Shown piece by piece: positions 1 through 64,000 of a DNA stretch of 64,000 nt (the first letter of the stretch is position 1; every line of letters starts with the position of its first letter). Under the pieces are notes generated by a model that searched no databases, was not told the DNA's origin, and saw only the letters and a list, made by a program, of their open reading frames with translations. This stretch comes from Vreelandella nanhaiensis. Lineage in GTDB: Bacteria; Pseudomonadota; Gammaproteobacteria; Pseudomonadales; Halomonadaceae. The stretch spans positions 372,001 to 436,000 of the forward strand of contig NZ_RZHF01000004.1 of NCBI RefSeq assembly GCF_003990185.1, given 5' to 3'. The position numbers and the translations under genes are program-made.

Positions 1-1103
<1,103 letters not shown>

Positions 1104-4100
1104 TTATTGCGGCTGACGCCGAGATTGATCCAGCAGACTACCCAGACTTGCCGCCTTCGGTTTCACTAGCCAGAAGTGGCGCAGGTAATCGCTAAAGTCT
1201 TCCAAAATCGCCGCTCCACGGCTGGACCCCGTCTCCTCGACATAGGTGGCAATCAGCTCACGAAGATGGCGACGATACGCCTCCATGGCTTCGGTACTGA
1301 CCCGATGAATCTCGACCAGCTCGTGGTTGTACTTGTCCACGAAAGTGCGATCTTCATCCAGCACGTAGGCAAACCCACCCGTCATGCCCGCGCCAAAGTT
1401 AACGCCCGTTTCACCCAGCACACACACCAGGCCACCCGTCATATATTCGCAGCAGTGGTCGCCTGCGCCTTCAATGACCGCCGTAGCGCCTGAGTTGCGC
1501 ACCGCAAAACGTTCACCTGCGGTGCCGGCGGCAAATAGCGTACCGCCCGTGGCGCCGTAAAGGCAGGTGTTGCCGATAATGGCCGTCTTATGGCTTTCAA
1601 ACTGGCTGACCTTCGGCGGCACAATCACGATACTGCCACCGTTCATGCCCTTGCCCACGTAATCGTTGGCATCGCCTTCCAGATACAGATTCAAGCCACG
1701 CGCGTTCCATACCCCAAAACTCTGCCCCGCCACGCCGGTAAAGCGTGCGGTTACCGGTGCGGCTTCAAGGCCTTCCTCACCGTAGCGCTTGGCAATCGCG
1801 CCGGACGTCAGCGCACCCACGCTACGATCACAGTTGGTAATGGTGAAGCTGAACTCACCGCCCGACTGGCTCTCGATGGCCTCTTTCAATGCGGCCAGCA
1901 CTTCCTGGTTCTTGGCGCCCGGGTCGTGCGGCACGTTGCGGCTCACCTTGCAGAACTGCGGCGCATCAGAAGGCACAAAATCGTTTGCTAGCAGCGGAGC
2001 AAGATCCAGCTTACGCTGGCTTGCCGTGTTGCCTTCAAGCACTTCCAGCAAATCGGTACGTCCGATCAGGTCGGTCAGCTGGCGCACACCCAGCAGCGCC
2101 ATCAGCTCACGGACTTCTTCAGCGATAAAGCGGAAGTAGTTCTTGACCATATCCACGGTGCCGCGGAAGTGCTCACCGCGCAGGAAATCATCCTGAGTGG
2201 CGACTCCAGTAGCGCAATTATTCAAATGGCAAATGCGCAGGAACTTACAGCCCAACGCCACCATCGGCGCAGTGCCAAAACCGAAGCTTTCCGCCCCGAG
2301 GATCGCCGCCTTGATGACATCCAGACCGGTCTTGAGGCCGCCGTCGGTCTGCAGACGAATCTTGTCGCGCAGGCCATTGATACGCAGCGCTTGATGCACT
2401 TCAGGCAGGCCCAACTCCCAAGGAGATCCAGCATGTTTGATCGAGGTGAGCGGGCTTGCCGCCGTACCGCCATCATAACCGGATACGGTAATCAGGTCGG
2501 CGTAGGCCTTGGCAACGCCAGTGGCAATGGTACCGATACCCGGTTCGGACACCAGTTTCACCGATACCTGCGCTTCCGGATTAATCTGTTTAAGATCAAA
2601 AATCAGCTGCGCCAGATCTTCAATCGAGTAAATATCGTGGTGTGGCGGCGGCGAAATCAGCGTGACACCAGGCACCGCGTAGCGCAGCCGCGCAATCAGC
2701 TGATTGACCTTGCCACCCGGCAACTGGCCGCCTTCACCCGGCTTGGCACCTTGGGCAACTTTGATCTGGAGCACTTCGGCATTGACCAGGTAAGCAGGTG
2801 TAACTCCAAAGCGGCCAGAAGCAATCTGCTTGATCTTGGAGCTACGAATGGTGCCGTAGCGCGCCGGGTCTTCGCCGCCCTCGCCCGAGTTGGAGCGCCC
2901 ACCGGCTTCGTTCATGGCCTGGGCCAGCGCCTCATGAGCCTCGGGCGACAGCGCGCCCAGTGACATGCCCGCGCTGTCAAAACGCGGTAACAGTGCTTCA
3001 ACCGGCTCAACCTCATCCAGCGCTACCGGCGTTTCGGCGGGCTTGAGAATGAGCAGGTCACGAATAGTAGCCACCGGTCGCTCGTTAACCAACTGAGCGA
3101 ATTTTTTCCACTTGGCGTAGCTGCCCTCCTGCACGGCGGCCTGGAGCGCCTTTACCACATCGGGGTTGTAGGCGTGGTACTCATGGCCATGCACGTACTT
3201 GAGCATGCCGCCCTGAGAAATTCCCTTACGGGGAATCCAGGCGTCTTTCGCCACAAGCTCTTGCTGCATCTGCAGTTCTGCAAAGCCTGCGCCCTGAATG
3301 CGTGATGCCATGCCCGCAAAGCAGGTATCCATGACCTCATCAGAAAGGCCTACTGCTTCAAACAGCATCGAGCCACGATAAGAAGCCAGGGTCGATATCC
3401 CCATTTTAGAGAGGATCTTGAATAGGCCCTTTTGCAGCCCTTTGCGGTAGTTCTCCCGGCCGTCGGCCGGATTGCCGGTTAGCTCACCGCAACGGTGCAT
3501 ATCCGCCATGACCTGGTAAGCAAGCCACGGATAGACGGCAGTGGCGCCAATACCGAACAGCACGGCCATCTGGTGAGCGTCCCGGGCATAGCCGGTTTCC
3601 ACGATGATATTGGCATTAGGCCGTAGGGCCAGGCGGCTAAGGTGCGTATGCACTGCGCCCACGGCCAGCGCCGCCTGAATGGGAATCAGCCCTTTAGGCA
3701 AGTCGGCGTCAGAAAGCACCAGAATCACCTTGCCCGCTTTTACCTGGGTTTCGGCTTCTTGGCAGAGCGCATTAAGCGCCTGTTTTAGACTTTGCTGTTC
3801 CGGGTCGTACCCCATTACAAATGTGTGGCTGGCAAAAGCCGGGTCTTCCTGGCTGACAAGTGCAGTAAACTTGCGCGGCGAAAGCACAGGCGTGGTCAGA
3901 ATTAAGCGATGGGCGTGCTCAGGCGTTGCCTGGAAGACGTTAAGCTCCGCCCCACAACAGGTTTCCAGCGACATCACGATCGCTTCGCGCAGTGGGTCAA
4001 TCGGCGGATTGGTAACCTGGGCAAACTTCTGACGGAAGAAGTCGGTCAGAAGACGCGGGCGGCTTGAAAGCACCGCCATTGGCGTGTCGTCACCCATGGA

Positions 4101-5546
4101 GCCCACAGCCTCCTGACCGCTTTCCGCGAGCGGGCGCAGCACCTGGTCACGCTCTTCAAACGTCACCTGGAACATTTTCTGCTGCACGTTGAGCGCGTCG
4201 GCATCCATGGACTGAAAGCGCGCAAGCTCAGTCAGCGCCGATTCAAGATAATTGGCTTCCTGCTTGAGCCAGCGCTTATAGGGGTAGGCAGATTTCAGGC
4301 GGTCGTCGATATCCTGAGTGTGCAGCACTTCGCCGGTCTGCGTATCGACTGCCAGCATCTGTCCCGGGCCTACACGGCCTTTAGCCACAACATCTTCCGG
4401 CTGGTAGCCGTAAGTGCCAACTTCTGACGCCAGGGTGATATAACCGTTCTTGGTGATTACCCAGCGCGCCGGGCGCAGGCCGTTGCGGTCCAGCATACAC
4501 ACCGCCTGGCGGCCGTCGGTCATGACCACGCCAGCCGGGCCGTCCCAAGGCTCCATGTGCATGGAGTTGTATTCGTAGAAGGCGCGCAGCTCGGCGTCCA
4601 TGGTCTCGACGTTCTGCCAGGCAGGCGGCACCATCATGCGCACCGCACGGTGCAGTTCCATACCCCCGGTCAGCAGCACTTCCAGCATGTTGTCCATGCT
4701 TGAGGAGTCGGAGCCGGTAGTATTGACGATTTCATCTAACTTGGCGATATCCGGCAAGCGGTCGTTAACAAAGTTCGCCTTGCGCGAGTTGGCCCAGCCA
4801 CGGTTGGCCTCGATGGTGTTAATTTCGCCGTTATGCGCCAGCAGGCGGAACGGCTGTGCCAGCGGCCAGCGCGGTGCGGTATTGGTCGAAAAGCGTTGGT
4901 GGAAAACACAGATGGCGGTTTCCAGGCGCGGGTCGTTCAAGTCTTTATAAAACGCCGGAAGGTCTTCCGGCATTACCAGACCTTTATAAGACACTACCTC
5001 AGAGGAGAGCGACGCTACATAAAAGTCTTCATCGCTGCGCAATGCCTGCTCTGTATAGCGGCGCGCCATGAACAGATCAACGGTGAACTGCTCGCTACTA
5101 CCGGGCTCGACAAAAATCTGCTCGATGCGCGGCAGGCAATCAAGCGCCATCGGACCACAAACGCTTGAATCGGTGGGCACAACGCGCCAGCCGACAACGT
5201 TTAGACCACGCTCACCCAGCTCTCGCTCAAATGTTTCACGCGCATTGGCGGCCCGCGCGTCGTCGGTGGGCAGAAAAACAACGCCCACGGCAAACCGCTC
5301 GCCAAGCGTTACATCCAGCGCCTCTTGCGCTGCCTCGCGCATGAACTGGCCAGGCATTTTAAGCAGCAGCCCACAGCCATCACCGGTTTTGCCATCTGCG
5401 GCAATCCCGCCACGGTGCGTCATGCAGGTGAGCGATTCAATGGCCGTTTTCAGCAGATCGTGACTGGCCTGCCCTTCCATATGAGCAATAAGGCCAAAGC
5501 CGCAGTTATCGCGAAACTCGCCAGGCTGGTGAAGACCTCTATTCAT
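1104..5546 (-). CDS. gltB: Glutamate synthase large subunit
   Basis: The alpha subunit of NADPH-GOGAT converts glutamine plus 2-oxoglutarate into two glutamates. The chosen ATG (5544-5546) follows AGAGG by a normal gap and gives about 1480 residues, the usual length. A TTG six codons upstream is less likely. Near the start, [10 protein letters not shown] carries the amidotransferase cysteine exposed by propeptide removal. The FMN-binding synthase domain lies in the third quarter. The 3Fe-4S cysteines are in [12 protein letters not shown] near residue 1105, and the C-terminal beta-helix has GKGMNGG-type repeats. It is first in a gltB-gltD operon; no promoter could be pinned down in the upstream 390 bases. 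Confidence 0.97.
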
Positions 5547-5939
5547 GGGCGTGCCTCTAGTCAAGGTATTTTATTAGCAGCGTTCTTATGGTTAAATGGC
5601 AGGTTTTTATTTTTTTGATAGATTTTTTACCCGCCTAGAAAGGGGTGTTTACCCGGTCCGCTGCTGCAAGAAAATGGTTGCTCAGCATAGCGATTCGCCC
5701 CCCCGAAGCGCAATCACTCAGCGCTACGAAGACCAAGAAACCCTTTTCAAATCCGCTATTTGCAACACTCTCCGCTATTAAAAATACATACACTTCAAGG
5801 ACTTGCAAAGCAGTAAAACGGTATTTCAACGATAAATAGGAAGAGTTATACTTTAGTCTAATAACCTCTTAAAAACCCATGCCGATAGCGCATACGCCAT
5901 GCTGATTAGATAATGATCAATTTTCTAACACTGTTCTAA
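5547..5939. other. Intergenic region upstream of gltB, no gene seen
   Basis: About 390 bases separate gltB from the terminator of the aroKB operon. Short open frames exist on both strands but none has a credible ribosome site or recognisable protein. The segment is AT-richer than its flanks and must contain the gltB promoter. I could not identify a convincing -35/-10 pair or a named operator by eye. Confidence 0.5.
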
Positions 5940-5968
5940 AACACAAAAACCCGCCGAAAGGCGGGTTT
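5940..5968 (-). terminator. Rho-independent terminator after aroB
   Basis: An 8-base perfect stem (AAACCCGCC / GGCGGGTTT with a GAAA-type loop) lies 30 bases past the aroB stop. In the minus-strand direction it is followed by a T-rich tract. It closes the long pilM-to-aroB transcription unit. Confidence 0.85.
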
Positions 5969-5997
5969 AATGAAAGCAGCGCGTTCTTACTGGCGGG

Positions 5998-7104
5998 TTA
6001 CGCCCGCGGATAGCGGTCTATCAAGTTGCGCAATATGTTCTCCGGGGTGGCATCATTGATGCAGGCATCGCCCAAGGCATTAAGCAGCACCAGCCGCAGC
6101 CTGGCATCCACGTTTTTCTTATCCAGGCGCATGCGGGTTATAAAATCATTGCTCTGCATGTTTGCAGGCGCTGCCAGCGGCAGCCCGGCGCTGTCAATGA
6201 TGGCTTGGACACGGGCTAGATCGGCCGCGCTAATAAGGCCCAACTGCTCGGAAAGCGTAGCAGCCATGGCCATCCCAGCGCCTACCGCTTCGCCGTGCAG
6301 CCAGTTGCCGTACCCTTGATGCGCCTCGATGGCGTGACCAAAGGTATGCCCCAGGTTGAGCAGGGCGCGCATGCCCTGCTCGGTTTCATCATCCGCGACA
6401 ATATCGGCTTTAATCTGGCAGCTGCGCGCAATGGCTTCGCTGACTGTTGCGGGGTCAATCCGGCGTAACGCCGCCATATTGTCCTCCAGCCAGCCAAGAA
6501 ATGCCTCGTCACGAATCAACCCGTACTTGATCACTTCGGCAAGCCCTGCTGAAAGTTCGCGGTCAGGCAACGTTGCAAGCGTTGCAATATCGATCAATAC
6601 CGCTTTAGGCTGCCAGAATGCACCAATCATGTTCTTGCCGAGAGGATGGTTGACCCCCGTTTTGCCGCCGACAGAAGAATCCACCTGAGAAAGCAGCGTG
6701 GTAGGCACCTGGATAAAGGCAACGCCACGCTGATAGGACGCCGCCGCATAGCCCACCATATCGCCAATCACGCCACCACCTAATGCGACCAGCGTACAGC
6801 GGCGATTAAAGCCTGCCTCAAGCAGGGCATCCCAGATACGGTTGACCTGCTCAATATTTTTGTACTGTTCGCCATCGGGTAGAACCAGTGTGCGTAGCTC
6901 TACATTATCCGGAAGATTAGCGCACAGCGTCTCCAGATAAAGCGGGGCAATGGTTTCATTAGTCACTACCATTACCTGCTTACCCGCCAGATAAGGCGTC
7001 AACGCCTCAGAGCCACTCAATAATCCGGTGCCTATATGGATCGGATAGCTGCGCTCCCCCAATGCAACATCAAGCGTATGCTGGGCGGTGGCGGGTCGAA
7101 TCAT
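5998..7104 (-). CDS. aroB: 3-dehydroquinate synthase
   Basis: This is the second enzyme of the shikimate pathway: DAHP is cyclised to 3-dehydroquinate with a transient NAD+ and a divalent metal. The 368 residues match the family length. Visible signatures are [26 protein letters not shown] for NAD binding, the [19 protein letters not shown] segment, and the metal-binding histidines of [12 protein letters not shown] and [10 protein letters not shown]. Its ATG overlaps the aroK stop by four bases, so the two are translationally coupled. It is the last gene of the pilMNOPQ-aroKB run, a common proteobacterial arrangement. Confidence 0.97.
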
Positions 7105-7667
7105 GGCGATACCTTTGAGTTAAGCGTTTCAGTGCTTTCCAGCGGATCTATCAAGCGGTGCACGCGACGCAGGATTTCATTCACCACGGCGCGCGGACTA
7201 CGCCGGTCAGTGCGTACGGTAATATCCGAGGTGGCACGGTACAGCGGGTCGCGGGCAGCAAACATGTCAATCAGCACCTGCTCGCGGTTAACACACTGTA
7301 GAAGCGGGCGGTTGCGGTCTTTCGCGGTACGCTTGAGCTGCTGATCCACCGTGGTCAACAGATAAATGACCGTGCCGCGCTCTCGCAACGCTTTACGGTT
7401 CTCTTCACGTAGAACAGCCCCCCCACCGGTGGCGAGCACCACATTTGAAAGCCGGGTAAGCTCGTCTATCATCTGAATTTCGCGCTGGCGAAAGCCAGGT
7501 TCGCCCTCTACATCAAATATCCAGGGGATATCCGCACCGCAGCGGTCTTGAATGGCATGGTCGCTATCATAGAACGTGCGCGACAGCTCGCCTGCCAACA
7601 GGCGGCCTATCGTGCTTTTACCAGCCCCCATGGGGCCAATCAGAAAAAGGTTGGGTAAATCCTGCAT
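7101..7667 (-). CDS. aroK: Shikimate kinase
   Basis: The enzyme phosphorylates shikimate to shikimate-3-phosphate using ATP. At 188 residues it is slightly longer than the usual 175. The Walker A loop GPMGAGKST spans residues 11-19. SDHAIQDR carries the shikimate-binding aspartate, FRQRE the conserved arginine, LATGGGAVL the glycine-rich substrate loop, and RNRPLL the lid region. The start ATG overlaps the pilQ stop codon by one base, and the stop overlaps the aroB start by four, so it is coupled to both neighbours. Confidence 0.97.
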
Positions 7668-9715
7668 CAGCGAACCGCCAAGCCATCGTCAAGTAGTCGT
7701 GGAGTAATAAAGACTAACAACTCTACCTTCTCATTGCTCTCTTCGGTATACCGAAACAGGCGTCCGAGCAAAGGAATATCACCTAAAAGCGGTGTTTTGG
7801 CCATTTGACTCAGCTGCTCGGTGGTCAAAATTCCACCTAACACCACTGTTTGGCCGTTATTCACCAGCACCTGGGTTTCAATCTGGTTGGTATCAATAGG
7901 CGGTTCACCGCCAAACCCGGATTCCCGGAAACTGTCATTTTTGATGACCAGATCCATGATAATACGGTTATCCGGAGTAATCTGCGGCGTCACTTCCAGC
8001 GAAAGCTCAGCCTCCTTGAACTGGGTATCCGGATTGCCCTGCACATCCACACTCTGGAATGCCCGCTCTTCTCCCTGGCGAATGATGGCCGTGCGCTGGT
8101 TGGCGGTAATCACTCGAGGCTGGGAAATGGTCTGGCTTTTGCCTTCGCTCTCTAGCGCGCGAAGCTCAAGGTCCAGCAGCACATCACCGGATAAATAGCC
8201 AAAGCTGAAGCCTGTTCCTGGACCTGAAGGTGAGCCGAGATCAACGGCCAGGCCGCCGCGCGCCCGGCTCAGGCCATCCGGGTTGATATTTCGCCGTCCA
8301 ACATTACCGCTTTCTGTCGCCTGGAAGCCTCGCGTGCTGGAAACGCCCCAGTTGACTCCCAGCTCTCGAGAGGCGGTATCTCGGGCAATCACGATGCGCG
8401 CTTCTATCTGCACCTGGCGCACCGGTACGTCCAGTCTCGCCAGCGTACTCAAGATGCTCTCTACCTGCTCGGCGGTATCCTGCACCCAAAGGGCATTGGT
8501 TCTAGGATCAACGCTAATCCGACCACGCTCGGTCAAGAGCCCAAAGCCCTCGTTGCCGCGCAGCAGCTGGGCAAGGTCCTCAGCACGCGCGTACTTCACC
8601 TCAATAAGTTCACTGACCAGCGGCGATAGTGTTGCCTGATGGCTCTGGGCCTCGATTTTCTGCCGCTCAAGTTCAGCAAGCTCCCCAGTAGGCGCTATAA
8701 GAATAACGTTGTCGCTCTCACGACTTGAAAGCCCCTGGCTTTGTAAAATCAGCGCCAGCGCCTGATCCCAGGGCACATCATTAAGGTTCAGGGTGATGCG
8801 CCCGGCCACGCTATCACTGGCGATCAGGTTAAGCCCGGTGAATTCGGCAAGCGTTGCCAACACGGCGCGGATGTCCATGTCCTGAACGTTCAGGCTTAGC
8901 CGCTCACCGGTGAAACGGCGCTGTGAATCTTGCTGTACGGGCTGCGGCTCGGCGGGCTGCACGTCGATCGTCACTACCCGGCCACTTTGCGAAGAGAGCA
9001 TGGCATAAGGGCCATCAATGGTTAACGCCAGCTTGGTTTCATGCCCACCCGCGCGAGGAGTAATACGCATCACCGGCGTGGCAAAATCACTAACGTCATA
9101 AATCCGGTTGAGGGCGTCTGCCAGCGTCACTCCCGGCAACGTGACTACCGCGGGCGCATCAGGCGCGCCGCGCGGCACATCATGAACCTGTACGGTCACA
9201 TCGTCGCGGTCCAGTGTTACCAATAGGCGGCCTGCGCCCGCTGGCCCGCGCTGAAAATCAATGCCGGTAATTTGCGGCCCCTGGGCTGTTTGCAATGGCG
9301 CACTTTCCAAACGCCCGGTTTCTAAAAGCCCGGCCTCCAAAGGCGCGCGGAGAGATATGTGTACTTGATCATCTATAGCCTGCGAGGTGTAATCCAAGAG
9401 TGTCGTCAGGCCTATCACCAGCCGGGTGCGGCCATTACCTTCCAGCACACTGATTCGCCCAATGCCGCCTTGGTCAACCTCAATGTGGCGCTGTCCCAGA
9501 CCATTCTGGGCACCAGCCAGGTCCAGCGTCAAACGCGGCGGATGATCAAGGCGGTAACCCTGCAGCTCAGCTACCCCGCCGCTGAACTGAAGCGCTAACT
9601 GCGTCTCGTCACCGCTCACTGGGTGCACATCGATGGCGGTCAGTACTGACGCCAGAGCTGACCAGGGCATTAGCGCCAACACCACCAGGGTCATTCGGTT
9701 CACTAATAAAGCCAT
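7667..9715 (-). CDS. pilQ: Type IV pilus secretin
   Basis: PilQ is the outer-membrane secretin through which the type IV pilus passes. The ATG at 9713-9715 begins a clear signal peptide ([23 protein letters not shown]) and lies 34 bases after pilP; the open frame runs further upstream, into pilP, but that is not expected to be coding. The order is one or more AMIN peptidoglycan-binding domains (about residues 30-260), an STN/N0 domain (about 270-350), an N1 domain (about 360-440) and the secretin domain (about 480-682) with [13 protein letters not shown] and the terminal [11 protein letters not shown]. At about 682 residues it has the family length. Confidence 0.95.
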
Positions 9716-9749
9716 GACGTGCTCTCGTAAGGTTGAAATCAATAGTGTG

Positions 9750-10280
9750 TTATCGCACGTCCAGCACAAGAGATGCTGTGCGTGCCTGCCACCCTTGTGG
9801 CGTGGCGGTGCGTTCAGCAATACGCACTTCTTGCCGGGTAATCTGGGTAATACGTCCTTTATCGCTGCCCACATACGCCCCCAGGGGCGCGCTGGTTACC
9901 TGCCCCTCCGGTGTCTCGATCAGGGCCACGCGCTGCTCCCCCATAACAAGCGTGCCCACTAGGCGCAGCTCGGAAAGCGTAAAATGCTCAAGAGGCTCCA
10001 GCGGGCGCAGCGTTTGTGCCGCAAGCACATCTGCCTGTAATGAAGGGCCACGCTCGGCAATGGCAGCCGGTGGTTGAAAGGGGCTGCGGCTTGCCGCGTA
10101 GTCATAGGTCATTGAAGACGTGGTAAAAAATGGTTCGGTCGCATCACGTGCAGAAGCGTCAGCTACACGCGTTTGAGATGAGTGGCGCAACTCGGCCAAC
10201 GTAGCGTCCAAGCGCTCTAGCTCCGGGTTGCCACACCCTGCAAGCCAAAGCATGCCCAGCATGCTGATCAGCCACTTCAT
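9750..10280 (-). CDS. pilP: Type IV pilus inner-membrane lipoprotein
   Basis: PilP is a lipoprotein that connects the PilNO inner-membrane heterodimer with the PilQ secretin. The 176 residues begin with a type II signal ending in the lipobox LAGC, cysteine 16. The C-terminal half, from about residue 95, holds the PilP beta-domain (FTLSELRLVGTLVMGEQRVALIETPEG). The start overlaps the pilO stop by four bases, as expected for the pilMNOPQ operon. Sequence conservation of PilP is modest; the position between pilO and pilQ makes the call secure. Confidence 0.94.
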   Translation of the reverse strand: MKWLISMLGMLWLAGCGNPELERLDATLAELRHSSQTRVADASARDATEPFFTTSSMTYDYAASRSPFQPPAAIAERGPSLQADVLAAQTLRPLEPLEHFTLSELRLVGTLVMGEQRVALIETPEGQVTSAPLGAYVGSDKGRITQITRQEVRIAERTATPQGWQARTASLVLDVR

Positions 10281-10933
10281 GGGGGCCCCTCTTGATACTC
10301 ATCGTCATGCGTCTGATCCGTTTCGCCATAGGCTTTTGCTACCAGCGTCATTGCCAGCATATCGCTTTGCGGATCAACAGGAGCAAGCGTGAAAGCATGC
10401 TGAGTGATAAGCCGTGGCAACGTACTTATGTCACTAATAAACTGCGCCAGCTGGTGATAGCCACCCTGTACCCGAATATCCAGCGGATACTCGGTATAGG
10501 CTGAACGCGCAATAACGGGCTGCAGCTGGATGGTTTCGATGACAAGCTGGTTATCATCGGCGGCATTGATAATGCTATCCAACAAGGCGGGAGTATCATC
10601 GTGGGGCGTTAATGTAGCGCGTACCTGAACCCTCTGCGCCTCCAGCTCTGCCAGCTGGGTACGTGTATGGGCAAGCAACCCGGCCGCGTGAACGCTCCCT
10701 CGATAGTCGTTTAATAAGCGTACTTCCTGGCGCTGGGCGGCAGCCAAGGCTGAGCGATAATCGCTTACCCACCACCAGCCAGTGAGCGTTAACGCGACTA
10801 AAAACACCAGTACGCCGCTAAGCACTTTCACCGCCCAAGGCCAGGCGCCTGCTTCTTGAAGGTCCAATGCTTGCCAGTCAAGCATGCGCAGACGTTGCCA
10901 CTCCTCTCGCCACAGCTGGACATAACGCTTCAT
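10277..10933 (-). CDS. pilO: Type IV pilus alignment protein
   Basis: PilO is a bitopic inner-membrane protein forming a heterodimer with PilN in the pilus alignment subcomplex. The 218 residues have a cytoplasmic N-terminus, one membrane segment at about residues 33-55 (VKVLSGVLVFLVALTLTGWW), a short coiled coil, and a periplasmic ferredoxin-like domain. DIRVQGGYHQLAQFISDIS is the typical conserved stretch. It overlaps both pilN and pilP by four bases. Confidence 0.94.
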   Translation of the reverse strand: MKRYVQLWREEWQRLRMLDWQALDLQEAGAWPWAVKVLSGVLVFLVALTLTGWWWVSDYRSALAAAQRQEVRLLNDYRGSVHAAGLLAHTRTQLAELEAQRVQVRATLTPHDDTPALLDSIINAADDNQLVIETIQLQPVIARSAYTEYPLDIRVQGGYHQLAQFISDISTLPRLITQHAFTLAPVDPQSDMLAMTLVAKAYGETDQTHDDEYQEGPP

Positions 10934-11499
10934 GGCGGCGCCTCCTTATCGGCTAATAAGGAAGACGGCCGGGCCTGCGCTATTTCTAACGTGAAAATGC
11001 GCTGACCTTCGGGCTCGCTGGTCACCCCAGCAAGTACCGGTGCATTCAACCCCGGCTGTTCAGCCAGACGGCGCAGTTGCTCAGACATTTGACGTTCATT
11101 CGGGGCTACCGCTGTTACATTTATCTGGCCATGACGGCGCTCAAGATGCCGGTAGGTCACGCCGTCTTCAAGGCTTGCAGCCAGGTCATTAAACAGGCGC
11201 AAGGTATCCGTTCGCGTCTCAAGCAGGCGCTTGAAGCGCGCTAGCTGCTGGTCAAGATCCGCCACCTCTCCGTGATAGTGCTCGGCCTGGGCAATTTCAT
11301 CATCAAAGTGCGCTATGTGCGCCACTATGTGGGCATTGCGCTGCTGCTGTGCCGCAAGCGTTTGCTGATAACCGTAAGCCACCGCACCGCCAAGCCCGGT
11401 CCCCAACGCACCTGAAAGCAGCATGGCACCATAAAACATGCGCGTACGCTTTATGCGTCGTACCTCTCGCCAGGCCAATAGGTTGATATTACGGCTCAT
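10930..11499 (-). CDS. pilN: Type IV pilus assembly protein
   Basis: PilN is the inner-membrane partner of PilO and binds cytoplasmic PilM by its N-terminus. The 189 residues begin MSRNINLLAWRE, a version of the INLLPWR-type PilM-binding motif, then one membrane segment (about residues 23-45) and a coiled-coil/ferredoxin-like periplasmic region. It is flanked by four-base overlaps with pilM and pilO. Confidence 0.94.
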   Translation of the reverse strand: MSRNINLLAWREVRRIKRTRMFYGAMLLSGALGTGLGGAVAYGYQQTLAAQQQRNAHIVAHIAHFDDEIAQAEHYHGEVADLDQQLARFKRLLETRTDTLRLFNDLAASLEDGVTYRHLERRHGQINVTAVAPNERQMSEQLRRLAEQPGLNAPVLAGVTSEPEGQRIFTLEIAQARPSSLLADKEAPP

Positions 11500-12557
11500 A
11501 AATCCACCCGCAGGGCTAGCCCGCAGACATTAAGCAGCGCCGGTAAAGCCTCAGCCAATGCCTGCCCATCGAGGCGCTTATTTAGCTGCATGGGCTGAAG
11601 CGGATTACCCAACGCCACCGGTATACCGCAGGTAGTCGCGATATGGGCAGCCAAGCCCGGCAAGCTACTTGAACCGCCCACCAGCACCAGATGCGTCACT
11701 TCAACTGACCAGCCTTGGGTATAGTAGAGCTGTAACGCACGGGCCACCTGCTGACCCAGCGCTTCCAGAAAAGGCGTGAGCAACGCGTGTTGAAAATCAT
11801 CGGGAAGCCCACTGCGCTTTTTAGCCTGCTCGGCGTCTGCCTTATCAAGCGCATAATGCGACTGAATGGCCTGGGTTAAATGCTCGCCGCCTATCGGGCT
11901 ATCATGGGTATAAACAATGCGCGTTTCTTGGACAACGTGAAATGAACTGACGGCAGCACCTATATCCAACAACCCCACGCAAGCGGGTGAACCTTGGCTC
12001 AAGGGCAAATAAGTGCTCATCGCGGAAAATGCACGCTCTATTGCAAAGGTTTCCATATCGATGGCCACCACCTCAAGACCCGCTTGCTCCAGCGCCTCAA
12101 CCCAGCGCTGGATATCCTGGTGACGACAGGCCACAAGCAGGACTTGCTGTAAATGCGGTGACGTCGGTACCGGCCCCAGAGAGAGAAAATCAAACGCTAC
12201 GTCATTGAACGCAAAAGGCAGATGGTGGTCTGACTCCACCATCAGACGCTCTTCAACTTCGTCCTCGTTCAGCGCAGCAGGAAGGGTGAGCATTTTAGTG
12301 ATAGCTACACTGGCAGGGATGGCAATAGCGGCTTTACGGGTAGCTGGCCTGGCATCATCAAGCGCCTGACTCAAGGCATCTGCAACTTCGTTAATGTTTT
12401 GAATGCGCCCTTCGACCACTGCGCCATCACTTAGTGGGCGAATCGCATAGTTTTCTACCTGGTAGGTATTACGGCTTTTTTTAAGCTCCAGAAGCTTGAC
12501 GGAAGACGAGGTAATATCGACGCCGATCAAGCTTTTACTGGCTTTGAGTAAGCGCAT
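11496..12557 (-). CDS. pilM: Type IV pilus assembly ATPase-like protein
   Basis: PilM is an actin-like (FtsA fold) cytoplasmic protein that docks on PilN and links the pilus alignment complex to the motor side. The 353 residues include the phosphate-1 motif IGVDITSSSVKLLEL near the start, a DIGAAVSSFHVV phosphate-2 loop and a LVLVGGSSSLPGL adenosine motif. It is the first gene of pilMNOPQ-aroKB and is divergent from mrcA, a conserved gamma-proteobacterial layout. Confidence 0.95.
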   Translation of the reverse strand: MRLLKASKSLIGVDITSSSVKLLELKKSRNTYQVENYAIRPLSDGAVVEGRIQNINEVADALSQALDDARPATRKAAIAIPASVAITKMLTLPAALNEDEVEERLMVESDHHLPFAFNDVAFDFLSLGPVPTSPHLQQVLLVACRHQDIQRWVEALEQAGLEVVAIDMETFAIERAFSAMSTYLPLSQGSPACVGLLDIGAAVSSFHVVQETRIVYTHDSPIGGEHLTQAIQSHYALDKADAEQAKKRSGLPDDFQHALLTPFLEALGQQVARALQLYYTQGWSVEVTHLVLVGGSSSLPGLAAHIATTCGIPVALGNPLQPMQLNKRLDGQALAEALPALLNVCGLALRVDL

Positions 12558-12750
12558 TATGGGTTTAGCCCTGCCGCCTGAGATGGCTGACCTGTAGTGA
12601 TACAGCGCTTTTCTCAGGTAGTGCGCTGTTAAATTTACGGTATATCAACACTGGTGGCCGGTGCCTCGCCTTCCTATAATGGCTGCCAATTGCGCGATAC
12701 GGCCGTTTAAACGCCGATCCTATTCTTCTTATCATGGGTGCCCCCTGTTC
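12558..12750. promoter_or_regulatory. Divergent promoter region pilM / mrcA
   Basis: These 190 bases lie between two divergent start codons and must hold promoters for both the pilus operon and mrcA. No clear -35/-10 boxes or named operator could be recognised by eye. The mrcA frame stays open through most of it, but the upstream translation does not resemble PBP1A. Confidence 0.5.
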
Positions 12751-15279
12751 ATGACGTTTTTGCGAACCCTTATCCTGTCGCTGTTCTTTCTTATCGTTTC
12801 GTTATTCGGCGCCGCCGCGCTTGCCGTGGTGGGTGCCGCTATCTATTTTTCTCCCGGCTTACCCGACGTTCGTCAGTTGCAAAACTTCGAGCTGCATTCG
12901 CCGCTACGCATCTTCACCAACGATGGCAAACTGATTGGTGAATTTGGCGAAGAGCGCCGGGTGGTAGTGGATTTCGATGAAATCCCTCAGGACATGGTGA
13001 ACGCCCTGATCGCCGCCGAGGACACCAATTATTTTGATCATGCCGGGGTCGACCCTCGCGGCCTTGCCCGAGCAGCCGTCGAGCTTGCCCAGAGCGGCGG
13101 CACTATCCAGTCAGGCGGCTCGACTATCACCATGCAGGTCGCGCGTAACTACATGCTGACGCTGGATCAGACCTTCACCCGAAAAATTCGTGAAATTCTT
13201 CTCGCGCTGCAGATGGAGAAAGTACTGAGCAAGGATGAGATCTTTGAACTTTACGTTAACAAAATTTTCTTAGGAAATCGAGCCTACGGCATTGCCGCCG
13301 CGGCCGATACCTATTACGACAAACCGCTGTCTGAACTTACCCTGGCGGAAACGGCCATGATCGCGGGTCTGCCCAAGGCGCCCTCGGCGTTTAACCCACT
13401 GGCCAATTCTGAGCGCTCCCTTATTCGACGCAACTGGATTCTGTTCAGGATGCGCGAACTCGGCTATATCGATGACGCCGCCTACCAGACAGCCGTACAG
13501 GACCCGGTTACCGCGCGCCGTCACTATATCCAGCCCGAAGTCGATGCTTCTTACGTCGCCGAAATGGCGCGCCAGTATGCCGTTGAGCGCTTTGGCGACA
13601 CCGCCTATACCGGCGGCTACCGAATCTATACAACGCTGGACAGCAAACTACAGCCGTTCGCCCGCGATGCGCTGGCCAATGGCCTGCGTGAGTATGATGT
13701 ACGTCACGGCTGGCGCGGTGCCGAGCAGCATGATATTGCACCAAGCCTGGTTGAAGCGCAGGAACGTACGACAACCCAGGGGCTAGAAGAAGAGCTGTCT
13801 GAATCGCCCGAGATTCGCCAGACCGCACGCCAAGCCGCCGAACGTAGCCAGACAGAAATTGCGGGCATTGAGGGCGACGTCAGTAACTGGTTGCAGGTAC
13901 TGGAACGTACGCCCAACTATGGCCTGCTGCAGCCAGCCATTGTGGTAGAAAGCGGCGGCCGTGAAATGCAAGTACTGACTCGCGGTGGAGAGCTGAAAAC
14001 CATTGGATGGGACGGCTTGAGCTGGGCCCGCCAATATCAGAGCCCGCGTAGCCGAGGTGCTGAGCCAAGTTCTGCCGACCAGATTGCCGTGCGTGGCGAT
14101 TTGATTCGGGTCATCGAAGCCGAGGATGGCACCGTACGCCTTTCCCAGCGCCCAGATGCAGAAGGCTCGCTAGTGGCTCAGGACCCGCGCACCGGCGCCA
14201 TTCTTGCCCTGCAGGGTGGGTTTGATTTCAATGCCAGCAAGTTTAACCGTGCCATTCAGGCACAGCGTCAGGCAGGTTCTATCTTCAAACCGTTTATCTA
14301 TCTGGCGGCACTTCAGGATGGTGAAATGAACGCGGCAAGCGTGGTCAACGACGCGCCGGTCGTACTTGATGATGGCAGCAACTCGTTATGGCGCCCCGTC
14401 AACTCCAGCCGCGATTTCCAAGGCCCCATGCGGCTTCGCCCGGCCTTGGCCCGCTCGCGTAACCTGGTCACCATCCGCGTTCTGCAGACCATGGGGCTGG
14501 ACCATACAATTAATTATCTGGAAGGCTTTGGCTTTACTCCTGGCCGCCTGCCCCACGGGCTTTCCCTGGCACTGGGAAGCGCCAGCCTGACACCGCTGGA
14601 AATGACCAACGCCTACTCGGTTATTGCCAACGGCGGTTTCCAGGTGGCTCCTTGGTTTATCGAGCGTGTCACCCGCAACGATGACAGTGAGCTTATTGAT
14701 GAAGCAACGCCTCAGGTTGCCTGCCCCAGCTGCGAAGAGGGTCAGGAAACCGTTGAAATCAATGGCCGTGAATATCCGGTAGCCAAGCGCGTAGCCGATG
14801 CCGCCGCCGTTTATATCCTTCGCGACATGCTGCGTGACGTTATTACCTCGGGCACTGGCCGCGGTGCGCTCAGCCTCAATCGTGAAGATATCGTGGGTAA
14901 AACCGGTACCACCAACAGTCAGCGTGACGCCTGGTTTGCAGGTTTTAACAGCGATCTGGTTACCACGGTCTGGGTGGGCAAAGACAGCAACGAAACCATT
15001 GCTGAATACGGCGCCAACGCGGCACTGCCCATCTGGACAGCCTTTATGGGCAAAGCGCTGGAAGGTACCCCCAGCGCCATGCCGGAGCGCCCCGATACCG
15101 TTGTCACCGCGCAGGTAGACCCTAATACAGGGCGCCGCTTGCAGGATGGACAGGGCGGCGGTATTACCGAGTTCTTCCATCGCGATCACCTGCCCGACTA
15201 TCAGCCACGCCGTATTAGCCGTGAACTGGAAGAAGCCAGCGGCTCGCAAGGCTCAGGCACCGCGGAATCGATCTTCTAA
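12751..15279 (+). CDS. mrcA: Penicillin-binding protein 1A (bifunctional)
   Basis: This class A PBP polymerises glycan strands and cross-links peptides at the inner membrane. The ATG at 12751 begins MTFLRTLILSLFFLIVSLFG, the single N-terminal membrane anchor; the frame extends 30 codons upstream without PBP similarity. The glycosyltransferase domain (about residues 50-230) has the catalytic glutamate in AAEDTNYFDHAG (residue 90) and GGSTITMQVARN. The transpeptidase domain has GSIFKPF with the nucleophilic serine near 510, an SRN-type motif in ARSRNLV, and KTGTT at about 717. Its 842 residues fit the PBP1A family, including the insert between the two domains. Confidence 0.95.
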   Translation: MTFLRTLILSLFFLIVSLFGAAALAVVGAAIYFSPGLPDVRQLQNFELHSPLRIFTNDGKLIGEFGEERRVVVDFDEIPQDMVNALIAAEDTNYFDHAGVDPRGLARAAVELAQSGGTIQSGGSTITMQVARNYMLTLDQTFTRKIREILLALQMEKVLSKDEIFELYVNKIFLGNRAYGIAAAADTYYDKPLSELTLAETAMIAGLPKAPSAFNPLANSERSLIRRNWILFRMRELGYIDDAAYQTAVQDPVTARRHYIQPEVDASYVAEMARQYAVERFGDTAYTGGYRIYTTLDSKLQPFARDALANGLREYDVRHGWRGAEQHDIAPSLVEAQERTTTQGLEEELSESPEIRQTARQAAERSQTEIAGIEGDVSNWLQVLERTPNYGLLQPAIVVESGGREMQVLTRGGELKTIGWDGLSWARQYQSPRSRGAEPSSADQIAVRGDLIRVIEAEDGTVRLSQRPDAEGSLVAQDPRTGAILALQGGFDFNASKFNRAIQAQRQAGSIFKPFIYLAALQDGEMNAASVVNDAPVVLDDGSNSLWRPVNSSRDFQGPMRLRPALARSRNLVTIRVLQTMGLDHTINYLEGFGFTPGRLPHGLSLALGSASLTPLEMTNAYSVIANGGFQVAPWFIERVTRNDDSELIDEATPQVACPSCEEGQETVEINGREYPVAKRVADAAAVYILRDMLRDVITSGTGRGALSLNREDIVGKTGTTNSQRDAWFAGFNSDLVTTVWVGKDSNETIAEYGANAALPIWTAFMGKALEGTPSAMPERPDTVVTAQVDPNTGRRLQDGQGGGITEFFHRDHLPDYQPRRISRELEEASGSQGSGTAESIF

Positions 15280-15302
15280 GCCACGCTAGAGCAAGAAATG
15301 TA

Positions 15303-15337
15303 AAAGCCCGGAAACCTAATGGTTTCCGGGCTTTTTT
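15303..15337. terminator. Bidirectional Rho-independent terminator
   Basis: A 13-base stem (AAGCCCGGAAACC / GGTTTCCGGGCTT) with a TAAT loop is followed by a run of T on the plus strand; on the minus strand the A-run before it gives a shorter T tract. It separates mrcA from the convergent TAXI permease gene. Confidence 0.92.
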
Positions 15338-15373
15338 ATATGCCTGTTATGGGCAGATGCCTATTTACAAGCT

Positions 15374-17386
15374 TTAAGCCACTGCAACAGGCGCCTCACG
15401 CTTACTGGTCTTCCAGTTAAGGCCAATGGCCACCACCATTACCACAACGCCGATCACCTCGGTCAGCAAGCTCGGGTAGAACACGCCAAAGATAGCGGCA
15501 CTGATCGCCAGGCGTGGCAGCCAGGCCATACGGGTAAACAGATACCCTTCCAAAGCCGCGGCGAAGGCGCATAACGCCAGAATGGCAATTACCGCGTTCC
15601 ATGCCACCACCAGCACCGGCCCGCCCACGATAATCTCAGGGTTAAAGACCATAAACAGCGGAATCAGGTAAAGTCCTTTGGCAAATTTCCAGGCCTGGAA
15701 GCCGGTTTCCATAGGCTTACTACCCGCGATGGCCGCCCCGGCAAACCCCGCCAGGGCTATGGGCGGCGTCACGTTAGAATCCTGGGAGTACCAGAACACC
15801 ACCAAGTGAGCGATCAGTAGCGGTACACCAAACTCAGAGGTAAGCGCCGGACCAACCAGCACGATCAACACAATGTAGCTGGCAGTGACCGGCAGTCCCA
15901 TGCCCAGAATCAGGCTAGCCAATAACACCATGACCAGCGCCAACACCAGGTTACCGCCGGAGAACGCCAGCATCATCGAGGAGAATTTGAGCCCCAGGCC
16001 TGTCAAGCCCACAACGCCAACGATAATACCCGCCACCGCACAGGCCATAGAGACCGCGACGGCATTACGGGCGCCCAGCTCGAGTCCTTCGATCAATTTG
16101 ATTAATCCGGCCCAGATAACGTCCTTGGTCCGGCTGAGCGTCACCGGCTGGCCCTGCCCAGGGGCCACGAAAAAATACCATAGCGCATAGCGTATAACGG
16201 CCACAGCCACCATAGTGATAACCGCGTAATAACCTACCCGCATGGGCGAGAGGTTCATCACCAGGAGCCACACCAGTACCGCCAGCGGTAGCAGGAAATG
16301 CCAACCCTCTTTCATCACCTGACGCATTTGCGGCAGCTCGCTTCGGGGCATGCCTTGCATGCCTTGCTTGAGCGCAATGATATGCACGAACAGATACACT
16401 GTTGCAAAGTACATGATGGCGGGCAAGATACTGATTTTGACGATATCCAGATACGGTGTATTCGTGTATTCAGCAATCAAAAACGCGCCTGCACCCATCA
16501 AGGGCGGCATGATCTGCCCGCCGGTTGATGCCGCCGCCTCAATACCCCCCGCCTGCTTGGGCTGATAGCCCAGCTTTTTCATCAAGGGAATGGTAAAGGC
16601 GCCGGTAGTGACCACGTTGGCAATCGCGCTACCTGAGATCGAGCCCATGCCCGCCGAGGCAAGCACAGCGGCTTTTGCCGGGCCGCCACGTTGGCGGCCG
16701 GTTGCGGCGTAGGCCATATCGATAAAGAACTTGCCCGCCCCGGTGCTCTCTAAAAACGCCCCAAACAGCACAAAGATAAAGATGTAAGTGGCCGCCACAC
16801 CCAGCGGCAGGCCAAAGATACCTTCCTGGCCCAGATAGAGCTGCCCGGCGACCCGGTCGAGCGTATAGCCGCGGTGATTCAAGATGCCGGGCAGCCACTC
16901 GCCTAGCCAAGGTAGCTCGCCGCGCGGCCCGGCAAACGCATACACGATAGCCAGTACGCCGATAATCGTCATGCCAAGCCCCACCGCACGGCGGCTAGCT
17001 TCCAGTACCGTGACCGTGGCGATACAGGCCACCAGTATATCGGTATCACTCCAGAACCCGGCACGGCTTACAATCTCGTCCAGAAAGAGAACCAGATAGC
17101 CACCGGTAATCAACGCACCGGCAAAAAATATGAGATCGATCCCCCAGCCAACCACACCGCGCTTACGCGATGGCCCAAAGGCGGGAAACATTAAAAATGC
17201 CAGCAGCATGATTAGCGCAAGGTGAATGCCACGCTGGTAAAACAGTCCCAACGGCTGAATGCCGGCGGAGTAGAGTTGGAACAGGGAAAGTCCGACCGCC
17301 ACGATGGTGATAAGCCACAGCACCACGCGCGGTTGAATCGCATTACCGCCCGGCATCAATACCGGCGGTGGATTGGATTCGTTCAT
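15374..17386 (-). CDS. TAXI-type TRAP transporter fused permease (4TM/12TM)
   Basis: This membrane component of a TRAP-TAXI secondary transporter carries the small (DctQ-like) and large (DctM-like) subunits in one chain. At 670 residues it is highly hydrophobic, with many predicted membrane helices. Signatures of the fused family include ESTGAGKFFIDMAYAATG, ASAGMGSISGSAIANVVTTG and AAASTGGQIMPPLMGAGAFL, followed by a second repeat with MGLPVTASYIVLIVLVGPAL and a YSQDSNVTPPIALAGFAGAA stretch. It is last in a cluster of substrate-binding protein, DUF1850 protein and permease, the standard TAXI arrangement. The substrate is not visible in the sequence; the neighbouring lhgO and gcdH genes suggest a C5 dicarboxylate. 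Confidence 0.93.
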   Translation of the reverse strand: MNESNPPPVLMPGGNAIQPRVVLWLITIVAVGLSLFQLYSAGIQPLGLFYQRGIHLALIMLLAFLMFPAFGPSRKRGVVGWGIDLIFFAGALITGGYLVLFLDEIVSRAGFWSDTDILVACIATVTVLEASRRAVGLGMTIIGVLAIVYAFAGPRGELPWLGEWLPGILNHRGYTLDRVAGQLYLGQEGIFGLPLGVAATYIFIFVLFGAFLESTGAGKFFIDMAYAATGRQRGGPAKAAVLASAGMGSISGSAIANVVTTGAFTIPLMKKLGYQPKQAGGIEAAASTGGQIMPPLMGAGAFLIAEYTNTPYLDIVKISILPAIMYFATVYLFVHIIALKQGMQGMPRSELPQMRQVMKEGWHFLLPLAVLVWLLVMNLSPMRVGYYAVITMVAVAVIRYALWYFFVAPGQGQPVTLSRTKDVIWAGLIKLIEGLELGARNAVAVSMACAVAGIIVGVVGLTGLGLKFSSMMLAFSGGNLVLALVMVLLASLILGMGLPVTASYIVLIVLVGPALTSEFGVPLLIAHLVVFWYSQDSNVTPPIALAGFAGAAIAGSKPMETGFQAWKFAKGLYLIPLFMVFNPEIIVGGPVLVVAWNAVIAILALCAFAAALEGYLFTRMAWLPRLAISAAIFGVFYPSLLTEVIGVVVMVVAIGLNWKTSKREAPVAVA

Positions 17387-17550
17387 GAAGTCCTCGGAAA
17401 ATGTTGTCTAGCTTGTTTTTACTGATCGGTGATTTGGTTGCTTAAGCTCTAGAGGCCTAATGTGTAGTGCTGCGTTTTCTTATTGTCTGCGTCTCTATTA
17501 CATCAAGTTTATTAAGCTTTCCGTATTCAGCGTGGCGAATTGTTTGCCAG

Positions 17551-18048
17551 TTATGAATTGTCTATGAGTTGGATCACCACCCGCTGCCCGGCCGCCTGCT
17601 CACTTAGGCTGACGCTTGGATGCTCGCCATCAGGCCATACCACCTGATGATTGACCGCCGGCGATCCGACACGGAGGAGATAGCGATTGTTGGCGACAGG
17701 CTCGTTGATCGCATTAATCCAATAGCCCCCTTGGCCATCAGATACCTGCTCTCCCCGGCCAAACACATGCCCAAGCCCTGCTGCAAAGTCAGGCTGGTGA
17801 CTGCGTTCAAGCTGCATGACACCTGCTACATTGCGATAGCAGTCCAGCACCGTGAAATGCTTGACCGAGTGCTTCCATTCAATACACCAGCGCGACCCGG
17901 CGGGCGCTTGCCTGTCTACCAGCGTCTCGCCCTGCTCGGTAGTGACCGAAAGCCGCCAAGACGCAGACGCCGAAGCAGGGGAAGCCCCGACTTCGGCGAA
18001 CGGCATGCATATGAACAAAAGCGCCATCAGTTGTTGTTGCCGCTGCAT
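17551..18048 (-). CDS. DUF1850 protein of a TAXI-TRAP system
   Basis: A small exported protein that accompanies TAXI-TRAP transporters; its biochemical role is unknown. From ATG 18046-18048, preceded by AAAGGG, the product has about 165 residues with a signal peptide (MQRQQQLMALLFICMPFAEVGAS). The conserved CIEWKHSVKH segment typical of DUF1850 lies near residue 55. An in-frame TTG ten codons upstream is less likely as the start. It lies between the substrate-binding protein gene and the permease gene. The exported form and conserved pairing suggest an accessory periplasmic role, but this is inference. Confidence 0.85.
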   Translation of the reverse strand: MQRQQQLMALLFICMPFAEVGASPASASASWRLSVTTEQGETLVDRQAPAGSRWCIEWKHSVKHFTVLDCYRNVAGVMQLERSHQPDFAAGLGHVFGRGEQVSDGQGGYWINAINEPVANNRYLLRVGSPAVNHQVVWPDGEHPSVSLSEQAAGQRVVIQLIDNS

Positions 18049-18110
18049 GGCGAAATGCCCTTTATTAGCTATCTGCAAAACAGCCGCTTAGCAGCTGCAT
18101 ACGCCACCCG

Positions 18111-19070
18111 TTATGGGCGAAGACGATCCGGAATCTCAACACCGGTTTCTTCAAAATAGCGAATAGCGCCCGGGTGCAGCGGCACCGGCGTTGACTTCAT
18201 GGTGAAATCAACCGTGGTGTCATTGGCTGCCGGGTGTACTGCGATCAACTCATCGGTGTTTTCAAACAGCAGTTGGGTCAGCTGATAGGCAAGCTCTTCA
18301 TCCATATCGGCATTGACCACCAGAACGTTGGGAATACCGATGGTTTGAACCGCCTCGTCCATGCCGTCATACATGCCGGCCGCCAGCTCGTAGGGAGCGA
18401 AAACCGCTTCCTCTTCCTGAGCATTGGCAATTTCTTCTTCGGAAAGACCAATCAGGCGAATATCACGCGTGGCCGCCAGGTTCAGAATGGAACTGGTGGG
18501 CGGGCCAACGCTCCAGAAACCGGCATCGATATCACCATCACGGATGGCATCGGCGGTTTCGTTAAAGTTGAGTCGCTGAGGGGTAAAATCGCTGTAGCTG
18601 ATGCCGTTGGCTTCCAGTACCGCACGGGCATTAAGCTCTGTACCACTTCCCGGTGCGCCTACCGATACACGTTTACCAGCGAGATCTGCAATGGATTCAA
18701 TATCCGACTCAGCAAGCGTTACCAGCTGAACCGCGTTGGGATATACCGACGCCAGGGCACGGGTATTTTCAATCTGGCGGCCTTCAAAGTCACCCGTACC
18801 GGTATACGCCTGATACACCGTATCGGCCAGCGCCAGGGCCAGGTCAGCATCGCCACGCATGATCAGTCCCATGTTCTCAACCGACGCACCGGTCACTTCG
18901 GCGGTCGCCTGGGCGCCTTCGATATGGTTGTTGATCATCTCGGCCAAGCCGCCGCCGATCGGGTAATAAACGCCCCCGGTGCCGCCAGTAGCGATAGAAA
19001 GCTGTTGCGCACTGGCGGGCAGTGCTACGGCTAGCATGGATGCTGCGGCTGCATATTTTAGTGTTTTCAT
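18111..19070 (-). CDS. TAXI-family solute-binding protein
   Basis: The periplasmic receptor of the TRAP-TAXI transporter. The ATG at 19068-19070, eight bases after GGAGG, gives a classic signal peptide (MKTLKYAAAASMLAVALPASAQQ); the open frame extends 26 codons upstream without a better site. The mature part opens LSIATGGTGGVYYPIGGGLA, diagnostic of the TAXI family, followed by LAGKRVSVGAPGSGTELNAR and DIDAGFWSVGPPTSS. About 319 residues, normal length. It is the first gene of the transporter cluster and therefore probably the most highly expressed. The ligand cannot be read from sequence alone. Confidence 0.94.
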   Translation of the reverse strand: MKTLKYAAAASMLAVALPASAQQLSIATGGTGGVYYPIGGGLAEMINNHIEGAQATAEVTGASVENMGLIMRGDADLALALADTVYQAYTGTGDFEGRQIENTRALASVYPNAVQLVTLAESDIESIADLAGKRVSVGAPGSGTELNARAVLEANGISYSDFTPQRLNFNETADAIRDGDIDAGFWSVGPPTSSILNLAATRDIRLIGLSEEEIANAQEEEAVFAPYELAAGMYDGMDEAVQTIGIPNVLVVNADMDEELAYQLTQLLFENTDELIAVHPAANDTTVDFTMKSTPVPLHPGAIRYFEETGVEIPDRLRP

Positions 19071-19190
19071 GCGCATTGCCTCCGTCCTGTTGGACTTATA
19101 GGTAGAGTTGACAATTAGGGAGGTGTAAAGCCGCCGTCTCTGTTCCATCAGAGGCGGTAGAGTGAAGTTAGCACGGCTTATACGCTGATG

Positions 19191-20387
19191 TTAATGGGAC
19201 AATAGTGCCACGACCTGCTTAGTAATATGCGCACCAATGGGCAGCGCCGAGGTGGCCGCCGGTGAAGGTGCATTGCCTACGTTCACCGTCCGTCGTGTAT
19301 TCACGAACAGAAAGTCATCGACTAGCTTGCCCGCTTTAGAGACTGCCTGCGCACGAACGCCTGCCGGGTAAGGCTTGAGATCCTCAATGTTTAATTGCGG
19401 GCAGTACTTACGTACAAGTTCCAGGTAGCCACGCTTGTAAAGCGAATTCTTCATTTCGCCAAGCCCCGGCTTCAGGTGTTTGCCCAGCACTTTTAAAATA
19501 CCGGGGTGGGTAAACATCTGACTCATATCACGCAGTGACATGTCCTGTTTGCGGTAACCTTCGCGCTTAAGCGCCAGCACCGCATTGGGGCCCACCGTTA
19601 CGCTACCGTCGATCATGCGGGTCAGGTGCACGCCTAGAAAGGGCATGGCCGGGTCAGGAATGGGATAAATCAGATGATTAACGATGTGGTTATGCTTCTC
19701 GGGCAACAGGTAGTATTCGCCTCGAAACGGGCAGATGGTAAAGCCGGGGTCCTGACCCAGCATACGAATCACCCGATCTGCCATTAACCCGGCACAGGCC
19801 ACCAGGTAACGGCCGGAAAAGGTGTCATTAGAGGTGCTCACCACGACCTCGGTTCGCCGCTCTTCTAGCGCCTTCACCTCAACACCATACTGGATTTTGC
19901 CACCTAAGCGCTCAAACTCCGCCGCCATGGCGCGGGTGACTTCGGCATAGTTGACGATACCGCTTGAAGGCACAAAGATACCCGCTTCTCCACGGATGTT
20001 GGGTTCCCGCTCTTTGAGCGCCTCAGCGCTTAACCACTCGCGCTCAAGCCCATTGGCGGCTGTACGCTCCCATAGCGCCTGCATACGCTCAGTTTCAAGG
20101 GCGTTGGTAGCCACCAAAAGCTTGCCACAGATGTTGTAATCAACCCCGTGCTGGTCGCAGAACTCACGGGTGGCGCGATTGCCTTCAAGGCAGAATTTGG
20201 CTTTCAGGCTGCCCGGCGTGTAATACACCCCTGCATGAATAACCCCACTGTTATGGCCGGTTTGGTGCTGGGCCGGGCCACTTTCTTTTTCAAGTACTAA
20301 CAGGCGTTTATCAGGATAGGTCTGCTGTAGTTGCATGGCGGTCGACATGCCCAAAATACCGCCGCCAATAATGATGAAATCCCACAT
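19191..20387 (-). CDS. lhgO: L-2-hydroxyglutarate oxidase/dehydrogenase
   Basis: This FAD-dependent enzyme of the LhgO (YgaF) family oxidises L-2-hydroxyglutarate to 2-oxoglutarate and passes electrons to the quinone pool. The N-terminus has the FAD loop IIGGGILGMSTAMQL, then LVLEKE and the family signature TGHNSGVIHAGVYYTPGS. FRGEYYLL and a C-terminal VNTRRTVNVGNAPSPAATSA loop also fit. The ATG at 20385-20387 is eight bases after AGGAGG; a TTG immediately before it is also possible. About 398 residues, normal. It is divergent from a GntR regulator and near gcdH, which supports a role in glutarate breakdown through hydroxylation. The hydroxylase CsiD is not in the window. Confidence 0.93.
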   Translation of the reverse strand: MWDFIIIGGGILGMSTAMQLQQTYPDKRLLVLEKESGPAQHQTGHNSGVIHAGVYYTPGSLKAKFCLEGNRATREFCDQHGVDYNICGKLLVATNALETERMQALWERTAANGLEREWLSAEALKEREPNIRGEAGIFVPSSGIVNYAEVTRAMAAEFERLGGKIQYGVEVKALEERRTEVVVSTSNDTFSGRYLVACAGLMADRVIRMLGQDPGFTICPFRGEYYLLPEKHNHIVNHLIYPIPDPAMPFLGVHLTRMIDGSVTVGPNAVLALKREGYRKQDMSLRDMSQMFTHPGILKVLGKHLKPGLGEMKNSLYKRGYLELVRKYCPQLNIEDLKPYPAGVRAQAVSKAGKLVDDFLFVNTRRTVNVGNAPSPAATSALPIGAHITKQVVALLSH

Positions 20388-20501
20388 CAATCACGCCTCC
20401 TGTGCCAAATTGTTAAAATTTATTGATAATAGCCGTTATTCTTTTATCTTCGCTTGTTTGCCACCATCGCACCAGGGAGCCGCGTTGTTCTGGAAATTAT
20501 T

Positions 20502-21215
20502 ATGGAAATTGACATGAAGATTGCCATGGAAACAGATGCGCCGCGTCAGAACCTAGCGATAAACGCTTATCGCACGCTCAAGCACGATATTATCCGTGGC
20601 CGCTACGTGCCTAAAGAGAAGCTTCTCATGAGCCTCTTAAAGGAACGCTACGGGGTGAGCACCGGTCCACTGCGTGAAGCCCTTTCGCAATTGGTCGCCG
20701 ACCGCCTGGTCGTGGCGATCAGCCAACGGGGCTACCGGGTCGCCCCCATGTCACTTGCCGAACTTAACGATATCCATGACGCTCGCGCCCAGCTGGAAGG
20801 GCTTATCCTGCGACTTGCCATCGAACGAGGCGACGACGACTGGGAAGCCTCTGTAGTCGCTACCGCACACCGGCTTGCTAAAGTGACTGATATCAGCTCG
20901 CCCGATGAGCTGCTCGACGGCTGGGATTTTCGCCATAAGGCGTTTCATACTGCCATTGCCAGCGGCTGCAACTCTCCTCACCTGCTGCAAATGCGTAACA
21001 CCTTATTTGACCAAGTGGAGCGCTACCGCCACCTGTGGCTGCAGGAAACCGTTATGTCCTCAACAGCCCTTGAGCAAAAGCGGCAAGAGCATGCCGCACT
21101 GGTAGAGGTCATCCTAGCTCGAGACGCCGAACAGGCTGCCATCTTGATGCGCGACCACTTGATGACGCCCGTCCCCATTATTACCCGGGTGCTTGAAGCA
21201 CGTGGCATCAGTTAA
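20502..21215 (+). CDS. GntR-family regulator (FCD type, CsiR/GlaR-like)
   Basis: A DNA-binding repressor-type protein. The N-terminal winged helix (about residues 15-80) includes LKHDIIRGRYVPKEKLLMS and GVSTGPLREALSQLVADRLV. The C-terminal FCD ligand domain follows, with metal/ligand-site histidines in DFRHKAFHTAIASG and RHLWLQE. The start is uncertain: ATGs at 20502 and 20526 and upstream near-cognate codons are all in frame; 20502 was chosen for the GGAAATT sequence before it. Divergent from lhgO and just upstream of gcdH, it resembles CsiR/GlaR, the glutarate-responsive repressor of the E. coli csiD-lhgO operon. That makes glutarate or L-2-hydroxyglutarate the likely inducer, by inference. 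Confidence 0.85.
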   Translation: MEIDMKIAMETDAPRQNLAINAYRTLKHDIIRGRYVPKEKLLMSLLKERYGVSTGPLREALSQLVADRLVVAISQRGYRVAPMSLAELNDIHDARAQLEGLILRLAIERGDDDWEASVVATAHRLAKVTDISSPDELLDGWDFRHKAFHTAIASGCNSPHLLQMRNTLFDQVERYRHLWLQETVMSSTALEQKRQEHAALVEVILARDAEQAAILMRDHLMTPVPIITRVLEARGIS

Positions 21216-21387
21216 ATTCTGCATTTTAAAAAAATGTAGATATTTTTAAATAACGGCGATACATTGGGTTTACTTGAACAGTTTTTAACTACGTAGTAGA
21301 TCAATGGATCGTCGTGGGCGCCTGGGTGTGTCTACGCGAAACGCTTCCCTCAAGAATTCTTCTTAAGAACCGTCTAGGAGCTTCGTA

Positions 21388-22566
21388 ATGTCACATTTCA
21401 ACTGGGATGACCCGCTACTGCTGGAGCAACAGCTCACCGACGAAGAGCGCCAGATTCGTGATGCGGCCCACGACTACTGCCAGGAAAACCTTCAGCCCCG
21501 CGTACTGAGCGCTTTCCGTGAGGAGCGCTTTGATCGCGAGATCATGTCTGAGATGGGCGAGCTTGGCCTTCTGGGTGCTACCGTAGCTGAAGAGTACGGC
21601 GGCGCGGGCGTCAACCACGTGGCTTACGGCCTGATCGCTCGGGAAGTTGAGCGCGTTGATTCCGGCTATCGTTCCGCCATGAGCGTGCAGTCGTCATTGG
21701 TGATGTACCCTATCGAGACATACGGTTCTGAAGAACAGAAACAGAAGTATCTGCCCAAGCTTGCCAGTGGCGAGATGGTCGGCTGCTTTGGCTTGACCGA
21801 GCCAGACCACGGCTCCGACCCCGGCTCCATGATTACCCGTGCTGAAAAGGTTGACGGCGGCTACCGGCTAACCGGGGCCAAAATGTGGATTACCAACAGC
21901 CCGATTGCCGATATCGCCGTGGTCTGGGCGAAATCTGCCGCCCATGACAACCAGATCAAGGGCTTTATTGTTGAGCGTGGCACCGAAGGTTTCTCCACGC
22001 CGAAGATTGAAGGCAAGGTATCGCTACGCGCCTCGATTACCGGTGAAATCGTGCTGGATGGCGCCTTTGTTCCCGAAGAGAACCTGCTGCCCAACGTGAG
22101 CGGCCTGAAAGGCCCGTTTGGTTGTTTGAACAAGGCCCGCTACGGCATTGCCTGGGGCGTGATGGGCACGGCCGAATTCTGCTGGCACGCCGCCCGCCAA
22201 TACACGCTGGACCGCAAGCAGTTTGGCCGCCCCCTGGCCGCCAACCAGCTGATTCAGAAAAAACTCGCTGACATGCAGACGGAAATCACCCTGGGCCTTC
22301 AGGCTGCGTTGCAGGTAGGCCGATTGATGGACAGCGGCAACTGGACGCCGGAAATGGTCTCGCTGATCAAGCGCAACAACTGTGGCAAGGCGCTGGATAT
22401 TGCACGCATGTCGCGGGATATGCACGGCGGCAACGGCGTGTCCGATGAGTACGGCGTGATTCGTCATATGGTGAACCTGGAGTCGGTGAATACCTACGAA
22501 GGCACCCATGATGTCCACGCACTGATTCTTGGCCGTGCTCAGACCGGTATTCAGTCGTTTTTCTAA
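21388..22566 (+). CDS. gcdH: Glutaryl-CoA dehydrogenase
   Basis: This FAD acyl-CoA dehydrogenase oxidises and decarboxylates glutaryl-CoA to crotonyl-CoA in lysine/glutarate catabolism. Its 392 residues align throughout with the family: [25 protein letters not shown] for the FAD/substrate site, [22 protein letters not shown] with the glutaryl-carboxylate-binding arginine, and the catalytic glutamate 371 in [21 protein letters not shown] precedes the ATG by seven bases. The CoA-transferase gene follows after 29 bases, forming an operon that makes and then consumes glutaryl-CoA. A GntR gene lies 170 bases upstream. Confidence 0.96.
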
Positions 22567-22595
22567 GCCGCTTTATCCTACAAGAAGGAATCACC

Positions 22596-23810
22596 ATGAG
22601 CACTCCTTCCAAACCGCTGGCTGGCATCAAGGTACTCGATATTTCACGGGTGCTGGCAGGACCGTGGTGTGGCCAGATGCTCGCCGACATGGGCGCCGAT
22701 GTAATCAAGGTTGAGCGCCCTGTTGCGGGTGACGATACGCGCCACTGGGGGCCTCCCTGGCTTGAAGGCACGGTGGAATCGGCTTATTACCTGTGTGCCA
22801 ACCGCGGCAAACGCTCGGTGACAATCGACATGGCCAAGCCGGAAGGCCAAGCGCTTATCAAGCAGTTAGCAGCCCAGTCCGATGTTCTGCTTGAGAACTT
22901 CAAGGTTGGCGGGCTGAAGAAGTACGGCCTGGATTACGCAAGCCTCAAGACGCACAATCCATCGCTTGTCTACTGCTCGATTACAGGGTTTGGCCAGGAG
23001 AGCCCCTACGCTCACCGGGCCGGTTACGACTTTATGATTCAGGCCATGGGCGGGATCATGAGCCTAACCGGCAAACCTGACGGTCAGCCGGGCGGAGGCC
23101 CGGTCAAAAGCGGCGTAGCATTTACTGATATTTTCACCGGGCTATATGCCGCTAATGCGGTGCTAGCCGCGCTTTATCAATGCCGTGATACAGGGGTGGG
23201 TTGCCATATTGATATGGCGCTGATGGATGTTCAGGTAGGGGTACTGGCCAACCAGGCGCTTAACTATCTGACCTCGGGCAACGTGCCTCAGCGCTTGGGC
23301 AATGCCCACCCCAACATTGTGCCCTATCAGGCCTTTGCTACCGCGGATGGTCATATGATTGTCGCGGTAGGTAATGACGAGCAGTTCAGACGCTTTTGCG
23401 AAGTACTTTCGTTAGGGCATTTGGCCGCTGACGAGCGCTTCTCCACCAACGGGGCACGTGTTAACCAGCGTGAGCTGCTGGTTCCGGTGCTTGAAGCCGC
23501 CCTTGTTCAGCGTACCACTGATGATTGGCTCGCAGCCCTTGAAGCCGTGGGTGTGCCCTGTGGGCCTATCAACACCCTTGATCGTGTATTTGATGACCCG
23601 CATGTCAAAGCGCGCGGCTTAAAACAGACTCTGCCCCACACTCAGGCAGGCAAGGTGGACCTGGTAGCGAACCCCATTCGTATTAACGGGCACTCGCTAA
23701 GCGCCACCACCGCGCCGCCAGGTCTGGGTGAACATACCGAGCGCGTATTAGACGATATGGGCATTAGCCCAGCACAGCAGCAAGCACTTCGCGAGGCAGG
23801 CATTATTTGA
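22596..23810 (+). CDS. Class III CoA-transferase, probable succinyl-CoA:glutarate CoA-transferase
   Basis: A CaiB/BaiF family member. The 404 residues show the N-terminal LDISRVLAGPWCGQMLADMG motif, DVIKVERP, and the catalytic aspartate at about residue 178 in GVAFTDIFTGLYAAN. Partner assignment comes from the operon with gcdH: in Pseudomonas and in humans (SUGCT) the equivalent enzyme activates glutarate with succinyl-CoA. The specific substrate cannot be proved from sequence, as the family also handles formyl, carnitine and itaconate CoA esters. The gene ends at a strong terminator. Confidence 0.9.
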   Translation: MSTPSKPLAGIKVLDISRVLAGPWCGQMLADMGADVIKVERPVAGDDTRHWGPPWLEGTVESAYYLCANRGKRSVTIDMAKPEGQALIKQLAAQSDVLLENFKVGGLKKYGLDYASLKTHNPSLVYCSITGFGQESPYAHRAGYDFMIQAMGGIMSLTGKPDGQPGGGPVKSGVAFTDIFTGLYAANAVLAALYQCRDTGVGCHIDMALMDVQVGVLANQALNYLTSGNVPQRLGNAHPNIVPYQAFATADGHMIVAVGNDEQFRRFCEVLSLGHLAADERFSTNGARVNQRELLVPVLEAALVQRTTDDWLAALEAVGVPCGPINTLDRVFDDPHVKARGLKQTLPHTQAGKVDLVANPIRINGHSLSATTAPPGLGEHTERVLDDMGISPAQQQALREAGII

Positions 23811-23846
23811 TCAGTGCCTTAAGCACCCCGCTGGCCTACCGTTTCC

Positions 23847-23869
23847 AAGCGCCCTTAGGGGCGCTTTTT
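23847..23869 (+). terminator. Rho-independent terminator after the gcdH operon
   Basis: An 8-base stem AAGCGCCC / GGGCGCTT with a TTAG loop and following T-run, 37 bases after the CoA-transferase stop codon. Confidence 0.9.
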
Positions 23870-24029
23870 GGTGCTACCTAATATTTACATAATCGATAAA
23901 GGCTAAGAATTTCATTTTAATACACATTCATCCGCTACAATACCCATGGCTTTACATTAATGTGTCAATTTGTAAACAATAAGTGTTTGCAACAAGGGAT
24001 TAGTCGGACACAGCAAGCATGGAGGCTTT

Positions 24030-24839
24030 ATGAGTCATTGCGCACGCGTGAATGGGCACTGCAAACGTTGTGAAGACGAGCTGCCGTTTGCCTTTACCAT
24101 GGCATTTCAGCCTATCGTCAACCTCTCCACTGCCAGGGTAGAAGCTTATGAAGCCTTGGTTCGCGGCCCGAAAGGCGAATCTGCCTTGAGCGTTCTGTCA
24201 CAGGTAACGAACGATCTGCTCTACCGATTTGATCAGGCTTGCCGTGTGAAAGCCATCGAAATGGCAAGCCAGCTTGGCATGCAAACAGACCTTTCGATTA
24301 ATTTCCTACCCAACGCAGTTTACGAACCTGAAGCCTGTATTCAGGCCACGTTGGCTATTTCACGCCAGGTGGGCTGGCCGATTGAACGGCTTATTTTTGA
24401 AATCACCGAAACTGAACGTGTTACAGACCGTCAGCATCTGCGCAGTATCATCGACGTCTATCGATCGATGGGATTTAAGACCGCGCTAGATGATTTTGGC
24501 AACGGCTACGCCAACCTTGACCTGTTAACCGACCTCACCCCGGACAAACTTAAGATTGATCGCGAACTGGTCATGAACTGCGCTCATGACCTGCGCCGTC
24601 AGGCCCTTCTAAAAGCGCTTGTCTCACTGGCCCAGCAGTTGGATACACAATTGATTGCTGAAGGCGTGGAAACCCATGCCGAGGCACTTTGGCTGGCTCA
24701 AGCGGGGATTGTGCGCCAACAGGGATTTTACTACGCCAAACCTAAGGTTAACTCGCTGGGAGAAGACCTGACGCCACGGCTTGCCGCCCTACGTGATGAA
24801 ACTCATTTAACGCCAAGCCAAGGAGGCCCTCATGCTTGA
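24030..24839 (+). CDS. EAL-domain cyclic-di-GMP phosphodiesterase
   Basis: A stand-alone EAL domain of 269 residues, with only about 20 residues before it, including a short cysteine cluster (CARVNGHCKRC) that could bind metal or sense redox. Catalytic motifs are kept: EALVRG (the EAL signature), SINFLPN, FEITETE, DDFGNGYANLD (the DDFG metal-binding pair), KIDRELV and IAEGVETHAEA. It is thus predicted to be an active c-di-GMP hydrolase rather than a degenerate sensor. The start follows GGAGG. The gene overlaps the next (PAS-GGDEF) by eight bases, so synthesis and breakdown of c-di-GMP are expressed together. Confidence 0.92.
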   Translation: MSHCARVNGHCKRCEDELPFAFTMAFQPIVNLSTARVEAYEALVRGPKGESALSVLSQVTNDLLYRFDQACRVKAIEMASQLGMQTDLSINFLPNAVYEPEACIQATLAISRQVGWPIERLIFEITETERVTDRQHLRSIIDVYRSMGFKTALDDFGNGYANLDLLTDLTPDKLKIDRELVMNCAHDLRRQALLKALVSLAQQLDTQLIAEGVETHAEALWLAQAGIVRQQGFYYAKPKVNSLGEDLTPRLAALRDETHLTPSQGGPHA

Positions 24840-25758
24840 TAAGGGCCTCGAACAGGTCTACCAACTGTTCACACGTTCAAAGCGTAACACCGAGAATATT
24901 ATCAAGACCGCCCCATTAGGTATCTGCATAACCGACCCTGACGGCCATTTTGAAATGGTAAACGCCGCTTACTGCAACTTTTACGGGTATTGTGAAGAGG
25001 AGCTGCTGGGCAAGCATTTCACCCTGCTGGTGCCACCCGCCAACCGCGACAAGCTGGCGGCCTTTCACGAGGAGTTCATTCAGGGCGACTGCGACCAGGA
25101 GCTTCGCCAGGAGTGGGAGGTACACGACAAGCAAGGTGAAAAGCGCACCATCCTTGCTGAAGTTGTGCGTATTGAGGGCGATGACGGGCGACCGCGCATG
25201 GTAACGTTTATTGTCGATATCACCGAACGAAAACAGCTGGAAGAGCGCTTGAAACAGACCAATGAACGTCTTGACTACCTTGCTCATCATGACGAGCTAA
25301 CCGGTTTGTTCAATCGCCGGGCGGGCCTTTTGCGTATGGAAGAAGAGCTTCAGCGCTGTAAACGGTATGGCAATACCTTGAGCATCGCCATCTTTGATCT
25401 AGATAGCTTCAAAGCCATCAATGATACTTACGGTCATGGCACGGGCGACAGCGTTCTTAGAGAGGTCACGGCAGTGGTGGGTAAGACCCTGCGCAATACG
25501 GATATTCAGGCGCGTTTGGGGGGCGAAGAGTTTCTGGTGATCATGCCCGAGGTCGATACCCGTGCAGCAAAGCGAGCCATGGAGCGGGTGTGTGACGCAA
25601 TAGCTACCACGCGTTTTACCAGCCAGCAGCTAGTGGTTACTGTTTCCGCCGGGATTGCATGCTACGTTGAAACAACCAACCGTTGCCTTTTAGAGCAGGC
25701 TGACGATGCCATGTACCGGGTCAAGGAAGCTGGCGGAAACGGTGCCATGATTGCCTAG
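24832..25758 (+). CDS. PAS-GGDEF diguanylate cyclase
   Basis: A 308-residue protein with a PAS domain (about residues 20-130, ITDPDGHFEMVNAAYCNFYGY), a short helical linker (KQLEERLKQTNERLDYLAHHDELTGLFNRR) and a GGDEF domain (about 150-305). The active-site signature is GGEEF. An inhibitory RNTD motif lies five residues before it, the normal RxxD I-site position, so product feedback inhibition is expected. No membrane segments are seen, so it is cytoplasmic; the PAS ligand is unknown. It is translationally coupled to the EAL gene upstream. Confidence 0.93.
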   Translation: MLDKGLEQVYQLFTRSKRNTENIIKTAPLGICITDPDGHFEMVNAAYCNFYGYCEEELLGKHFTLLVPPANRDKLAAFHEEFIQGDCDQELRQEWEVHDKQGEKRTILAEVVRIEGDDGRPRMVTFIVDITERKQLEERLKQTNERLDYLAHHDELTGLFNRRAGLLRMEEELQRCKRYGNTLSIAIFDLDSFKAINDTYGHGTGDSVLREVTAVVGKTLRNTDIQARLGGEEFLVIMPEVDTRAAKRAMERVCDAIATTRFTSQQLVVTVSAGIACYVETTNRCLLEQADDAMYRVKEAGGNGAMIA

Positions 25759-25811
25759 TGAGTTACGCCAGCGTCCGCTATGTTAAAACGACTCGTTAGA
25801 GGAGTTGAGTC

Positions 25812-27086
25812 ATGAGCAATGCTGAACTGAACGAACTAAAGCGCAAGTACGTGGCCAATGGTGCCGCAAGCCCCGCGACCGCGTTTGCCGATCATGCCGA
25901 AAACGCCGAAATATGGGACGCTGACGGCAACCGGTTTATCGATTTTGCCGGTGGCATTGGCGTTCTCAATATCGGCCACCGTCACCCTAAAGTGGTTGCA
26001 GCGGTAAAAGCCCAGCTCGACAAGGTGATGCATACCTGCCAAACGGTGATGCCTTATGAAGGCTATGTCCGGGTAGCCGAAAGACTCAGCCACCTGGTGC
26101 CGGTACGCGGGCATGCCAAGGTAATGCTGGCCAACTCCGGTGCTGAAGCGCTTGAAAATGCAGTCAAAATAGCCCGTGCGGCGACTGGCCGTCCTAACGT
26201 TATCTGCTTTGATGGCGGCTATCACGGCCGCACCTTTTTTACCATGGCAATGAACGGCAAGGTAGCACCCTACCAGACCGATTTCGGCCCCATGCCCGGC
26301 ACCGTGTTTCGCGCGCCCTACCCGGTGGATTACCACGGAATAAGCGAAGACGAGGCAATTCGCGGTCTGATGATGGCGCTGAAAACCGATGCTGGCCCCA
26401 CGAACACCGCGGCCATCATTCTCGAGCCCGTGCTGGGCGAGGGAGGCTTCTACCCGGCCCCCACTACTTTCCTGGAGAGGCTTCGCGCCATCTGCGATGA
26501 GCTCGGCATTCTTATGATCATCGACGAAGTGCAGTCAGGCTTCGGGCGCACCGGCAAGATGTTCGCCATTGAACACAGCGGTGTTGAGCCTGACATCATG
26601 ACCATGGCCAAGAGTATGGCTGATGGCATGCCGATTTCAGCGGTGGTGGGTACTGATCACCTCATGGACGCCTCCGGTCCCAACTCGCTGGGCGGCACTT
26701 ACACCGGTAGCCCTACCGCTTGTGCAGCAGCACTGGCCGTGATGGACGTTTTCGAGGAAGAGAACATTCTGGAAAGAAGCCGTGCGCTGGGGGAAAAGCT
26801 GACCAAGCGCTTTAACCAGTGGCAGGCCCGCTACGCCTGTGTGGATAACGTGCGCCATATGGGCGCCATGGCCGCTTTTGAGCTAGTGTCCGACAAAAAT
26901 ACCCGTACGCCTGACGCCGAGCTTACCGGGGCACTGTGCAGGAAAGCCCGCGAAGAGGGCCTGATCCTGCTTTCCTGCGGCATGTACGGTAATACCATCC
27001 GGTTTCTGATGCCCATCACCATTGAAGATGACGTGTTAAACGAAGGGCTGGATATTATTGAATCGTGTCTGGAGTCGCTGGTTTAA
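25812..27086 (+). CDS. gabT: 4-aminobutyrate / 5-aminovalerate aminotransferase
   Basis: A PLP-dependent class III omega-aminotransferase that moves the amino group of GABA or 5-aminovalerate to 2-oxoglutarate, giving a semialdehyde. The 424 residues include the GAEALENAVKIAR and FDGGYHGRTFFTMAMNGK cofactor regions, IIDEVQSGFGRTGKMF with the PLP-ring aspartate, and MAKSMADGMPISAV with Schiff-base lysine 267. GabT and DavT cannot be separated by eye. The closeness of gcdH, lhgO and the CoA-transferase favours a role in 5-aminovalerate-to-glutarate flow, but no semialdehyde dehydrogenase gene (gabD/davD) is adjacent. AGAGGAG precedes the start. Confidence 0.93.
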   Translation: MSNAELNELKRKYVANGAASPATAFADHAENAEIWDADGNRFIDFAGGIGVLNIGHRHPKVVAAVKAQLDKVMHTCQTVMPYEGYVRVAERLSHLVPVRGHAKVMLANSGAEALENAVKIARAATGRPNVICFDGGYHGRTFFTMAMNGKVAPYQTDFGPMPGTVFRAPYPVDYHGISEDEAIRGLMMALKTDAGPTNTAAIILEPVLGEGGFYPAPTTFLERLRAICDELGILMIIDEVQSGFGRTGKMFAIEHSGVEPDIMTMAKSMADGMPISAVVGTDHLMDASGPNSLGGTYTGSPTACAAALAVMDVFEEENILERSRALGEKLTKRFNQWQARYACVDNVRHMGAMAAFELVSDKNTRTPDAELTGALCRKAREEGLILLSCGMYGNTIRFLMPITIEDDVLNEGLDIIESCLESLV

Positions 27087-27100
27087 CACGGCCTGAACGC

Positions 27101-27130
27101 AAGAACGCCGCCCGATGGGGCGGCGTTCTT
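27101..27130. terminator. Bidirectional terminator gabT / dctM
   Basis: A 13-base perfect stem AAGAACGCCGCCC / GGGCGGCGTTCTT with a GATG loop lies between the convergent gabT and TRAP permease genes. The T-run is short. Confidence 0.85.
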
Positions 27131-27152
27131 GTATTTACCCGTAGCTAACGGC

Positions 27153-28457
27153 TCAGCCGTTCATGAAGCGCGGCAGCCAAAGCACGAGGTCAGGCCAGAC
27201 GCTGATGATGATGGCCGCCAGGCACATCAGCAAAAAGAAAGGCAGCGCCGCCCAAGCTACGCGGCCAATGCTCTCCCCGGTCAAGCTTTGCAGTACGAAA
27301 AGGTTAAAGCCCACTGGCGGGGTGATCTGGCCAAGCTCGATCATGATGATCAGGAAAATGCCGAACCAGATCGGATCAAAGCCTGCCAGCAGCACGATCG
27401 GCAGCGTAATGGGCAGGCTCATGACGGTGATCGAGATACCGTCCAGAAAAAGCCCCAGTACGATGTAGAACACCGCCAGCGCCAGCAACAACATGGTCGG
27501 GCTAAAGTTCTGCGTGGCGATCCAGGTTGCAAGCTCCCGCGGTAGGTGCAGATACCCCATCGCCGTCGACAGCAGGCTTGCTGTGATCAAAAGGCTACAC
27601 ACCATGATTGAGGTGATCAGTGTTCCCCGAAACGCCTCGGTCAGCATAGCCAGATTAATCTGCCACTCGACGCCCAGCAGCACCAGCGTGGCCGCAACAC
27701 CCACTGCCGCCGCCTCTGAAGGCGTAGCGATACCGGTGTAGATCGAACCGATCACGATCGCGATCAGTATGAGGATCGGCAACAGTAGCAGAATCGACTG
27801 ACCGATCGATTGCCCGTGCGCTACCTGTTTGGGCGCAAGCGCCGGTGAAAGCGTGGCGCGTAGGCCGATATAGCCGCTGTACAGCAGAGCAATCACAAGC
27901 CCCGGCACCACACCCGCCATGAACAGCCGGCTGATCGACACCTCCGCCTGAACCCCGTACACGATCATGACGATCGACGGCGGAATTAGCAGACCCAGGC
28001 TACCGGCGCCAGCAAGTGAGCCGATCGACAGGTGCCGGTCGTAGCCGCGCTGCTTAAGCTCTTGTGTGGTTATTTTGCCGATAGTAGCGGTGGTGGCGGC
28101 ACTTGAGCCGCTTACCGCGGCAAACAGCGTACAGCCCAGCACGTTGGTATGCAAAATGCCGCCCGGCAGACGGCTGGTAATGGGCACCAGCCCCTTGAAC
28201 AACCGCTCTGAAAGGTTCGAGCGAAAGATCAGCTCGCCCATCAAAATAAACAGCGGGATCGCCGAAAGCTCCCAGCTATTGCTGGCACGATACAAGATAC
28301 GCGAGAAAATCAAACCGATACGGTCAGCGCTGAAGTCTCCGAAAACCCAAAGCGAGCCGATGGAGATTGCCAGCATCGAGGCAAATATCCACGTTCCCAT
28401 GGACAGGAAAAACACCAGCAGCAGCGCTACGCCAACGGCTGTCCAGAAAATATCCAT
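27153..28457 (-). CDS. dctM: TRAP transporter large permease subunit
   Basis: The 434-residue, very hydrophobic DctM-type subunit forms the sodium-coupled translocation path of a TRAP transporter. Family motifs include IPLFILMGELIFRSNLSERLF, AAVSGSSAATTATIGKI and LGLLIPPSIVMIVYGVQAEVSI, and the second repeat has EAAAVGVAATLVL and ITPPVGFNLFVLQSLTG. AGGAAGAG precedes the ATG. It is the last gene of a dctP-dctQ-dctM operon, 23 bases after dctQ. Confidence 0.95.
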   Translation of the reverse strand: MDIFWTAVGVALLLVFFLSMGTWIFASMLAISIGSLWVFGDFSADRIGLIFSRILYRASNSWELSAIPLFILMGELIFRSNLSERLFKGLVPITSRLPGGILHTNVLGCTLFAAVSGSSAATTATIGKITTQELKQRGYDRHLSIGSLAGAGSLGLLIPPSIVMIVYGVQAEVSISRLFMAGVVPGLVIALLYSGYIGLRATLSPALAPKQVAHGQSIGQSILLLLPILILIAIVIGSIYTGIATPSEAAAVGVAATLVLLGVEWQINLAMLTEAFRGTLITSIMVCSLLITASLLSTAMGYLHLPRELATWIATQNFSPTMLLLALAVFYIVLGLFLDGISITVMSLPITLPIVLLAGFDPIWFGIFLIIMIELGQITPPVGFNLFVLQSLTGESIGRVAWAALPFFLLMCLAAIIISVWPDLVLWLPRFMNG

Positions 28458-28480
28458 AATCTCTTCCTGTTAGCCAGGCC

Positions 28481-28993
28481 CTAGGCCGTGGGTGATGAAT
28501 ACCGCGAGCGCAGCAAGATTATCTTCAAAGACCTCACCAGTAGCGTTAAGGAAATCAGCCACATGCCAATAAGGATGGCACCTTCGGGAAGCCAGATAGG
28601 CGTTTCGGCCAGCGTCTCACTCACCACACCGCGCTGGTAGCTGCGCTGAACGTTTTGCAGCCAGAACGTTGAGAGCCATAAAAAACAGCCGGCGGTAACC
28701 AGGCTGCTAAACAGCTCCAGTGGCCACCGCCTGGGTTCAGGGATGCGCTCCATGAGCAGCGACACCCGAATCAAACCGCCTTTTTCGAGCACGTAAGGAA
28801 GCCCAAGAAATGCCATGGTGGCCACGGCGTAGCCGATGTATTCATCCAGAATGAAGGTCGAACGGCCAAACAGCCGCATCACGATTTCTAGGATGATATG
28901 GCCAAACATGTAGATGATGAGCGCCACAGCAATCAAGGCGCCCACCCGATTGAGCAATGTCGATGCTTTTTCTATGGGCTCGAAAAACTTCAT
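28481..28993 (-). CDS. dctQ: TRAP transporter small permease subunit
   Basis: The four-helix DctQ subunit, 170 residues, with membrane segments near residues 17-37, 51-70, 93-112 and 139-159. The DEYIGYAVATMAFLGLPYVL stretch is typical. The ATG overlaps the dctP stop by four bases. It docks the substrate-binding protein onto the large subunit. Confidence 0.92.
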   Translation of the reverse strand: MKFFEPIEKASTLLNRVGALIAVALIIYMFGHIILEIVMRLFGRSTFILDEYIGYAVATMAFLGLPYVLEKGGLIRVSLLMERIPEPRRWPLELFSSLVTAGCFLWLSTFWLQNVQRSYQRGVVSETLAETPIWLPEGAILIGMWLISLTLLVRSLKIILLRSRYSSPTA

Positions 28994-30006
28994 TGCTGGC
29001 CTCGAAACTCATTTATGATCGTCTCGCCGGTGTCGCCGGTACTCCCTAGCCAGTTTTCGATCACGCTGGCCGAGGCCTCGGAGAGTGCATCGGTCAGGTC
29101 TTGCGCTACCGGGTCGCTTACTTCAACGTTGTTCTCTGCCAGCATCTGGTAGTTCTCTTCGGTGCGCGTTTCAACGGCCGCCCAGTTGTGCTGGTCGGTC
29201 AGGCGAGCGGCTTCCAGCACCGCCTGCTGCTGTTCTTCGCTGAATGAATCGAACACAGCCTTGTTCATGTGCACCATGTTGAGCGGGATGGCGTACTGAA
29301 CGGCGGAGAAGTGGTTTTGATGCTCCCAGAAACTACCGTTGGCGCCTGCTTCGGCGGAGGTTAGCACGGCGCTAATGCCGCCGGTGGCCAATTGCGGCAC
29401 CACATCGCCCCAAGAGAGACTTACCGGCGAGGCGCCGACGTTTCTAAAAGTTTCGGTGCCGCTGCGGTCAAAAGTACGTATTTTGAGGCTCTTCAGATCA
29501 TCGGCGCTGTCGATGGCGTCTTTCGACCAGATACCGCTGGCCGGCCAGGGCGAGGCGTAAAGCAGCACCTGATCGTTATCTTCAAACACTGCTTCGTAAT
29601 AGGGTTTGGCGATATCGTAAAGCTTGCGGGCATCCTCGATATCATTGACCAGAAACGGCAAGGAGGAGAGCAAAAAGATTGAGTCTACGCCACTCATGGT
29701 GCCTGAAAGCGTATCTGCAATATCGACAGCGCCGTCCGCCACAGCGTAGAAGTGATCGCCGGAGTTAAACCCCAGCGCGCCACCGGTATGCAGGGTGATG
29801 CTGATATCGCCGTCGGTCAGCTCCTCTACCTTGTCGATAAAATAGGCGTCGCCCTGGGCGTGGATCGAGCTTGCGTTGTATTCGTTTGAGAAATCCAGGC
29901 TGAACGACTGGGCATGCGACTGGCCGCTAACGATCGCGAGTCCCAGCGCGGCAATAAGACTTTTACCGGCGTTGAACCGATGGTTTTGGAGTTTTAGCGT
30001 TGTCAT
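28990..30006 (-). CDS. dctP: TRAP transporter DctP-type solute-binding protein
   Basis: The periplasmic receptor, 338 residues, with a signal peptide ending near SGQSHAQS. DctP features are the LGFNSGDHFYAVADGAVDIADT segment, KSLKIRTFDRSGTETF (the arginine that normally clamps a carboxylate is in KIRTFDRSG) and WGDVVPQLATGGISAVLTS. An organic acid ligand is therefore likely, though which one is not visible. It is the first gene of the dctPQM operon, convergent with gabT. Confidence 0.93.
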   Translation of the reverse strand: MTTLKLQNHRFNAGKSLIAALGLAIVSGQSHAQSFSLDFSNEYNASSIHAQGDAYFIDKVEELTDGDISITLHTGGALGFNSGDHFYAVADGAVDIADTLSGTMSGVDSIFLLSSLPFLVNDIEDARKLYDIAKPYYEAVFEDNDQVLLYASPWPASGIWSKDAIDSADDLKSLKIRTFDRSGTETFRNVGASPVSLSWGDVVPQLATGGISAVLTSAEAGANGSFWEHQNHFSAVQYAIPLNMVHMNKAVFDSFSEEQQQAVLEAARLTDQHNWAAVETRTEENYQMLAENNVEVSDPVAQDLTDALSEASASVIENWLGSTGDTGETIINEFRGQQ

Positions 30007-30244
30007 GAAGTCAGGTTCCCTGCCAATTTTTATTGAAAGTCATTTTCAATGTAACTTTATCGGCAAGCCGTTTATTTTTATAAACGACGTAAACGCTTCT
30101 GAACGCGACATCTAAATTACCAGAAAATAAAGTATTATTTGCTTTTTACGTTAATTAAACCCTGTAAAAGCAGAGACGAAACGGCGATTTTCGTCATGAA
30201 AAAGAGCAGCTCATGCACCAAATATAGCTATAACCGCGAGGCAC

Positions 30245-30278
30245 AAAAAAGCGCCGCTATTATATATAGCGACGCTTT
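30245..30278 (-). terminator. Terminator after the MTH1187-type gene
   Basis: A 12-base stem with one mismatch (AAAGCGTCGCTA / TAGCGGCGCTTT on the minus strand) around an AT-only loop, followed by six T, lies 18-51 bases after the stop of the small minus-strand gene. The rest of 30007-30244, upstream of dctP, shows no gene; it is AT-rich and should contain the dctPQM promoter. Confidence 0.85.
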
Positions 30279-30295
30279 AGATACCCTAGGCTCTG

Positions 30296-30544
30296 CTAGC
30301 GCGGTCGGCGATCGCCTTCCAGAAAATTCGCCGTAAACACCGCCTTACCATAGGTCTCAAACGACCACCTCATGACCTCGCTCAAGGCAGCCATTACCGC
30401 ATCGAACTCACCAAATACCTGCGTGCTCATACGGTTGGGGTATACCTCCAACCCCGTTGCTTCAAGGCGCTTGACCACGTCTTTTACCAGCGGTTTAACA
30501 TCATTGCCCAGCGGGTAGTAGCTAAGCTGTACAGAAAGATACAT
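30296..30544 (-). CDS. MTH1187/YkoF-like thiamine-binding family protein
   Basis: An 82-residue protein starting MYLSVQLSYYPLGNDVKPLV. The length, the beta-alpha-beta pattern and the NRMSTQVFGEFDAVMAALSE segment match the small ferredoxin-like MTH1187/YkoF-type family, which binds thiamine or hydroxymethylpyrimidine. It lies nine bases downstream of the hydrolase gene and so is probably in its operon. The ligand in this organism is not established. Confidence 0.75.
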   Translation of the reverse strand: MYLSVQLSYYPLGNDVKPLVKDVVKRLEATGLEVYPNRMSTQVFGEFDAVMAALSEVMRWSFETYGKAVFTANFLEGDRRPR

Positions 30545-30553
30545 AACGCCTCC

Positions 30554-31381
30554 TTACGCTGAGTGGGAAGGCTGCCCGGCTTTGGCTAAACGCTGCCAGG
30601 CCGCCAGAATAGCGGCACGCGTTTCATCTGGATGTTCCATAGGGAACATGTGCGTTCCGGGAACGCTGCTCACTGCCAAACCCTTGCGTTTCAAGCGTCT
30701 TATACGCGTTGGGGTCAGCAAATCCGATTCCTGCCCGGCAATGAGCGCCAGCGGCACGCCTACCCGGCGCGGCAAGCGCGAAAGGTGATCCGGCAGGTGG
30801 CGGAAAATTTCCACCTCGATACGCGGATCAAACGTCAATTCGGCGCTGCCATCCTCTAAAAGCCGGGTACCTGCTTCAATGTAGTCGTTAAGCGCCGTGG
30901 GGGTAAAGCGGCGAAACAGCCCGCGCTGTCGTAACGATTTGGCCATGACGTCACGGCTTGGCCATACGCTTCGCCGGCCTTGGGTTTTACCAGCAGGTGT
31001 TACCCGGTCAACAAACCCAAAGCGTTTGGCCGCCTTCATCGCCCAGGCGTCCCACCCAAGCATGAGGGGTGGGTCGAGCATAATCACCCCGCAAAAACGC
31101 TCGGGCTGCTTATCGGCCGCCATGGCCATCAGGACCCCACCCAGTGAATGCCCCACGCCCAGCAGCGGCCCCTGGGTATCCGGCAGGTAGCTTAATAGCT
31201 CATCGACCAGATTGGCCCAATTGTGGTTAACCGGGTAGTTCGGATGATGGCCCAATCGATCCAGTGGGTGAACCTCAAACGTCTGCGCCAGCGGTTCCAG
31301 CAGACTCTTGTAGCTTAACCCGGGAAACCCATTGGCATGGGCAAACACCAGACGGGGTCGTGAAGCGGTTATTGTTGTCAT
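30554..31381 (-). CDS. Alpha/beta hydrolase
   Basis: 275 residues. RPRLVFAHANGFPGLSYKSLL forms the oxyanion region, and GVGHSLGGVLMAMAA carries the nucleophilic serine. A later aspartate lies in IAGQESDLLTP, and the catalytic histidine is likely in PGTHMFPMEHPDE. No signal peptide is seen, so it is cytoplasmic. The substrate is unknown; the HANGFPG opening is common in a group of proteobacterial hydrolases of unassigned function. It precedes the thiamine-binding-like gene by nine bases. Confidence 0.85.
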   Translation of the reverse strand: MTTITASRPRLVFAHANGFPGLSYKSLLEPLAQTFEVHPLDRLGHHPNYPVNHNWANLVDELLSYLPDTQGPLLGVGHSLGGVLMAMAADKQPERFCGVIMLDPPLMLGWDAWAMKAAKRFGFVDRVTPAGKTQGRRSVWPSRDVMAKSLRQRGLFRRFTPTALNDYIEAGTRLLEDGSAELTFDPRIEVEIFRHLPDHLSRLPRRVGVPLALIAGQESDLLTPTRIRRLKRKGLAVSSVPGTHMFPMEHPDETRAAILAAWQRLAKAGQPSHSA

Positions 31382-31532
31382 GAGGAAACTCTTGCGCCTT
31401 TAATGCAGCTAATGCAGCCGTTGTGATCGCCAGTGCAAATGGCAATACCTCTATCATACGTCTGTTTTAACGTGCGTATTGAAACGCGTCAATCGACATA
31501 GGTATTAACAGGCTAACGAAATGGCCGTGAAG

Positions 31533-31588
31533 CGTTTTTTAAAAACGGTAGCTTCAAAACGCCGGTTTTAAAACATTGGCTTCAAAAC
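31533..31588. repeat. Four 14-bp imperfect tandem repeats at the dinB 3' end
   Basis: Four consecutive 14-base units, each ending in AAAAC, run from the intergenic region into the last codons of dinB: CGTTTTTTAAAAAC, GGTAGCTTCAAAAC, GCCGGTTTTAAAAC, ATTGGCTTCAAAAC. Units two and four share GCTTCAAAAC. The last unit contains the dinB stop codon. On the minus strand they form T-rich blocks that could help end transcription. Confidence 0.7.
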
Positions 31589-32628
31589 AGGGAGAGCTGC
31601 TCGGCAGGCGCGGCTTCTGCCAGGCGGTAGCCCACGCCCAGCAGCCGTACCGGACGCTTGCCGCGCGCCCAGCCGACGTTCAACAACGTTTCAAACTGCT
31701 CAAGATTGGGCGCCGGGTCAGCGTGCTCTACGGTGGTTTGGGTAAAATCATTGAATTTCACTTTGACCATTAACCCTCTCACCCCAGGCGGGGGGTCAAG
31801 GCGGGCATAGCGGCGCTCCAGATCCTCCAGGAGAGCGGGCAGTTCCTTCCGGCACGTCTCAAGCGTGGGTAGGTCCTTGGCATAGGTCTGCTCGGTACTC
31901 ACCGATTTACGTTCACGGTGGGTTTTAACCGGCCGCTCGTCATGGCCAAAGCTCAGCTCATGCAAGCGCTTGCCAAAGCGGCCAAAGTGCTCCACCAATT
32001 CAGTCAGCGGGCGGGTGCGCAAATCCGCACAGGTATGAATATCCAGTCGTGCCATTTTTTCGGCAGTGCGTGGGCCCACCCCATGAATCTTCTTGACCGA
32101 CAGCGCCTGCACAAAGTGCTCGACCTCGCCGGGGGTAATCACGCATAGGCCGTCGGGCTTGTTCCAGTCACTGGCGATCTTGGCGAGAAACTTGTTGGGT
32201 GCGACACCCGCCGATACGGTGATGCCCACCTCCCGACTGACCCGCTCACGAATCGCCTGGGCCATGCGCGTGGCGCTGCCCTGGTAGAGGGAGACATTCG
32301 AGACATCCAGAAAGGCTTCATCCAGCGACAACGGCTCGATCAGATCCGTCACCTCGCGATAGATTGCAAACACCTGGCGCGCCACGACCTTGTACTTGGC
32401 CATATCGCCACGAATAAGGGTTAGATGCGGGCAGCGCTTGAGCGCCTGGGCCATGGGCATCGCCGAGTGAATGCCGTATTCGCGAGCGGGATAGTTGCAG
32501 GTGGCGACCACCCCGCGCTGCTCGACACTCCCACCAATGGCGATGGGAATATCCTTGAGCGCCGGGTTGTCGCGCATTTCTACTGCCGCATAAAAGCAGT
32601 CACAGTCGCAGTGAATAATTTTGCGCAC
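31582..32628 (-). CDS. dinB: DNA polymerase IV
   Basis: A Y-family translesion polymerase. The 348 residues include CDCDCFYAAVEMRDNP with the first metal aspartate, the YPAREYGIHSAMPM fingers, and SLDEAFLDVS with the catalytic Asp-Glu pair. A helix-hairpin-helix region (KKIHGVGPRTAEKM) and the little finger follow. The C-terminus reads QLSLF, a beta-clamp binding motif of the QLxLF type. The start is a GTG at 32626-32628 after AAGGGTGG. A LexA box 18 bases upstream indicates SOS control. Confidence 0.96.
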   Translation of the reverse strand: MRKIIHCDCDCFYAAVEMRDNPALKDIPIAIGGSVEQRGVVATCNYPAREYGIHSAMPMAQALKRCPHLTLIRGDMAKYKVVARQVFAIYREVTDLIEPLSLDEAFLDVSNVSLYQGSATRMAQAIRERVSREVGITVSAGVAPNKFLAKIASDWNKPDGLCVITPGEVEHFVQALSVKKIHGVGPRTAEKMARLDIHTCADLRTRPLTELVEHFGRFGKRLHELSFGHDERPVKTHRERKSVSTEQTYAKDLPTLETCRKELPALLEDLERRYARLDPPPGVRGLMVKVKFNDFTQTTVEHADPAPNLEQFETLLNVGWARGKRPVRLLGVGYRLAEAAPAEQLSLF

Positions 32629-32645
32629 TGACCACCCTTCTCCAC

Positions 32646-32661
32646 CTGTAAAAAACCACAG
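32646..32661 (-). promoter_or_regulatory. LexA (SOS) box upstream of dinB
   Basis: CTGT-N8-ACAG, read on the minus strand as CTGTGGTTTTTTACAG, matches the gamma-proteobacterial LexA operator consensus exactly in both half-sites. It lies 18 bases upstream of the dinB GTG. Confidence 0.85.
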
Positions 32662-32682
32662 CTTATCACAGGCAATGAATCA

Positions 32683-34146
32683 TCAGGTGCCGCAAAAGGT
32701 TCTCAGCACCTGTTCGCTGCTGGTCGCCGGCGCCGCCAGGCGGCGCGCATCAACTGAGTCGTCGTAGGGGTGTGTGACGACCTCTAGTAGGGTATGAAAA
32801 GGCGCATAATTACCCCCATAGGCGGCCTCGATAGCCTCCTGAACGCGGTGGTTGCGCGGAATGATGGCAGGGTTAGCCCGGCGCATGGCGTCAAGGCGCG
32901 CGCTATCCTTTCCGGCGGCCATCTCAGCCTGCCAGGTTTCCAGCCAGGTGGTTAATGTATCGGGTTGGCTTGTCAACGAAAGCAAGGCATCACGGTGCTG
33001 GGCATCACATGACGCTGCATACTGCGTCAACGCATCAAAGGTGGCGGTCATGTCCATGCCGCCTCGCGCCATCTGGGTCTCCAGCCCTTCCATCAAGCGA
33101 CTGGCCTGCTCACTATTGGCGGCAAGGCCCAGCTTATCGGCCTGAAGCGTGCGCTGCTCGGTGGCAAAGATGTCGCTGAATTTACGGATCGCATCTGTCG
33201 CCTGCTCTACGGCTTCCTCGCCCTCGACCTTCATTAACGGCAACAGCGTTTCCGCAAAACGGGCCAGGTTCCACTGGGCGATGCCCGGCTGGTTTTCAAA
33301 CGCGTAGCGCCCGCCCTGGTCGATAGAGCTAAACACTTTGCGAGGATCAAACTGCTCCATAAACGCGCAAGGGCCATAATCGATGGTATCGCCCGCCACG
33401 CTGGTATTATCGGTATTCATCACGCCGTGGATAAAGCCTATGCTCATCCAACGCGCAATCAGCGCCGCCTGGCGAGCTACCACCGCTTCAAGCAGCGCCA
33501 GATAAGGATCATCCGCACTGGCAGCGTCAGGGTAGTGGCGCTTGATGACATAATCCGCCAAGGCTTTCAGGATCTGTTCGTCTTGTCTCGCGGCGGCAAA
33601 CTGAAAGGTGCCCACGCGCACGTGGCTGCTGGCTACTCGGGTAAAAACGGCACCCGGTTCAAGTAATTGGCGCCGAACCTGCTCGCCACTGGCAACCGCC
33701 GCCAGCGCGCGCGTGGTGGGTACGCCAATAGCAGCCATAAATTCACTGACCAGATACTCACGTAATACTGGCCCCAAGGGCGAGCGGCCATCACCCCCGC
33801 GTGAAAACGGCGTGCGCCCGCTGCCCTTGAGCTGAATATCCCGGCGCTTGCCCTGCCGGTCGATTACCTCACCCAGTAAAAGCGCACGGCCATCGCCCAG
33901 CTGGGGTACAAAGTTGCCGAACTGGTGCCCCGCATAGCCAAGGGCCACAGGCTCAGCCCCCGGTGGCAGCGTATTGCCGCCAAACCACTGGGCCAGCGTG
34001 TCGTCATCGGGTATATCGTCTGCGCCCAAGGTATGGGCCAGCGGCTGATTGAAGGCAATCAGGGTGGGTGTTTCAACCGGCGTTGGCCGACAGGCGACCC
34101 ACAGCGGCTCCGGCAATGTCTTGTAGTCGTGCTCGAAGGTCAACAT
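32683..34146 (-). CDS. selO: Protein adenylyltransferase SelO (YdiU)
   Basis: A pseudokinase-fold enzyme that transfers AMP from ATP to Ser/Thr/Tyr of target proteins, linked to redox stress. The ATG at 34144-34146 follows GGGGAGA; an in-frame start six codons upstream is less favoured. Its 487 residues show AHTLGADD, GYAGHQFGNFVPQLGDGRA, the QLKGSGRTPFSRGGDGR nucleotide-binding stretch, IGFIHGVMNTDNTSVAGDTI with the metal-binding Asn/Asp, and DYGPCAFME. The C-terminus reads FCGT, compared with the terminal Cys/Sec motif of the family. Confidence 0.95.
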   Translation of the reverse strand: MLTFEHDYKTLPEPLWVACRPTPVETPTLIAFNQPLAHTLGADDIPDDDTLAQWFGGNTLPPGAEPVALGYAGHQFGNFVPQLGDGRALLLGEVIDRQGKRRDIQLKGSGRTPFSRGGDGRSPLGPVLREYLVSEFMAAIGVPTTRALAAVASGEQVRRQLLEPGAVFTRVASSHVRVGTFQFAAARQDEQILKALADYVIKRHYPDAASADDPYLALLEAVVARQAALIARWMSIGFIHGVMNTDNTSVAGDTIDYGPCAFMEQFDPRKVFSSIDQGGRYAFENQPGIAQWNLARFAETLLPLMKVEGEEAVEQATDAIRKFSDIFATEQRTLQADKLGLAANSEQASRLMEGLETQMARGGMDMTATFDALTQYAASCDAQHRDALLSLTSQPDTLTTWLETWQAEMAAGKDSARLDAMRRANPAIIPRNHRVQEAIEAAYGGNYAPFHTLLEVVTHPYDDSVDARRLAAPATSSEQVLRTFCGT

Positions 34147-34216
34147 GGCGATCTCCCCTTTCATTCAGTGTCGTCTACCCATACCCTAGCAGTTCATCCA
34201 AGTAGTCAGCGAAATA

Positions 34217-34858
34217 ATGTCATTACTGCCTGAACTATCCCTGCAGGAACTTTCCTTGCAAGAATTATCCTTGCCTCCCCTTTCCCGTGACTTTTATCAG
34301 CGCGATACCGTAGCCGTTGCCAACGACCTGCTGGGCTGCTGGCTCGTTCGCGAGGTAAACGGCACCTTGATGGGGGCACGTATTGTTGAAACCGAGGCGT
34401 ATTGCGGCGCTCACGATACAGCCTGCCATGCGCATCGCGGGCTAACGCCTAGAACGGCAGCCATGTTCGGCGCACCGGGGCATGCTTACGTGTACTTGGT
34501 GTACGGAATGCACTGGTTGCTCAATATTGTGACCGAACCCGAGGGTTCGCCCTGTGCGGTATTAATTCGCGCCGTTGAGCCCGTGCTCAATGAACAGGCC
34601 ATGCGCGAGCGGCGCAGCATGGTGGGCAAACAGCTTTGCAATGGGCCAGGCAAGCTCACCCGGGCTCTTGGGGTAGACAAGACACTCTACGGTCATGACA
34701 TGACCCGCACCGAGCACTTATGGGTATCGGCAGGTAGCCATAACACACCGATTGCCAGCGGACCACGCGTGGGGATCGACTACGCAGAACCCGAGGACCG
34801 CGACGCGCCCTGGCGGTTTTGGCTGGAAGGCAACTCCTGGGTATCCAAGGTGCGATGA
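34217..34858 (+). CDS. 3-methyladenine DNA glycosylase (AAG/MPG family)
   Basis: This base-excision repair enzyme removes alkylated purines. Its 213 residues contain LLGCWLVREVNG, the catalytic IVETEAYCGAHDTACHAHRG, RTAAMFGAPGHAYVYLVYGMHW and NGPGKLTRALGV. The N-terminus carries an unusual threefold ELSLQ repeat before the conserved domain. If the ATG at 34217 is used, translation covers it; no ATG lies between the repeat and the domain. The last 79 bases overlap the 3' end of the convergent sirtuin gene. Confidence 0.93.
   Translation: MSLLPELSLQELSLQELSLPPLSRDFYQRDTVAVANDLLGCWLVREVNGTLMGARIVETEAYCGAHDTACHAHRGLTPRTAAMFGAPGHAYVYLVYGMHWLLNIVTEPEGSPCAVLIRAVEPVLNEQAMRERRSMVGKQLCNGPGKLTRALGVDKTLYGHDMTRTEHLWVSAGSHNTPIASGPRVGIDYAEPEDRDAPWRFWLEGNSWVSKVR
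34232..34276 (+). repeat. Three 15-bp tandem repeats inside the mpg 5' end
   Basis: GAACTATCCCTGCAG, GAACTTTCCTTGCAA and GAATTATCCTTGCCT follow each other exactly, in frame, and encode ELSLQ-ELSLQ-ELSLP. Most differences between units are silent or conservative, consistent with slippage followed by drift. Confidence 0.85.
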
Positions 34859-35712
34859 AGGGCTGCCAACTGCTCGACGGCATGGGTTAGCACGGGCGTT
34901 AAGGGCGCTCGCCACTGGTGGGTAAGTAATGCATCCGCCCGCGTTACCCCCAATGATAACGAGCCGATGGGCAAGCCCATGGCATGGGCCTCACGACAGA
35001 AACGGTAGCCCGAAAACACCATCAACGAGGTGCCAACGGCCAATACCGCCTGGGCATTTTTAAGCCCCACCTCAGCCGCCAACCGGCGCGGCGGCGGCAC
35101 CACATCGCCGTAATAGACCACGTCGGGTTTAAGAATGCCGCCACAGCGCGGGCAATCAAATACTCGAAACGCGCTGAAATCGGCTTCCAGATCGGCATCA
35201 CCGTCCGGGGCGTGGGAGGCATCCATCGCGGCAAAGGCCGGGTTCATACGCGCCATCTCGCTGTGCATGGCATGGCGCATCATTTGATAATCACAGCTCA
35301 TGCACTTCACAAGATCAGCCCGGCCATGCAGGTCAATCACCCGGCGCGACCCTGCCCGCTGGTGAAGGCGATCCACATTCTGGGTTACCAACAGTTCGAT
35401 AAAACCCATGGCTTCCAGCGCCGCCAGCGCTTTATGAGCGCCGCTCGGCTGGGCCTCACGCAAGGCCTTGAACCCGACCAGCGCACGCGCCCAGTAGCGC
35501 TTTCGCACCTGTTGGGATGCCATAAACTCGCCGTGCTGCACCGGCGGCGACCGCTTCCACTGGCCGCTTGCATCACGGTAATCGGGAATGCCGCTGTCAG
35601 TACTCACGCCCGCGCCGGTAATTACCCACAGCTTGGGGTGCTGCTCGATAAAGTGGGCCAGCTCAGCGCCCGCCTGAGCCACACTTTTTTGCATTTCCAC
35701 GGCCTGCGTCAC
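34780..35712 (-). CDS. NAD-dependent protein deacetylase (sirtuin)
   Basis: A Sir2-family enzyme that removes acyl groups from lysines using NAD+. The 310 residues include GAGVSTDSGIPDYR (residues 33-46), TQNVDRLHQRAG, the catalytic histidine in VIDLHG, zinc cysteines CMSC and CPRCGG, and LKPDVVYYGDVVP with AVGTSLMVFSGYRF. An insertion between the two CxxC pairs makes it longer than CobB, as in the class II (SIRT4-like) group. The C-terminal 26 codons are read from DNA that is also the antisense of the mpg 3' end. Confidence 0.94.
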   Translation of the reverse strand: MTQAVEMQKSVAQAGAELAHFIEQHPKLWVITGAGVSTDSGIPDYRDASGQWKRSPPVQHGEFMASQQVRKRYWARALVGFKALREAQPSGAHKALAALEAMGFIELLVTQNVDRLHQRAGSRRVIDLHGRADLVKCMSCDYQMMRHAMHSEMARMNPAFAAMDASHAPDGDADLEADFSAFRVFDCPRCGGILKPDVVYYGDVVPPPRRLAAEVGLKNAQAVLAVGTSLMVFSGYRFCREAHAMGLPIGSLSLGVTRADALLTHQWRAPLTPVLTHAVEQLAALHRTLDTQELPSSQNRQGASRSSGSA

Positions 35713-35829
35713 TTGTTCACCCTAGGCAAGTTTCCCCTATCTCGACGATACTGTAGGACATTCAGGGCACATGCAACGGTTAATGCCATGCATGACAGCG
35801 GTGCCCAACAAGCATTCAAGGAGCGCCTC

Positions 35830-37002
35830 ATGCAGAAAGATCACGATATCATCATTGTTGGCGGTGGCATGGTGGGCGCCGCCCTGGCTGCCCGCCTGGG
35901 CAATGCGGGCTTCTCAATCGGGCTGATTGAGCGCGGCGACGCGCCTAAAGCGCCCAGCGGCGACTATGACCTGCGCATCTCCTCACTGAATGCGCGTTCG
36001 CTGGCATTTATCAAGCTAAGCGGCACCGAACTGCCCAAGGAGCGTTGTTGCCCGTTTCGGCATATCGACGTCTCCAACCAGGACGGCACCGGCCACAGCG
36101 TCTTCTCAGCGGCCGACAGCGACATGAAAGACTTTGGCCTGTTTATCGAAAACCGTACACTTCAGCACGCCCTGTGGGAGCGCTTGAAGGAGCTTCCCAG
36201 CGTCACGTGCTACACCCAAAGTGCGCCAGTCAGCACGGTGGCAGCAGGCGAAGCGCGACTGGTCGAGCTGGACGATGGCAAGATGTTGAGCACCCGGCTG
36301 GTGGTGGGCGCCGACGGCGCCCGTTCGACACTGCGCCAGCTGGCCGGTATCGAGGTGACCAGCCACGACTACCACCAGCGGGCCATGATTATCAACGTGG
36401 AAACCGAGCTTCCCCAGCAGGATGTTAGCTGGCAGGTATTCACCCCCACCGGCCCGATGGCCATGCTGCCGCTACCCGGCCATCGCGCTTCCCTGGTGTG
36501 GTATGACAGCGACAAGGCCACCAAAGCGCGCGAGGCGATGGAAGACGACATGCTGAAAATCGCTATCGAAGCGGCCTTCCCGAAGCGCCTGGGCAACCTT
36601 ACCCGGGTTGTTTCCCGCGCCAGCTTCCCGATCAAGCGCCAGCATGCCCGCCGTTATATCGGCAAGCGCCTGGCTTTAATTGGCGACGCCGCTCACGTGG
36701 TGCATCCACTGGCCGGGCAAGGCCTGAACATCGGCCTGCACGACGCCGACACCCTGGCGGATATGGTCATCAAGGGGCGCGACCCAGGCGATTACCTTAA
36801 CCTGCTTCGTTTTGAGTGCCAGCGCCGGGCGGCCAACCAGGCAATGATCGCCGCCACCGACAGCTTCCACCACCTGTTTACCGGCGCCAAACCGCTGCGC
36901 CAGCTGGGCGATTTAAGCCTGCACCTGGCCGAACGCTTCCCCTTCGCCAAGCGCATGATGATGCAGCAGGCCAATGGGAGGAATCCGTTCAGGATGTGGT
37001 AG
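35830..37002 (+). CDS. UbiH/UbiF/VisC-family FAD hydroxylase
   Basis: A flavoprotein monooxygenase of the ubiquinone-hydroxylase family, 390 residues. It shows the FAD loop IIVGGGMVGAALAARL, the ISSLNARSLAF segment, a VVGADGARSTLR (DG) motif and GDAAHVVHPLAGQGLNIGL. AGGAGC lies before the ATG at 35830; the frame is open for hundreds of bases upstream, but that stretch is antisense to the sirtuin and not credible. Which ubiquinone ring position it modifies cannot be told by eye. It stands alone and is convergent with rnz. Confidence 0.9.
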   Translation: MQKDHDIIIVGGGMVGAALAARLGNAGFSIGLIERGDAPKAPSGDYDLRISSLNARSLAFIKLSGTELPKERCCPFRHIDVSNQDGTGHSVFSAADSDMKDFGLFIENRTLQHALWERLKELPSVTCYTQSAPVSTVAAGEARLVELDDGKMLSTRLVVGADGARSTLRQLAGIEVTSHDYHQRAMIINVETELPQQDVSWQVFTPTGPMAMLPLPGHRASLVWYDSDKATKAREAMEDDMLKIAIEAAFPKRLGNLTRVVSRASFPIKRQHARRYIGKRLALIGDAAHVVHPLAGQGLNIGLHDADTLADMVIKGRDPGDYLNLLRFECQRRAANQAMIAATDSFHHLFTGAKPLRQLGDLSLHLAERFPFAKRMMMQQANGRNPFRMW

Positions 37003-37028
37003 TGACTGATACAACCAATTTGGTCGGT

Positions 37029-37075
37029 GAATAGCCGCCTGCGTATAAGAACGATCAAAACGCAGGCAGCTATTC
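37029..37075. terminator. Long hairpin between convergent ubiH-like gene and rnz
   Basis: A 16-base inverted repeat with one mismatch, GAATAGCCGCCTGCGT and ACGCAGGCAGCTATTC, separated by 15 bases. It spans the rnz stop codon and probably ends transcription from both sides, although there is no strong T-run. Confidence 0.7.
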
Positions 37076-38032
37076 GCTCGCCACTTCAGAAAAGTGGCCC
37101 GATTTATCTAGGGTAAATTCGAGAAAGTCCCGCGCCAGATAAAGCGAGCCCGAATAAGCGCTCTGGGCCTCTTTGCGGATATCCTCGATGGAAGGCGACG
37201 CCTGGGGGTTGAGCTGATAACGCGGGCTAAAGTGCGTCAGCACTAGGTTGGGTAGCTGTACGGTTTCGGCAAAATCAGCGACAAGCTTGGCGTAGCTATG
37301 CCCCACTTCAATCGCCTTCTGGGCCATCTCTTGGGTATAGGTGGCTTCATGCACCAGCACTTGAGCACCCGCGCATGCCTCAATCAACAACTCAGGCCGG
37401 TCATTGTCTCCCGCGATCACCACTTTCCTGGGCTTGTTCTTGAAGATCAAGAACTCATGGCTTTTTAACAGCTCCCCCGCGAACTCAATATCAAGCCCTT
37501 GCTTCAACTGCCCCCACAACGGCCCTCTCGGGATGCCCTTTTGAGTTAGCTTTTCGATATTTAAGGCGGCGTCGACGTTTTTCTCCGTAAACGTATAGGC
37601 GTAGCACGCCACCCGATGGGAAAGCGCAAACGTAGCAACCGCCACGTTTTCAAACTCAACGCTTGGCAGGTCGTCTGAGGCGATAAATTCCAGGACGAAA
37701 GGTAAGCCTAGCTGCGTAGCCTCGTAGGTAGCCTCCAACCACGCCTTGATGCCTGTGGGCGCCACAATGGTAAGCGGCGCTTTCCGGCCGTTCATTCCCG
37801 CACTCGCCAGTATGCCCGGCAGCCCATAGCAGTGGTCGCCGTGCACGTGGGTAATCAAGATGGCTTTCAATGAAGTAAACGACAGCTTCGTGCGCAAGAC
37901 CTGATGCTGAGTGCCCTCTCCGCAATCGATCAGATACCAGCCCTTCCCCTTACTCTCACGCAAGGCAATGCCGGTGACGTTTCGGGCTTTGGTAGGCACG
38001 CCAGCGGAGGTTCCAAGGAATAGTAGGTTCAT
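37070..38032 (-). CDS. rnz: Ribonuclease Z (metallo-beta-lactamase fold)
   Basis: An endonuclease of the tRNA 3'-processing family. The ATG at 38030-38032 starts MNLLFLGTSAGVPTKARNVT, the conserved RNase Z opening; the open frame extends seven codons upstream. Zinc ligands H62, H64, D66 and H67 lie in [13 protein letters not shown], further ones in LSHRVACYAY and VIAGDN, and the last histidine in LTHFSPRY. About 320 residues, typical of the short bacterial form. A truncated second copy of its 5' part lies at 48.2-48.6 kb. Confidence 0.93.
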   Translation of the reverse strand: MNLLFLGTSAGVPTKARNVTGIALRESKGKGWYLIDCGEGTQHQVLRTKLSFTSLKAILITHVHGDHCYGLPGILASAGMNGRKAPLTIVAPTGIKAWLEATYEATQLGLPFVLEFIASDDLPSVEFENVAVATFALSHRVACYAYTFTEKNVDAALNIEKLTQKGIPRGPLWGQLKQGLDIEFAGELLKSHEFLIFKNKPRKVVIAGDNDRPELLIEACAGAQVLVHEATYTQEMAQKAIEVGHSYAKLVADFAETVQLPNLVLTHFSPRYQLNPQASPSIEDIRKEAQSAYSGSLYLARDFLEFTLDKSGHFSEVASE

Positions 38033-38108
38033 ATCTTGTTCTCTTTTATGCACTTGCTTTGGAAGCTAGGCTACAGATTCGCTGAATAAATGGGTAATCC
38101 AGTAGCTG

Positions 38109-38199
38109 CGGCTTTAAGCGCAAACTTGCTGGGCGCGTACCCGTTACCAAGCGCATGATGCAGCAAGCTAGCAGATGAAATGCGTTCAAAATACGCGAG
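38109..38199 (+). pseudogene. 3' remnant of a duplicated ubiH-like gene
   Basis: About 85 bases resemble the last codons of the ubiH-like gene at 36922-37002. A 14-base exact core, CCAAGCGCATGATG, is followed by a CAGCAAGC/CAGCAGGC match and a GCGTTCA/CCGTTCA match. One 3-base deletion and several substitutions are visible. It contains no gene of its own and lies just upstream of rnz, as if an ancestral ubiH-rnz unit had been duplicated in tandem. Confidence 0.65.
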
Positions 38200-38269
38200 C
38201 GCTGACTATGCTGAGTAGGGTCGCAATCAGCAGCTAATAACAATCACAACCACCAGCAAAGGAAGCCCC

Positions 38270-39472
38270 ATGCGTCGCACACAACTATCCTCTTTCATAC
38301 AACAGTCCCCTTTCATGATAGCGGGCCTTGGCCTACTCATATCCTCCCCACTATGGGCGTGGGACGGCGTCGTTGAGAAGCAAACCTTTGAGATCGACAG
38401 CTTCACGACTCAAAACGGCGAGACGATTCCCAACGTGACAGTAGGCTGGGAATCCTACGGCGAACTCAACGAAGCCCGTGATAACGCCATTCTGATCACC
38501 CACTTTTTCTCCGGCACCAGCCACGCAGCGGGCCGCTACAATGCTGACGGTAAACCCACTGGCTACTGGGATGCCATCATCGGTCCCGGCAAAGCATTGG
38601 ATACCGATGAGTACTACATCATCTCCTCGGATACGCTGGTGAACCTCAATGCCAATGATCCTAATGTCACTACCACCGGGCCTGCCTCAATCAACCCAGA
38701 TACCGGCGAGCCGTGGGGCATGGATTTCCCCGTGGTAACCATTCGGGACTTTGTCGAAGTACAGCGCGAACTACTGGAAAGCCAAGGCATTGAATCGCTG
38801 CATGCGGTGATGGGCGCTTCCATGGGGGCCCTGCAAGCGATTGAGTGGGCCAGCGCCTACCCTGACCGGGTTGAGCGTTTGATTCCTGTTATCGGCGGCG
38901 GCGTTGCCGACCCATGGCTACTGGCAACGTTGAGCTCCTGGGCTGCGCCAATTCGCGTGGACGCCAATTGGAACGAAGGTAACTACTATGACGGCGAACC
39001 GCCTACCGATGGATTAAAAGAAGCGCTGAAACTCGTCACGCTTAATGCCAACCACTGGCAGTGGGCCAACGAAACCTTTAACCGCGACTGGGCCGATGAA
39101 GAGCGCGACCCTGCCCAGGATATCAGCGCCCGCTACGCCATTGAGCAAACGCTGGATGATATTGCCGCCGCCCGTGCGGAGCTTTCCGATGCCAACCACC
39201 TGCTCTACCTGGTACGCGCCAACCAAACCTTTATGGCGGGCCACGGCGATTCGTTAGAGGAAGGACTGGCCGCCATCGAAGCGCCCACACTGATGCTGTA
39301 TAGCGAAAACGACCTGGTATTCGCCCCCCAAGGCGTGCGCCGCACCGCCGAATTGATTGAAGCGGACGGCACTGAAGTGACGCTGGAAACCCTGGAAGGC
39401 AATCGCGGCCACTTGGATGGCGTGCTATCCATTGACCAAGCGAGTGATACGTTGCGGGCGTTTTTGCAGTAA
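38270..39472 (+). CDS. Periplasmic MetX-like alpha/beta-fold esterase (E22 type)
   Basis: 400 residues with a signal peptide (cut near SSPLWAWDG), so exported. The rest is of the homoserine O-acetyltransferase (MetX) fold: NAILITHFFSGTSHAAG, GPGKALDTDEYYIISSDTL, VMGASMGALQAIEWA with the nucleophilic serine, LMLYSENDLVFAP with the catalytic aspartate and RGHLDGV with the histidine. A periplasmic location argues against methionine biosynthesis, so this is likely an acyl hydrolase of unknown substrate. A decayed copy of its last 80 bases is found at 41.39 kb. Confidence 0.85.
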   Translation: MRRTQLSSFIQQSPFMIAGLGLLISSPLWAWDGVVEKQTFEIDSFTTQNGETIPNVTVGWESYGELNEARDNAILITHFFSGTSHAAGRYNADGKPTGYWDAIIGPGKALDTDEYYIISSDTLVNLNANDPNVTTTGPASINPDTGEPWGMDFPVVTIRDFVEVQRELLESQGIESLHAVMGASMGALQAIEWASAYPDRVERLIPVIGGGVADPWLLATLSSWAAPIRVDANWNEGNYYDGEPPTDGLKEALKLVTLNANHWQWANETFNRDWADEERDPAQDISARYAIEQTLDDIAAARAELSDANHLLYLVRANQTFMAGHGDSLEEGLAAIEAPTLMLYSENDLVFAPQGVRRTAELIEADGTEVTLETLEGNRGHLDGVLSIDQASDTLRAFLQ

Positions 39473-39479
39473 GGGATTG

Positions 39480-39507
39480 AGCGCTGGTTTCTCTGGGAGC
39501 CAGCGCT
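39480..39507 (+). terminator. Possible terminator hairpin after the MetX-like gene
   Basis: An 8-base perfect inverted repeat AGCGCTGG / CCAGCGCT with a 12-base loop, seven bases after the stop codon. No strong T-run follows, so it is only a candidate. Confidence 0.5.
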
Positions 39508-39658
39508 TGCTCTTCTAGCACCGCTCTGAGGCCTGCCTATTTCGCCACATTCTGACGATGATCAACATAACGGCAAATACGTCGAACCACCGCAAGTGCG
39601 AACGCTGCGCGAGTGACTACACTGGTGTGGCCACCCACGCTATTAGGACATAACCGTT

Positions 39659-40786
39659 ATGCCAGTAACCAACGAGAAAGTCTTTATCAGCCCCGGCCGC
39701 TACGTGCAGGGGGAAGGCGTTACCGCACGTGCCGGTCACTATGTCTCGGCACTTGGGAAAACCGCGCTGCTTATCGCCGACGATGTGGTCTGGAAAATTG
39801 CGGGCGAGCAGCTCAGCGCTAGCCTGGAAGGTGAAGGCGTCAGTTTCGAGCGTGCGGTGTTCGAGGGGGAAGCTTCTAACCGCGAAATCGACCGCCTCGT
39901 TGAGCTCGGCCGCAAGCAGCAGGCAGACGTTATTATCGGCTTCGGCGGTGGTAAAGCTATCGACACCGCCAAGGGTGTGGCCGAAAAACTCGAAGCGGCC
40001 TGTGCCATATTGCCCACGACCGCTTCTACCGATGCGCCTACCAGCGCCCTGTCGGTCATCTACAGTGACGATGGCGAGTTCGAGTCCTACCGTTTCTACA
40101 GCAAGAACCCCGACCTGGTGCTGGTTGATACCGGCATCATCTGCAAGGCGCCGCCGCGTTTTCTGGCCTCGGGCATTGCCGATGCGCTGGCCACTTGGGT
40201 TGAGGCTCGCGCCGCCATTCGTGCTAACGCCAACAACATGGCGGGCGGTAAAGCCACGTTGCTAGGCGCGACCATTGGCGAGAAATGTGAAGACATCCTC
40301 TTCGAGCACGCCATGCTGGCCTATCAGGCCAACGAGGCGCAGATCGTCACACCCTCGTTTGAAGCCGTGGTCGAAGCCAACACACTGCTCAGCGGCTTGG
40401 GCTTTGAAAGCGGCGGCCTGGCGGCAGCGCACGCCATCCATAACGGTTTTACCGCCCTACACGGCGAGATTCACAACCTGACCCACGGCGAAAAAGTGGC
40501 GTACGGCACGGTCGCGCAGCTAATTCTCGATCAAACGCCGCAAGCAGAGCTGGAAGAGTATCTGGACCTCTACATAGCGCTGGGACTGCCGGTCACGCTG
40601 AAAGCGCTCAAGCTCGACCAGGCAAGCGAAGAAGACCTCTACCGCGTAGCCGAAGCGGCGCTTAAAGAGGGCGAATCGAGCCATAACCTGGCTTATGAGC
40701 TGACGCCCAAGCAGGTCGTTCATGCTATTAAGGCGGTGGATGCGCATGCGCGTGCGTTTATGGCTAAGGTTGGCCTGGGCGAGTAA
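39659..40786 (+). CDS. gldA: Glycerol dehydrogenase-type iron alcohol dehydrogenase
   Basis: 375 residues of the GldA family, which oxidises glycerol to dihydroxyacetone with NAD+. Features are FISPGRYVQGEGV, IIGFGGGKAIDTAKGVAE for NAD, LPTTASTDAPTSALSVIY, ADALATWVEAR with the first metal aspartate, and the metal histidines in AAAHAIHNGF and LTHGEKVAYG. AGGA precedes the ATG. It is monocistronic. Other small diols or hydroxyketones could be the true substrate. Confidence 0.92.
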   Translation: MPVTNEKVFISPGRYVQGEGVTARAGHYVSALGKTALLIADDVVWKIAGEQLSASLEGEGVSFERAVFEGEASNREIDRLVELGRKQQADVIIGFGGGKAIDTAKGVAEKLEAACAILPTTASTDAPTSALSVIYSDDGEFESYRFYSKNPDLVLVDTGIICKAPPRFLASGIADALATWVEARAAIRANANNMAGGKATLLGATIGEKCEDILFEHAMLAYQANEAQIVTPSFEAVVEANTLLSGLGFESGGLAAAHAIHNGFTALHGEIHNLTHGEKVAYGTVAQLILDQTPQAELEEYLDLYIALGLPVTLKALKLDQASEEDLYRVAEAALKEGESSHNLAYELTPKQVVHAIKAVDAHARAFMAKVGLGE

Positions 40787-40799
40787 GACCCGCCAGGCA

Positions 40800-40825
40800 C
40801 ATGGCGCCACGTGCGTGGCGCCATG
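40800..40825. terminator. Perfect 12-bp inverted repeat after gldA
   Basis: CATGGCGCCACG and CGTGGCGCCATG are separated by just two bases, 14 bases downstream of the gldA stop. The stem is very GC-rich with no T-run, so it may be an atypical terminator, a cruciform or a protein-binding palindrome. Confidence 0.6.
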
Positions 40826-40867
40826 TTGATCGACCAGCCCTCGCTTCAGGCCGGCGCCTCCAGGCCA

Positions 40868-41356
40868 TTAGCGGTTAGCGTTCTCTTCAGCCAACTGACA
40901 AAGCGCATCGACCAGCACCTCGGCAGGCTGGGCGCCGGAAATCAGGTAACGGCCGTCGAGGATGATCCCCGGCACCGCATTCATCCCGGCTTCCATGAAT
41001 CGCTGCTCTGCCGCACGAACGTCATTCGCGTACTGATCAGAGCGGGCGATGGCCTCAGCGGCGTCGCCATAAAGCCCTACCTCAATGGCCTTCTCACGTA
41101 GTACCTGTGGGTGGGCGGGATTTTTCGCCTCACCGAAGTAGGCATCAAACAGTGCCAGTTGCAGGGGCGTTTCTCGGTTCTGCGTGGCCGCCCAGGCCAG
41201 CACCCGGTGGGCTGCGAAGGTATTGTTTGCCCGTCGCTCAACGGCCCCCCGGAAATTCAATCCAAGTTCTTCGGCCACATGGACTTTCAAGCCGAAGGCT
41301 TCCAGCATTTGGGCAACAGGGCTGCAAACCGGGCATCCCGCAAAGAGCATTATCAA
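40868..41356 (-). pseudogene. Truncated copy of the FrnE-type DsbA gene
   Basis: From about 41250 down to 40868 the translation closely matches the C-terminal two thirds of the intact protein at 42333-42986 (ELGLNFRGA through LISGAQPA). The N-terminal part with the CPWC active site and the first thioredoxin-fold strand is missing and replaced by unrelated sequence containing CPVC by chance. Lacking the thioredoxin motif context, it is unlikely to be a working oxidoreductase. It belongs to a set of gene remnants in 38-48.6 kb. Confidence 0.8.
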
Positions 41357-41389
41357 ACAACTTAATGCGGCTTACGCCCAAAACAGGTA

Positions 41390-41466
41390 AAGCAATCGCG
41401 GCCAGTGGGACGTGCTATCCATCGACCAAGCTAGTGATGCGCTCCAGTCGTTTTGCCGAAAGTGAG
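41390..41466 (+). pseudogene. 3' remnant of a duplicated MetX-like gene
   Basis: This stretch matches the last 80 bases of the MetX-like gene at 39395-39472: GCAATCGCGGCCA, then CGTGCTATCCAT, GACCAAGC and AGTGATGCG/AGTGATACG are shared in order. The remainder of the gene is absent. It ends in a stop codon close to the original position. Orientation is the same as the intact gene. Confidence 0.75.
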
Positions 41467-41498
41467 AAAGCCGACAAGGAATTAACAGGTAGCGCTTT

Positions 41499-42152
41499 TC
41501 AAGATGGAAAAACCACCACGTCATCCCCCTCTTGCCATGGATGAAACTTGGTCATGGCCTGCAGAAAAAACGCGTGCTCCAACCAGTGCTGTAGCCACCG
41601 CTGCAGGTGCGGGTAAGGTAGGCTATAAAAAACATCGCGATCTACATGGGCGAATTGGCGGATAAAAGGCATGATGCCAATATCAGCAATGGTCGCGTTA
41701 TCTCCCAGAAGATAAGGCTTTTGAGTCAGCTTCTCCTCTAAAACCTGTAAAAAAGCTTCACCCCGCTGCCGGTACTCTGCCTGGGTCATTTCGAGATGTC
41801 GGTCGGCGTATTTATAGCGATCCAACCAATGTTTAAATTCATTATCGTTTTGCTCGATCAGGGCATTGGCCTGAGTCCTAACCTTCGCATCTAACAGCCC
41901 TTGCGGATCTTGTTGCTCAAGCGCCCACACCATTATTTCTCGGCTCTCTTCGATCACAGTACCATCAAAAAGCTGTAAAACAGGCACAGTGCCTTTCGGG
42001 CTAATCGCTAGCATCTGGGCCGGTTTGTTCTTCAATGTGATCTCGCGCAGCTCCACCGGTAACTCAGCAAACAATAAGCCGAGCCGGGCACGCATGGCAT
42101 AGGGGCAGCGACGAAAAGAGTAAAGGCGATGAAGTGATGACGTCATGGGCAT
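41499..42152 (-). CDS. Glutathione S-transferase family protein
   Basis: 217 residues with an N-terminal thioredoxin-like domain containing LYSFRRCPYAMRARLGL, a glutaredoxin-like CPYA site, and ISPKGTVPVLQLFDGTVIEES for glutathione contact. An all-helical C-terminal domain follows with LLGDNATIADIGIMPFIRQF. The cysteine site suggests an omega/beta-type GST with thiol-transferase activity rather than detoxifying conjugation. A second in-frame ATG two codons on is equally possible. It lies between the truncated and intact frnE copies on the same strand. Confidence 0.88.
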   Translation of the reverse strand: MPMTSSLHRLYSFRRCPYAMRARLGLLFAELPVELREITLKNKPAQMLAISPKGTVPVLQLFDGTVIEESREIMVWALEQQDPQGLLDAKVRTQANALIEQNDNEFKHWLDRYKYADRHLEMTQAEYRQRGEAFLQVLEEKLTQKPYLLGDNATIADIGIMPFIRQFAHVDRDVFYSLPYPHLQRWLQHWLEHAFFLQAMTKFHPWQEGDDVVVFPS

Positions 42153-42332
42153 TTTTCACAGTTGAATTGAAGTCAGTAGACTCGGCGTCTCTGGTTTCAG
42201 TGGTTACTTCATTTTACGGTTAATCTCTGTTTAAGATTACCGATCAATGGGTCGGAACATGGACCGGCGTAGAAGGGCTATTTTTGGATCTCAGCAAAAA
42301 CGAGTCGGCTCGGTGACCACTAAGGCGAGACG

Positions 42333-42986
42333 TTAGCCGTTCGCGTTTTCTTCCGCCACCTGACGCAGCGCATCGACCAGCACGTCAGCGGGCTGGGCGC
42401 CAGAAATCAGGTAGCGGCCGTCGAGGATGAATCCCGGTACAGCGCTCACTCCTGCCTCCATAAATCGCTGTTGTGCCGCTCGAACCTCGTCCGCGTACTG
42501 ATCAGACCGAGCAATGGCTTCGGCAGCGTCACCGTCAAGCCCAACCTCAATGGCCTTCTCGCGTAGAACCTCTGGGTCTGAAGGGTTTTTCGCCTCACCG
42601 AAGTAGGCATCAAACAATGCCAATTGTAGGGGCGTTTCCAGGTTCTGCGTTGCGGCCCACGCAAGCACGCGGTGGGCATCGAAGGTGTTGTTCGCCCGAC
42701 GCTCCTGGGCGCCACGGAAATTTAATCCAAGCCCTTCGGCCACCTTCATAATCTCGCGCTGGGACTGCTCCATGCTGGCAGCATCCTTACCGTATTTGCG
42801 GCATAAATGCTCCAGGATCGGCTCGCCCTCGGGCGGCATGTCTCGGTTGAGCTCAAAGGGCTGCCAAAAGAGTTCGACGTCGATCTCACCATCAAGGGTT
42901 TCTAGTGCTTGTTCCAAGCGTCGGTAGCCGATCGCGCACCACGGGCAGGCAACATCGGACACCAGGTCAATTCTCAACGTCTGCAT
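42333..42986 (-). CDS. FrnE-type DsbA family oxidoreductase
   Basis: A cytoplasmic DsbA-fold protein of the FrnE group. The ATG at 42984-42986 after AGGG starts MQTLRIDLVSDVACPWCAIG, with the redox site CPWC near residue 16. The helical insertion carries NLNFRG-type sequence (GLNFRGAQERRANNTFDAHR), and GVSAVPGFILDGRYLISGAQP contains the cis-proline. About 217 residues, the family length. A truncated paralogue is 1 kb downstream on the same strand. Confidence 0.9.
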   Translation of the reverse strand: MQTLRIDLVSDVACPWCAIGYRRLEQALETLDGEIDVELFWQPFELNRDMPPEGEPILEHLCRKYGKDAASMEQSQREIMKVAEGLGLNFRGAQERRANNTFDAHRVLAWAATQNLETPLQLALFDAYFGEAKNPSDPEVLREKAIEVGLDGDAAEAIARSDQYADEVRAAQQRFMEAGVSAVPGFILDGRYLISGAQPADVLVDALRQVAEENANG

Positions 42987-43039
42987 TGGGTAAACCCTCA
43001 TTCGGTCAAACTGAAGAAAGCATGGTACGCGCCTATAGG

Positions 43040-43082
43040 GAGTAACGGCAGTACCGTCATTTAAAGGATCAAGGCGTTACTC
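43040..43082 (-). repeat. attC-like or terminator inverted repeat after the LprI-like gene
   Basis: GAGTAACGCC and GGCAGTAACGG-type ends form a 10-base inverted repeat with one mismatch (GAGTAACGGC at 43040-43049, GGCGTTACTC at 43073-43082). The LprI-like stop codon lies inside the right arm, as stop codons do in integron cassettes. The core GTTACTC fits the attC consensus poorly, so this could equally be a simple transcription stop. Confidence 0.35.
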
Positions 43083-43493
43083 GATAGCGGGTTCCGGTAA
43101 AACCGGCGGAGTACTGTCCATATAAGTCAGAAAATCTTGCCAGACATCGTGCGTTCGCTGTTTCGTTAACCGGGTACGGCACGTAATGCCCATGACGCCT
43201 CGAATGGTCCCGTCGCGCCACTGCGTATAGACAGAGCCGCAATGGGCAGAGGCATACGCCTGCCACTGCTTTTGAGCCACCTTGATAGCATCGACTAACA
43301 CAGGGTCAACCGCGTTATGTTCAATGCTCGTTTCCAGATAGTGGGTAAGTACATCCTCGGCGGCCTCTAACTCGATAGCCGCGCACCGATTGGTATCGAG
43401 CGTGTTCCTTATGTTATTGCAATCAAGCTCCGCGTCGTCAGCAACGGCTGACAACGACAGCGTAGCGAGCGCTATGAATAGCCAATTTTTCAT
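43077..43493 (-). CDS. Lysozyme inhibitor LprI-like (DUF1311) exported protein
   Basis: The ATG at 43491-43493, after GGGGA, starts a signal peptide (MKNWLFIALATLSLSAVADD); the longer open frame upstream has no better site. The mature protein of about 118 residues is cysteine-rich and shows the LprI pattern: DCNNIRNTLDTNRCAAIELE, AQKQWQAYASAHCGSVYTQW, then GTIRGVMGITCRTRLTKQR. Family members in mycobacteria inhibit host lysozyme; here the role is unknown. It is next to the cassette array and could be its terminal cassette. Confidence 0.82.
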   Translation of the reverse strand: MKNWLFIALATLSLSAVADDAELDCNNIRNTLDTNRCAAIELEAAEDVLTHYLETSIEHNAVDPVLVDAIKVAQKQWQAYASAHCGSVYTQWRDGTIRGVMGITCRTRLTKQRTHDVWQDFLTYMDSTPPVLPEPAIE

Positions 43494-43673
43494 TTTTTCC
43501 CCAAGCGCACATAAGGTGCTGGCCAAGCGGGCACAACCGCCATGTTCTCACACTCGACGCCAAGAAGATCATCTAAACGTTGAACGACCCTGCCCGCGCA
43601 TTCATGGCCCGCATGGGTGTGAGCGAATAAAGCTTAAAAGGCAAAATGCTGCGGCGGCCCGCCTTTACTTGCG

Positions 43674-43789
43674 CCGATAACGACAATGAGAACATCATTT
43701 GCCCTACTACTGATGGGCAGTGGCTAAGGCTTGTAGCACGTCAACGCAATGCCGCACGCGATCAGCCCGGGAACATGTGTTTGTTATAG
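43674..43789 (-). repeat. Candidate attC site (long, degenerate)
   Basis: On the minus strand, CTATAACAAACACATG at the stop codon of the lipoprotein gene pairs with the complement of CGATAACGACAATGAG about 100 bases on. The outer arms keep the AAC/GTT core, and the stop codon lies in the R'' box. The inner arms are poorly conserved, so this site is weaker than the two upstream ones. It could alternatively end at the closer GTTGACG near 43738. Confidence 0.5.
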
Positions 43790-44215
43790 CCCGCAGCCAA
43801 TTTTATTTGGTTCTTCTGGGCATGGCGTGCTTTTCCCTGGAGTAAGAATGACGTTGTATTGGGGCTGAAAATCTTGACCACTACTCCACACTGTAGAGTG
43901 TGTTTCAAAACCTGCTTTTACTACGCACCAATTCCAAAAAAACACGTTTGAGCCTTGAATCATTAGCGATTCAGTGCGCCACTCCTTCATTTCTGGAAAG
44001 CTTGCCTCACCTCTATAACTGGTTTTATCTACCCTCCTCGTTTGTTCAAAGCCATAAGGGTATGAGCTCGATATTAAATACACCCAAGCATCCTGGATGG
44101 GGTTTCCTTCCACATCGGTTACGAGAATTTCAGCATCTGGCTGAAGCGTCTTGTTGATGGGATAAATAACGCAGCCTGATAGCAACAGAGTCATCGTTAG
44201 TATGAGCAGTTTCAT
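43784..44215 (-). CDS. Cassette-borne lipoprotein of unknown function
   Basis: The ATG at 44213-44215 starts MKLLILTMTLLLSGCVIYP, a lipoprotein signal with lipobox LSGC. The open frame upstream of it is translated attC DNA and should be ignored. About 143 residues in total. The mature part starts with a short carboxypeptidase-regulatory-like beta region (ILVTDVEGNPIQDAWVYLIS) and is tryptophan-rich later. No function is recognised. Stop codon inside an attC-like element and start just after another are the marks of an integron gene cassette. Confidence 0.75.
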   Translation of the reverse strand: MKLLILTMTLLLSGCVIYPINKTLQPDAEILVTDVEGNPIQDAWVYLISSSYPYGFEQTRRVDKTSYRGEASFPEMKEWRTESLMIQGSNVFFWNWCVVKAGFETHSTVWSSGQDFQPQYNVILTPGKSTPCPEEPNKIGCGL

Positions 44216-44225
44216 GTGTGGTTCG

Positions 44226-44299
44226 CTATAACGCTTTGAATAAGCCGCCAATTTGGAGTGGCAGCGGAAAATTAGTCGGCTTGATTCATTCGTTATCCT
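44226..44299 (-). repeat. attC recombination site (integron cassette)
   Basis: A 74-base imperfect palindrome. Outer arms are GGATAACG and CGTTATAG. The next arms, AATGAATCAAGCCG and CGGCTTATTCAAAG, pair with a single extrahelical base, and inner arms CTAATTTT / CCAAATTGG close the stem. The stop codon of the upstream cassette gene is the TAA of the R'' box. Size, symmetry and core triplets fit attC sites of chromosomal integrons. Confidence 0.8.
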
Positions 44300-45210
44300 A
44301 GATTTTCCGGAGTAATAAACACCGTTGAGATCCCTTGAGGATCATCGCTAACGGGAATCTCTCCGTCAAAGCCTCCATTCAAACTACCTGGGTAATCCAT
44401 ATTACGAGAATCGAGATATAAGTAGGTATGCTGCTTCTTGCCCCTAGCGGTCCCCCCTGAAGAGGCCAAAGTATCGTTTATTAGCACGGTTATTAACCGA
44501 TCCCAGTCATTAGACATGTTGCCAAGAGCAAAATGCTTTCCCATTGCATTAATAGGTTGAGTAATCATACCGAGGATTGCTTCACCATATGTCTCTGGGT
44601 GTGAATTCGGTGGCCACATTGTTTGCCATGAAGGAATTATTGTAGGCCAGCGTTTAGCTTTAGCATCCTTGATCTGAAGGAAAGTACAGTGCTGAAGTCG
44701 TGAGGTTCCGTATGAAGGAAGCTGGAACTCGCAGTTGACCTTTGGATTTAACGGATACGGACTTCTGCCGGACGCAACAGATGTTTGACTACTGAGTAAA
44801 AACTTAGAAGCGCCACTTAGGAGCTGAAGCTCTTTTTTTGTTGATTTATTAGAAACTGAAATTCGGTTATGGCTCTTACCTTTCTTTGCTTGAACAAGGA
44901 GCGCCCTGCCAGCTTTCCTTCTGTGGTCGTCCCAGGTAACGATCAATAGATCCGCCAGTTCACAACTTGGTTTGTGCCAAGCTCCTTTTTTCTGTGTATA
45001 CCAACACTGCGGAGTATGGTCGACCCACACAGATGCCACCGAAACAGCTGGATAACCTAAACGCAGAAGCTCAAGATTTAAACTAGTAGCCCACACATAT
45101 AGCCCGGATGGATGATGGACCGCCCGTAAGTAGTCTCTTTCGCTGGGGGAAGAGCCGCTAAAATGCGGAGCAATGTGCCATATATATTCAAATGCAGACT
45201 CTAACGGCAT
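44293..45210 (-). CDS. Cassette-borne protein of unknown function with a possible nuclease-like core
   Basis: The ATG at 45208-45210 lies five bases after AAGGAG; ten upstream codons of the open frame are attC DNA. The 305-residue product is not recognised. CELADLLIVTWDDHRRKAGRALLVQAKKGK has the spacing of a PD-(D/E)xK core: acidic residue, turn, then beta-strand with QxKxGK. That is suggestive only. The remainder has no signal peptide or membrane helix. It is bounded on both sides by attC sites, so it is a mobile gene cassette. Confidence 0.75.
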   Translation of the reverse strand: MPLESAFEYIWHIAPHFSGSSPSERDYLRAVHHPSGLYVWATSLNLELLRLGYPAVSVASVWVDHTPQCWYTQKKGAWHKPSCELADLLIVTWDDHRRKAGRALLVQAKKGKSHNRISVSNKSTKKELQLLSGASKFLLSSQTSVASGRSPYPLNPKVNCEFQLPSYGTSRLQHCTFLQIKDAKAKRWPTIIPSWQTMWPPNSHPETYGEAILGMITQPINAMGKHFALGNMSNDWDRLITVLINDTLASSGGTARGKKQHTYLYLDSRNMDYPGSLNGGFDGEIPVSDDPQGISTVFITPENLG

Positions 45211-45222
45211 ATCTCTCCTTAA

Positions 45223-45295
45223 GGATAACGCCCCACTCACCGAAATTTTGGGAGCGCAGCGAGTAAAATTTCCGCGTTAAGTGACTTGTTATGCA
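45223..45295 (-). repeat. attC recombination site (integron cassette)
   Basis: A 73-base imperfect palindrome. Outer arms are GCATAAC and GTTATCC, next arms pair TCACTTA with GTGAGTG-type sequence, and inner arms CGGAAATTTT / CCAAAATTTCGG are nearly perfect. The variable terminal part is CTCGCTGCGCTC. It follows the stop codon of the HEPN-like cassette gene by nine bases. Best of the attC candidates in the window. Confidence 0.85.
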
Positions 45296-45300
45296 TACAG

Positions 45301-46287
45301 TTACACTTCCGTCGACAAGTATCTAAGCGATTCCTTATCAAGATCATTTTTTAGCACTGTAATTATTGATTCATAGATGTCTACAAGGCTTGCACAAAAA
45401 CCAATCCAGTCGTTATAATTCTCATGAAGCATAGGTTTATTCTTGATTAATTTATAAGTCACTTCTTTATGGACCAACTCTATGTCATTACCTTTGTGCA
45501 CTCCACCATTATGCACTGTGTTTCTAGCCGCTCTGATGAAATCAACTATATCTTTATCGATTCTTAAGTCACGAGGATAATTTTTTTCGCCTGCTTTGTT
45601 CATTACAAAATTAAATTTGTCAGGAAAAGATATAAAATTTCCAGGAACCGATCTCAATCTAGAAAGGTGTTTATTTTTTTCTTCTTCGCTTGAAGCTTTT
45701 TCATAGTCGTCAAGATGCTTGCTACATTTCCTTAACCTACTCAATGTATATCTTTCAGTCATTTCATTCCCATAGTTTTCAGATATTTTCGAAATCCAAT
45801 ATTCAAACGCAGAGAATATGCTGACTTGAAAGTCTAGAATATGTGATCCGACCGTCTGATCATATCTATTGACAAACAAATCATTCAAACAATTGAGAGA
45901 ATCTGAAAGTGAATCTCCAGATAGTGTATACGGTTTTCCTTGGATAATAATTTTTTTACCGTAGTGCCCTTCGTTGAGTATTTGAGTTAACAAGGCTGCT
46001 AGAGGTCGAGCCTGCACAGAATTTGATATTTCAGAACAAGTAAAAAACATCAATGACTGCTCACACACAGTCTTAACATGCCCAAAAAAGCTACTTATTG
46101 TTACAGGATTTTTAGGATAACCAGACTCTTCAAGATCGCTTAAAAAATGTTTGCTTTCGTAATAACTACATACATCTTTTAAGGACAGAAACGCTCCTAT
46201 TCTATGCTTGTTTCCCACCTGATACTCTAATTCGTCGCAATATTTACCTATTGCATCTAATAAAGATTCACCATCTACAACTTCCAT
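45301..46287 (-). CDS. Cassette-borne protein of unknown function with a HEPN-like motif
   Basis: 328 residues from ATG 46285-46287, AT-rich and unlike neighbouring core genes. The sequence is mostly helical and soluble. Near residue 260, DFIRAARNTVHNGG resembles the R-N-x-x-H motif region of HEPN-fold proteins, which include RNA-cleaving toxins, but R-to-H spacing is only partly canonical. No function can be assigned. A clear attC site follows within ten bases, and another candidate lies upstream, so it is a gene cassette. Confidence 0.72.
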   Translation of the reverse strand: MEVVDGESLLDAIGKYCDELEYQVGNKHRIGAFLSLKDVCSYYESKHFLSDLEESGYPKNPVTISSFFGHVKTVCEQSLMFFTCSEISNSVQARPLAALLTQILNEGHYGKKIIIQGKPYTLSGDSLSDSLNCLNDLFVNRYDQTVGSHILDFQVSIFSAFEYWISKISENYGNEMTERYTLSRLRKCSKHLDDYEKASSEEEKNKHLSRLRSVPGNFISFPDKFNFVMNKAGEKNYPRDLRIDKDIVDFIRAARNTVHNGGVHKGNDIELVHKEVTYKLIKNKPMLHENYNDWIGFCASLVDIYESIITVLKNDLDKESLRYLSTEV

Positions 46288-46334
46288 ATGCTACCTATAA
46301 CTATTCGATCTGCATAACAGTGATTATACGGAAG

Positions 46335-46383
46335 GCTGCATAACCCCAATAAACGTCCCCGCTCATTCATTAAGGTTATGTAG
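46335..46383 (-). repeat. Candidate attC site (short or truncated)
   Basis: On the minus strand CTACATAACCTTAATGAAT and GTTTATTGGGGTTATGCAG form an inverted repeat with the AAC/GTT cores. The TAA of the ORF upstream lies in the first arm. A second GTTATGCAG, 28 bases further on (about 46310), could be the true right core, making the site about 74 bases. Assignment is therefore less certain than for the site at 45223. Confidence 0.55.
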
Positions 46384-46570
46384 CCAGCTCATTTGACTCT
46401 ACCCCATTGTTTCTATTGTGGGCAAAGAAAAATTTGGCTGCATATCCAAAATTCGCGTGCCTAAGCATTTTGCCGGTTTCACTCATGCGGACACCCAGTA
46501 TTACGCATGCGGGGCCTGGTTTATAGGGTATAGCCTCACGACCAATAGATACGTACTCACACCTGCCCAC
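46376..46570 (-). CDS. Small ORF, possible truncated cassette gene
   Basis: Up to 64 residues from a GTG, or 36 from the internal ATG (MSETGKMLRHANFGYAAK). No recognised family and no good ribosome site. What supports it as a gene is only that its stop codon lies inside an attC-like arm. Its upstream end runs straight into a jetD-like remnant, with no attC or attI in between, so the cassette was probably cut at this point. Confidence 0.35.
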   Translation of the reverse strand: MGRCEYVSIGREAIPYKPGPACVILGVRMSETGKMLRHANFGYAAKFFFAHNRNNGVESNELAT

Positions 46571-46880
46571 TAAACCACTGCGGCTTAAGCCCCCGCTGCT
46601 TATCCAACAGCAGTATTAAGTATTCATGCATTGGATGAGCAGAGGGCAGCGTAGCAAGGTGTTTGCGCAGCCTGCGCTGGTAGGGAAACGGCTCAGCAGG
46701 CACGTGTAGTGGCGTTGCTATCCATCGTTTGGCTTACCCCGTTGGGATCGAAATCGCCAACGTAGATATATAGCCGCTGGGTTTTGCGCCACGCCTCGGC
46801 CAGCAAGGAGAAATCACCGCCGTATTGGCTATCGCCAAGGTAGACGACCAGCGGGTTTGAGTAGCCGCTTAGCGTTGGTA
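46557..46880 (-). pseudogene. Frameshifted 3' remnant of a jetD-like gene
   Basis: On the minus strand, translation from about 46878 gives GYSNPLVVYLGDSQYGGDF, LLAEAWRKTQRLYIYVGDFDPNG and then a premature TGA near 46692. A shift of one frame gives PFPYQRRLRKHLATLPSAH and ends QWFSGQV-stop at 46557. This matches the end of JetD-like proteins, and its first 50 residues are similar to the end of the ORF at 53307-53966. The Toprim-type GDFDPNG motif is intact here. No 5' part is present; sequence before 46880 is unrelated. Confidence 0.8.
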
Positions 46881-46906
46881 AAGCGGCCGTTCAGCTCATC
46901 GACCTC

Positions 46907-47272
46907 CTACCGGCTGGCTTTGCGGCGGTCCATCGCTGCGGCAATGTCCTCTTCGTGCGCTTCACCCCAGCTGCAAAGCGGCTCCATGGCCCGTACCAGG
47001 CTTACCCCGAAGGGCGTCAGCGAGTAGTCGACGCGCAGCGGGATCTCCCCATAGTCGGTTCGCCGGACGATGCCGTCGGACTCAAGCTCTTTCAGCTGCT
47101 GGATCAACATTTTGTCACTCACGCCCCGGACGCTTCGCTTGAGCTCGCCGTAACGCGTCGGCCCCTTGTTTAAAAAGAACAGAATTAACGGCTTCCACTT
47201 CCCGGTGATCACGTGCAGCGTCGCATGCAGGCCGCAAATGAAACGTGGGTTTTCTGAGTTTTCTTTCGCCAT
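46907..47272 (-). CDS. HxlR-family transcriptional regulator
   Basis: A winged-helix regulator of 121 residues from ATG 47270-47272. Features are the conserved ICGLHATLHVITGKWKPLIL opening with its cysteine, GPTRYGELKRSVRGVSDKMLIQQLKELE recognition helix and DYSLTPFG wing. HxlR proteins often sense electrophiles through that cysteine and control an adjacent oxidoreductase, and here an SDR gene starts 93 bases away on the other strand. An ATG eight codons upstream is an alternative start. Confidence 0.92.
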   Translation of the reverse strand: MAKENSENPRFICGLHATLHVITGKWKPLILFFLNKGPTRYGELKRSVRGVSDKMLIQQLKELESDGIVRRTDYGEIPLRVDYSLTPFGVSLVRAMEPLCSWGEAHEEDIAAAMDRRKASR

Positions 47273-47365
47273 AACGATACTTACCAAAAGGTGCATACTT
47301 GAACATTTGTAAGTGGGTTATATATCGTTAAAGCGAATCGAGTCAACACACACGGAGACCCAAAC

Positions 47366-48100
47366 ATGAATCGGCTAAACGGTAAAATCGTACTCATCAC
47401 AGGCGGAGCCAGTGGCATCGGTCTGGCCTCGGCCCAACGCCTCATCGACGAAGGCGCCTTCGTCTTCATTGTCGGACGGCGCCAGGATGTCCTCGACAAC
47501 GCGGCGGTGGCACTGGGACCCAACGCCCGGGGTCTCCAGGCCGATGTGACGAAGCCAGAGGATCTCGACCGCGTATTCGAGACAGTCCAGAAAGAGAAAG
47601 GGCACCTGGACGTACTGGTGGCCAACGCGGGCGTCGGCGAATTCGCAAGCCTGGGGCAGATCACCTCCGAGCACTATGACTACATCTTCGACATCAACGT
47701 CAAAGGCACCCTCTTCACCGTCCAGAAGGCTCTGCCCCTGATGAAAAATGGCGGCTCCATCATCCTCACCGGTTCTACGGTGGGCAGCATGGGCACCCCG
47801 GCCATGAGCATCTACAGTGCCTCCAAGGCGGCCGTGCGCAATTTGGCGCGCAGCTGGGCGCATGACCTCAGGGGAACGGGCATTCGCGTGAACGTCATGT
47901 CGCCAGGCCCGACCCAAACAGACAAGGTGATGGAACTACTCCCACCCGAAGCCCTGAGCGAGATGAACCGGGCCATACCGCTTGAGCGCTTTGGCGACCC
48001 CAAGGAAACCGCAGCCGCAGTGGCGTTCCTGGCGTCCGACGATAGCAGCTTTATGACCGGGAGCGAGGTGTTCGTTGACGGGGGCTACGCTCAGGTTTAG
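47366..48100 (+). CDS. Short-chain dehydrogenase/reductase
   Basis: A classical 244-residue SDR. It has TGGASGIGLA for NAD(P), VANAGVGEF (NAG), catalytic serine in LTGSTVGS, YSASK with the catalytic Tyr-Lys, and SPGPTQTDK. An arginine pair in VGRRQD suggests NADPH preference. GGAGA precedes the ATG. It is divergent from hxlR, probably its regulator. The substrate is unknown. The pair lies between jetD and rnz remnants, so it has been moved as part of a rearranged block. Confidence 0.92.
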   Translation: MNRLNGKIVLITGGASGIGLASAQRLIDEGAFVFIVGRRQDVLDNAAVALGPNARGLQADVTKPEDLDRVFETVQKEKGHLDVLVANAGVGEFASLGQITSEHYDYIFDINVKGTLFTVQKALPLMKNGGSIILTGSTVGSMGTPAMSIYSASKAAVRNLARSWAHDLRGTGIRVNVMSPGPTQTDKVMELLPPEALSEMNRAIPLERFGDPKETAAAVAFLASDDSSFMTGSEVFVDGGYAQV

Positions 48101-48247
48101 GGCTAACTGGGAACCGGGAGGCAATGCACTAGAAGTGGTCAGTTTGGTTAAGAACGAATCGATCTGACCCTTTTTATATCTGAGATGAGACATCTACATG
48201 CACAATATTAAATTCAATGAGGCCATTGCCATGGTGAGTCCACGATG

Positions 48248-48565
48248 TCACCCCCTCAAAGGTAGCCTCCAGCTATGCCTTGATACCGGCAGGCGCATAA
48301 GGGTCAGCGGCGCTTTCCGGCCACCCATTCCCGCACTCGCCAATATACCCGGCAACCCATAGCAGTGGTCGCCGTGCACGTGGGTAATCAAGATAGCTTT
48401 CAATGAATAGAACGACAGCTTTGTATGCAAGACCTGATGCTGAGCGCCCTCACCACAATCAATCAGGTACCAGCCTTTCCCCTTGCTCTCTCGTAAAGCG
48501 ATTCCAGAAACGTTGCGTTGCTTGGTGGGTACACCAGTGGAGGTGCTGAGAAAGAGTAGGTTCAT
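48248..48565 (-). pseudogene. Truncated second copy of rnz
   Basis: The first 90 or so residues repeat the RNase Z N-terminus ([20 protein letters not shown] through [13 protein letters not shown]) with high identity to the intact rnz at 37070-38032. After APLT the frame shifts and similarity at DNA level ends near 48257. All later zinc ligands are missing, so a working enzyme is not expected. It keeps the original start codon but no recognisable upstream rnz context. Confidence 0.85.
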
Positions 48566-49160
48566 AACCCTCCATAGTATTTATTTTTTTACTAGTGGAA
48601 CTGTCGCCAAACATCTTTAGAGATACACTTTTTGATCACTTAAGCTATTATCAATGATTGATACGTCACGCAGCGAGTCATATAAATAATAAGGATAATA
48701 TACCAAGCCAATCTTAAGAATGCTAAAAATATAGCTTGACCGAGTTTTCTTCGTTAAGGCTTTAACCTCTGATGAATTAAAATTTATTCGGCTTTATTAT
48801 GTACGCATTGCTGACTACCATCGTCACCACGACCTGAAAAGAATCAAACATTAGACTTTAGAAATGCATCACTAGCACTACTCATTAGGAGCTGAAGGGC
48901 AAACAGAACCTTAACTAGTGCTATCTATAAAAAGCACAAAATAAGTTATAAAAAAACCTCATCAAACCAACAGCTACTCTTGCGTCATAAAAAACTATAC
49001 TAAGAGGACAAGCTTTTTAAAAAAAGACGCCACAACGCACTAAGATTCGGCAATAAAAAATATTAATTAAAACAAAAAAACTTTTAGCTTTGGAAGAATT
49101 AAACTAGAACGGAGAGGTGCCTTAGAGCACCTCTTACACTTATGCTATTACATTAGATAC
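48566..49160. other. AT-rich gene-free stretch, probable edge of the NACHT insertion
   Basis: About 600 bases with no credible gene, strongly AT-rich like the NACHT gene that follows and unlike the GC-rich SDR gene before it. Near its end a 7-base hairpin (GAGGTGC / GCACCTC, 49124-49143) lies about 20 bases past the NACHT stop and might act as a weak terminator. No direct repeats, integrase or transposase remains were seen. Confidence 0.5.
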
Positions 49161-52100
49161 TTAATCTTCCTGCTTTAACCAGTCGCTTAAACACTTCTTT
49201 TTGGATACCGGAGAAGACGAGCGCTCACGCCATTTTGAGAGAATAATTTGCATTCTACGGCTCATAATGTAGTTATCCCTATATAAGTCAATAAGCCTTC
49301 CTAGCAATGTTGCAGACTTATCATTATTTGGTAAAAGCTTTTTCTCCGCAAATCTTAGCATTGATAATATTAACCATTCTGGAGATTCTGAATCTAAAAG
49401 ATCAAAGAATAAATCATCAATATTTTGCTTAAAAAATTGCTCTTCTGTCACTCCATTAACCGCACTACCAATAACTAAAAAGCAAGAAATAGAAGCTTGT
49501 CGAAAAAGCCTTTCCTCATTTGGATTCGCAAATATTTCAAATAAACCAGAGCTAGTGATCCCAAATATAGAGTAAGGATCAGCTTGCATATCATTGCTAT
49601 ACTCGCGCTTACTAAATCTTGGAAGCTCATTAATAGAATTTCTTATGGTAACTAATGCGGATGCAAATAATGGTAACAACTTTTTCTCATTAATCAAATC
49701 TATGTTGAATGGGCTTATTTCAACTTCAAAGCGTTCAGAAACAAAATTTTCAACCTGTACTTCTGATAATCTGTCCAAAAATATTTCCCTTAACTCTTGC
49801 TCTCTAGAACCAGCAAGCTTGAATAAATTACCCCAATGCAATATGTGAGGGGCATATTCTTCAGGTTGAGAAAAAACATGCTCAATTAAATCAGCTGGTT
49901 CTAAATCTTCAAAAAATTCTAAATCACCATCAGTTTCCCAATGAATTAAAATGCTAGCAGCAAGATTCGAGTAATCTCGACAAATGGCTTTCCAGCTAGC
50001 TTTTGAAAAACCACCATGTATTGCAACCATATCAGCATAAGGACGAATATTACGTCCATCAAGCTTTCCAGTCTTAATAAGCTTGTCGTAACTTGATCTA
50101 TCAAGAAAAGAAAGCTTTTTTATAAACTCTAAATTATCATGTCTCAAAGAATCTAATGGAAGCATCGCACATATATAACTCGGAGCTAGCTTCTCGAAAC
50201 CAACTATCCTAGTCGAAAACGAATAATAATTCTGAAAATCCTCATAGCTTTTAGTTTTAGCTAGAACAATTGTTGATGCACAATATTGAAAAAAGGGACT
50301 AAGCTCATTATAACATTCAATTTCAAAATCAATTGAGGATGGTATAGAGCCAGACTGCCAATTATCTTTAAAAACTTGAAATTCAAGCCCTTTATATTTC
50401 CACCTAGGGGTTATAATATTTTTCTCTTTACTAGGCACATCTTTTATAAACAAACTAAGCAATTTTTTCTTAAAATTAGAAAGCTTAGCAAACTCAGAAC
50501 ATTGCAAACTTGTCTTTAGGTTATCAATTAAGACACCTAGCAATAGTGAATAGTCAAGTCCTACTCTAATTTCATCCTCGTTAAGAATGGAAATCAACCC
50601 ACCAATAAACCATTCCTGAACATTATCATTTCTTTCTTCATAACGGGCAAATCTAGAAATATTTCTTTTATGAACTGTTAGTATTGCATTAATATAGCAT
50701 GAAGATGATTTCATTATTCTATTGAGAACGCGCAAATACTGATCACTTTCTATACTAAGAGATTTAGTAAGTACACTTGCAGCACCAACTTGCTCTTCCT
50801 CACTAGCTTCAAACAAGTACTCAATCATACAACCTTGCAGCCATATCCTTGTATTAGAGTGACTTACATCAGCCATTAAACCTATAAGCGCGCTATCTAA
50901 TGTACTATACAAAGGTGTCAATACACTTTTAAAATTTTGTCGTACTCGACGGTCTTGTTCTAAAACTCCCTCAGTTATTAACCTAAGCGCTAGAATCGCT
51001 CCAATAGCTAATCTTTTTCTAAAAATTTGCTTAAAATGACACCCCTCCCAATTATCAGTAGAAGAAAGCACATCCGCAGACATAGCCAACTCGGAAATTC
51101 TTCCATTAACTACAAGAGAGCTTAGCAAAAAGTGCATAACCTCTCGCCAATGAGCATCTGCACATATAACATCTATACGATCACGCATTGTAATAGCTGT
51201 CACGTCTGTGTAAATAAACTCACCTGCAAAAAACTCTTGTAGCTGCCGAATATCGAATCTTACATAATCACTATTATCAGGAGTATTAACAAAGACTAAA
51301 CGCTCAGTTGTCGCCTCCATTAGAGCATTCAAAGTTTCATCTATGTTAGTTTCAGACAATATTGTTACCGTTTCTTTAGAAAGCTTTTCAAATTCTTTTT
51401 TCTCAAGAGTAGCTTCAGCTCCGTCACTAATTTCTGCTTTTGCATGCAATGCAATTCCAAGCCTAGCATGGATTGCTTTTAAGAGTTTATCTTCTCGTAA
51501 AAGAATATTGATTCTAGGATCTTTAAAGTTTTTCTGGCTTTCCCTTTTTTTCATAACTCGATAAAAGTTTTCAAACAGCTCCCATCGTTTTTCCGGTGGC
51601 CTTCCTCCATCTCGGACAACAACCGCCATAATATGCGATTGAAGAGGAGTCGTCATTAACTCGCGAACTTGTGCAGAATGCATTGCATTTGAAAGAGTTT
51701 CAACAGAATCATCACCTTCCGATTCAGTACGACCAAATCTAACTACTGCAGTTGCGCAAAGTAGAGCTATATGTGTTGGTAAGTGTGAAAGAACTGCTGT
51801 ACTAGCATCTAATTTTTCAAATTGTCCGGAATATCCTTGTGGTCTGGTAGTGCACAAAATCAGTGCATCTGAATCAATAGAAGGTAAAACCTCATCAGTG
51901 AATTTTATTATTTCATTAGCGATGTTGTCTTTTACATCATTTGGTACTTCATCAAGCCCATCAAAATTAAAAAACCAGCTTTTAGTGCTGATCACCCTTT
52001 TAAGAGTGCCGGGTAAAACTTGCTGCTCTGTTTTTGCCTCAATTCTTTCAGCCAAATAACTAAGCATACCTTTTGATTCTTTATCATCTCTTCCTCCATA

Positions 52101-53135
52101 CCAAGTAGCGAAATCTTTAAGCTCTACCTGAACAGGAATACGTGGCACATTAGTCCACAGCCCTAGCTGCTCTGCGACTAATTTCAATTCGCTAGCGGTT
52201 TCTTCTACTGCGGGAAGAACGTTAGGCCCCCCTTTATTCAATATAAATGACGCTCTTTGAATTTGACTATAAAATTGACCTAAAGTTGATTTACCTTGCC
52301 CTGGACCACCCTTTAATATAAACACACGAGAACGTTTTAAAGCTTTACCATAGTTTCTTCCTCGAATTGACTCATTACTCCAGCAAGAAACTTTGTGATT
52401 ACATGCTGCACTAGATGAAAGCGTATCTAAAAAATTTTCATATTGACAACTATCTACAGCAAAAGGCAAATCAACAAACAACTGATGAATTTTTGGCCTC
52501 GCATCAGAAGATGAACCGGCTTGTTCTAACTTAGTATAAGCTTGCTCATTAAACTGATTAACTATTAAATGATCAATTATCGCTTTAGCTTGAGCATATT
52601 TATCATTTATGCTTTCATACAAACTAGATAACACATTACCCGGTGTCAAAAAATGCCCATAGTGCCTAGCAACTTCAAGATCTTTGCCTAAAAAATCTAA
52701 TATTTTCCTCCCACCCCATATATCAAATTTTATTTTATCAGATAGCTCAGAGTGTACTAATTTTTTTATCTTATCGTAGCTGCCAGTATTTTTAACCGCA
52801 GTAGGTTCAATATTAGTAGCTATAATCCATATATCAGGAACTGGCCGGCTGCGTTTGTGAAATAAATTAATTTCATTGCGAACTTGTTCATATAACCATT
52901 TTTGCTGATTTTTACTTAAATTCGGCTTATGGAACTTAGATTGTATATACCACACTCCTGACCATGAATTCTTAACAGTAGGATAAGGAGCTGCACCTTC
53001 CAAATAACCATCTCTTCCTCCGTCAGCCCCATCAGCAAATCCAGTAACACCATTCCCAAGCACACGCATAGCCAAGTAATTAACCATACTCTCAAACGAG
53101 TGACTATCTAACTGACTCAATTCATATGATGACAT
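49161..53135 (-). CDS. NACHT NTPase with N-terminal Mrr-like nuclease domain (antiphage candidate)
   Basis: 1324 residues. The N-terminal domain has Mrr/PD-(D/E)xK spacing: E15, D42 in GGRDG and Q65-S66-K67 in VWYIQSKFH, a predicted DNA-cleaving effector. The NACHT ATPase follows, with Walker A GGPGQGKST at 276-284 and Walker B WFFNFDGLDEVP at 387-398. The remaining 800 residues are helix-rich with no recognised domain and probably form the sensor. This layout fits bacterial NACHT/Avs-type STAND proteins that sense phage components and kill or protect the cell. No signal or membrane segment. DNA is far more AT-rich than its neighbours, pointing to recent transfer. Confidence 0.85.
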   Translation of the reverse strand: MSSYELSQLDSHSFESMVNYLAMRVLGNGVTGFADGADGGRDGYLEGAAPYPTVKNSWSGVWYIQSKFHKPNLSKNQQKWLYEQVRNEINLFHKRSRPVPDIWIIATNIEPTAVKNTGSYDKIKKLVHSELSDKIKFDIWGGRKILDFLGKDLEVARHYGHFLTPGNVLSSLYESINDKYAQAKAIIDHLIVNQFNEQAYTKLEQAGSSSDARPKIHQLFVDLPFAVDSCQYENFLDTLSSSAACNHKVSCWSNESIRGRNYGKALKRSRVFILKGGPGQGKSTLGQFYSQIQRASFILNKGGPNVLPAVEETASELKLVAEQLGLWTNVPRIPVQVELKDFATWYGGRDDKESKGMLSYLAERIEAKTEQQVLPGTLKRVISTKSWFFNFDGLDEVPNDVKDNIANEIIKFTDEVLPSIDSDALILCTTRPQGYSGQFEKLDASTAVLSHLPTHIALLCATAVVRFGRTESEGDDSVETLSNAMHSAQVRELMTTPLQSHIMAVVVRDGGRPPEKRWELFENFYRVMKKRESQKNFKDPRINILLREDKLLKAIHARLGIALHAKAEISDGAEATLEKKEFEKLSKETVTILSETNIDETLNALMEATTERLVFVNTPDNSDYVRFDIRQLQEFFAGEFIYTDVTAITMRDRIDVICADAHWREVMHFLLSSLVVNGRISELAMSADVLSSTDNWEGCHFKQIFRKRLAIGAILALRLITEGVLEQDRRVRQNFKSVLTPLYSTLDSALIGLMADVSHSNTRIWLQGCMIEYLFEASEEEQVGAASVLTKSLSIESDQYLRVLNRIMKSSSCYINAILTVHKRNISRFARYEERNDNVQEWFIGGLISILNEDEIRVGLDYSLLLGVLIDNLKTSLQCSEFAKLSNFKKKLLSLFIKDVPSKEKNIITPRWKYKGLEFQVFKDNWQSGSIPSSIDFEIECYNELSPFFQYCASTIVLAKTKSYEDFQNYYSFSTRIVGFEKLAPSYICAMLPLDSLRHDNLEFIKKLSFLDRSSYDKLIKTGKLDGRNIRPYADMVAIHGGFSKASWKAICRDYSNLAASILIHWETDGDLEFFEDLEPADLIEHVFSQPEEYAPHILHWGNLFKLAGSREQELREIFLDRLSEVQVENFVSERFEVEISPFNIDLINEKKLLPLFASALVTIRNSINELPRFSKREYSNDMQADPYSIFGITSSGLFEIFANPNEERLFRQASISCFLVIGSAVNGVTEEQFFKQNIDDLFFDLLDSESPEWLILSMLRFAEKKLLPNNDKSATLLGRLIDLYRDNYIMSRRMQIILSKWRERSSSPVSKKKCLSDWLKQED

Positions 53136-53306
53136 TATGTTCTATTCCCTAATAAAAATAAATTATAATTAATTTTAAAAATTTAACTTTATATCGAAAA
53201 CTCAATAGAGTTGAATAGTTCCGAAAACATTGTAGTTAACTGAGTAACCTGCCAGGCAATCAAAACATAACTACCGTAATTTCGCTATCCCTTCAATAAC
53301 ACTATA

Positions 53307-53966
53307 TCAGTCCTGATTAAATTTTATGAGTAACGCCAGAGTGACGCCTTTGCCGTCACAGTAACCTATGTAGATATGTGTTCGGCGGGTTTTGCGCCAC
53401 ACCTCGGCCAGTAAGGCAAAGCCACCACCGTAGTGGTTATCGCTACGGTAGACGACCAGCGGATTTATGTATCCCCTTAGCGCTGAAATATCCGGCGAAG
53501 ACTCATAGAAGCTGTCCAGGTTTTCAACCTGAATCAAGGCGCTAAACGTGCTCAGCTTTAGCGCCTGCACATCCACATCACGAATTGTGTGCGGCTCACT
53601 GGAAAGCCCTGCTATTGGCTGAGGCGGAAAGCTTACGAGCACCCGCCGTGCGCGGGGGCTTTCGCGGTTGGTTTTATCCTCTTCTAGCCCCTCTTTGGCC
53701 TGGGCGCTGCTGGTCAGGCTACTGAGTGAACGGCCTAGCGGCGCTATTCGGGCGCTGTCTAATACATCGTTGATCTGTGCGAGCAACGCGGGGTCAAAGC
53801 GCAGTGCTCTACTGTTGATTCGCGAGGCCAGGTCAATGTCGTGCTGGTGGCACCAGGCGACCACGTCGTCTACCCATTGGCGGCGGGGCTTTTCCACCGT
53901 GGGCTGGCGGAGCAGTTCGCGGGCGACGCCGTTAAGCCCATTGTGTGCGCGGCTGGGTAGGTTCAT
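53307..53966 (-). CDS. jetD: JetD-like Wadjet nuclease subunit, C-terminally truncated
   Basis: 219 residues, starting with a four-base overlap with the upstream kleisin gene. The N-terminal 140 residues form the arm/helical region. From 148 the Toprim-like region begins with VENLDSF, the usual glutamate, then NPLVVYRSDNHYGGGFALL and IYIGYCDGKG. The usual GDFDPxG motif reads GYCDGKG, so the first Asp of the DxD pair is lost. The chain stops 15 residues later, missing the C-terminal 60-70 residues seen in the remnant at 46557-46880. DNA cleavage activity is therefore doubtful. Confidence 0.75.
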   Translation of the reverse strand: MNLPSRAHNGLNGVARELLRQPTVEKPRRQWVDDVVAWCHQHDIDLASRINSRALRFDPALLAQINDVLDSARIAPLGRSLSSLTSSAQAKEGLEEDKTNRESPRARRVLVSFPPQPIAGLSSEPHTIRDVDVQALKLSTFSALIQVENLDSFYESSPDISALRGYINPLVVYRSDNHYGGGFALLAEVWRKTRRTHIYIGYCDGKGVTLALLIKFNQD

Positions 53967-55216
53967 ACGGCCAGCTGCAGTTCAACGTCGTGGATCAGGC
54001 GCAGGTGATTGAAGGCACTCGCTTGAGTCTCCTGTTGTTTAAGGCGAAATGCGCGCTGGTCGTTGCGCGGCAGGCCCTGGTACTCGGCAATCACCTGGAA
54101 CAGCCAGATTTCATCGGGCCACTCCAGTGGGCTTTCGTGCAGGTACTCAAGGGCGCTGACTGGTTCTGCCTGGGGCTGATCGATCACACTTAAATAGAAG
54201 TGTTCAACATCCTGCTTAAGTGCCTGTTGGCGGGCGGCGGCCAAGCTACTTTCCTGCGCTTGAGCAGGTGCCGCTGCTTCCACCGTTTGTGTGGTGTGGC
54301 GCGGCTGAGGCAGTTGATGCAGCAGGTCGGCGAGTACCTGGCACTCCAGGTTGCGGTCTAGCGCTGGGGCGGCCGCCGCGTTTAGCGGGGCGGCTTGATT
54401 GACCAGCGCGGGCACCTCGCTGCGCCGGGCGTAGTTGCTGGGCATAAAACCTGGGTGCTCGCGCATAAACGCAGCCATACCGCTGATCAGGCGGCTGCGC
54501 GCCTGCTGCTTACGAAAGCGCGCCATCAGTTCGATCAAGCGCCGCTGCACTTCGCGCAGGCCGGTGTAGTGGTGGCTTAACTGCTGTTGAAGCTGGCTGA
54601 TCAATAGCTTGCGCAGGCTGCCATCGCTGCCTACCAGCTCTATCAACTCGTCAAAGTTAATCAGCGCCAGGCCATCCAGAAGCCTGGCGATCTGTTTCTG
54701 GGCGCGGTCGTTTTCACGGATTTTGTCGTTGAGCTGGCTGACGAAGCCAAAATCGCTATTCAGCCGCTGCCAGAGGCTGTCGATGGCATCGGCGAAGCGG
54801 CCATTCAGGTCGTCGACTTCCTGACGCAGGCGCATTAGTTGCTGCTCTAGCCGCCAGTGTTCGCCCCGGCTGCGCGCCTCGCGGTAGCTGTGCACCAGGG
54901 CACGAATCAGCTCCAAGGTTTCGGCCACATCGGCATTCACATGGCGGCGGGTCTCGTCGGCGAGCATTTCGGCGATCAGTTCACGCACCTTGGGCGCCAG
55001 CTTCACGCCGCTGTGCTCATCCGGCCGCCACAAAATACGCGCCGCCAGTAGCTTGCGCAGGGCGCTATCGCTGAGCGACTCCAGCGGCACTTCATCGCGG
55101 GTGTAGGCCTGCATGAGAACATCGGAATGCTTGCCCAGCAGCGCCAGCCGTTCGCTGCCGGTTTTCAGCAGGCGGCTTTCCAGCTCGTTCACACTGCTAT
55201 TCATACTCTTGCTCAC
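53963..55216 (-). CDS. jetA: JetA/MksB-type kleisin-like subunit of an SMC defence complex
   Basis: 417 residues. The GTG start at 55214-55216 has GGAGG seven bases before it and overlaps the jetB stop. The first 100 residues look like a winged-helix kleisin N-terminus (SLSDSALRKLLAARILWRPDE), then long helices (MRLRQEVDDLNGRFADAID, RARKQQARSR-type), a low-complexity Ala/Pro linker near 290-330 and a C-terminal helical/winged domain (PLEWPDEIWLFQVIAEYQ). Kleisins join the SMC heads. Similar proteins are often called phage resistance protein in genomes; direct sequence signatures are weak and the call rests on operon context. Confidence 0.7.
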   Translation of the reverse strand: MSKSMNSSVNELESRLLKTGSERLALLGKHSDVLMQAYTRDEVPLESLSDSALRKLLAARILWRPDEHSGVKLAPKVRELIAEMLADETRRHVNADVAETLELIRALVHSYREARSRGEHWRLEQQLMRLRQEVDDLNGRFADAIDSLWQRLNSDFGFVSQLNDKIRENDRAQKQIARLLDGLALINFDELIELVGSDGSLRKLLISQLQQQLSHHYTGLREVQRRLIELMARFRKQQARSRLISGMAAFMREHPGFMPSNYARRSEVPALVNQAAPLNAAAAPALDRNLECQVLADLLHQLPQPRHTTQTVEAAAPAQAQESSLAAARQQALKQDVEHFYLSVIDQPQAEPVSALEYLHESPLEWPDEIWLFQVIAEYQGLPRNDQRAFRLKQQETQASAFNHLRLIHDVELQLAV

Positions 55217-55842
55217 AAGAGGACCTCCTGCTTGCCCTCTTCACCTTCGGCATCAATCGGCAGGTTCTCTTCATCGCGGATAAAGCGCACCAGGTCTACC
55301 AGGTAGTCGATCTTGCCGGTCACCACGAACACCTGCCGCTCTGAATGCGGCTGAAGCAGGTAGCCGTGCTCCTTCAGGCGCTTGAAGACCTGCTTTGCCT
55401 GGGCATCCAGCTGATCGCTCTGCGAGCCGAAAAAGCTGTCGGTGGCCAGGCGTTCCAGGCGTTCGCGCAGGCTTTGGTTGTCTTCACACTTGGCGCTGAA
55501 TTCGGCCGGTTTGAGTACATCGCCGGGGGCCGCCAGGGTATCGCGGCCCAGCGCTTCTTGAACCAGCTGTAGCCACTCTAGCAGCGGCAGCAGGCTGTTG
55601 AGTGTCTCACCCAGCTGGCGTGAAAGCTGATCCCGAGCGCTGTCATTCAGCTGTCGCCAGGCCAGGAAATACACGCTGCCGTCTTCATTGCTGGCCAGCC
55701 GCCGATTAAGCGGCCGCAGGTAGATGTCGATCTCCTCGCGGGTCTCTGCATTGCTCAAGTGGCGATAGCCGCTTTCATCACTCACCGGGCAGATAAATTC
55801 CCCGGCGAGTAACCGCTCAAGCAGTGGGCCATGTTCGATCAT
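55213..55842 (-). CDS. jetB: JetB/MksE-type KITE subunit of an SMC defence complex
   Basis: 209 residues from an ATG with AGGAGG seven bases upstream; overlaps both neighbours by four bases. Two winged-helix domains appear likely. HGPLLERLLAGEFICPVSDE followed by ETREEIDIYLRPLNRRLAS is typical of MukE/JetB openings, and QVFKRLKEHGYLLQPHSERQVFVVTGKIDYLVDLVRFI is the usual C-terminal segment. It dimerises and binds the kleisin in Wadjet and MukBEF. The size and order agree with a four-gene Wadjet-like system. Confidence 0.78.
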   Translation of the reverse strand: MIEHGPLLERLLAGEFICPVSDESGYRHLSNAETREEIDIYLRPLNRRLASNEDGSVYFLAWRQLNDSARDQLSRQLGETLNSLLPLLEWLQLVQEALGRDTLAAPGDVLKPAEFSAKCEDNQSLRERLERLATDSFFGSQSDQLDAQAKQVFKRLKEHGYLLQPHSERQVFVVTGKIDYLVDLVRFIRDEENLPIDAEGEEGKQEVLL

Positions 55843-58800
55843 ACCGTCACCTCCTGCTGACGTTCCTGGAGCCGCTCAGCCAAGCGGCTCAGGCGCGGTT
55901 CAATACGTTTTAATACCCGCTTGCTGGGGTTGGCATCAGCGCGATCAATCAGGTAGCGATTAGCAAACAGCAGTAGCACGTCGGATTCAGGGTTGGGGAA
56001 CGCGCCGACGATATGAATACGGTTGCTGTCGCAGGCGTCGAAGAGTTTTTCGACGTTGTGGTAGGCCAGCGTGCCGATCTCATCGATGGGCCAGTGGATG
56101 GCGATGTCCGCATCACCGCGCAGCAGGCGGGTAAACGCGAGCAGGAATTTGCATAGAATCAGGTACGCCATGCCGTGGCTTGACGACTCCAGCAGCTGGC
56201 GGTCGTTCTTAATCACCAGGTCCGTGCCGCCTTCATTCAAGCGCAGTTCCAGGCGCAACAGGCTTTCAAAGCTGTACTGCTGGTCGCTGCGCAGTAAATC
56301 GACCACGTCCGCCAGGGTGTTCAAGTAGTCGTCGCTGGGTAGCGTCTGGCCGGATTCACGCCACTCTTTATAGCGCTGGGCAAACAGCTTCAACGGCTCC
56401 CAGAAGCCCAGCTCATCAATGGTGGACTGAATACGCACTTCGGCCTTGCTGATGCCTTCCAGGCGCAGGTCGTCGGCGACTTCTTCAGAAAGCCGACGGC
56501 TCTGGGCGCTGATGCGTCGGTTCAAATCGCGGAAAACGGTAAAGAACTTGTCCAGGTCGTCACTCAGGTTGCGGCCTTCCTGAATCAACTGCTGCTGTTG
56601 GTCTTCGAGCAGTTTGAGCATGTCGCGCAGTAGCGGCAGCTGCAGGCGCGGGTTGTCGCTTTGCAGCTTGCTGCGCTCGCTCTCCAGCGCTTCGGCAAAG
56701 CTGCTACTGGCGTCCTTGATCAGTTGACTTTCAACATCCAGGCAGCCACGGCGCAGCTGTTCGATTAACTGGTGGCGATTGCCCAACGCCTGGCGGGCGC
56801 GCTCAATGCGCTCGTCCACATCGCCCAGCGGCGCAGCCGGGGCCTGTCCGACAGGCTCAATGGCGAGGCCTTCCAACTGTGTCAGCAGTGGCTTTAAGGC
56901 TTCCAGGCTGGCGTGTTCGCTTTCGCGCTGAGTTTTAAGCGTGCTGACGGTGCTTTGGTGGGTTTTGCGCGCCGTCTGAAAGTCGTTTTTCAAACGCTCT
57001 TTATCGCGTTGAAGCTGTTGCTCGGCTTGCTCCAACTCGGCTTCTTGGGTGACTAGCTGCGGCTTGTGCTGCCCCCACTCAACGCGCATAAAGCGGGTGT
57101 ATTCGGTAAGTTCATCCTGACGCGCGGCGGTAACGCGGATGCGCTCCTCCTGGCTTGCTAGGCGCTCTTTAGTGGCTTTTAGCTTGGCGGGGTCAACGCC
57201 CTGCTCGGCCAGTTCCTGGCTGAAGGCCTCTTCCAGTTCCGCTCGCTGACGCTGGTGCTCGGTGTTGGCATCGCTCAGCTGCTGCTTGTACTGGCGCAGC
57301 TGGGCATCCAGGCTATCCAGCTGGCTTTGGCCGTCGGCTTTTAATTCCAGCAGTTGGCTTTGATGGGTTTCACCCAGCGCTTTGAGGGCTTGCTGTTTCT
57401 CTTCACGCAGCTCAGCTTGTGCCTGCTCCTGGCGAGCTAACGCGGCTTGATGAGTGGCACGGCGCTCCTGTTGATGCTTGGTGTGGCGCTCTTGCTGCTG
57501 GCGGCGCGCTTCCAAAGCAAACTCAACTTCCTGCTCGGCACGCTTATGGGCCATACGGCCTTGGTCTTGAGCTTCATCGGCCTGCTGGACGCGCTCGTTA
57601 TGCTGTTTAAGCGCTTTCTCGGCCGCTTGGCACTCTGCCTGAACGCGCCGTTTGGCGCTATCTGCTTCTTCGATGGCGGCGAACAGCGTGGCTTCGTCCT
57701 GAGCGTAATCGGGCAAGGCAATGGCCGAGAGGTCCAGCGCCAGCCCAAACAGATCATCGCTGCCGCCGTCGGCTAATCGAGGCGCTAAATCGCGCCGCTC
57801 CAACAGCTCTGGGGCAATGACTTTGCCTAACTGCTGCTCCCAGCCGGGGCGGTGATAGCGCAGAAAATGGCGCAGGCTGCCCTGTTCGGGGTCACGCTGC
57901 TGATAGAGCGCGTAGCTGCGCTGCTCGGCGCGCTCAAGCTGCTGGCGAAGCTGCACTAGCTGCTGCTCGGCGTCATCCCGGGCGCGGCGGCAGCTTTCAA
58001 ACTCGCGACGCAGGTTGTCTAGCGTGGCGGCCGATGCGTTACGCTCCTGCTGGGCCTGATCCAGGCGCGCCTGGGCCAGCTCCGCCTCGTTGGCTTCTTC
58101 GGCGGTTTGTGTTGAAAGTGAGAGCTGTGCTTTTAGCTCGGCCAACTGCTCAACGCCCAGCTCAAGCTGGGCCTGATATTCGCCTTCCAGGCGTTGGCGC
58201 TCTTGCTGGTAGCGTTCATTAAGCTGCTGCTCGGCCTCCCACTGCTGCTCACGGCGCAGGGCTTTCTCTTCCACCAAGGCGTCGATCAGCTCTTGGGCTT
58301 CGCCGGTCTGGCGGGCTAGGGCTTCGGAAAGTTCACGCAGGCGACCGTCGAGCCGTGCCTGGCTCTCTTTTACCGCATCCTGCATCACGTTCAGGTGGGC
58401 ACGCAGCTGATCGCGCTGCTCGCGCCACTGGGGCAGCGCATTGATGTCCCGCTCCAGGGCGGGCATATCCGCCTCAAAATAGCGCTCGTACTGGGTTTGC
58501 AGATCATTAAGGCGGCGCTGGGTCTGCTGTAAATCGCTGACCACTTCGCTGTGGCGATCGTTAAGCTCGTCCCACGCTTGGGCGTAGTCGCTTTCCCGCT
58601 GTTGGAAGTCACGCTGATGGCGAGCGAGTTCGGCATCCACATCGGCCATGCGCCGCTCAGCCTGCTGGCGGTCGTCTTCAAGCTGGGGCTTAAGCTGCCA
58701 GAGGGTGGCATCAAGATGGGCAAGCTCGCGATCAATCCCGGCAAGCCGGGCGAGCGACGCCTGAAGGGGTTCCAGGCGCATGGATTGACGCATCTGAGCG

Positions 58801-59504
58801 ATCCACTCCCGCGCCTTGGTGTTACGAATTCGCGTCACCGGTAGCTCAACGCCATCCTCTTCGAAAATCGCCGCCAGCATGGTTTTAAGGGTATCCATCT
58901 TGCCCTCTTTCGCATGCACCGCTGACACCAGCTTTTCGATATGGCGAATGCGCCGCTCGGGTTTGACCAGGCTGAACTGCGCGGCGATCTGGCGCAGCTT
59001 GAGTCCGTCACGGCTATTGCCGTGCAGCTGGGTAAAGTCGTTCTGGATCACCGAGCGAAATTCAGAGGTAGCACCGAGCTTGGGCGATACCGGCGTGCCG
59101 CTTCGGCGCAGGCCACTCGCCCACTGGGTGTAGTCGAGTGCGGCTACGCCTTGTTCGCTTTCGACCAGATAATCTTCGGCCTGATAAGGGGCGCCGACAA
59201 AGCGATACTCCACCCCACCCTCTTGCTTACGAGTCAGCACCGCCTGGCAGATATTGCCCGCTTCGCGGCGGTATTCGTACACCAGGTAGCTGTTGCGATG
59301 CGGCAGGTAGAACGCATCGAACTTCATGCGGGTTTTGGGCACTACCTTATTGGGCAGCTCGCCGTAAAACACCGGCACTAAGCGCTGAAGCGTGGTTTTT
59401 CCCGAAGCGTTGGTGCCGCAAATATTGGTGTGGCCGTCCACACTGAGTTCAACCACGCCTTCAAGGTGGCCGTGAATCATCACGATGCGTAGCAGGTGGG
59501 CCAT
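55839..59504 (-). CDS. jetC: JetC/MukB-type SMC ATPase
   Basis: 1221 residues. The head domain opens MAHLLRIVMIHGHLEG and has Walker A GTNASGKTT at residues 30-38. Two very long coiled coils rich in Glu, Gln and Arg follow, broken in the middle by a short globular hinge (FLRYHRPGWEQQLGKVIAPE). The C-terminal head has the ABC signature SSSHGMAYLIL near 1107, Walker B IHWPIDEIG with D1141-E1142, and an IHIVGAFPNPESD switch. It is the loop-extruding motor of the complex. AAGGA precedes the ATG. First gene of the jetCBAD-like operon. Confidence 0.85.
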   Translation of the reverse strand: MAHLLRIVMIHGHLEGVVELSVDGHTNICGTNASGKTTLQRLVPVFYGELPNKVVPKTRMKFDAFYLPHRNSYLVYEYRREAGNICQAVLTRKQEGGVEYRFVGAPYQAEDYLVESEQGVAALDYTQWASGLRRSGTPVSPKLGATSEFRSVIQNDFTQLHGNSRDGLKLRQIAAQFSLVKPERRIRHIEKLVSAVHAKEGKMDTLKTMLAAIFEEDGVELPVTRIRNTKAREWIAQMRQSMRLEPLQASLARLAGIDRELAHLDATLWQLKPQLEDDRQQAERRMADVDAELARHQRDFQQRESDYAQAWDELNDRHSEVVSDLQQTQRRLNDLQTQYERYFEADMPALERDINALPQWREQRDQLRAHLNVMQDAVKESQARLDGRLRELSEALARQTGEAQELIDALVEEKALRREQQWEAEQQLNERYQQERQRLEGEYQAQLELGVEQLAELKAQLSLSTQTAEEANEAELAQARLDQAQQERNASAATLDNLRREFESCRRARDDAEQQLVQLRQQLERAEQRSYALYQQRDPEQGSLRHFLRYHRPGWEQQLGKVIAPELLERRDLAPRLADGGSDDLFGLALDLSAIALPDYAQDEATLFAAIEEADSAKRRVQAECQAAEKALKQHNERVQQADEAQDQGRMAHKRAEQEVEFALEARRQQQERHTKHQQERRATHQAALARQEQAQAELREEKQQALKALGETHQSQLLELKADGQSQLDSLDAQLRQYKQQLSDANTEHQRQRAELEEAFSQELAEQGVDPAKLKATKERLASQEERIRVTAARQDELTEYTRFMRVEWGQHKPQLVTQEAELEQAEQQLQRDKERLKNDFQTARKTHQSTVSTLKTQRESEHASLEALKPLLTQLEGLAIEPVGQAPAAPLGDVDERIERARQALGNRHQLIEQLRRGCLDVESQLIKDASSSFAEALESERSKLQSDNPRLQLPLLRDMLKLLEDQQQQLIQEGRNLSDDLDKFFTVFRDLNRRISAQSRRLSEEVADDLRLEGISKAEVRIQSTIDELGFWEPLKLFAQRYKEWRESGQTLPSDDYLNTLADVVDLLRSDQQYSFESLLRLELRLNEGGTDLVIKNDRQLLESSSHGMAYLILCKFLLAFTRLLRGDADIAIHWPIDEIGTLAYHNVEKLFDACDSNRIHIVGAFPNPESDVLLLFANRYLIDRADANPSKRVLKRIEPRLSRLAERLQERQQEVTV

Positions 59505-59592
59505 GCCGTGTCCTTGATCGATAGAAATTCGAAAGCGGCTATCTTGCCAGACACCTGAATGGCTTGTCCTACTCTTCTCACACGCTTGGCGG

Positions 59593-60621
59593 CTAGCGTT
59601 GCTGTATATCCAGCATACCTTCGAAGAAACTCACCGCATTAGCCTCTAGCCCTTCTAGGTAGTAACCGCCCTCCTGTACCACCAGCGTGGGTAAATTCAA
59701 ACCTGCTATCCGGCGGCCAAGCTCCGCAAACCCTGGGGTGGAGACGGCTACTTTGGCCTGTGGATCGCGCTCGTAAATATCAAACCCCAGCGCCAATACG
59801 ATCGCATCAGGCTCAAACAGCCGAATGGCCTGGCAGGCCTCGTCCAAGCGTTCGAAAAATACCGATTCCTTTGATCCATGGGGCATCGGTAAGTTGAGGT
59901 TATAGCCCAGCCCGGCACCCTCGCCGCGTTCGTTCTCAAAACCAGTGACTGCCGGGTAGAAGTTGGTGGTATCGCCGTGGACCGAGATGTAGAGTACATC
60001 GTCACGCTGGTAGAAAATCTCTTGAATTCCCTGGCCGTGGTGCATGTCAGGGTCGAGCACGACGATACGCGGAAAGCGCGAGGTAAGATGCTGGGCCGCA
60101 ATGGCCGCATTGTTAAGAAAGCAAAAGCCACCCGCAGAGTCGATGCCCGCATGATGACCAGGCGGGCGCGATAGCGCGTAGGCAAACCGCTCACCCGCTA
60201 ATAACGCCTCGGCACCGGCGACCGCGCTCTGGGCTGACCAGTAGGCGGATTGCCAGGTATAGCAGCCCACCGGCGCGCTGCCGTCTACCAAGTAGCGCGC
60301 GGCCTCTGCCAAAATACCGCGTAGGGCGTTAGGTGAGCGTACGAAGATATTAGAGATCACTTCTTCGCCCCAATCTTCTCCTAGGGCGTGCCAGCGGGAA
60401 TAGGCGCTCTCCAAGAAGCGAAGATAAGCCAGCGAGTGCACGGCTCTCAGCGGCGCCACGCCATAATCCATCGGTGGCTGCACAACAAACCCCAGCCGCT
60501 TGGCCGCCGCAAGCAAGTGCACGGCACGTTCAGGTACCTCCTGGGGCGTACGCATCTTCCCCCGCGAGAAATAGGTCTGTGGCTGATGAAGCGCTTGTTC
60601 GGCGTGGTAGAAGGTCTTCAT
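59593..60621 (-). CDS. Class II histone deacetylase-like / acetylpolyamine amidohydrolase
   Basis: A zinc amidohydrolase of 342 residues. Catalytic motifs are SRPPGHHA (two histidines), VLDPDMHHGQGIQ with the zinc Asp and His, ISVHGD, and LGFDIYERDP with the second zinc aspartate. The N-terminal FYHAEQALHQPQTYFSRGKM matches acetylpolyamine amidohydrolases, which remove acetyl from acetylputrescine and related amines. Its ATG overlaps the stop of the GntR gene by four bases, so the two are one operon. Substrate not proved. Confidence 0.9.
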   Translation of the reverse strand: MKTFYHAEQALHQPQTYFSRGKMRTPQEVPERAVHLLAAAKRLGFVVQPPMDYGVAPLRAVHSLAYLRFLESAYSRWHALGEDWGEEVISNIFVRSPNALRGILAEAARYLVDGSAPVGCYTWQSAYWSAQSAVAGAEALLAGERFAYALSRPPGHHAGIDSAGGFCFLNNAAIAAQHLTSRFPRIVVLDPDMHHGQGIQEIFYQRDDVLYISVHGDTTNFYPAVTGFENERGEGAGLGYNLNLPMPHGSKESVFFERLDEACQAIRLFEPDAIVLALGFDIYERDPQAKVAVSTPGFAELGRRIAGLNLPTLVVQEGGYYLEGLEANAVSFFEGMLDIQQR

Positions 60622-61325
60622 CGCTTACTCTCCTGGCTCCCCAGCTCTTTTGGCTCCCCACCACCGCGTACAACGAACTTCCGTGCTACACCGATATGGT
60701 AGTCAATCGCCTCCCGGCAGGCAGCAGGGCTGCCGCTTGCCAGCGCTTCAAGCAGTTTGAAATGGCTGGTAGCAATTGTGTCCGGCGCGTCGTGGGTCTT
60801 GGTTATCAGGGCAATACATAGGCGAAGCTCGTGAGTTAGCCCATCAAATGCCTTTAGCAAGCGTTCGTTGCCCGCGTAGTGCAGCATTAAGCGATGAAAC
60901 TGCAGATCTTCTTCGATCCGACGCGTCTCATCATTGCCAAGAGCGGCTTCACACAATATCTCTACCTGCTGCTCCAGGGCGCGCTGAGCCTCAACGCTAT
61001 AGCGTTCGGTGAGGCGCTGGATGGCGTGACGCTCAAGGCACAGGCGTAGATCGAAAACATCCTCCAGTTCAACGGCATTCAACGCCCTGACAAAGAAACC
61101 GCGGCGCGGTTTTGAGATCAACAGCCCCCGGCTTTCAAGCAATCTAGCCGCCTCGCGCACCGGTGCCCGGCTAACACCCAAATCTCGAGAAAGCTGTACT
61201 TCCGAAAGGCGCTCACCAGGTAAAAAGTGTTGCTGAATAATCGCTTGGGTCAAATAGCCAGCGACTTGTTCAACTAGGTTCTGATGGTGGATAAAGGCCT
61301 TTGGCGCCACGGGTGATAAGGCCAT
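60618..61325 (-). CDS. GntR-family regulator (FCD type)
   Basis: 235 residues. The N-terminal winged helix contains LTQAIIQQHFLPGERLSEVQLSRDLGVSRAPVREAARLLESRGLL, the PRRGFFV wing follows, and the FCD domain carries DLRLCLERHAI, LQFHRLMLHYAGN and later histidines for a metal-bound carboxylate ligand. ATG 61323-61325 is preceded by an in-frame TTG. It leads the operon with the deacetylase and is divergent from the peptide ABC transporter, 253 bases away, which it may control. Confidence 0.9.
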   Translation of the reverse strand: MALSPVAPKAFIHHQNLVEQVAGYLTQAIIQQHFLPGERLSEVQLSRDLGVSRAPVREAARLLESRGLLISKPRRGFFVRALNAVELEDVFDLRLCLERHAIQRLTERYSVEAQRALEQQVEILCEAALGNDETRRIEEDLQFHRLMLHYAGNERLLKAFDGLTHELRLCIALITKTHDAPDTIATSHFKLLEALASGSPAACREAIDYHIGVARKFVVRGGGEPKELGSQESKR

Positions 61326-61578
61326 CAATATTACTCATTAACATTATTGTGTATTTCAGTATGACGCAAAAAAGCATTCTGTCGATGAACGACTGCCGAC
61401 TGTCGACAGCTTTAAAAACCGGTGCTATGGTCAAAAAAGCCCCAATAACCAATACAACCGGGCTTTAACACTATGCTTTAGCGCTTAGTTTTAATACTAC
61501 GCTTAAGCACTACGACGCCTCGCTCGCCTAACGATAACGTAATTTTAATTACGTACTAATAACCGAGGAGCAGGAACA
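61326..61578. promoter_or_regulatory. Divergent control region, GntR operon / peptide ABC transporter
   Basis: A 250-base gene-free region between divergent genes. It holds an inverted repeat CTGTCGA...TCGACAG (about 61379-61409) and a separated AAAGCCC / GGGCTTT pair (61437-61466). Either could be an operator of the adjacent GntR regulator, but neither matches a consensus well enough to name. GAGGAGCAGGA just before the SBP ATG is its ribosome site. Confidence 0.45.
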
Positions 61579-63135
61579 ATGAGAGACCCTTTGGCTTTGG
61601 CAATTTCCGCTGCAGCACTCGCTTTTACGACCACCGCACTAGCCGATGACCCTAAACAGGGCGGCACCGTTAATACCATCGTTCAGCCAGAGCCGCCTGG
61701 CTTGGTACTGGGCATGATTCAAAACGCCCCAACCCGTGTCGTGGCCGGTAATATTTACGAAGGCCTGCTGCGCTACACCACCGACTTGGAACCTATTCCC
61801 CAACTGGCCGAGTCCTGGGATGTCAGCGACGATGGCCGCACTTATACGTTCCACCTTCGCGAAAATGTTGCGTGGCATGACGGTGAGCCGTTCACTGCTG
61901 ACGACGTCGTATTCTCTGCTGATGTTTTCCACCGCGAACTAAACCCCAGTGCGCGGGCTGTTTTACAGCATGTGGAAAGCATTGAAGCCACCGATGAACA
62001 TACGGTGGTGTTCACTCTGACCGAGCCTTTCGGCCCGTTCCTGCTCTCTTTTGAAGCGGGCACCTTCACCATGGTGCCGGAACACCTTTACGCAGGCACC
62101 GACTTCCGCAACAACGAACATAATGACCATCCTATCGGCACTGGCCCCTTTAAGTTTGCCAACTGGGAGCGGGGCACAGTGATTAAGCTGGTTAAAAACG
62201 ACGACTACTACGAAGAGGGCCTGCCTTATCTTGATGGCGTCAACTGGCATGTTATTCCCGACGGTGGTTCACGTGCGGTGGCCTTTGAAAATGGCACGAT
62301 TGATGTATTGCCAAGCGGCACCGTTGAAAACTTTGATATTCCGCGCTTATCCGAGATGGATAACGTCTGTGTGACTGAAGAGGGCCATGAGTACTTCAGC
62401 CCCTACTCCATGCTATGGATGAACAATCGCGAAGGCCCCACTGCCGACAAACGCTTCCGCCAGGCGGTGATGTACGCCATGGATCGTGAGTTTGCCCGTA
62501 ATGTTCTGTGGAATGGTTTAGGCAAAGTGCCTCTCTCGGCTTTCGGCTCCAATGCCCGTTTTCAGGATGACACGCTAGAACCTTACGACTATAACCCTGA
62601 GCGCGCCCGTGAGCTGTTGGAGGAAATGGGCTACGACGGCGAAGAAGTCACTATCCTGCCGTTGCCCTACGGAGAAACCTGGACCCGCTGGGCCGAGGCC
62701 GTTCAGCAAAACCTGCGCGAAGTAGGTATCAACGTTCGCACGCAAGCCACCGATGTAGGCGGCTGGAATCAGCGTCTGGGCGACTGGGATTACGACCTCG
62801 CCTTTACCTACCTGTACCAGTATGGCGACCCAGCGCTGGGGATTTCACGCACTTACCTTTCCGACAACATCGCCAAGGGGTCGCCCTGGAATAATGTGGA
62901 AGGGTATGAAAACGCGCGTGTTGATGAACTTTTCAACGAAGCCGCTACCGCTTATCCGGATTCAGAGCGAGAAGCACTCTATAAAGAAGTGCAAGAGATC
63001 CTGCATGAAGATGTGCCCGTTGGCTGGCTGATGGAACTGGGCTTTCCGACCCTCTACCGCTGCGATGTGAAAGACCTCGTCAACTCTAGCGTAGGGCTGA
63101 ACGAAGGCTTCAGGGATGCCTGGCTAGACCGCTAA
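61579..63135 (+). CDS. ABC transporter dipeptide/oligopeptide-binding protein (SBP family 5)
   Basis: 518 residues with a signal peptide cut near TTTALADDP. Family 5 features are the conserved PRVVAGNIYEGLL-like opening (TRVVAGNIYEGLLRYTTDLE), LAESWDVSDDGRTYTFHLRENVAWHDGEPFTADDVVFS, IGTGPFKFANWERG and FRQAVMYAMDREF. It delivers peptides, or other ligands such as opines or polyamine conjugates, to an inner-membrane permease. First gene of an operon continuing past the window. Proximity to the deacetylase suggests an N-acylated substrate, by inference. Confidence 0.93.
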   Translation: MRDPLALAISAAALAFTTTALADDPKQGGTVNTIVQPEPPGLVLGMIQNAPTRVVAGNIYEGLLRYTTDLEPIPQLAESWDVSDDGRTYTFHLRENVAWHDGEPFTADDVVFSADVFHRELNPSARAVLQHVESIEATDEHTVVFTLTEPFGPFLLSFEAGTFTMVPEHLYAGTDFRNNEHNDHPIGTGPFKFANWERGTVIKLVKNDDYYEEGLPYLDGVNWHVIPDGGSRAVAFENGTIDVLPSGTVENFDIPRLSEMDNVCVTEEGHEYFSPYSMLWMNNREGPTADKRFRQAVMYAMDREFARNVLWNGLGKVPLSAFGSNARFQDDTLEPYDYNPERARELLEEMGYDGEEVTILPLPYGETWTRWAEAVQQNLREVGINVRTQATDVGGWNQRLGDWDYDLAFTYLYQYGDPALGISRTYLSDNIAKGSPWNNVEGYENARVDELFNEAATAYPDSEREALYKEVQEILHEDVPVGWLMELGFPTLYRCDVKDLVNSSVGLNEGFRDAWLDR

Positions 63136-63196
63136 GCCAAGCTCGTCCAGGTAGCGCAAGCTGCCTGGGCGCTCTATTGCTGTCAGGAAAATACTC

Positions 63197-64000
63197 ATGC
63201 TTTATGCCCGCTTAATTATCATGCGGCTTTTCAAAGCCGTAATAGTGCTGTTCTTAATCGTGATTCTTAATTTTTTGCTCATCCAACTGGCCCCTGGCGA
63301 CCCCGCAGCAATTCTGGCCGGTGAAGCGGGTGCTGCCGACCAGGAGTTTCTCAACCAGCTGCGCGAACGCTTCGGGCTTGACCAGCCCATGTATGTTCAG
63401 CTGTGGCGCTATGTCTCGGGTATCGCGATGCTCGATTTCGGCTACTCGTATCGGCTTGGCGTCCCGGTATTTGATCTGATCATGGCGCGGCTACCTGCGA
63501 CTTTACTGCTCACCGGCACGGCTTTTCTAATCTCGCTGGTATTGGGCATTATTGCGGGCTCGATGGCCGCAGCACGGGTTAAAAAGCCCTCCGGCTCGAT
63601 TATTATGGCGCTAGCACTAGTGTTCTACGCCACGCCGCTGTTCTGGGTCGCTTTGATGTCGGTGTTAGTGTTTTCCGTCTATCTAGACTGGCTACCGGCC
63701 TACGGCTTTTATACGGTTGGCGCTGGTTACACCGGTTTTGCCCTGATACTGGATGTCGCAAAACATCTGATACTCCCCGCCACAACCCTCGCGCTGTTTT
63801 TTATGGCGATCTACACCCGGATGACTCGTACGTCCATGCTGGACGCCGCCCAGCAGGACTACGTTAAAACCGCCCGAGCAAAAGGTTTAAAACCCAGCAT
63901 TATTCAGCGTCGCCACGTGCTGCGAAATGCCCTGCTTCCCATTATTACTCTGGCAGGCTTACAGGCCGGGCAAATGGTGGGCGGTGCGATTCTGACGGAA
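63197..64000 (+). CDS. ABC transporter permease, DppB/OppB type (3' end outside window)
   Basis: The first 268 codons of an inner-membrane permease. The ATG at 63197 follows AGGAAAA. An N-terminal helix is followed by FLLIQLAPGDPAAILAGE and LRERFGLDQPMYVQLWRYVSGI, typical of DppB. TLLLTGTAFLISLVLGIIAG begins the transport domain, and the EAA-type loop MLDAAQQDYVKTARAKGLKP, which docks the ATPase, is complete. The sequence reaches LAGLQAGQMVGGAILTE and is then cut by the window edge. Confidence 0.93.
   Translation, partial: MLYARLIIMRLFKAVIVLFLIVILNFLLIQLAPGDPAAILAGEAGAADQEFLNQLRERFGLDQPMYVQLWRYVSGIAMLDFGYSYRLGVPVFDLIMARLPATLLLTGTAFLISLVLGIIAGSMAAARVKKPSGSIIMALALVFYATPLFWVALMSVLVFSVYLDWLPAYGFYTVGAGYTGFALILDVAKHLILPATTLALFFMAIYTRMTRTSMLDAAQQDYVKTARAKGLKPSIIQRRHVLRNALLPIITLAGLQAGQMVGGAILTE

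Follow-up and report, generated by a model that had tools for sequence, protein, structure and literature searches.

Remnants of two jetD alleles at a Wadjet-like operon and a predicted integrase-less integron array in Vreelandella nanhaiensis

Why does a second 3' end of jetD lie apart from a jet operon that possesses a jetD of its own? This question is raised by the window analyzed here, i.e., the whole 64,000-nt stretch of a Vreelandella nanhaiensis contig, in which the jetD of the operon (copy A) and the separate piece (copy B) are found on the same strand (Table 1). In a preliminary description copy B was regarded as a diverged and frameshifted jetD end, and two jetD alleles were supposed to have existed here, recombination and insertion having left a 5' part of one and a 3' part of the other. 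Read directly on the minus strand, copy B does encode NPLVVYLGDSQYGG and IYVGDFDPNG, and with them the catalytic motif, in one frame and the natural end of JetD (...KPQWFSGQV; stop codon 46559-46557) in another, as had been stated. It aligns to codons ~157-217 and 231-283 of the 289 codons of intact JetD, and the BLAST E values (3e-24 against copy A, 8e-45 against the intact jetD of G048) exclude a chance likeness to jetD.

Table 1. Features of the window, listed along the direction of transcription of the jet operon.
Feature	Position	Strand	Basis or remark
jetC SMC-like gene (DUF3584), open	55839..59504	-	Pfam DUF3584, E 3e-227
jetB/MksE-like gene, open	55213..55842	-	Pfam MksE, E 4e-6
jetA-like gene, open	53963..55216	-	Operon position and conservation
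jetD copy A, type-1 allele, truncated after codon ~212	53307..53966	-	G175S and D202Y
1324-aa P-loop gene, labeled NACHT/STAND-like here	49161..53135	-	Behind truncated copy A
rnz 5' fragment (to codon ~104)	48254..48566	-	Opposite end of the hxlR-SDR joint
SDR oxidoreductase gene, partner of hxlR	47366..48100	+	
HxlR-type regulator gene	46907..47296	-	Linked to copy B in 4 genomes, without copy B in others
jetD copy B, 3' relic of type-2 allele	46557..46890	-	Codons ~157-217 and ~234-end
Integron attI, orphan (no intI beside it)	46315..46460	-	nhmmer E 3.6e-37; directly behind the relic
First cassette ORF (o45301), 328 aa, no Pfam family	45301..46287	-	
attC of cassette 1	45226..45291	-	nhmmer E 6e-12
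Second cassette ORF (o44293), 315 aa, no Pfam family	44293..45240	-	
attC of cassette 2	44229..44285	-	nhmmer E 3e-6; fold z -4.1 (significant hairpin)
Third ORF (o43784)	43784..44251	-	Relatives at the corresponding place
Full rnz	37070-38053		

The change of frame in copy B is real, but it is not the simple frameshift that had been supposed: about 50 bp (codons ~218-234) are deleted at about 46705-46718, and the junction carries a short direct repeat. The deletion is found at the identical place in the relics of three further genomes (G044, G067 and G036) and is therefore an old event and neither an assembly error nor a product of chance. Near-full-length matches to a query composed of the relic and hxlR were obtained in 4 of the 82 genus genomes, namely the present one and these three, so that the relic is not private to the strain. 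The three other relics have in common an extra 3-bp deletion, which is absent from copy B of the window. An artefact of assembly or sequencing might be suspected in a draft of 29 contigs; with arrangement and deletion both recurring in three other genomes, and the G036 relic residing on a 3.78-Mb contig, such an origin is hardly conceivable.

Aligned with intact jetD genes from related genomes, both copies prove to be jetD, and they are the only jetD pieces found in this genome: a search at E 1e-5 revealed neither a third copy nor an intact JetD. Copy A comprises 219 aa, while intact relatives have 287-293 aa; past codon ~212 it continues as non-jetD sequence, which agrees with the earlier remark that it ends where copy B goes on. 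Moreover, it is devoid of G175 and D202, both invariant across an alignment of 18 relatives, the members of which are 32-92% identical to the first one. Copy B retains these two residues, so its catalytic motif, previously noted as intact, contrasts with the ruined one of the operon copy; being itself a stump, however, it encodes, as judged from its sequence, no working nuclease. Within codons 158-211 the dN of copy A against eight intact relatives is 0.10-0.20, as compared with a mean of 0.058 and a maximum of 0.102 for the intact pairs (n = 28). Within codons 1-157, too, copy A is close to the maximum of the intact pairs or exceeds it (0.057-0.077, as compared with a mean of 0.043 and a maximum of 0.066).

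The two copies overlap by ~50-55 codons, close to the ~50 given before, and differ clearly: within codons 158-217 copy B is 80% identical to copy A over 116 bp and 87% identical to the intact jetD of G039. The latter gene carries in this region 8 DNA sites that are seen in at most 5% of the 58 other intact genes, with one such site in codons 1-157 and another one in codons 218-289. (The 59 intact genes are those of 70 genomes with a JetD match minus G081 and minus 10 without an intact frame in the sequence read; the JetD 'frameshift' of G071 falls at assembly Ns and was not counted.) Six of the 8 sites are matched by copy B and none by copy A, and the relics of G044, G036 and G067 match 5 of 7, 4 of 6 and 3 of 7, respectively; private sites of the jetD of other genomes are matched by copy B at 0-1 position each. 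In the maximum likelihood tree of codons 158-217 (64 sequences; G067_A and G034_rel were excluded for their shortness, and copy A was masked over its last 18 columns), G039 and the four relics form a clade with 100% support, within which the relics are united at 92%, while copy A falls outside it, next to G023 (support 61). In the tree of codons 1-157 it groups with G060, G048, G022 and G026 at 95%. The exclusion of copy A from the clade of G039 and the relics, together with the site test, establishes the pieces as belonging to two alleles, type 1 (copy A) and type 2 (copy B), and this part of the preliminary description is borne out. As a side observation, the intact JetD gene of G039 (L078) has a private type-2 patch at codons ~158-217, as if it had been converted by an allele which otherwise is found here in relics only.

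These data bear on two simpler origins of copy B. It could be the other half of a single jetD split by an insertion, as the common strand and the stop of copy A at the point where copy B goes on would suggest. The overlap of the pieces and their positions in different allele clades, as well as the fact that in G044 each copy is followed by an attI of its own, render this highly improbable, as had been argued from the overlap before. Alternatively, a tandem duplication within this genome might have given both copies, and it would indeed leave jetD 3' and rnz 5' fragments on the two sides of one joint. But copy B is nearer to G039 than to copy A, the allele test disfavors a common source, and the unit is common to four genomes; self-duplication is thus, in our opinion, improbable.

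The operon beside the relic is Wadjet-like, and its role in plasmid defence is suggested by this likeness. DUF7281 is the right family for its JetD; it was matched in all 18 JetD relatives scanned and JetD_C in one of them, and a profile search with JetD_C (PF09983) gave no match in this genome. A predicted model of an intact JetD relative (mean pLDDT 83) was found by Foldseek to be closest to topoisomerase VI subunit A (E 2e-3, probability 0.95, TM 0.31), the TM value indicating a distant match. In the accessible portion of PMC13040014, the nucleases of Wadjet/MksBEFG systems are described as topoisomerase VI homologues. The features in common with these systems are the SMC-like DUF3584 protein, the MksE-like subunit and the nuclease with a topoisomerase VI-A-like fold, while the DUF7281 kind of JetD and the gene order C-B-A-D are different here. 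An intact nuclease subunit is absent, copy A being truncated with D202 lost and copy B being a stump. The jetA-like product has no Pfam match over the cut-off, searches of PDB sequences with JetD, JetC and JetA gave no convincing relative, and the PADLOC JetC profile matched the JetC of the window over its first 42 residues only (E 7e-5). Compared with their counterparts in G044, where an intact JetD is likewise missing, JetA, JetB and JetC show a dN of 0.019 each at a dS of 0.39-0.54 (JetC over 862 codons). The present genome and G044 thus offer two natural cases of the SMC-type trio without the nuclease.

Two further observations concern the surroundings of the operon. In 27 other genomes the identity of JetC is 93-98%, as against only 74-78% for the product of the neighboring gene at 32683-34164, read here as SelO-like (the exceptions being G026 with 93% and G003 with no match); either strong constraint or exchange may underlie an identity of JetC so far above that of the neighbor. 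The P-loop gene situated behind the truncated jetD is AT-rich and has a weak Pfam ATPase match (E 0.008, below the cut-off), and its N-terminus weakly resembles PDC-S73, a defence candidate, in the PADLOC search (E 1e-5).

Behind the relic we recognized an attI site with an HMM built from 11 intI-linked copies. The element is ~150 bp long and is conserved through CACTGTTA and variable right after it in nearly all of the 33 aligned genus copies. Among 20 fetched copies located away from jetD, an IntI N-terminus lies 57-69 bp from the site in 12, and no IntI match was present in the ~1-kb stretch around the other 8; the full IntI of L189 reaches 393.9 bits on TIGR02249 (cut-off 265). These flanking IntI N-termini rule out a MITE or a REP element, which was considered as another candidate. 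A cassette promoter (Pc) proposed from a TATAAT-like box was likewise abandoned, since a sigma-70 scan at attI found no promoter. The site is regularly associated with jetD: it was detected behind 47 of the 59 intact genes (43 at E below 1e-10), with 39 matches reaching the recombination boundary and 8 stopping short of it. No attI was found within the up to 600 nt searched behind the other 12 genes (only 117 nt in G019), nor behind the jetD genes of three Halomonas records (L229, L231 and L233) and of Denitrificimonas (L234), which are more distantly related.

The attI of the window is homologous to the IntI-adjacent site, but it has no integrase gene beside it. No integron integrase over the TIGR02249 cut-off was detected in this genome and no IntI match in the window; 19 of the 82 genus genomes have such an integrase, the present one not being among them. 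Consequently, the region is an intI-less array and not a complete integron. The genome has two further attI-like sites, C6:78994-79143 (L190, E 1e-18) and C8:204360-204507 (L191, E 6e-14), each with an attC nearby and, over the 8 kb read, no match to IntI, which makes three orphan attI sites in a genome without a detected integron integrase over the cut-off. Orphan copies exist elsewhere too, e.g., in L173, L176 and L188, where the attI, having no IntI match, is preceded by a frame that we read as TenA-like. In L124 (G056), a tyrosine recombinase 32% identical to IntI (13722-12925) is located directly behind the jetD-linked attI and represents either a first cassette or an inserted element.

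The array itself has the layout of integron cassettes. Between the attI boundary and the first ORF there are 27 bp, and 9 bp separate the end of this ORF from an attC; the ends of this attC pair in the DNA fold, the energy of which is not below that of shuffled sequences (z -0.13). Pattern scans for attC were either too strict or unselective and yielded nothing in the two arrays of the window. Iterative nhmmer, seeded with the attC of cassette 1 picked by eye and a site from a pattern scan of L122, detected, at an E limit of 0.05, 48 attC sites in the window and 50 loci (51 sequences), two of them at cassette ends in the window and others in jetD-linked and IntI-linked arrays. Relatives of o43784 in G044, G067, G036, G034 and G006 have 78-83% amino acid identity. 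From the sites we infer that the cassettes are joined by attI-attC recombination. The attI beside copy B may still accept cassettes provided that an integron integrase is supplied in trans, and the cassettes would be expressed by read-through from the jet operon or from a promoter near attI.

With two attC sites and no intI, the array corresponds to a CALIN as defined, in the portions available, by PMC12444791 and PMC9892861 (at least two attC sites without intI). Like the CALINs of Xanthomonas, known from the available part of PMC12444791 to occupy conserved chromosomal positions, it consists of attC cassettes with no adjacent intI at a conserved place; unlike the CALINs described in those portions, it keeps an attI at its head and is anchored by the nuclease gene of a Wadjet-like operon. 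Sedentary chromosomal integrons resemble it in the attI, the attC type and the cassette layout, which are those of the intI-linked arrays of the genus, but here jetD takes the place of intI and reads towards attI instead of away from it. Extra attI-type sites inside arrays are also known as the delta-attI cassettes of mobile integrons (PMC12901181, in the part available); those are cassette-borne, whereas the present site is chromosomal and lies behind an operon. The region is thus an integron array without intI that has the Wadjet-like operon as its anchor. Among the matches listed in the literature on integrons, CALINs and Wadjet, we found no description of an attI behind jetD.

How the two alleles came to lie in one locus is best approached through the gene order. 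Along transcription, the window reads jetC-B-A-D(A), the NACHT-like gene, the rnz 5' fragment, SDR/hxlR, jetD(B), attI, o45301, o44293, o43784, DUF43077, dsbA and, further on, the full rnz. In G044 the order is jetD(A, ~80-88 codons), attI, array, rnz 5' fragment, SDR/hxlR, jetD(B), attI and o43784; in G067, hdac, a jetD 3' stump, attI, ~12 kb, SDR/hxlR, jetD(B), attI and o43784; in G036, hdac, SDR/hxlR, jetD(B), attI and o43784. The breakpoint of the rnz fragment is identical in the window and G044, and the rnz fragment of G026 is different. In eight further loci the hxlR-SDR pair is not accompanied by jetD, and the common segment stops just past hxlR (window 46905-46908).

What the region shows is the scar where two versions of a single locus meet, both made up of jet operon, attI and cassette array. 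We consider it likely that copy B is the dead stump of a jetD allele with its attached attI and cassettes, and that recombination with incoming DNA placed the two versions in tandem. The hxlR-SDR pair would then sit at the joint, which would retain only one rnz 5' part and one jetD 3' part, and copy A would have been truncated too, with the NACHT-like gene now behind it. The position of the relic between hxlR-SDR and attI, the truncated rnz and the NACHT-like gene behind copy A make the recombination and insertion put forward in the preliminary description the best account of the 5' part of one allele and the 3' part of the other, though as a course of events it is a reconstruction. For the tandem arrangement no donor sequence is known, which counts against this account. 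In the nearest relative, G026, both hxlR-SDR and copy B are missing from the stretch read, and the unit thus reached this lineage by an indirect path.

The same two alleles could also have been brought together in another order, by loss and re-gain. In this case the type-2 operon of the ancestor would have been deleted down to the jetD 3' end beside hxlR-SDR; a later insertion between hdac and SDR would have brought in a type-1 operon together with its attI, its array and the 5' end of rnz. G036 has just the order expected after the first step (hdac-SDR-hxlR-relic-attI), and no jetC was found in it, nor in G067, where a second jetD3'-attI stump lies beside hdac ~13 kb from copy B; the lack of the operon in G036 fits this course as well. 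However, G036 may just as well have arisen from the tandem state by a later deletion, and it need not be ancestral if, as the low divergence of the unit suggests, the latter moved between species. We hold loss and re-gain to be a possible course, though less probable than the tandem placement. In L127 (G008; 12788-12940), L128 (G055; 7997-7851) and L126 (G054; 8968-9115), a second attI lies behind the jetD-linked one at a distance of several kb (in L126 about 2 kb); two of these sites follow another rnz 5' fragment. Versions of the locus may thus have been stacked repeatedly.

The divergence data, from which the dsbA rows were left out, point to exchange between species. The relics of the four genomes differ by K 0.19-0.35, although they are dead sequence, and when the window is compared with the three other genomes, four-fold sites of hxlR and SDR give K 0.17-0.35. 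The flanking genes are more diverged: K is 0.50-0.63 for dh against G044, G067 and G036, and 0.85-0.98 for abc and hdac against G067 and G036. Being less diverged than its neighbors, the unit of relic and hxlR-SDR probably spread horizontally and is probably younger than the separation of the neighbor genes.

What looked like a stray gene fragment thus marks a gene-capture platform, of which many related bacteria have one right behind the jet operon. The arrangement is genus-wide: an integrase-less attI, which has its fixed place behind the nuclease gene in an anti-plasmid operon of the SMC type, heads a variable array. It offers a reason for a hotspot at this spot and is well suited to testing whether an integrase acting in trans can use orphan attI sites, while the partial core genes (jetD 3', rnz 5') would bear witness to earlier interspecies exchange of entire versions of the locus. 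Small circular DNA is cleaved by Wadjet, and integron cassettes travel in the form of such circles; the operon could therefore police docking at its own 3' end. That attI is fixed there because the two work together, the operon deciding which cassette circles survive to dock, strikes us as a doubtful conjecture, unlikely to be right; if it were true, cassette traffic would be released where JetD is lost, which is the case here and in G044. Lastly, genes that we label DsbA-family-like occur nearly in tandem, a partial one at 40868-41356 and a full one at 42333-43001, and represent another partial duplicate in the window.
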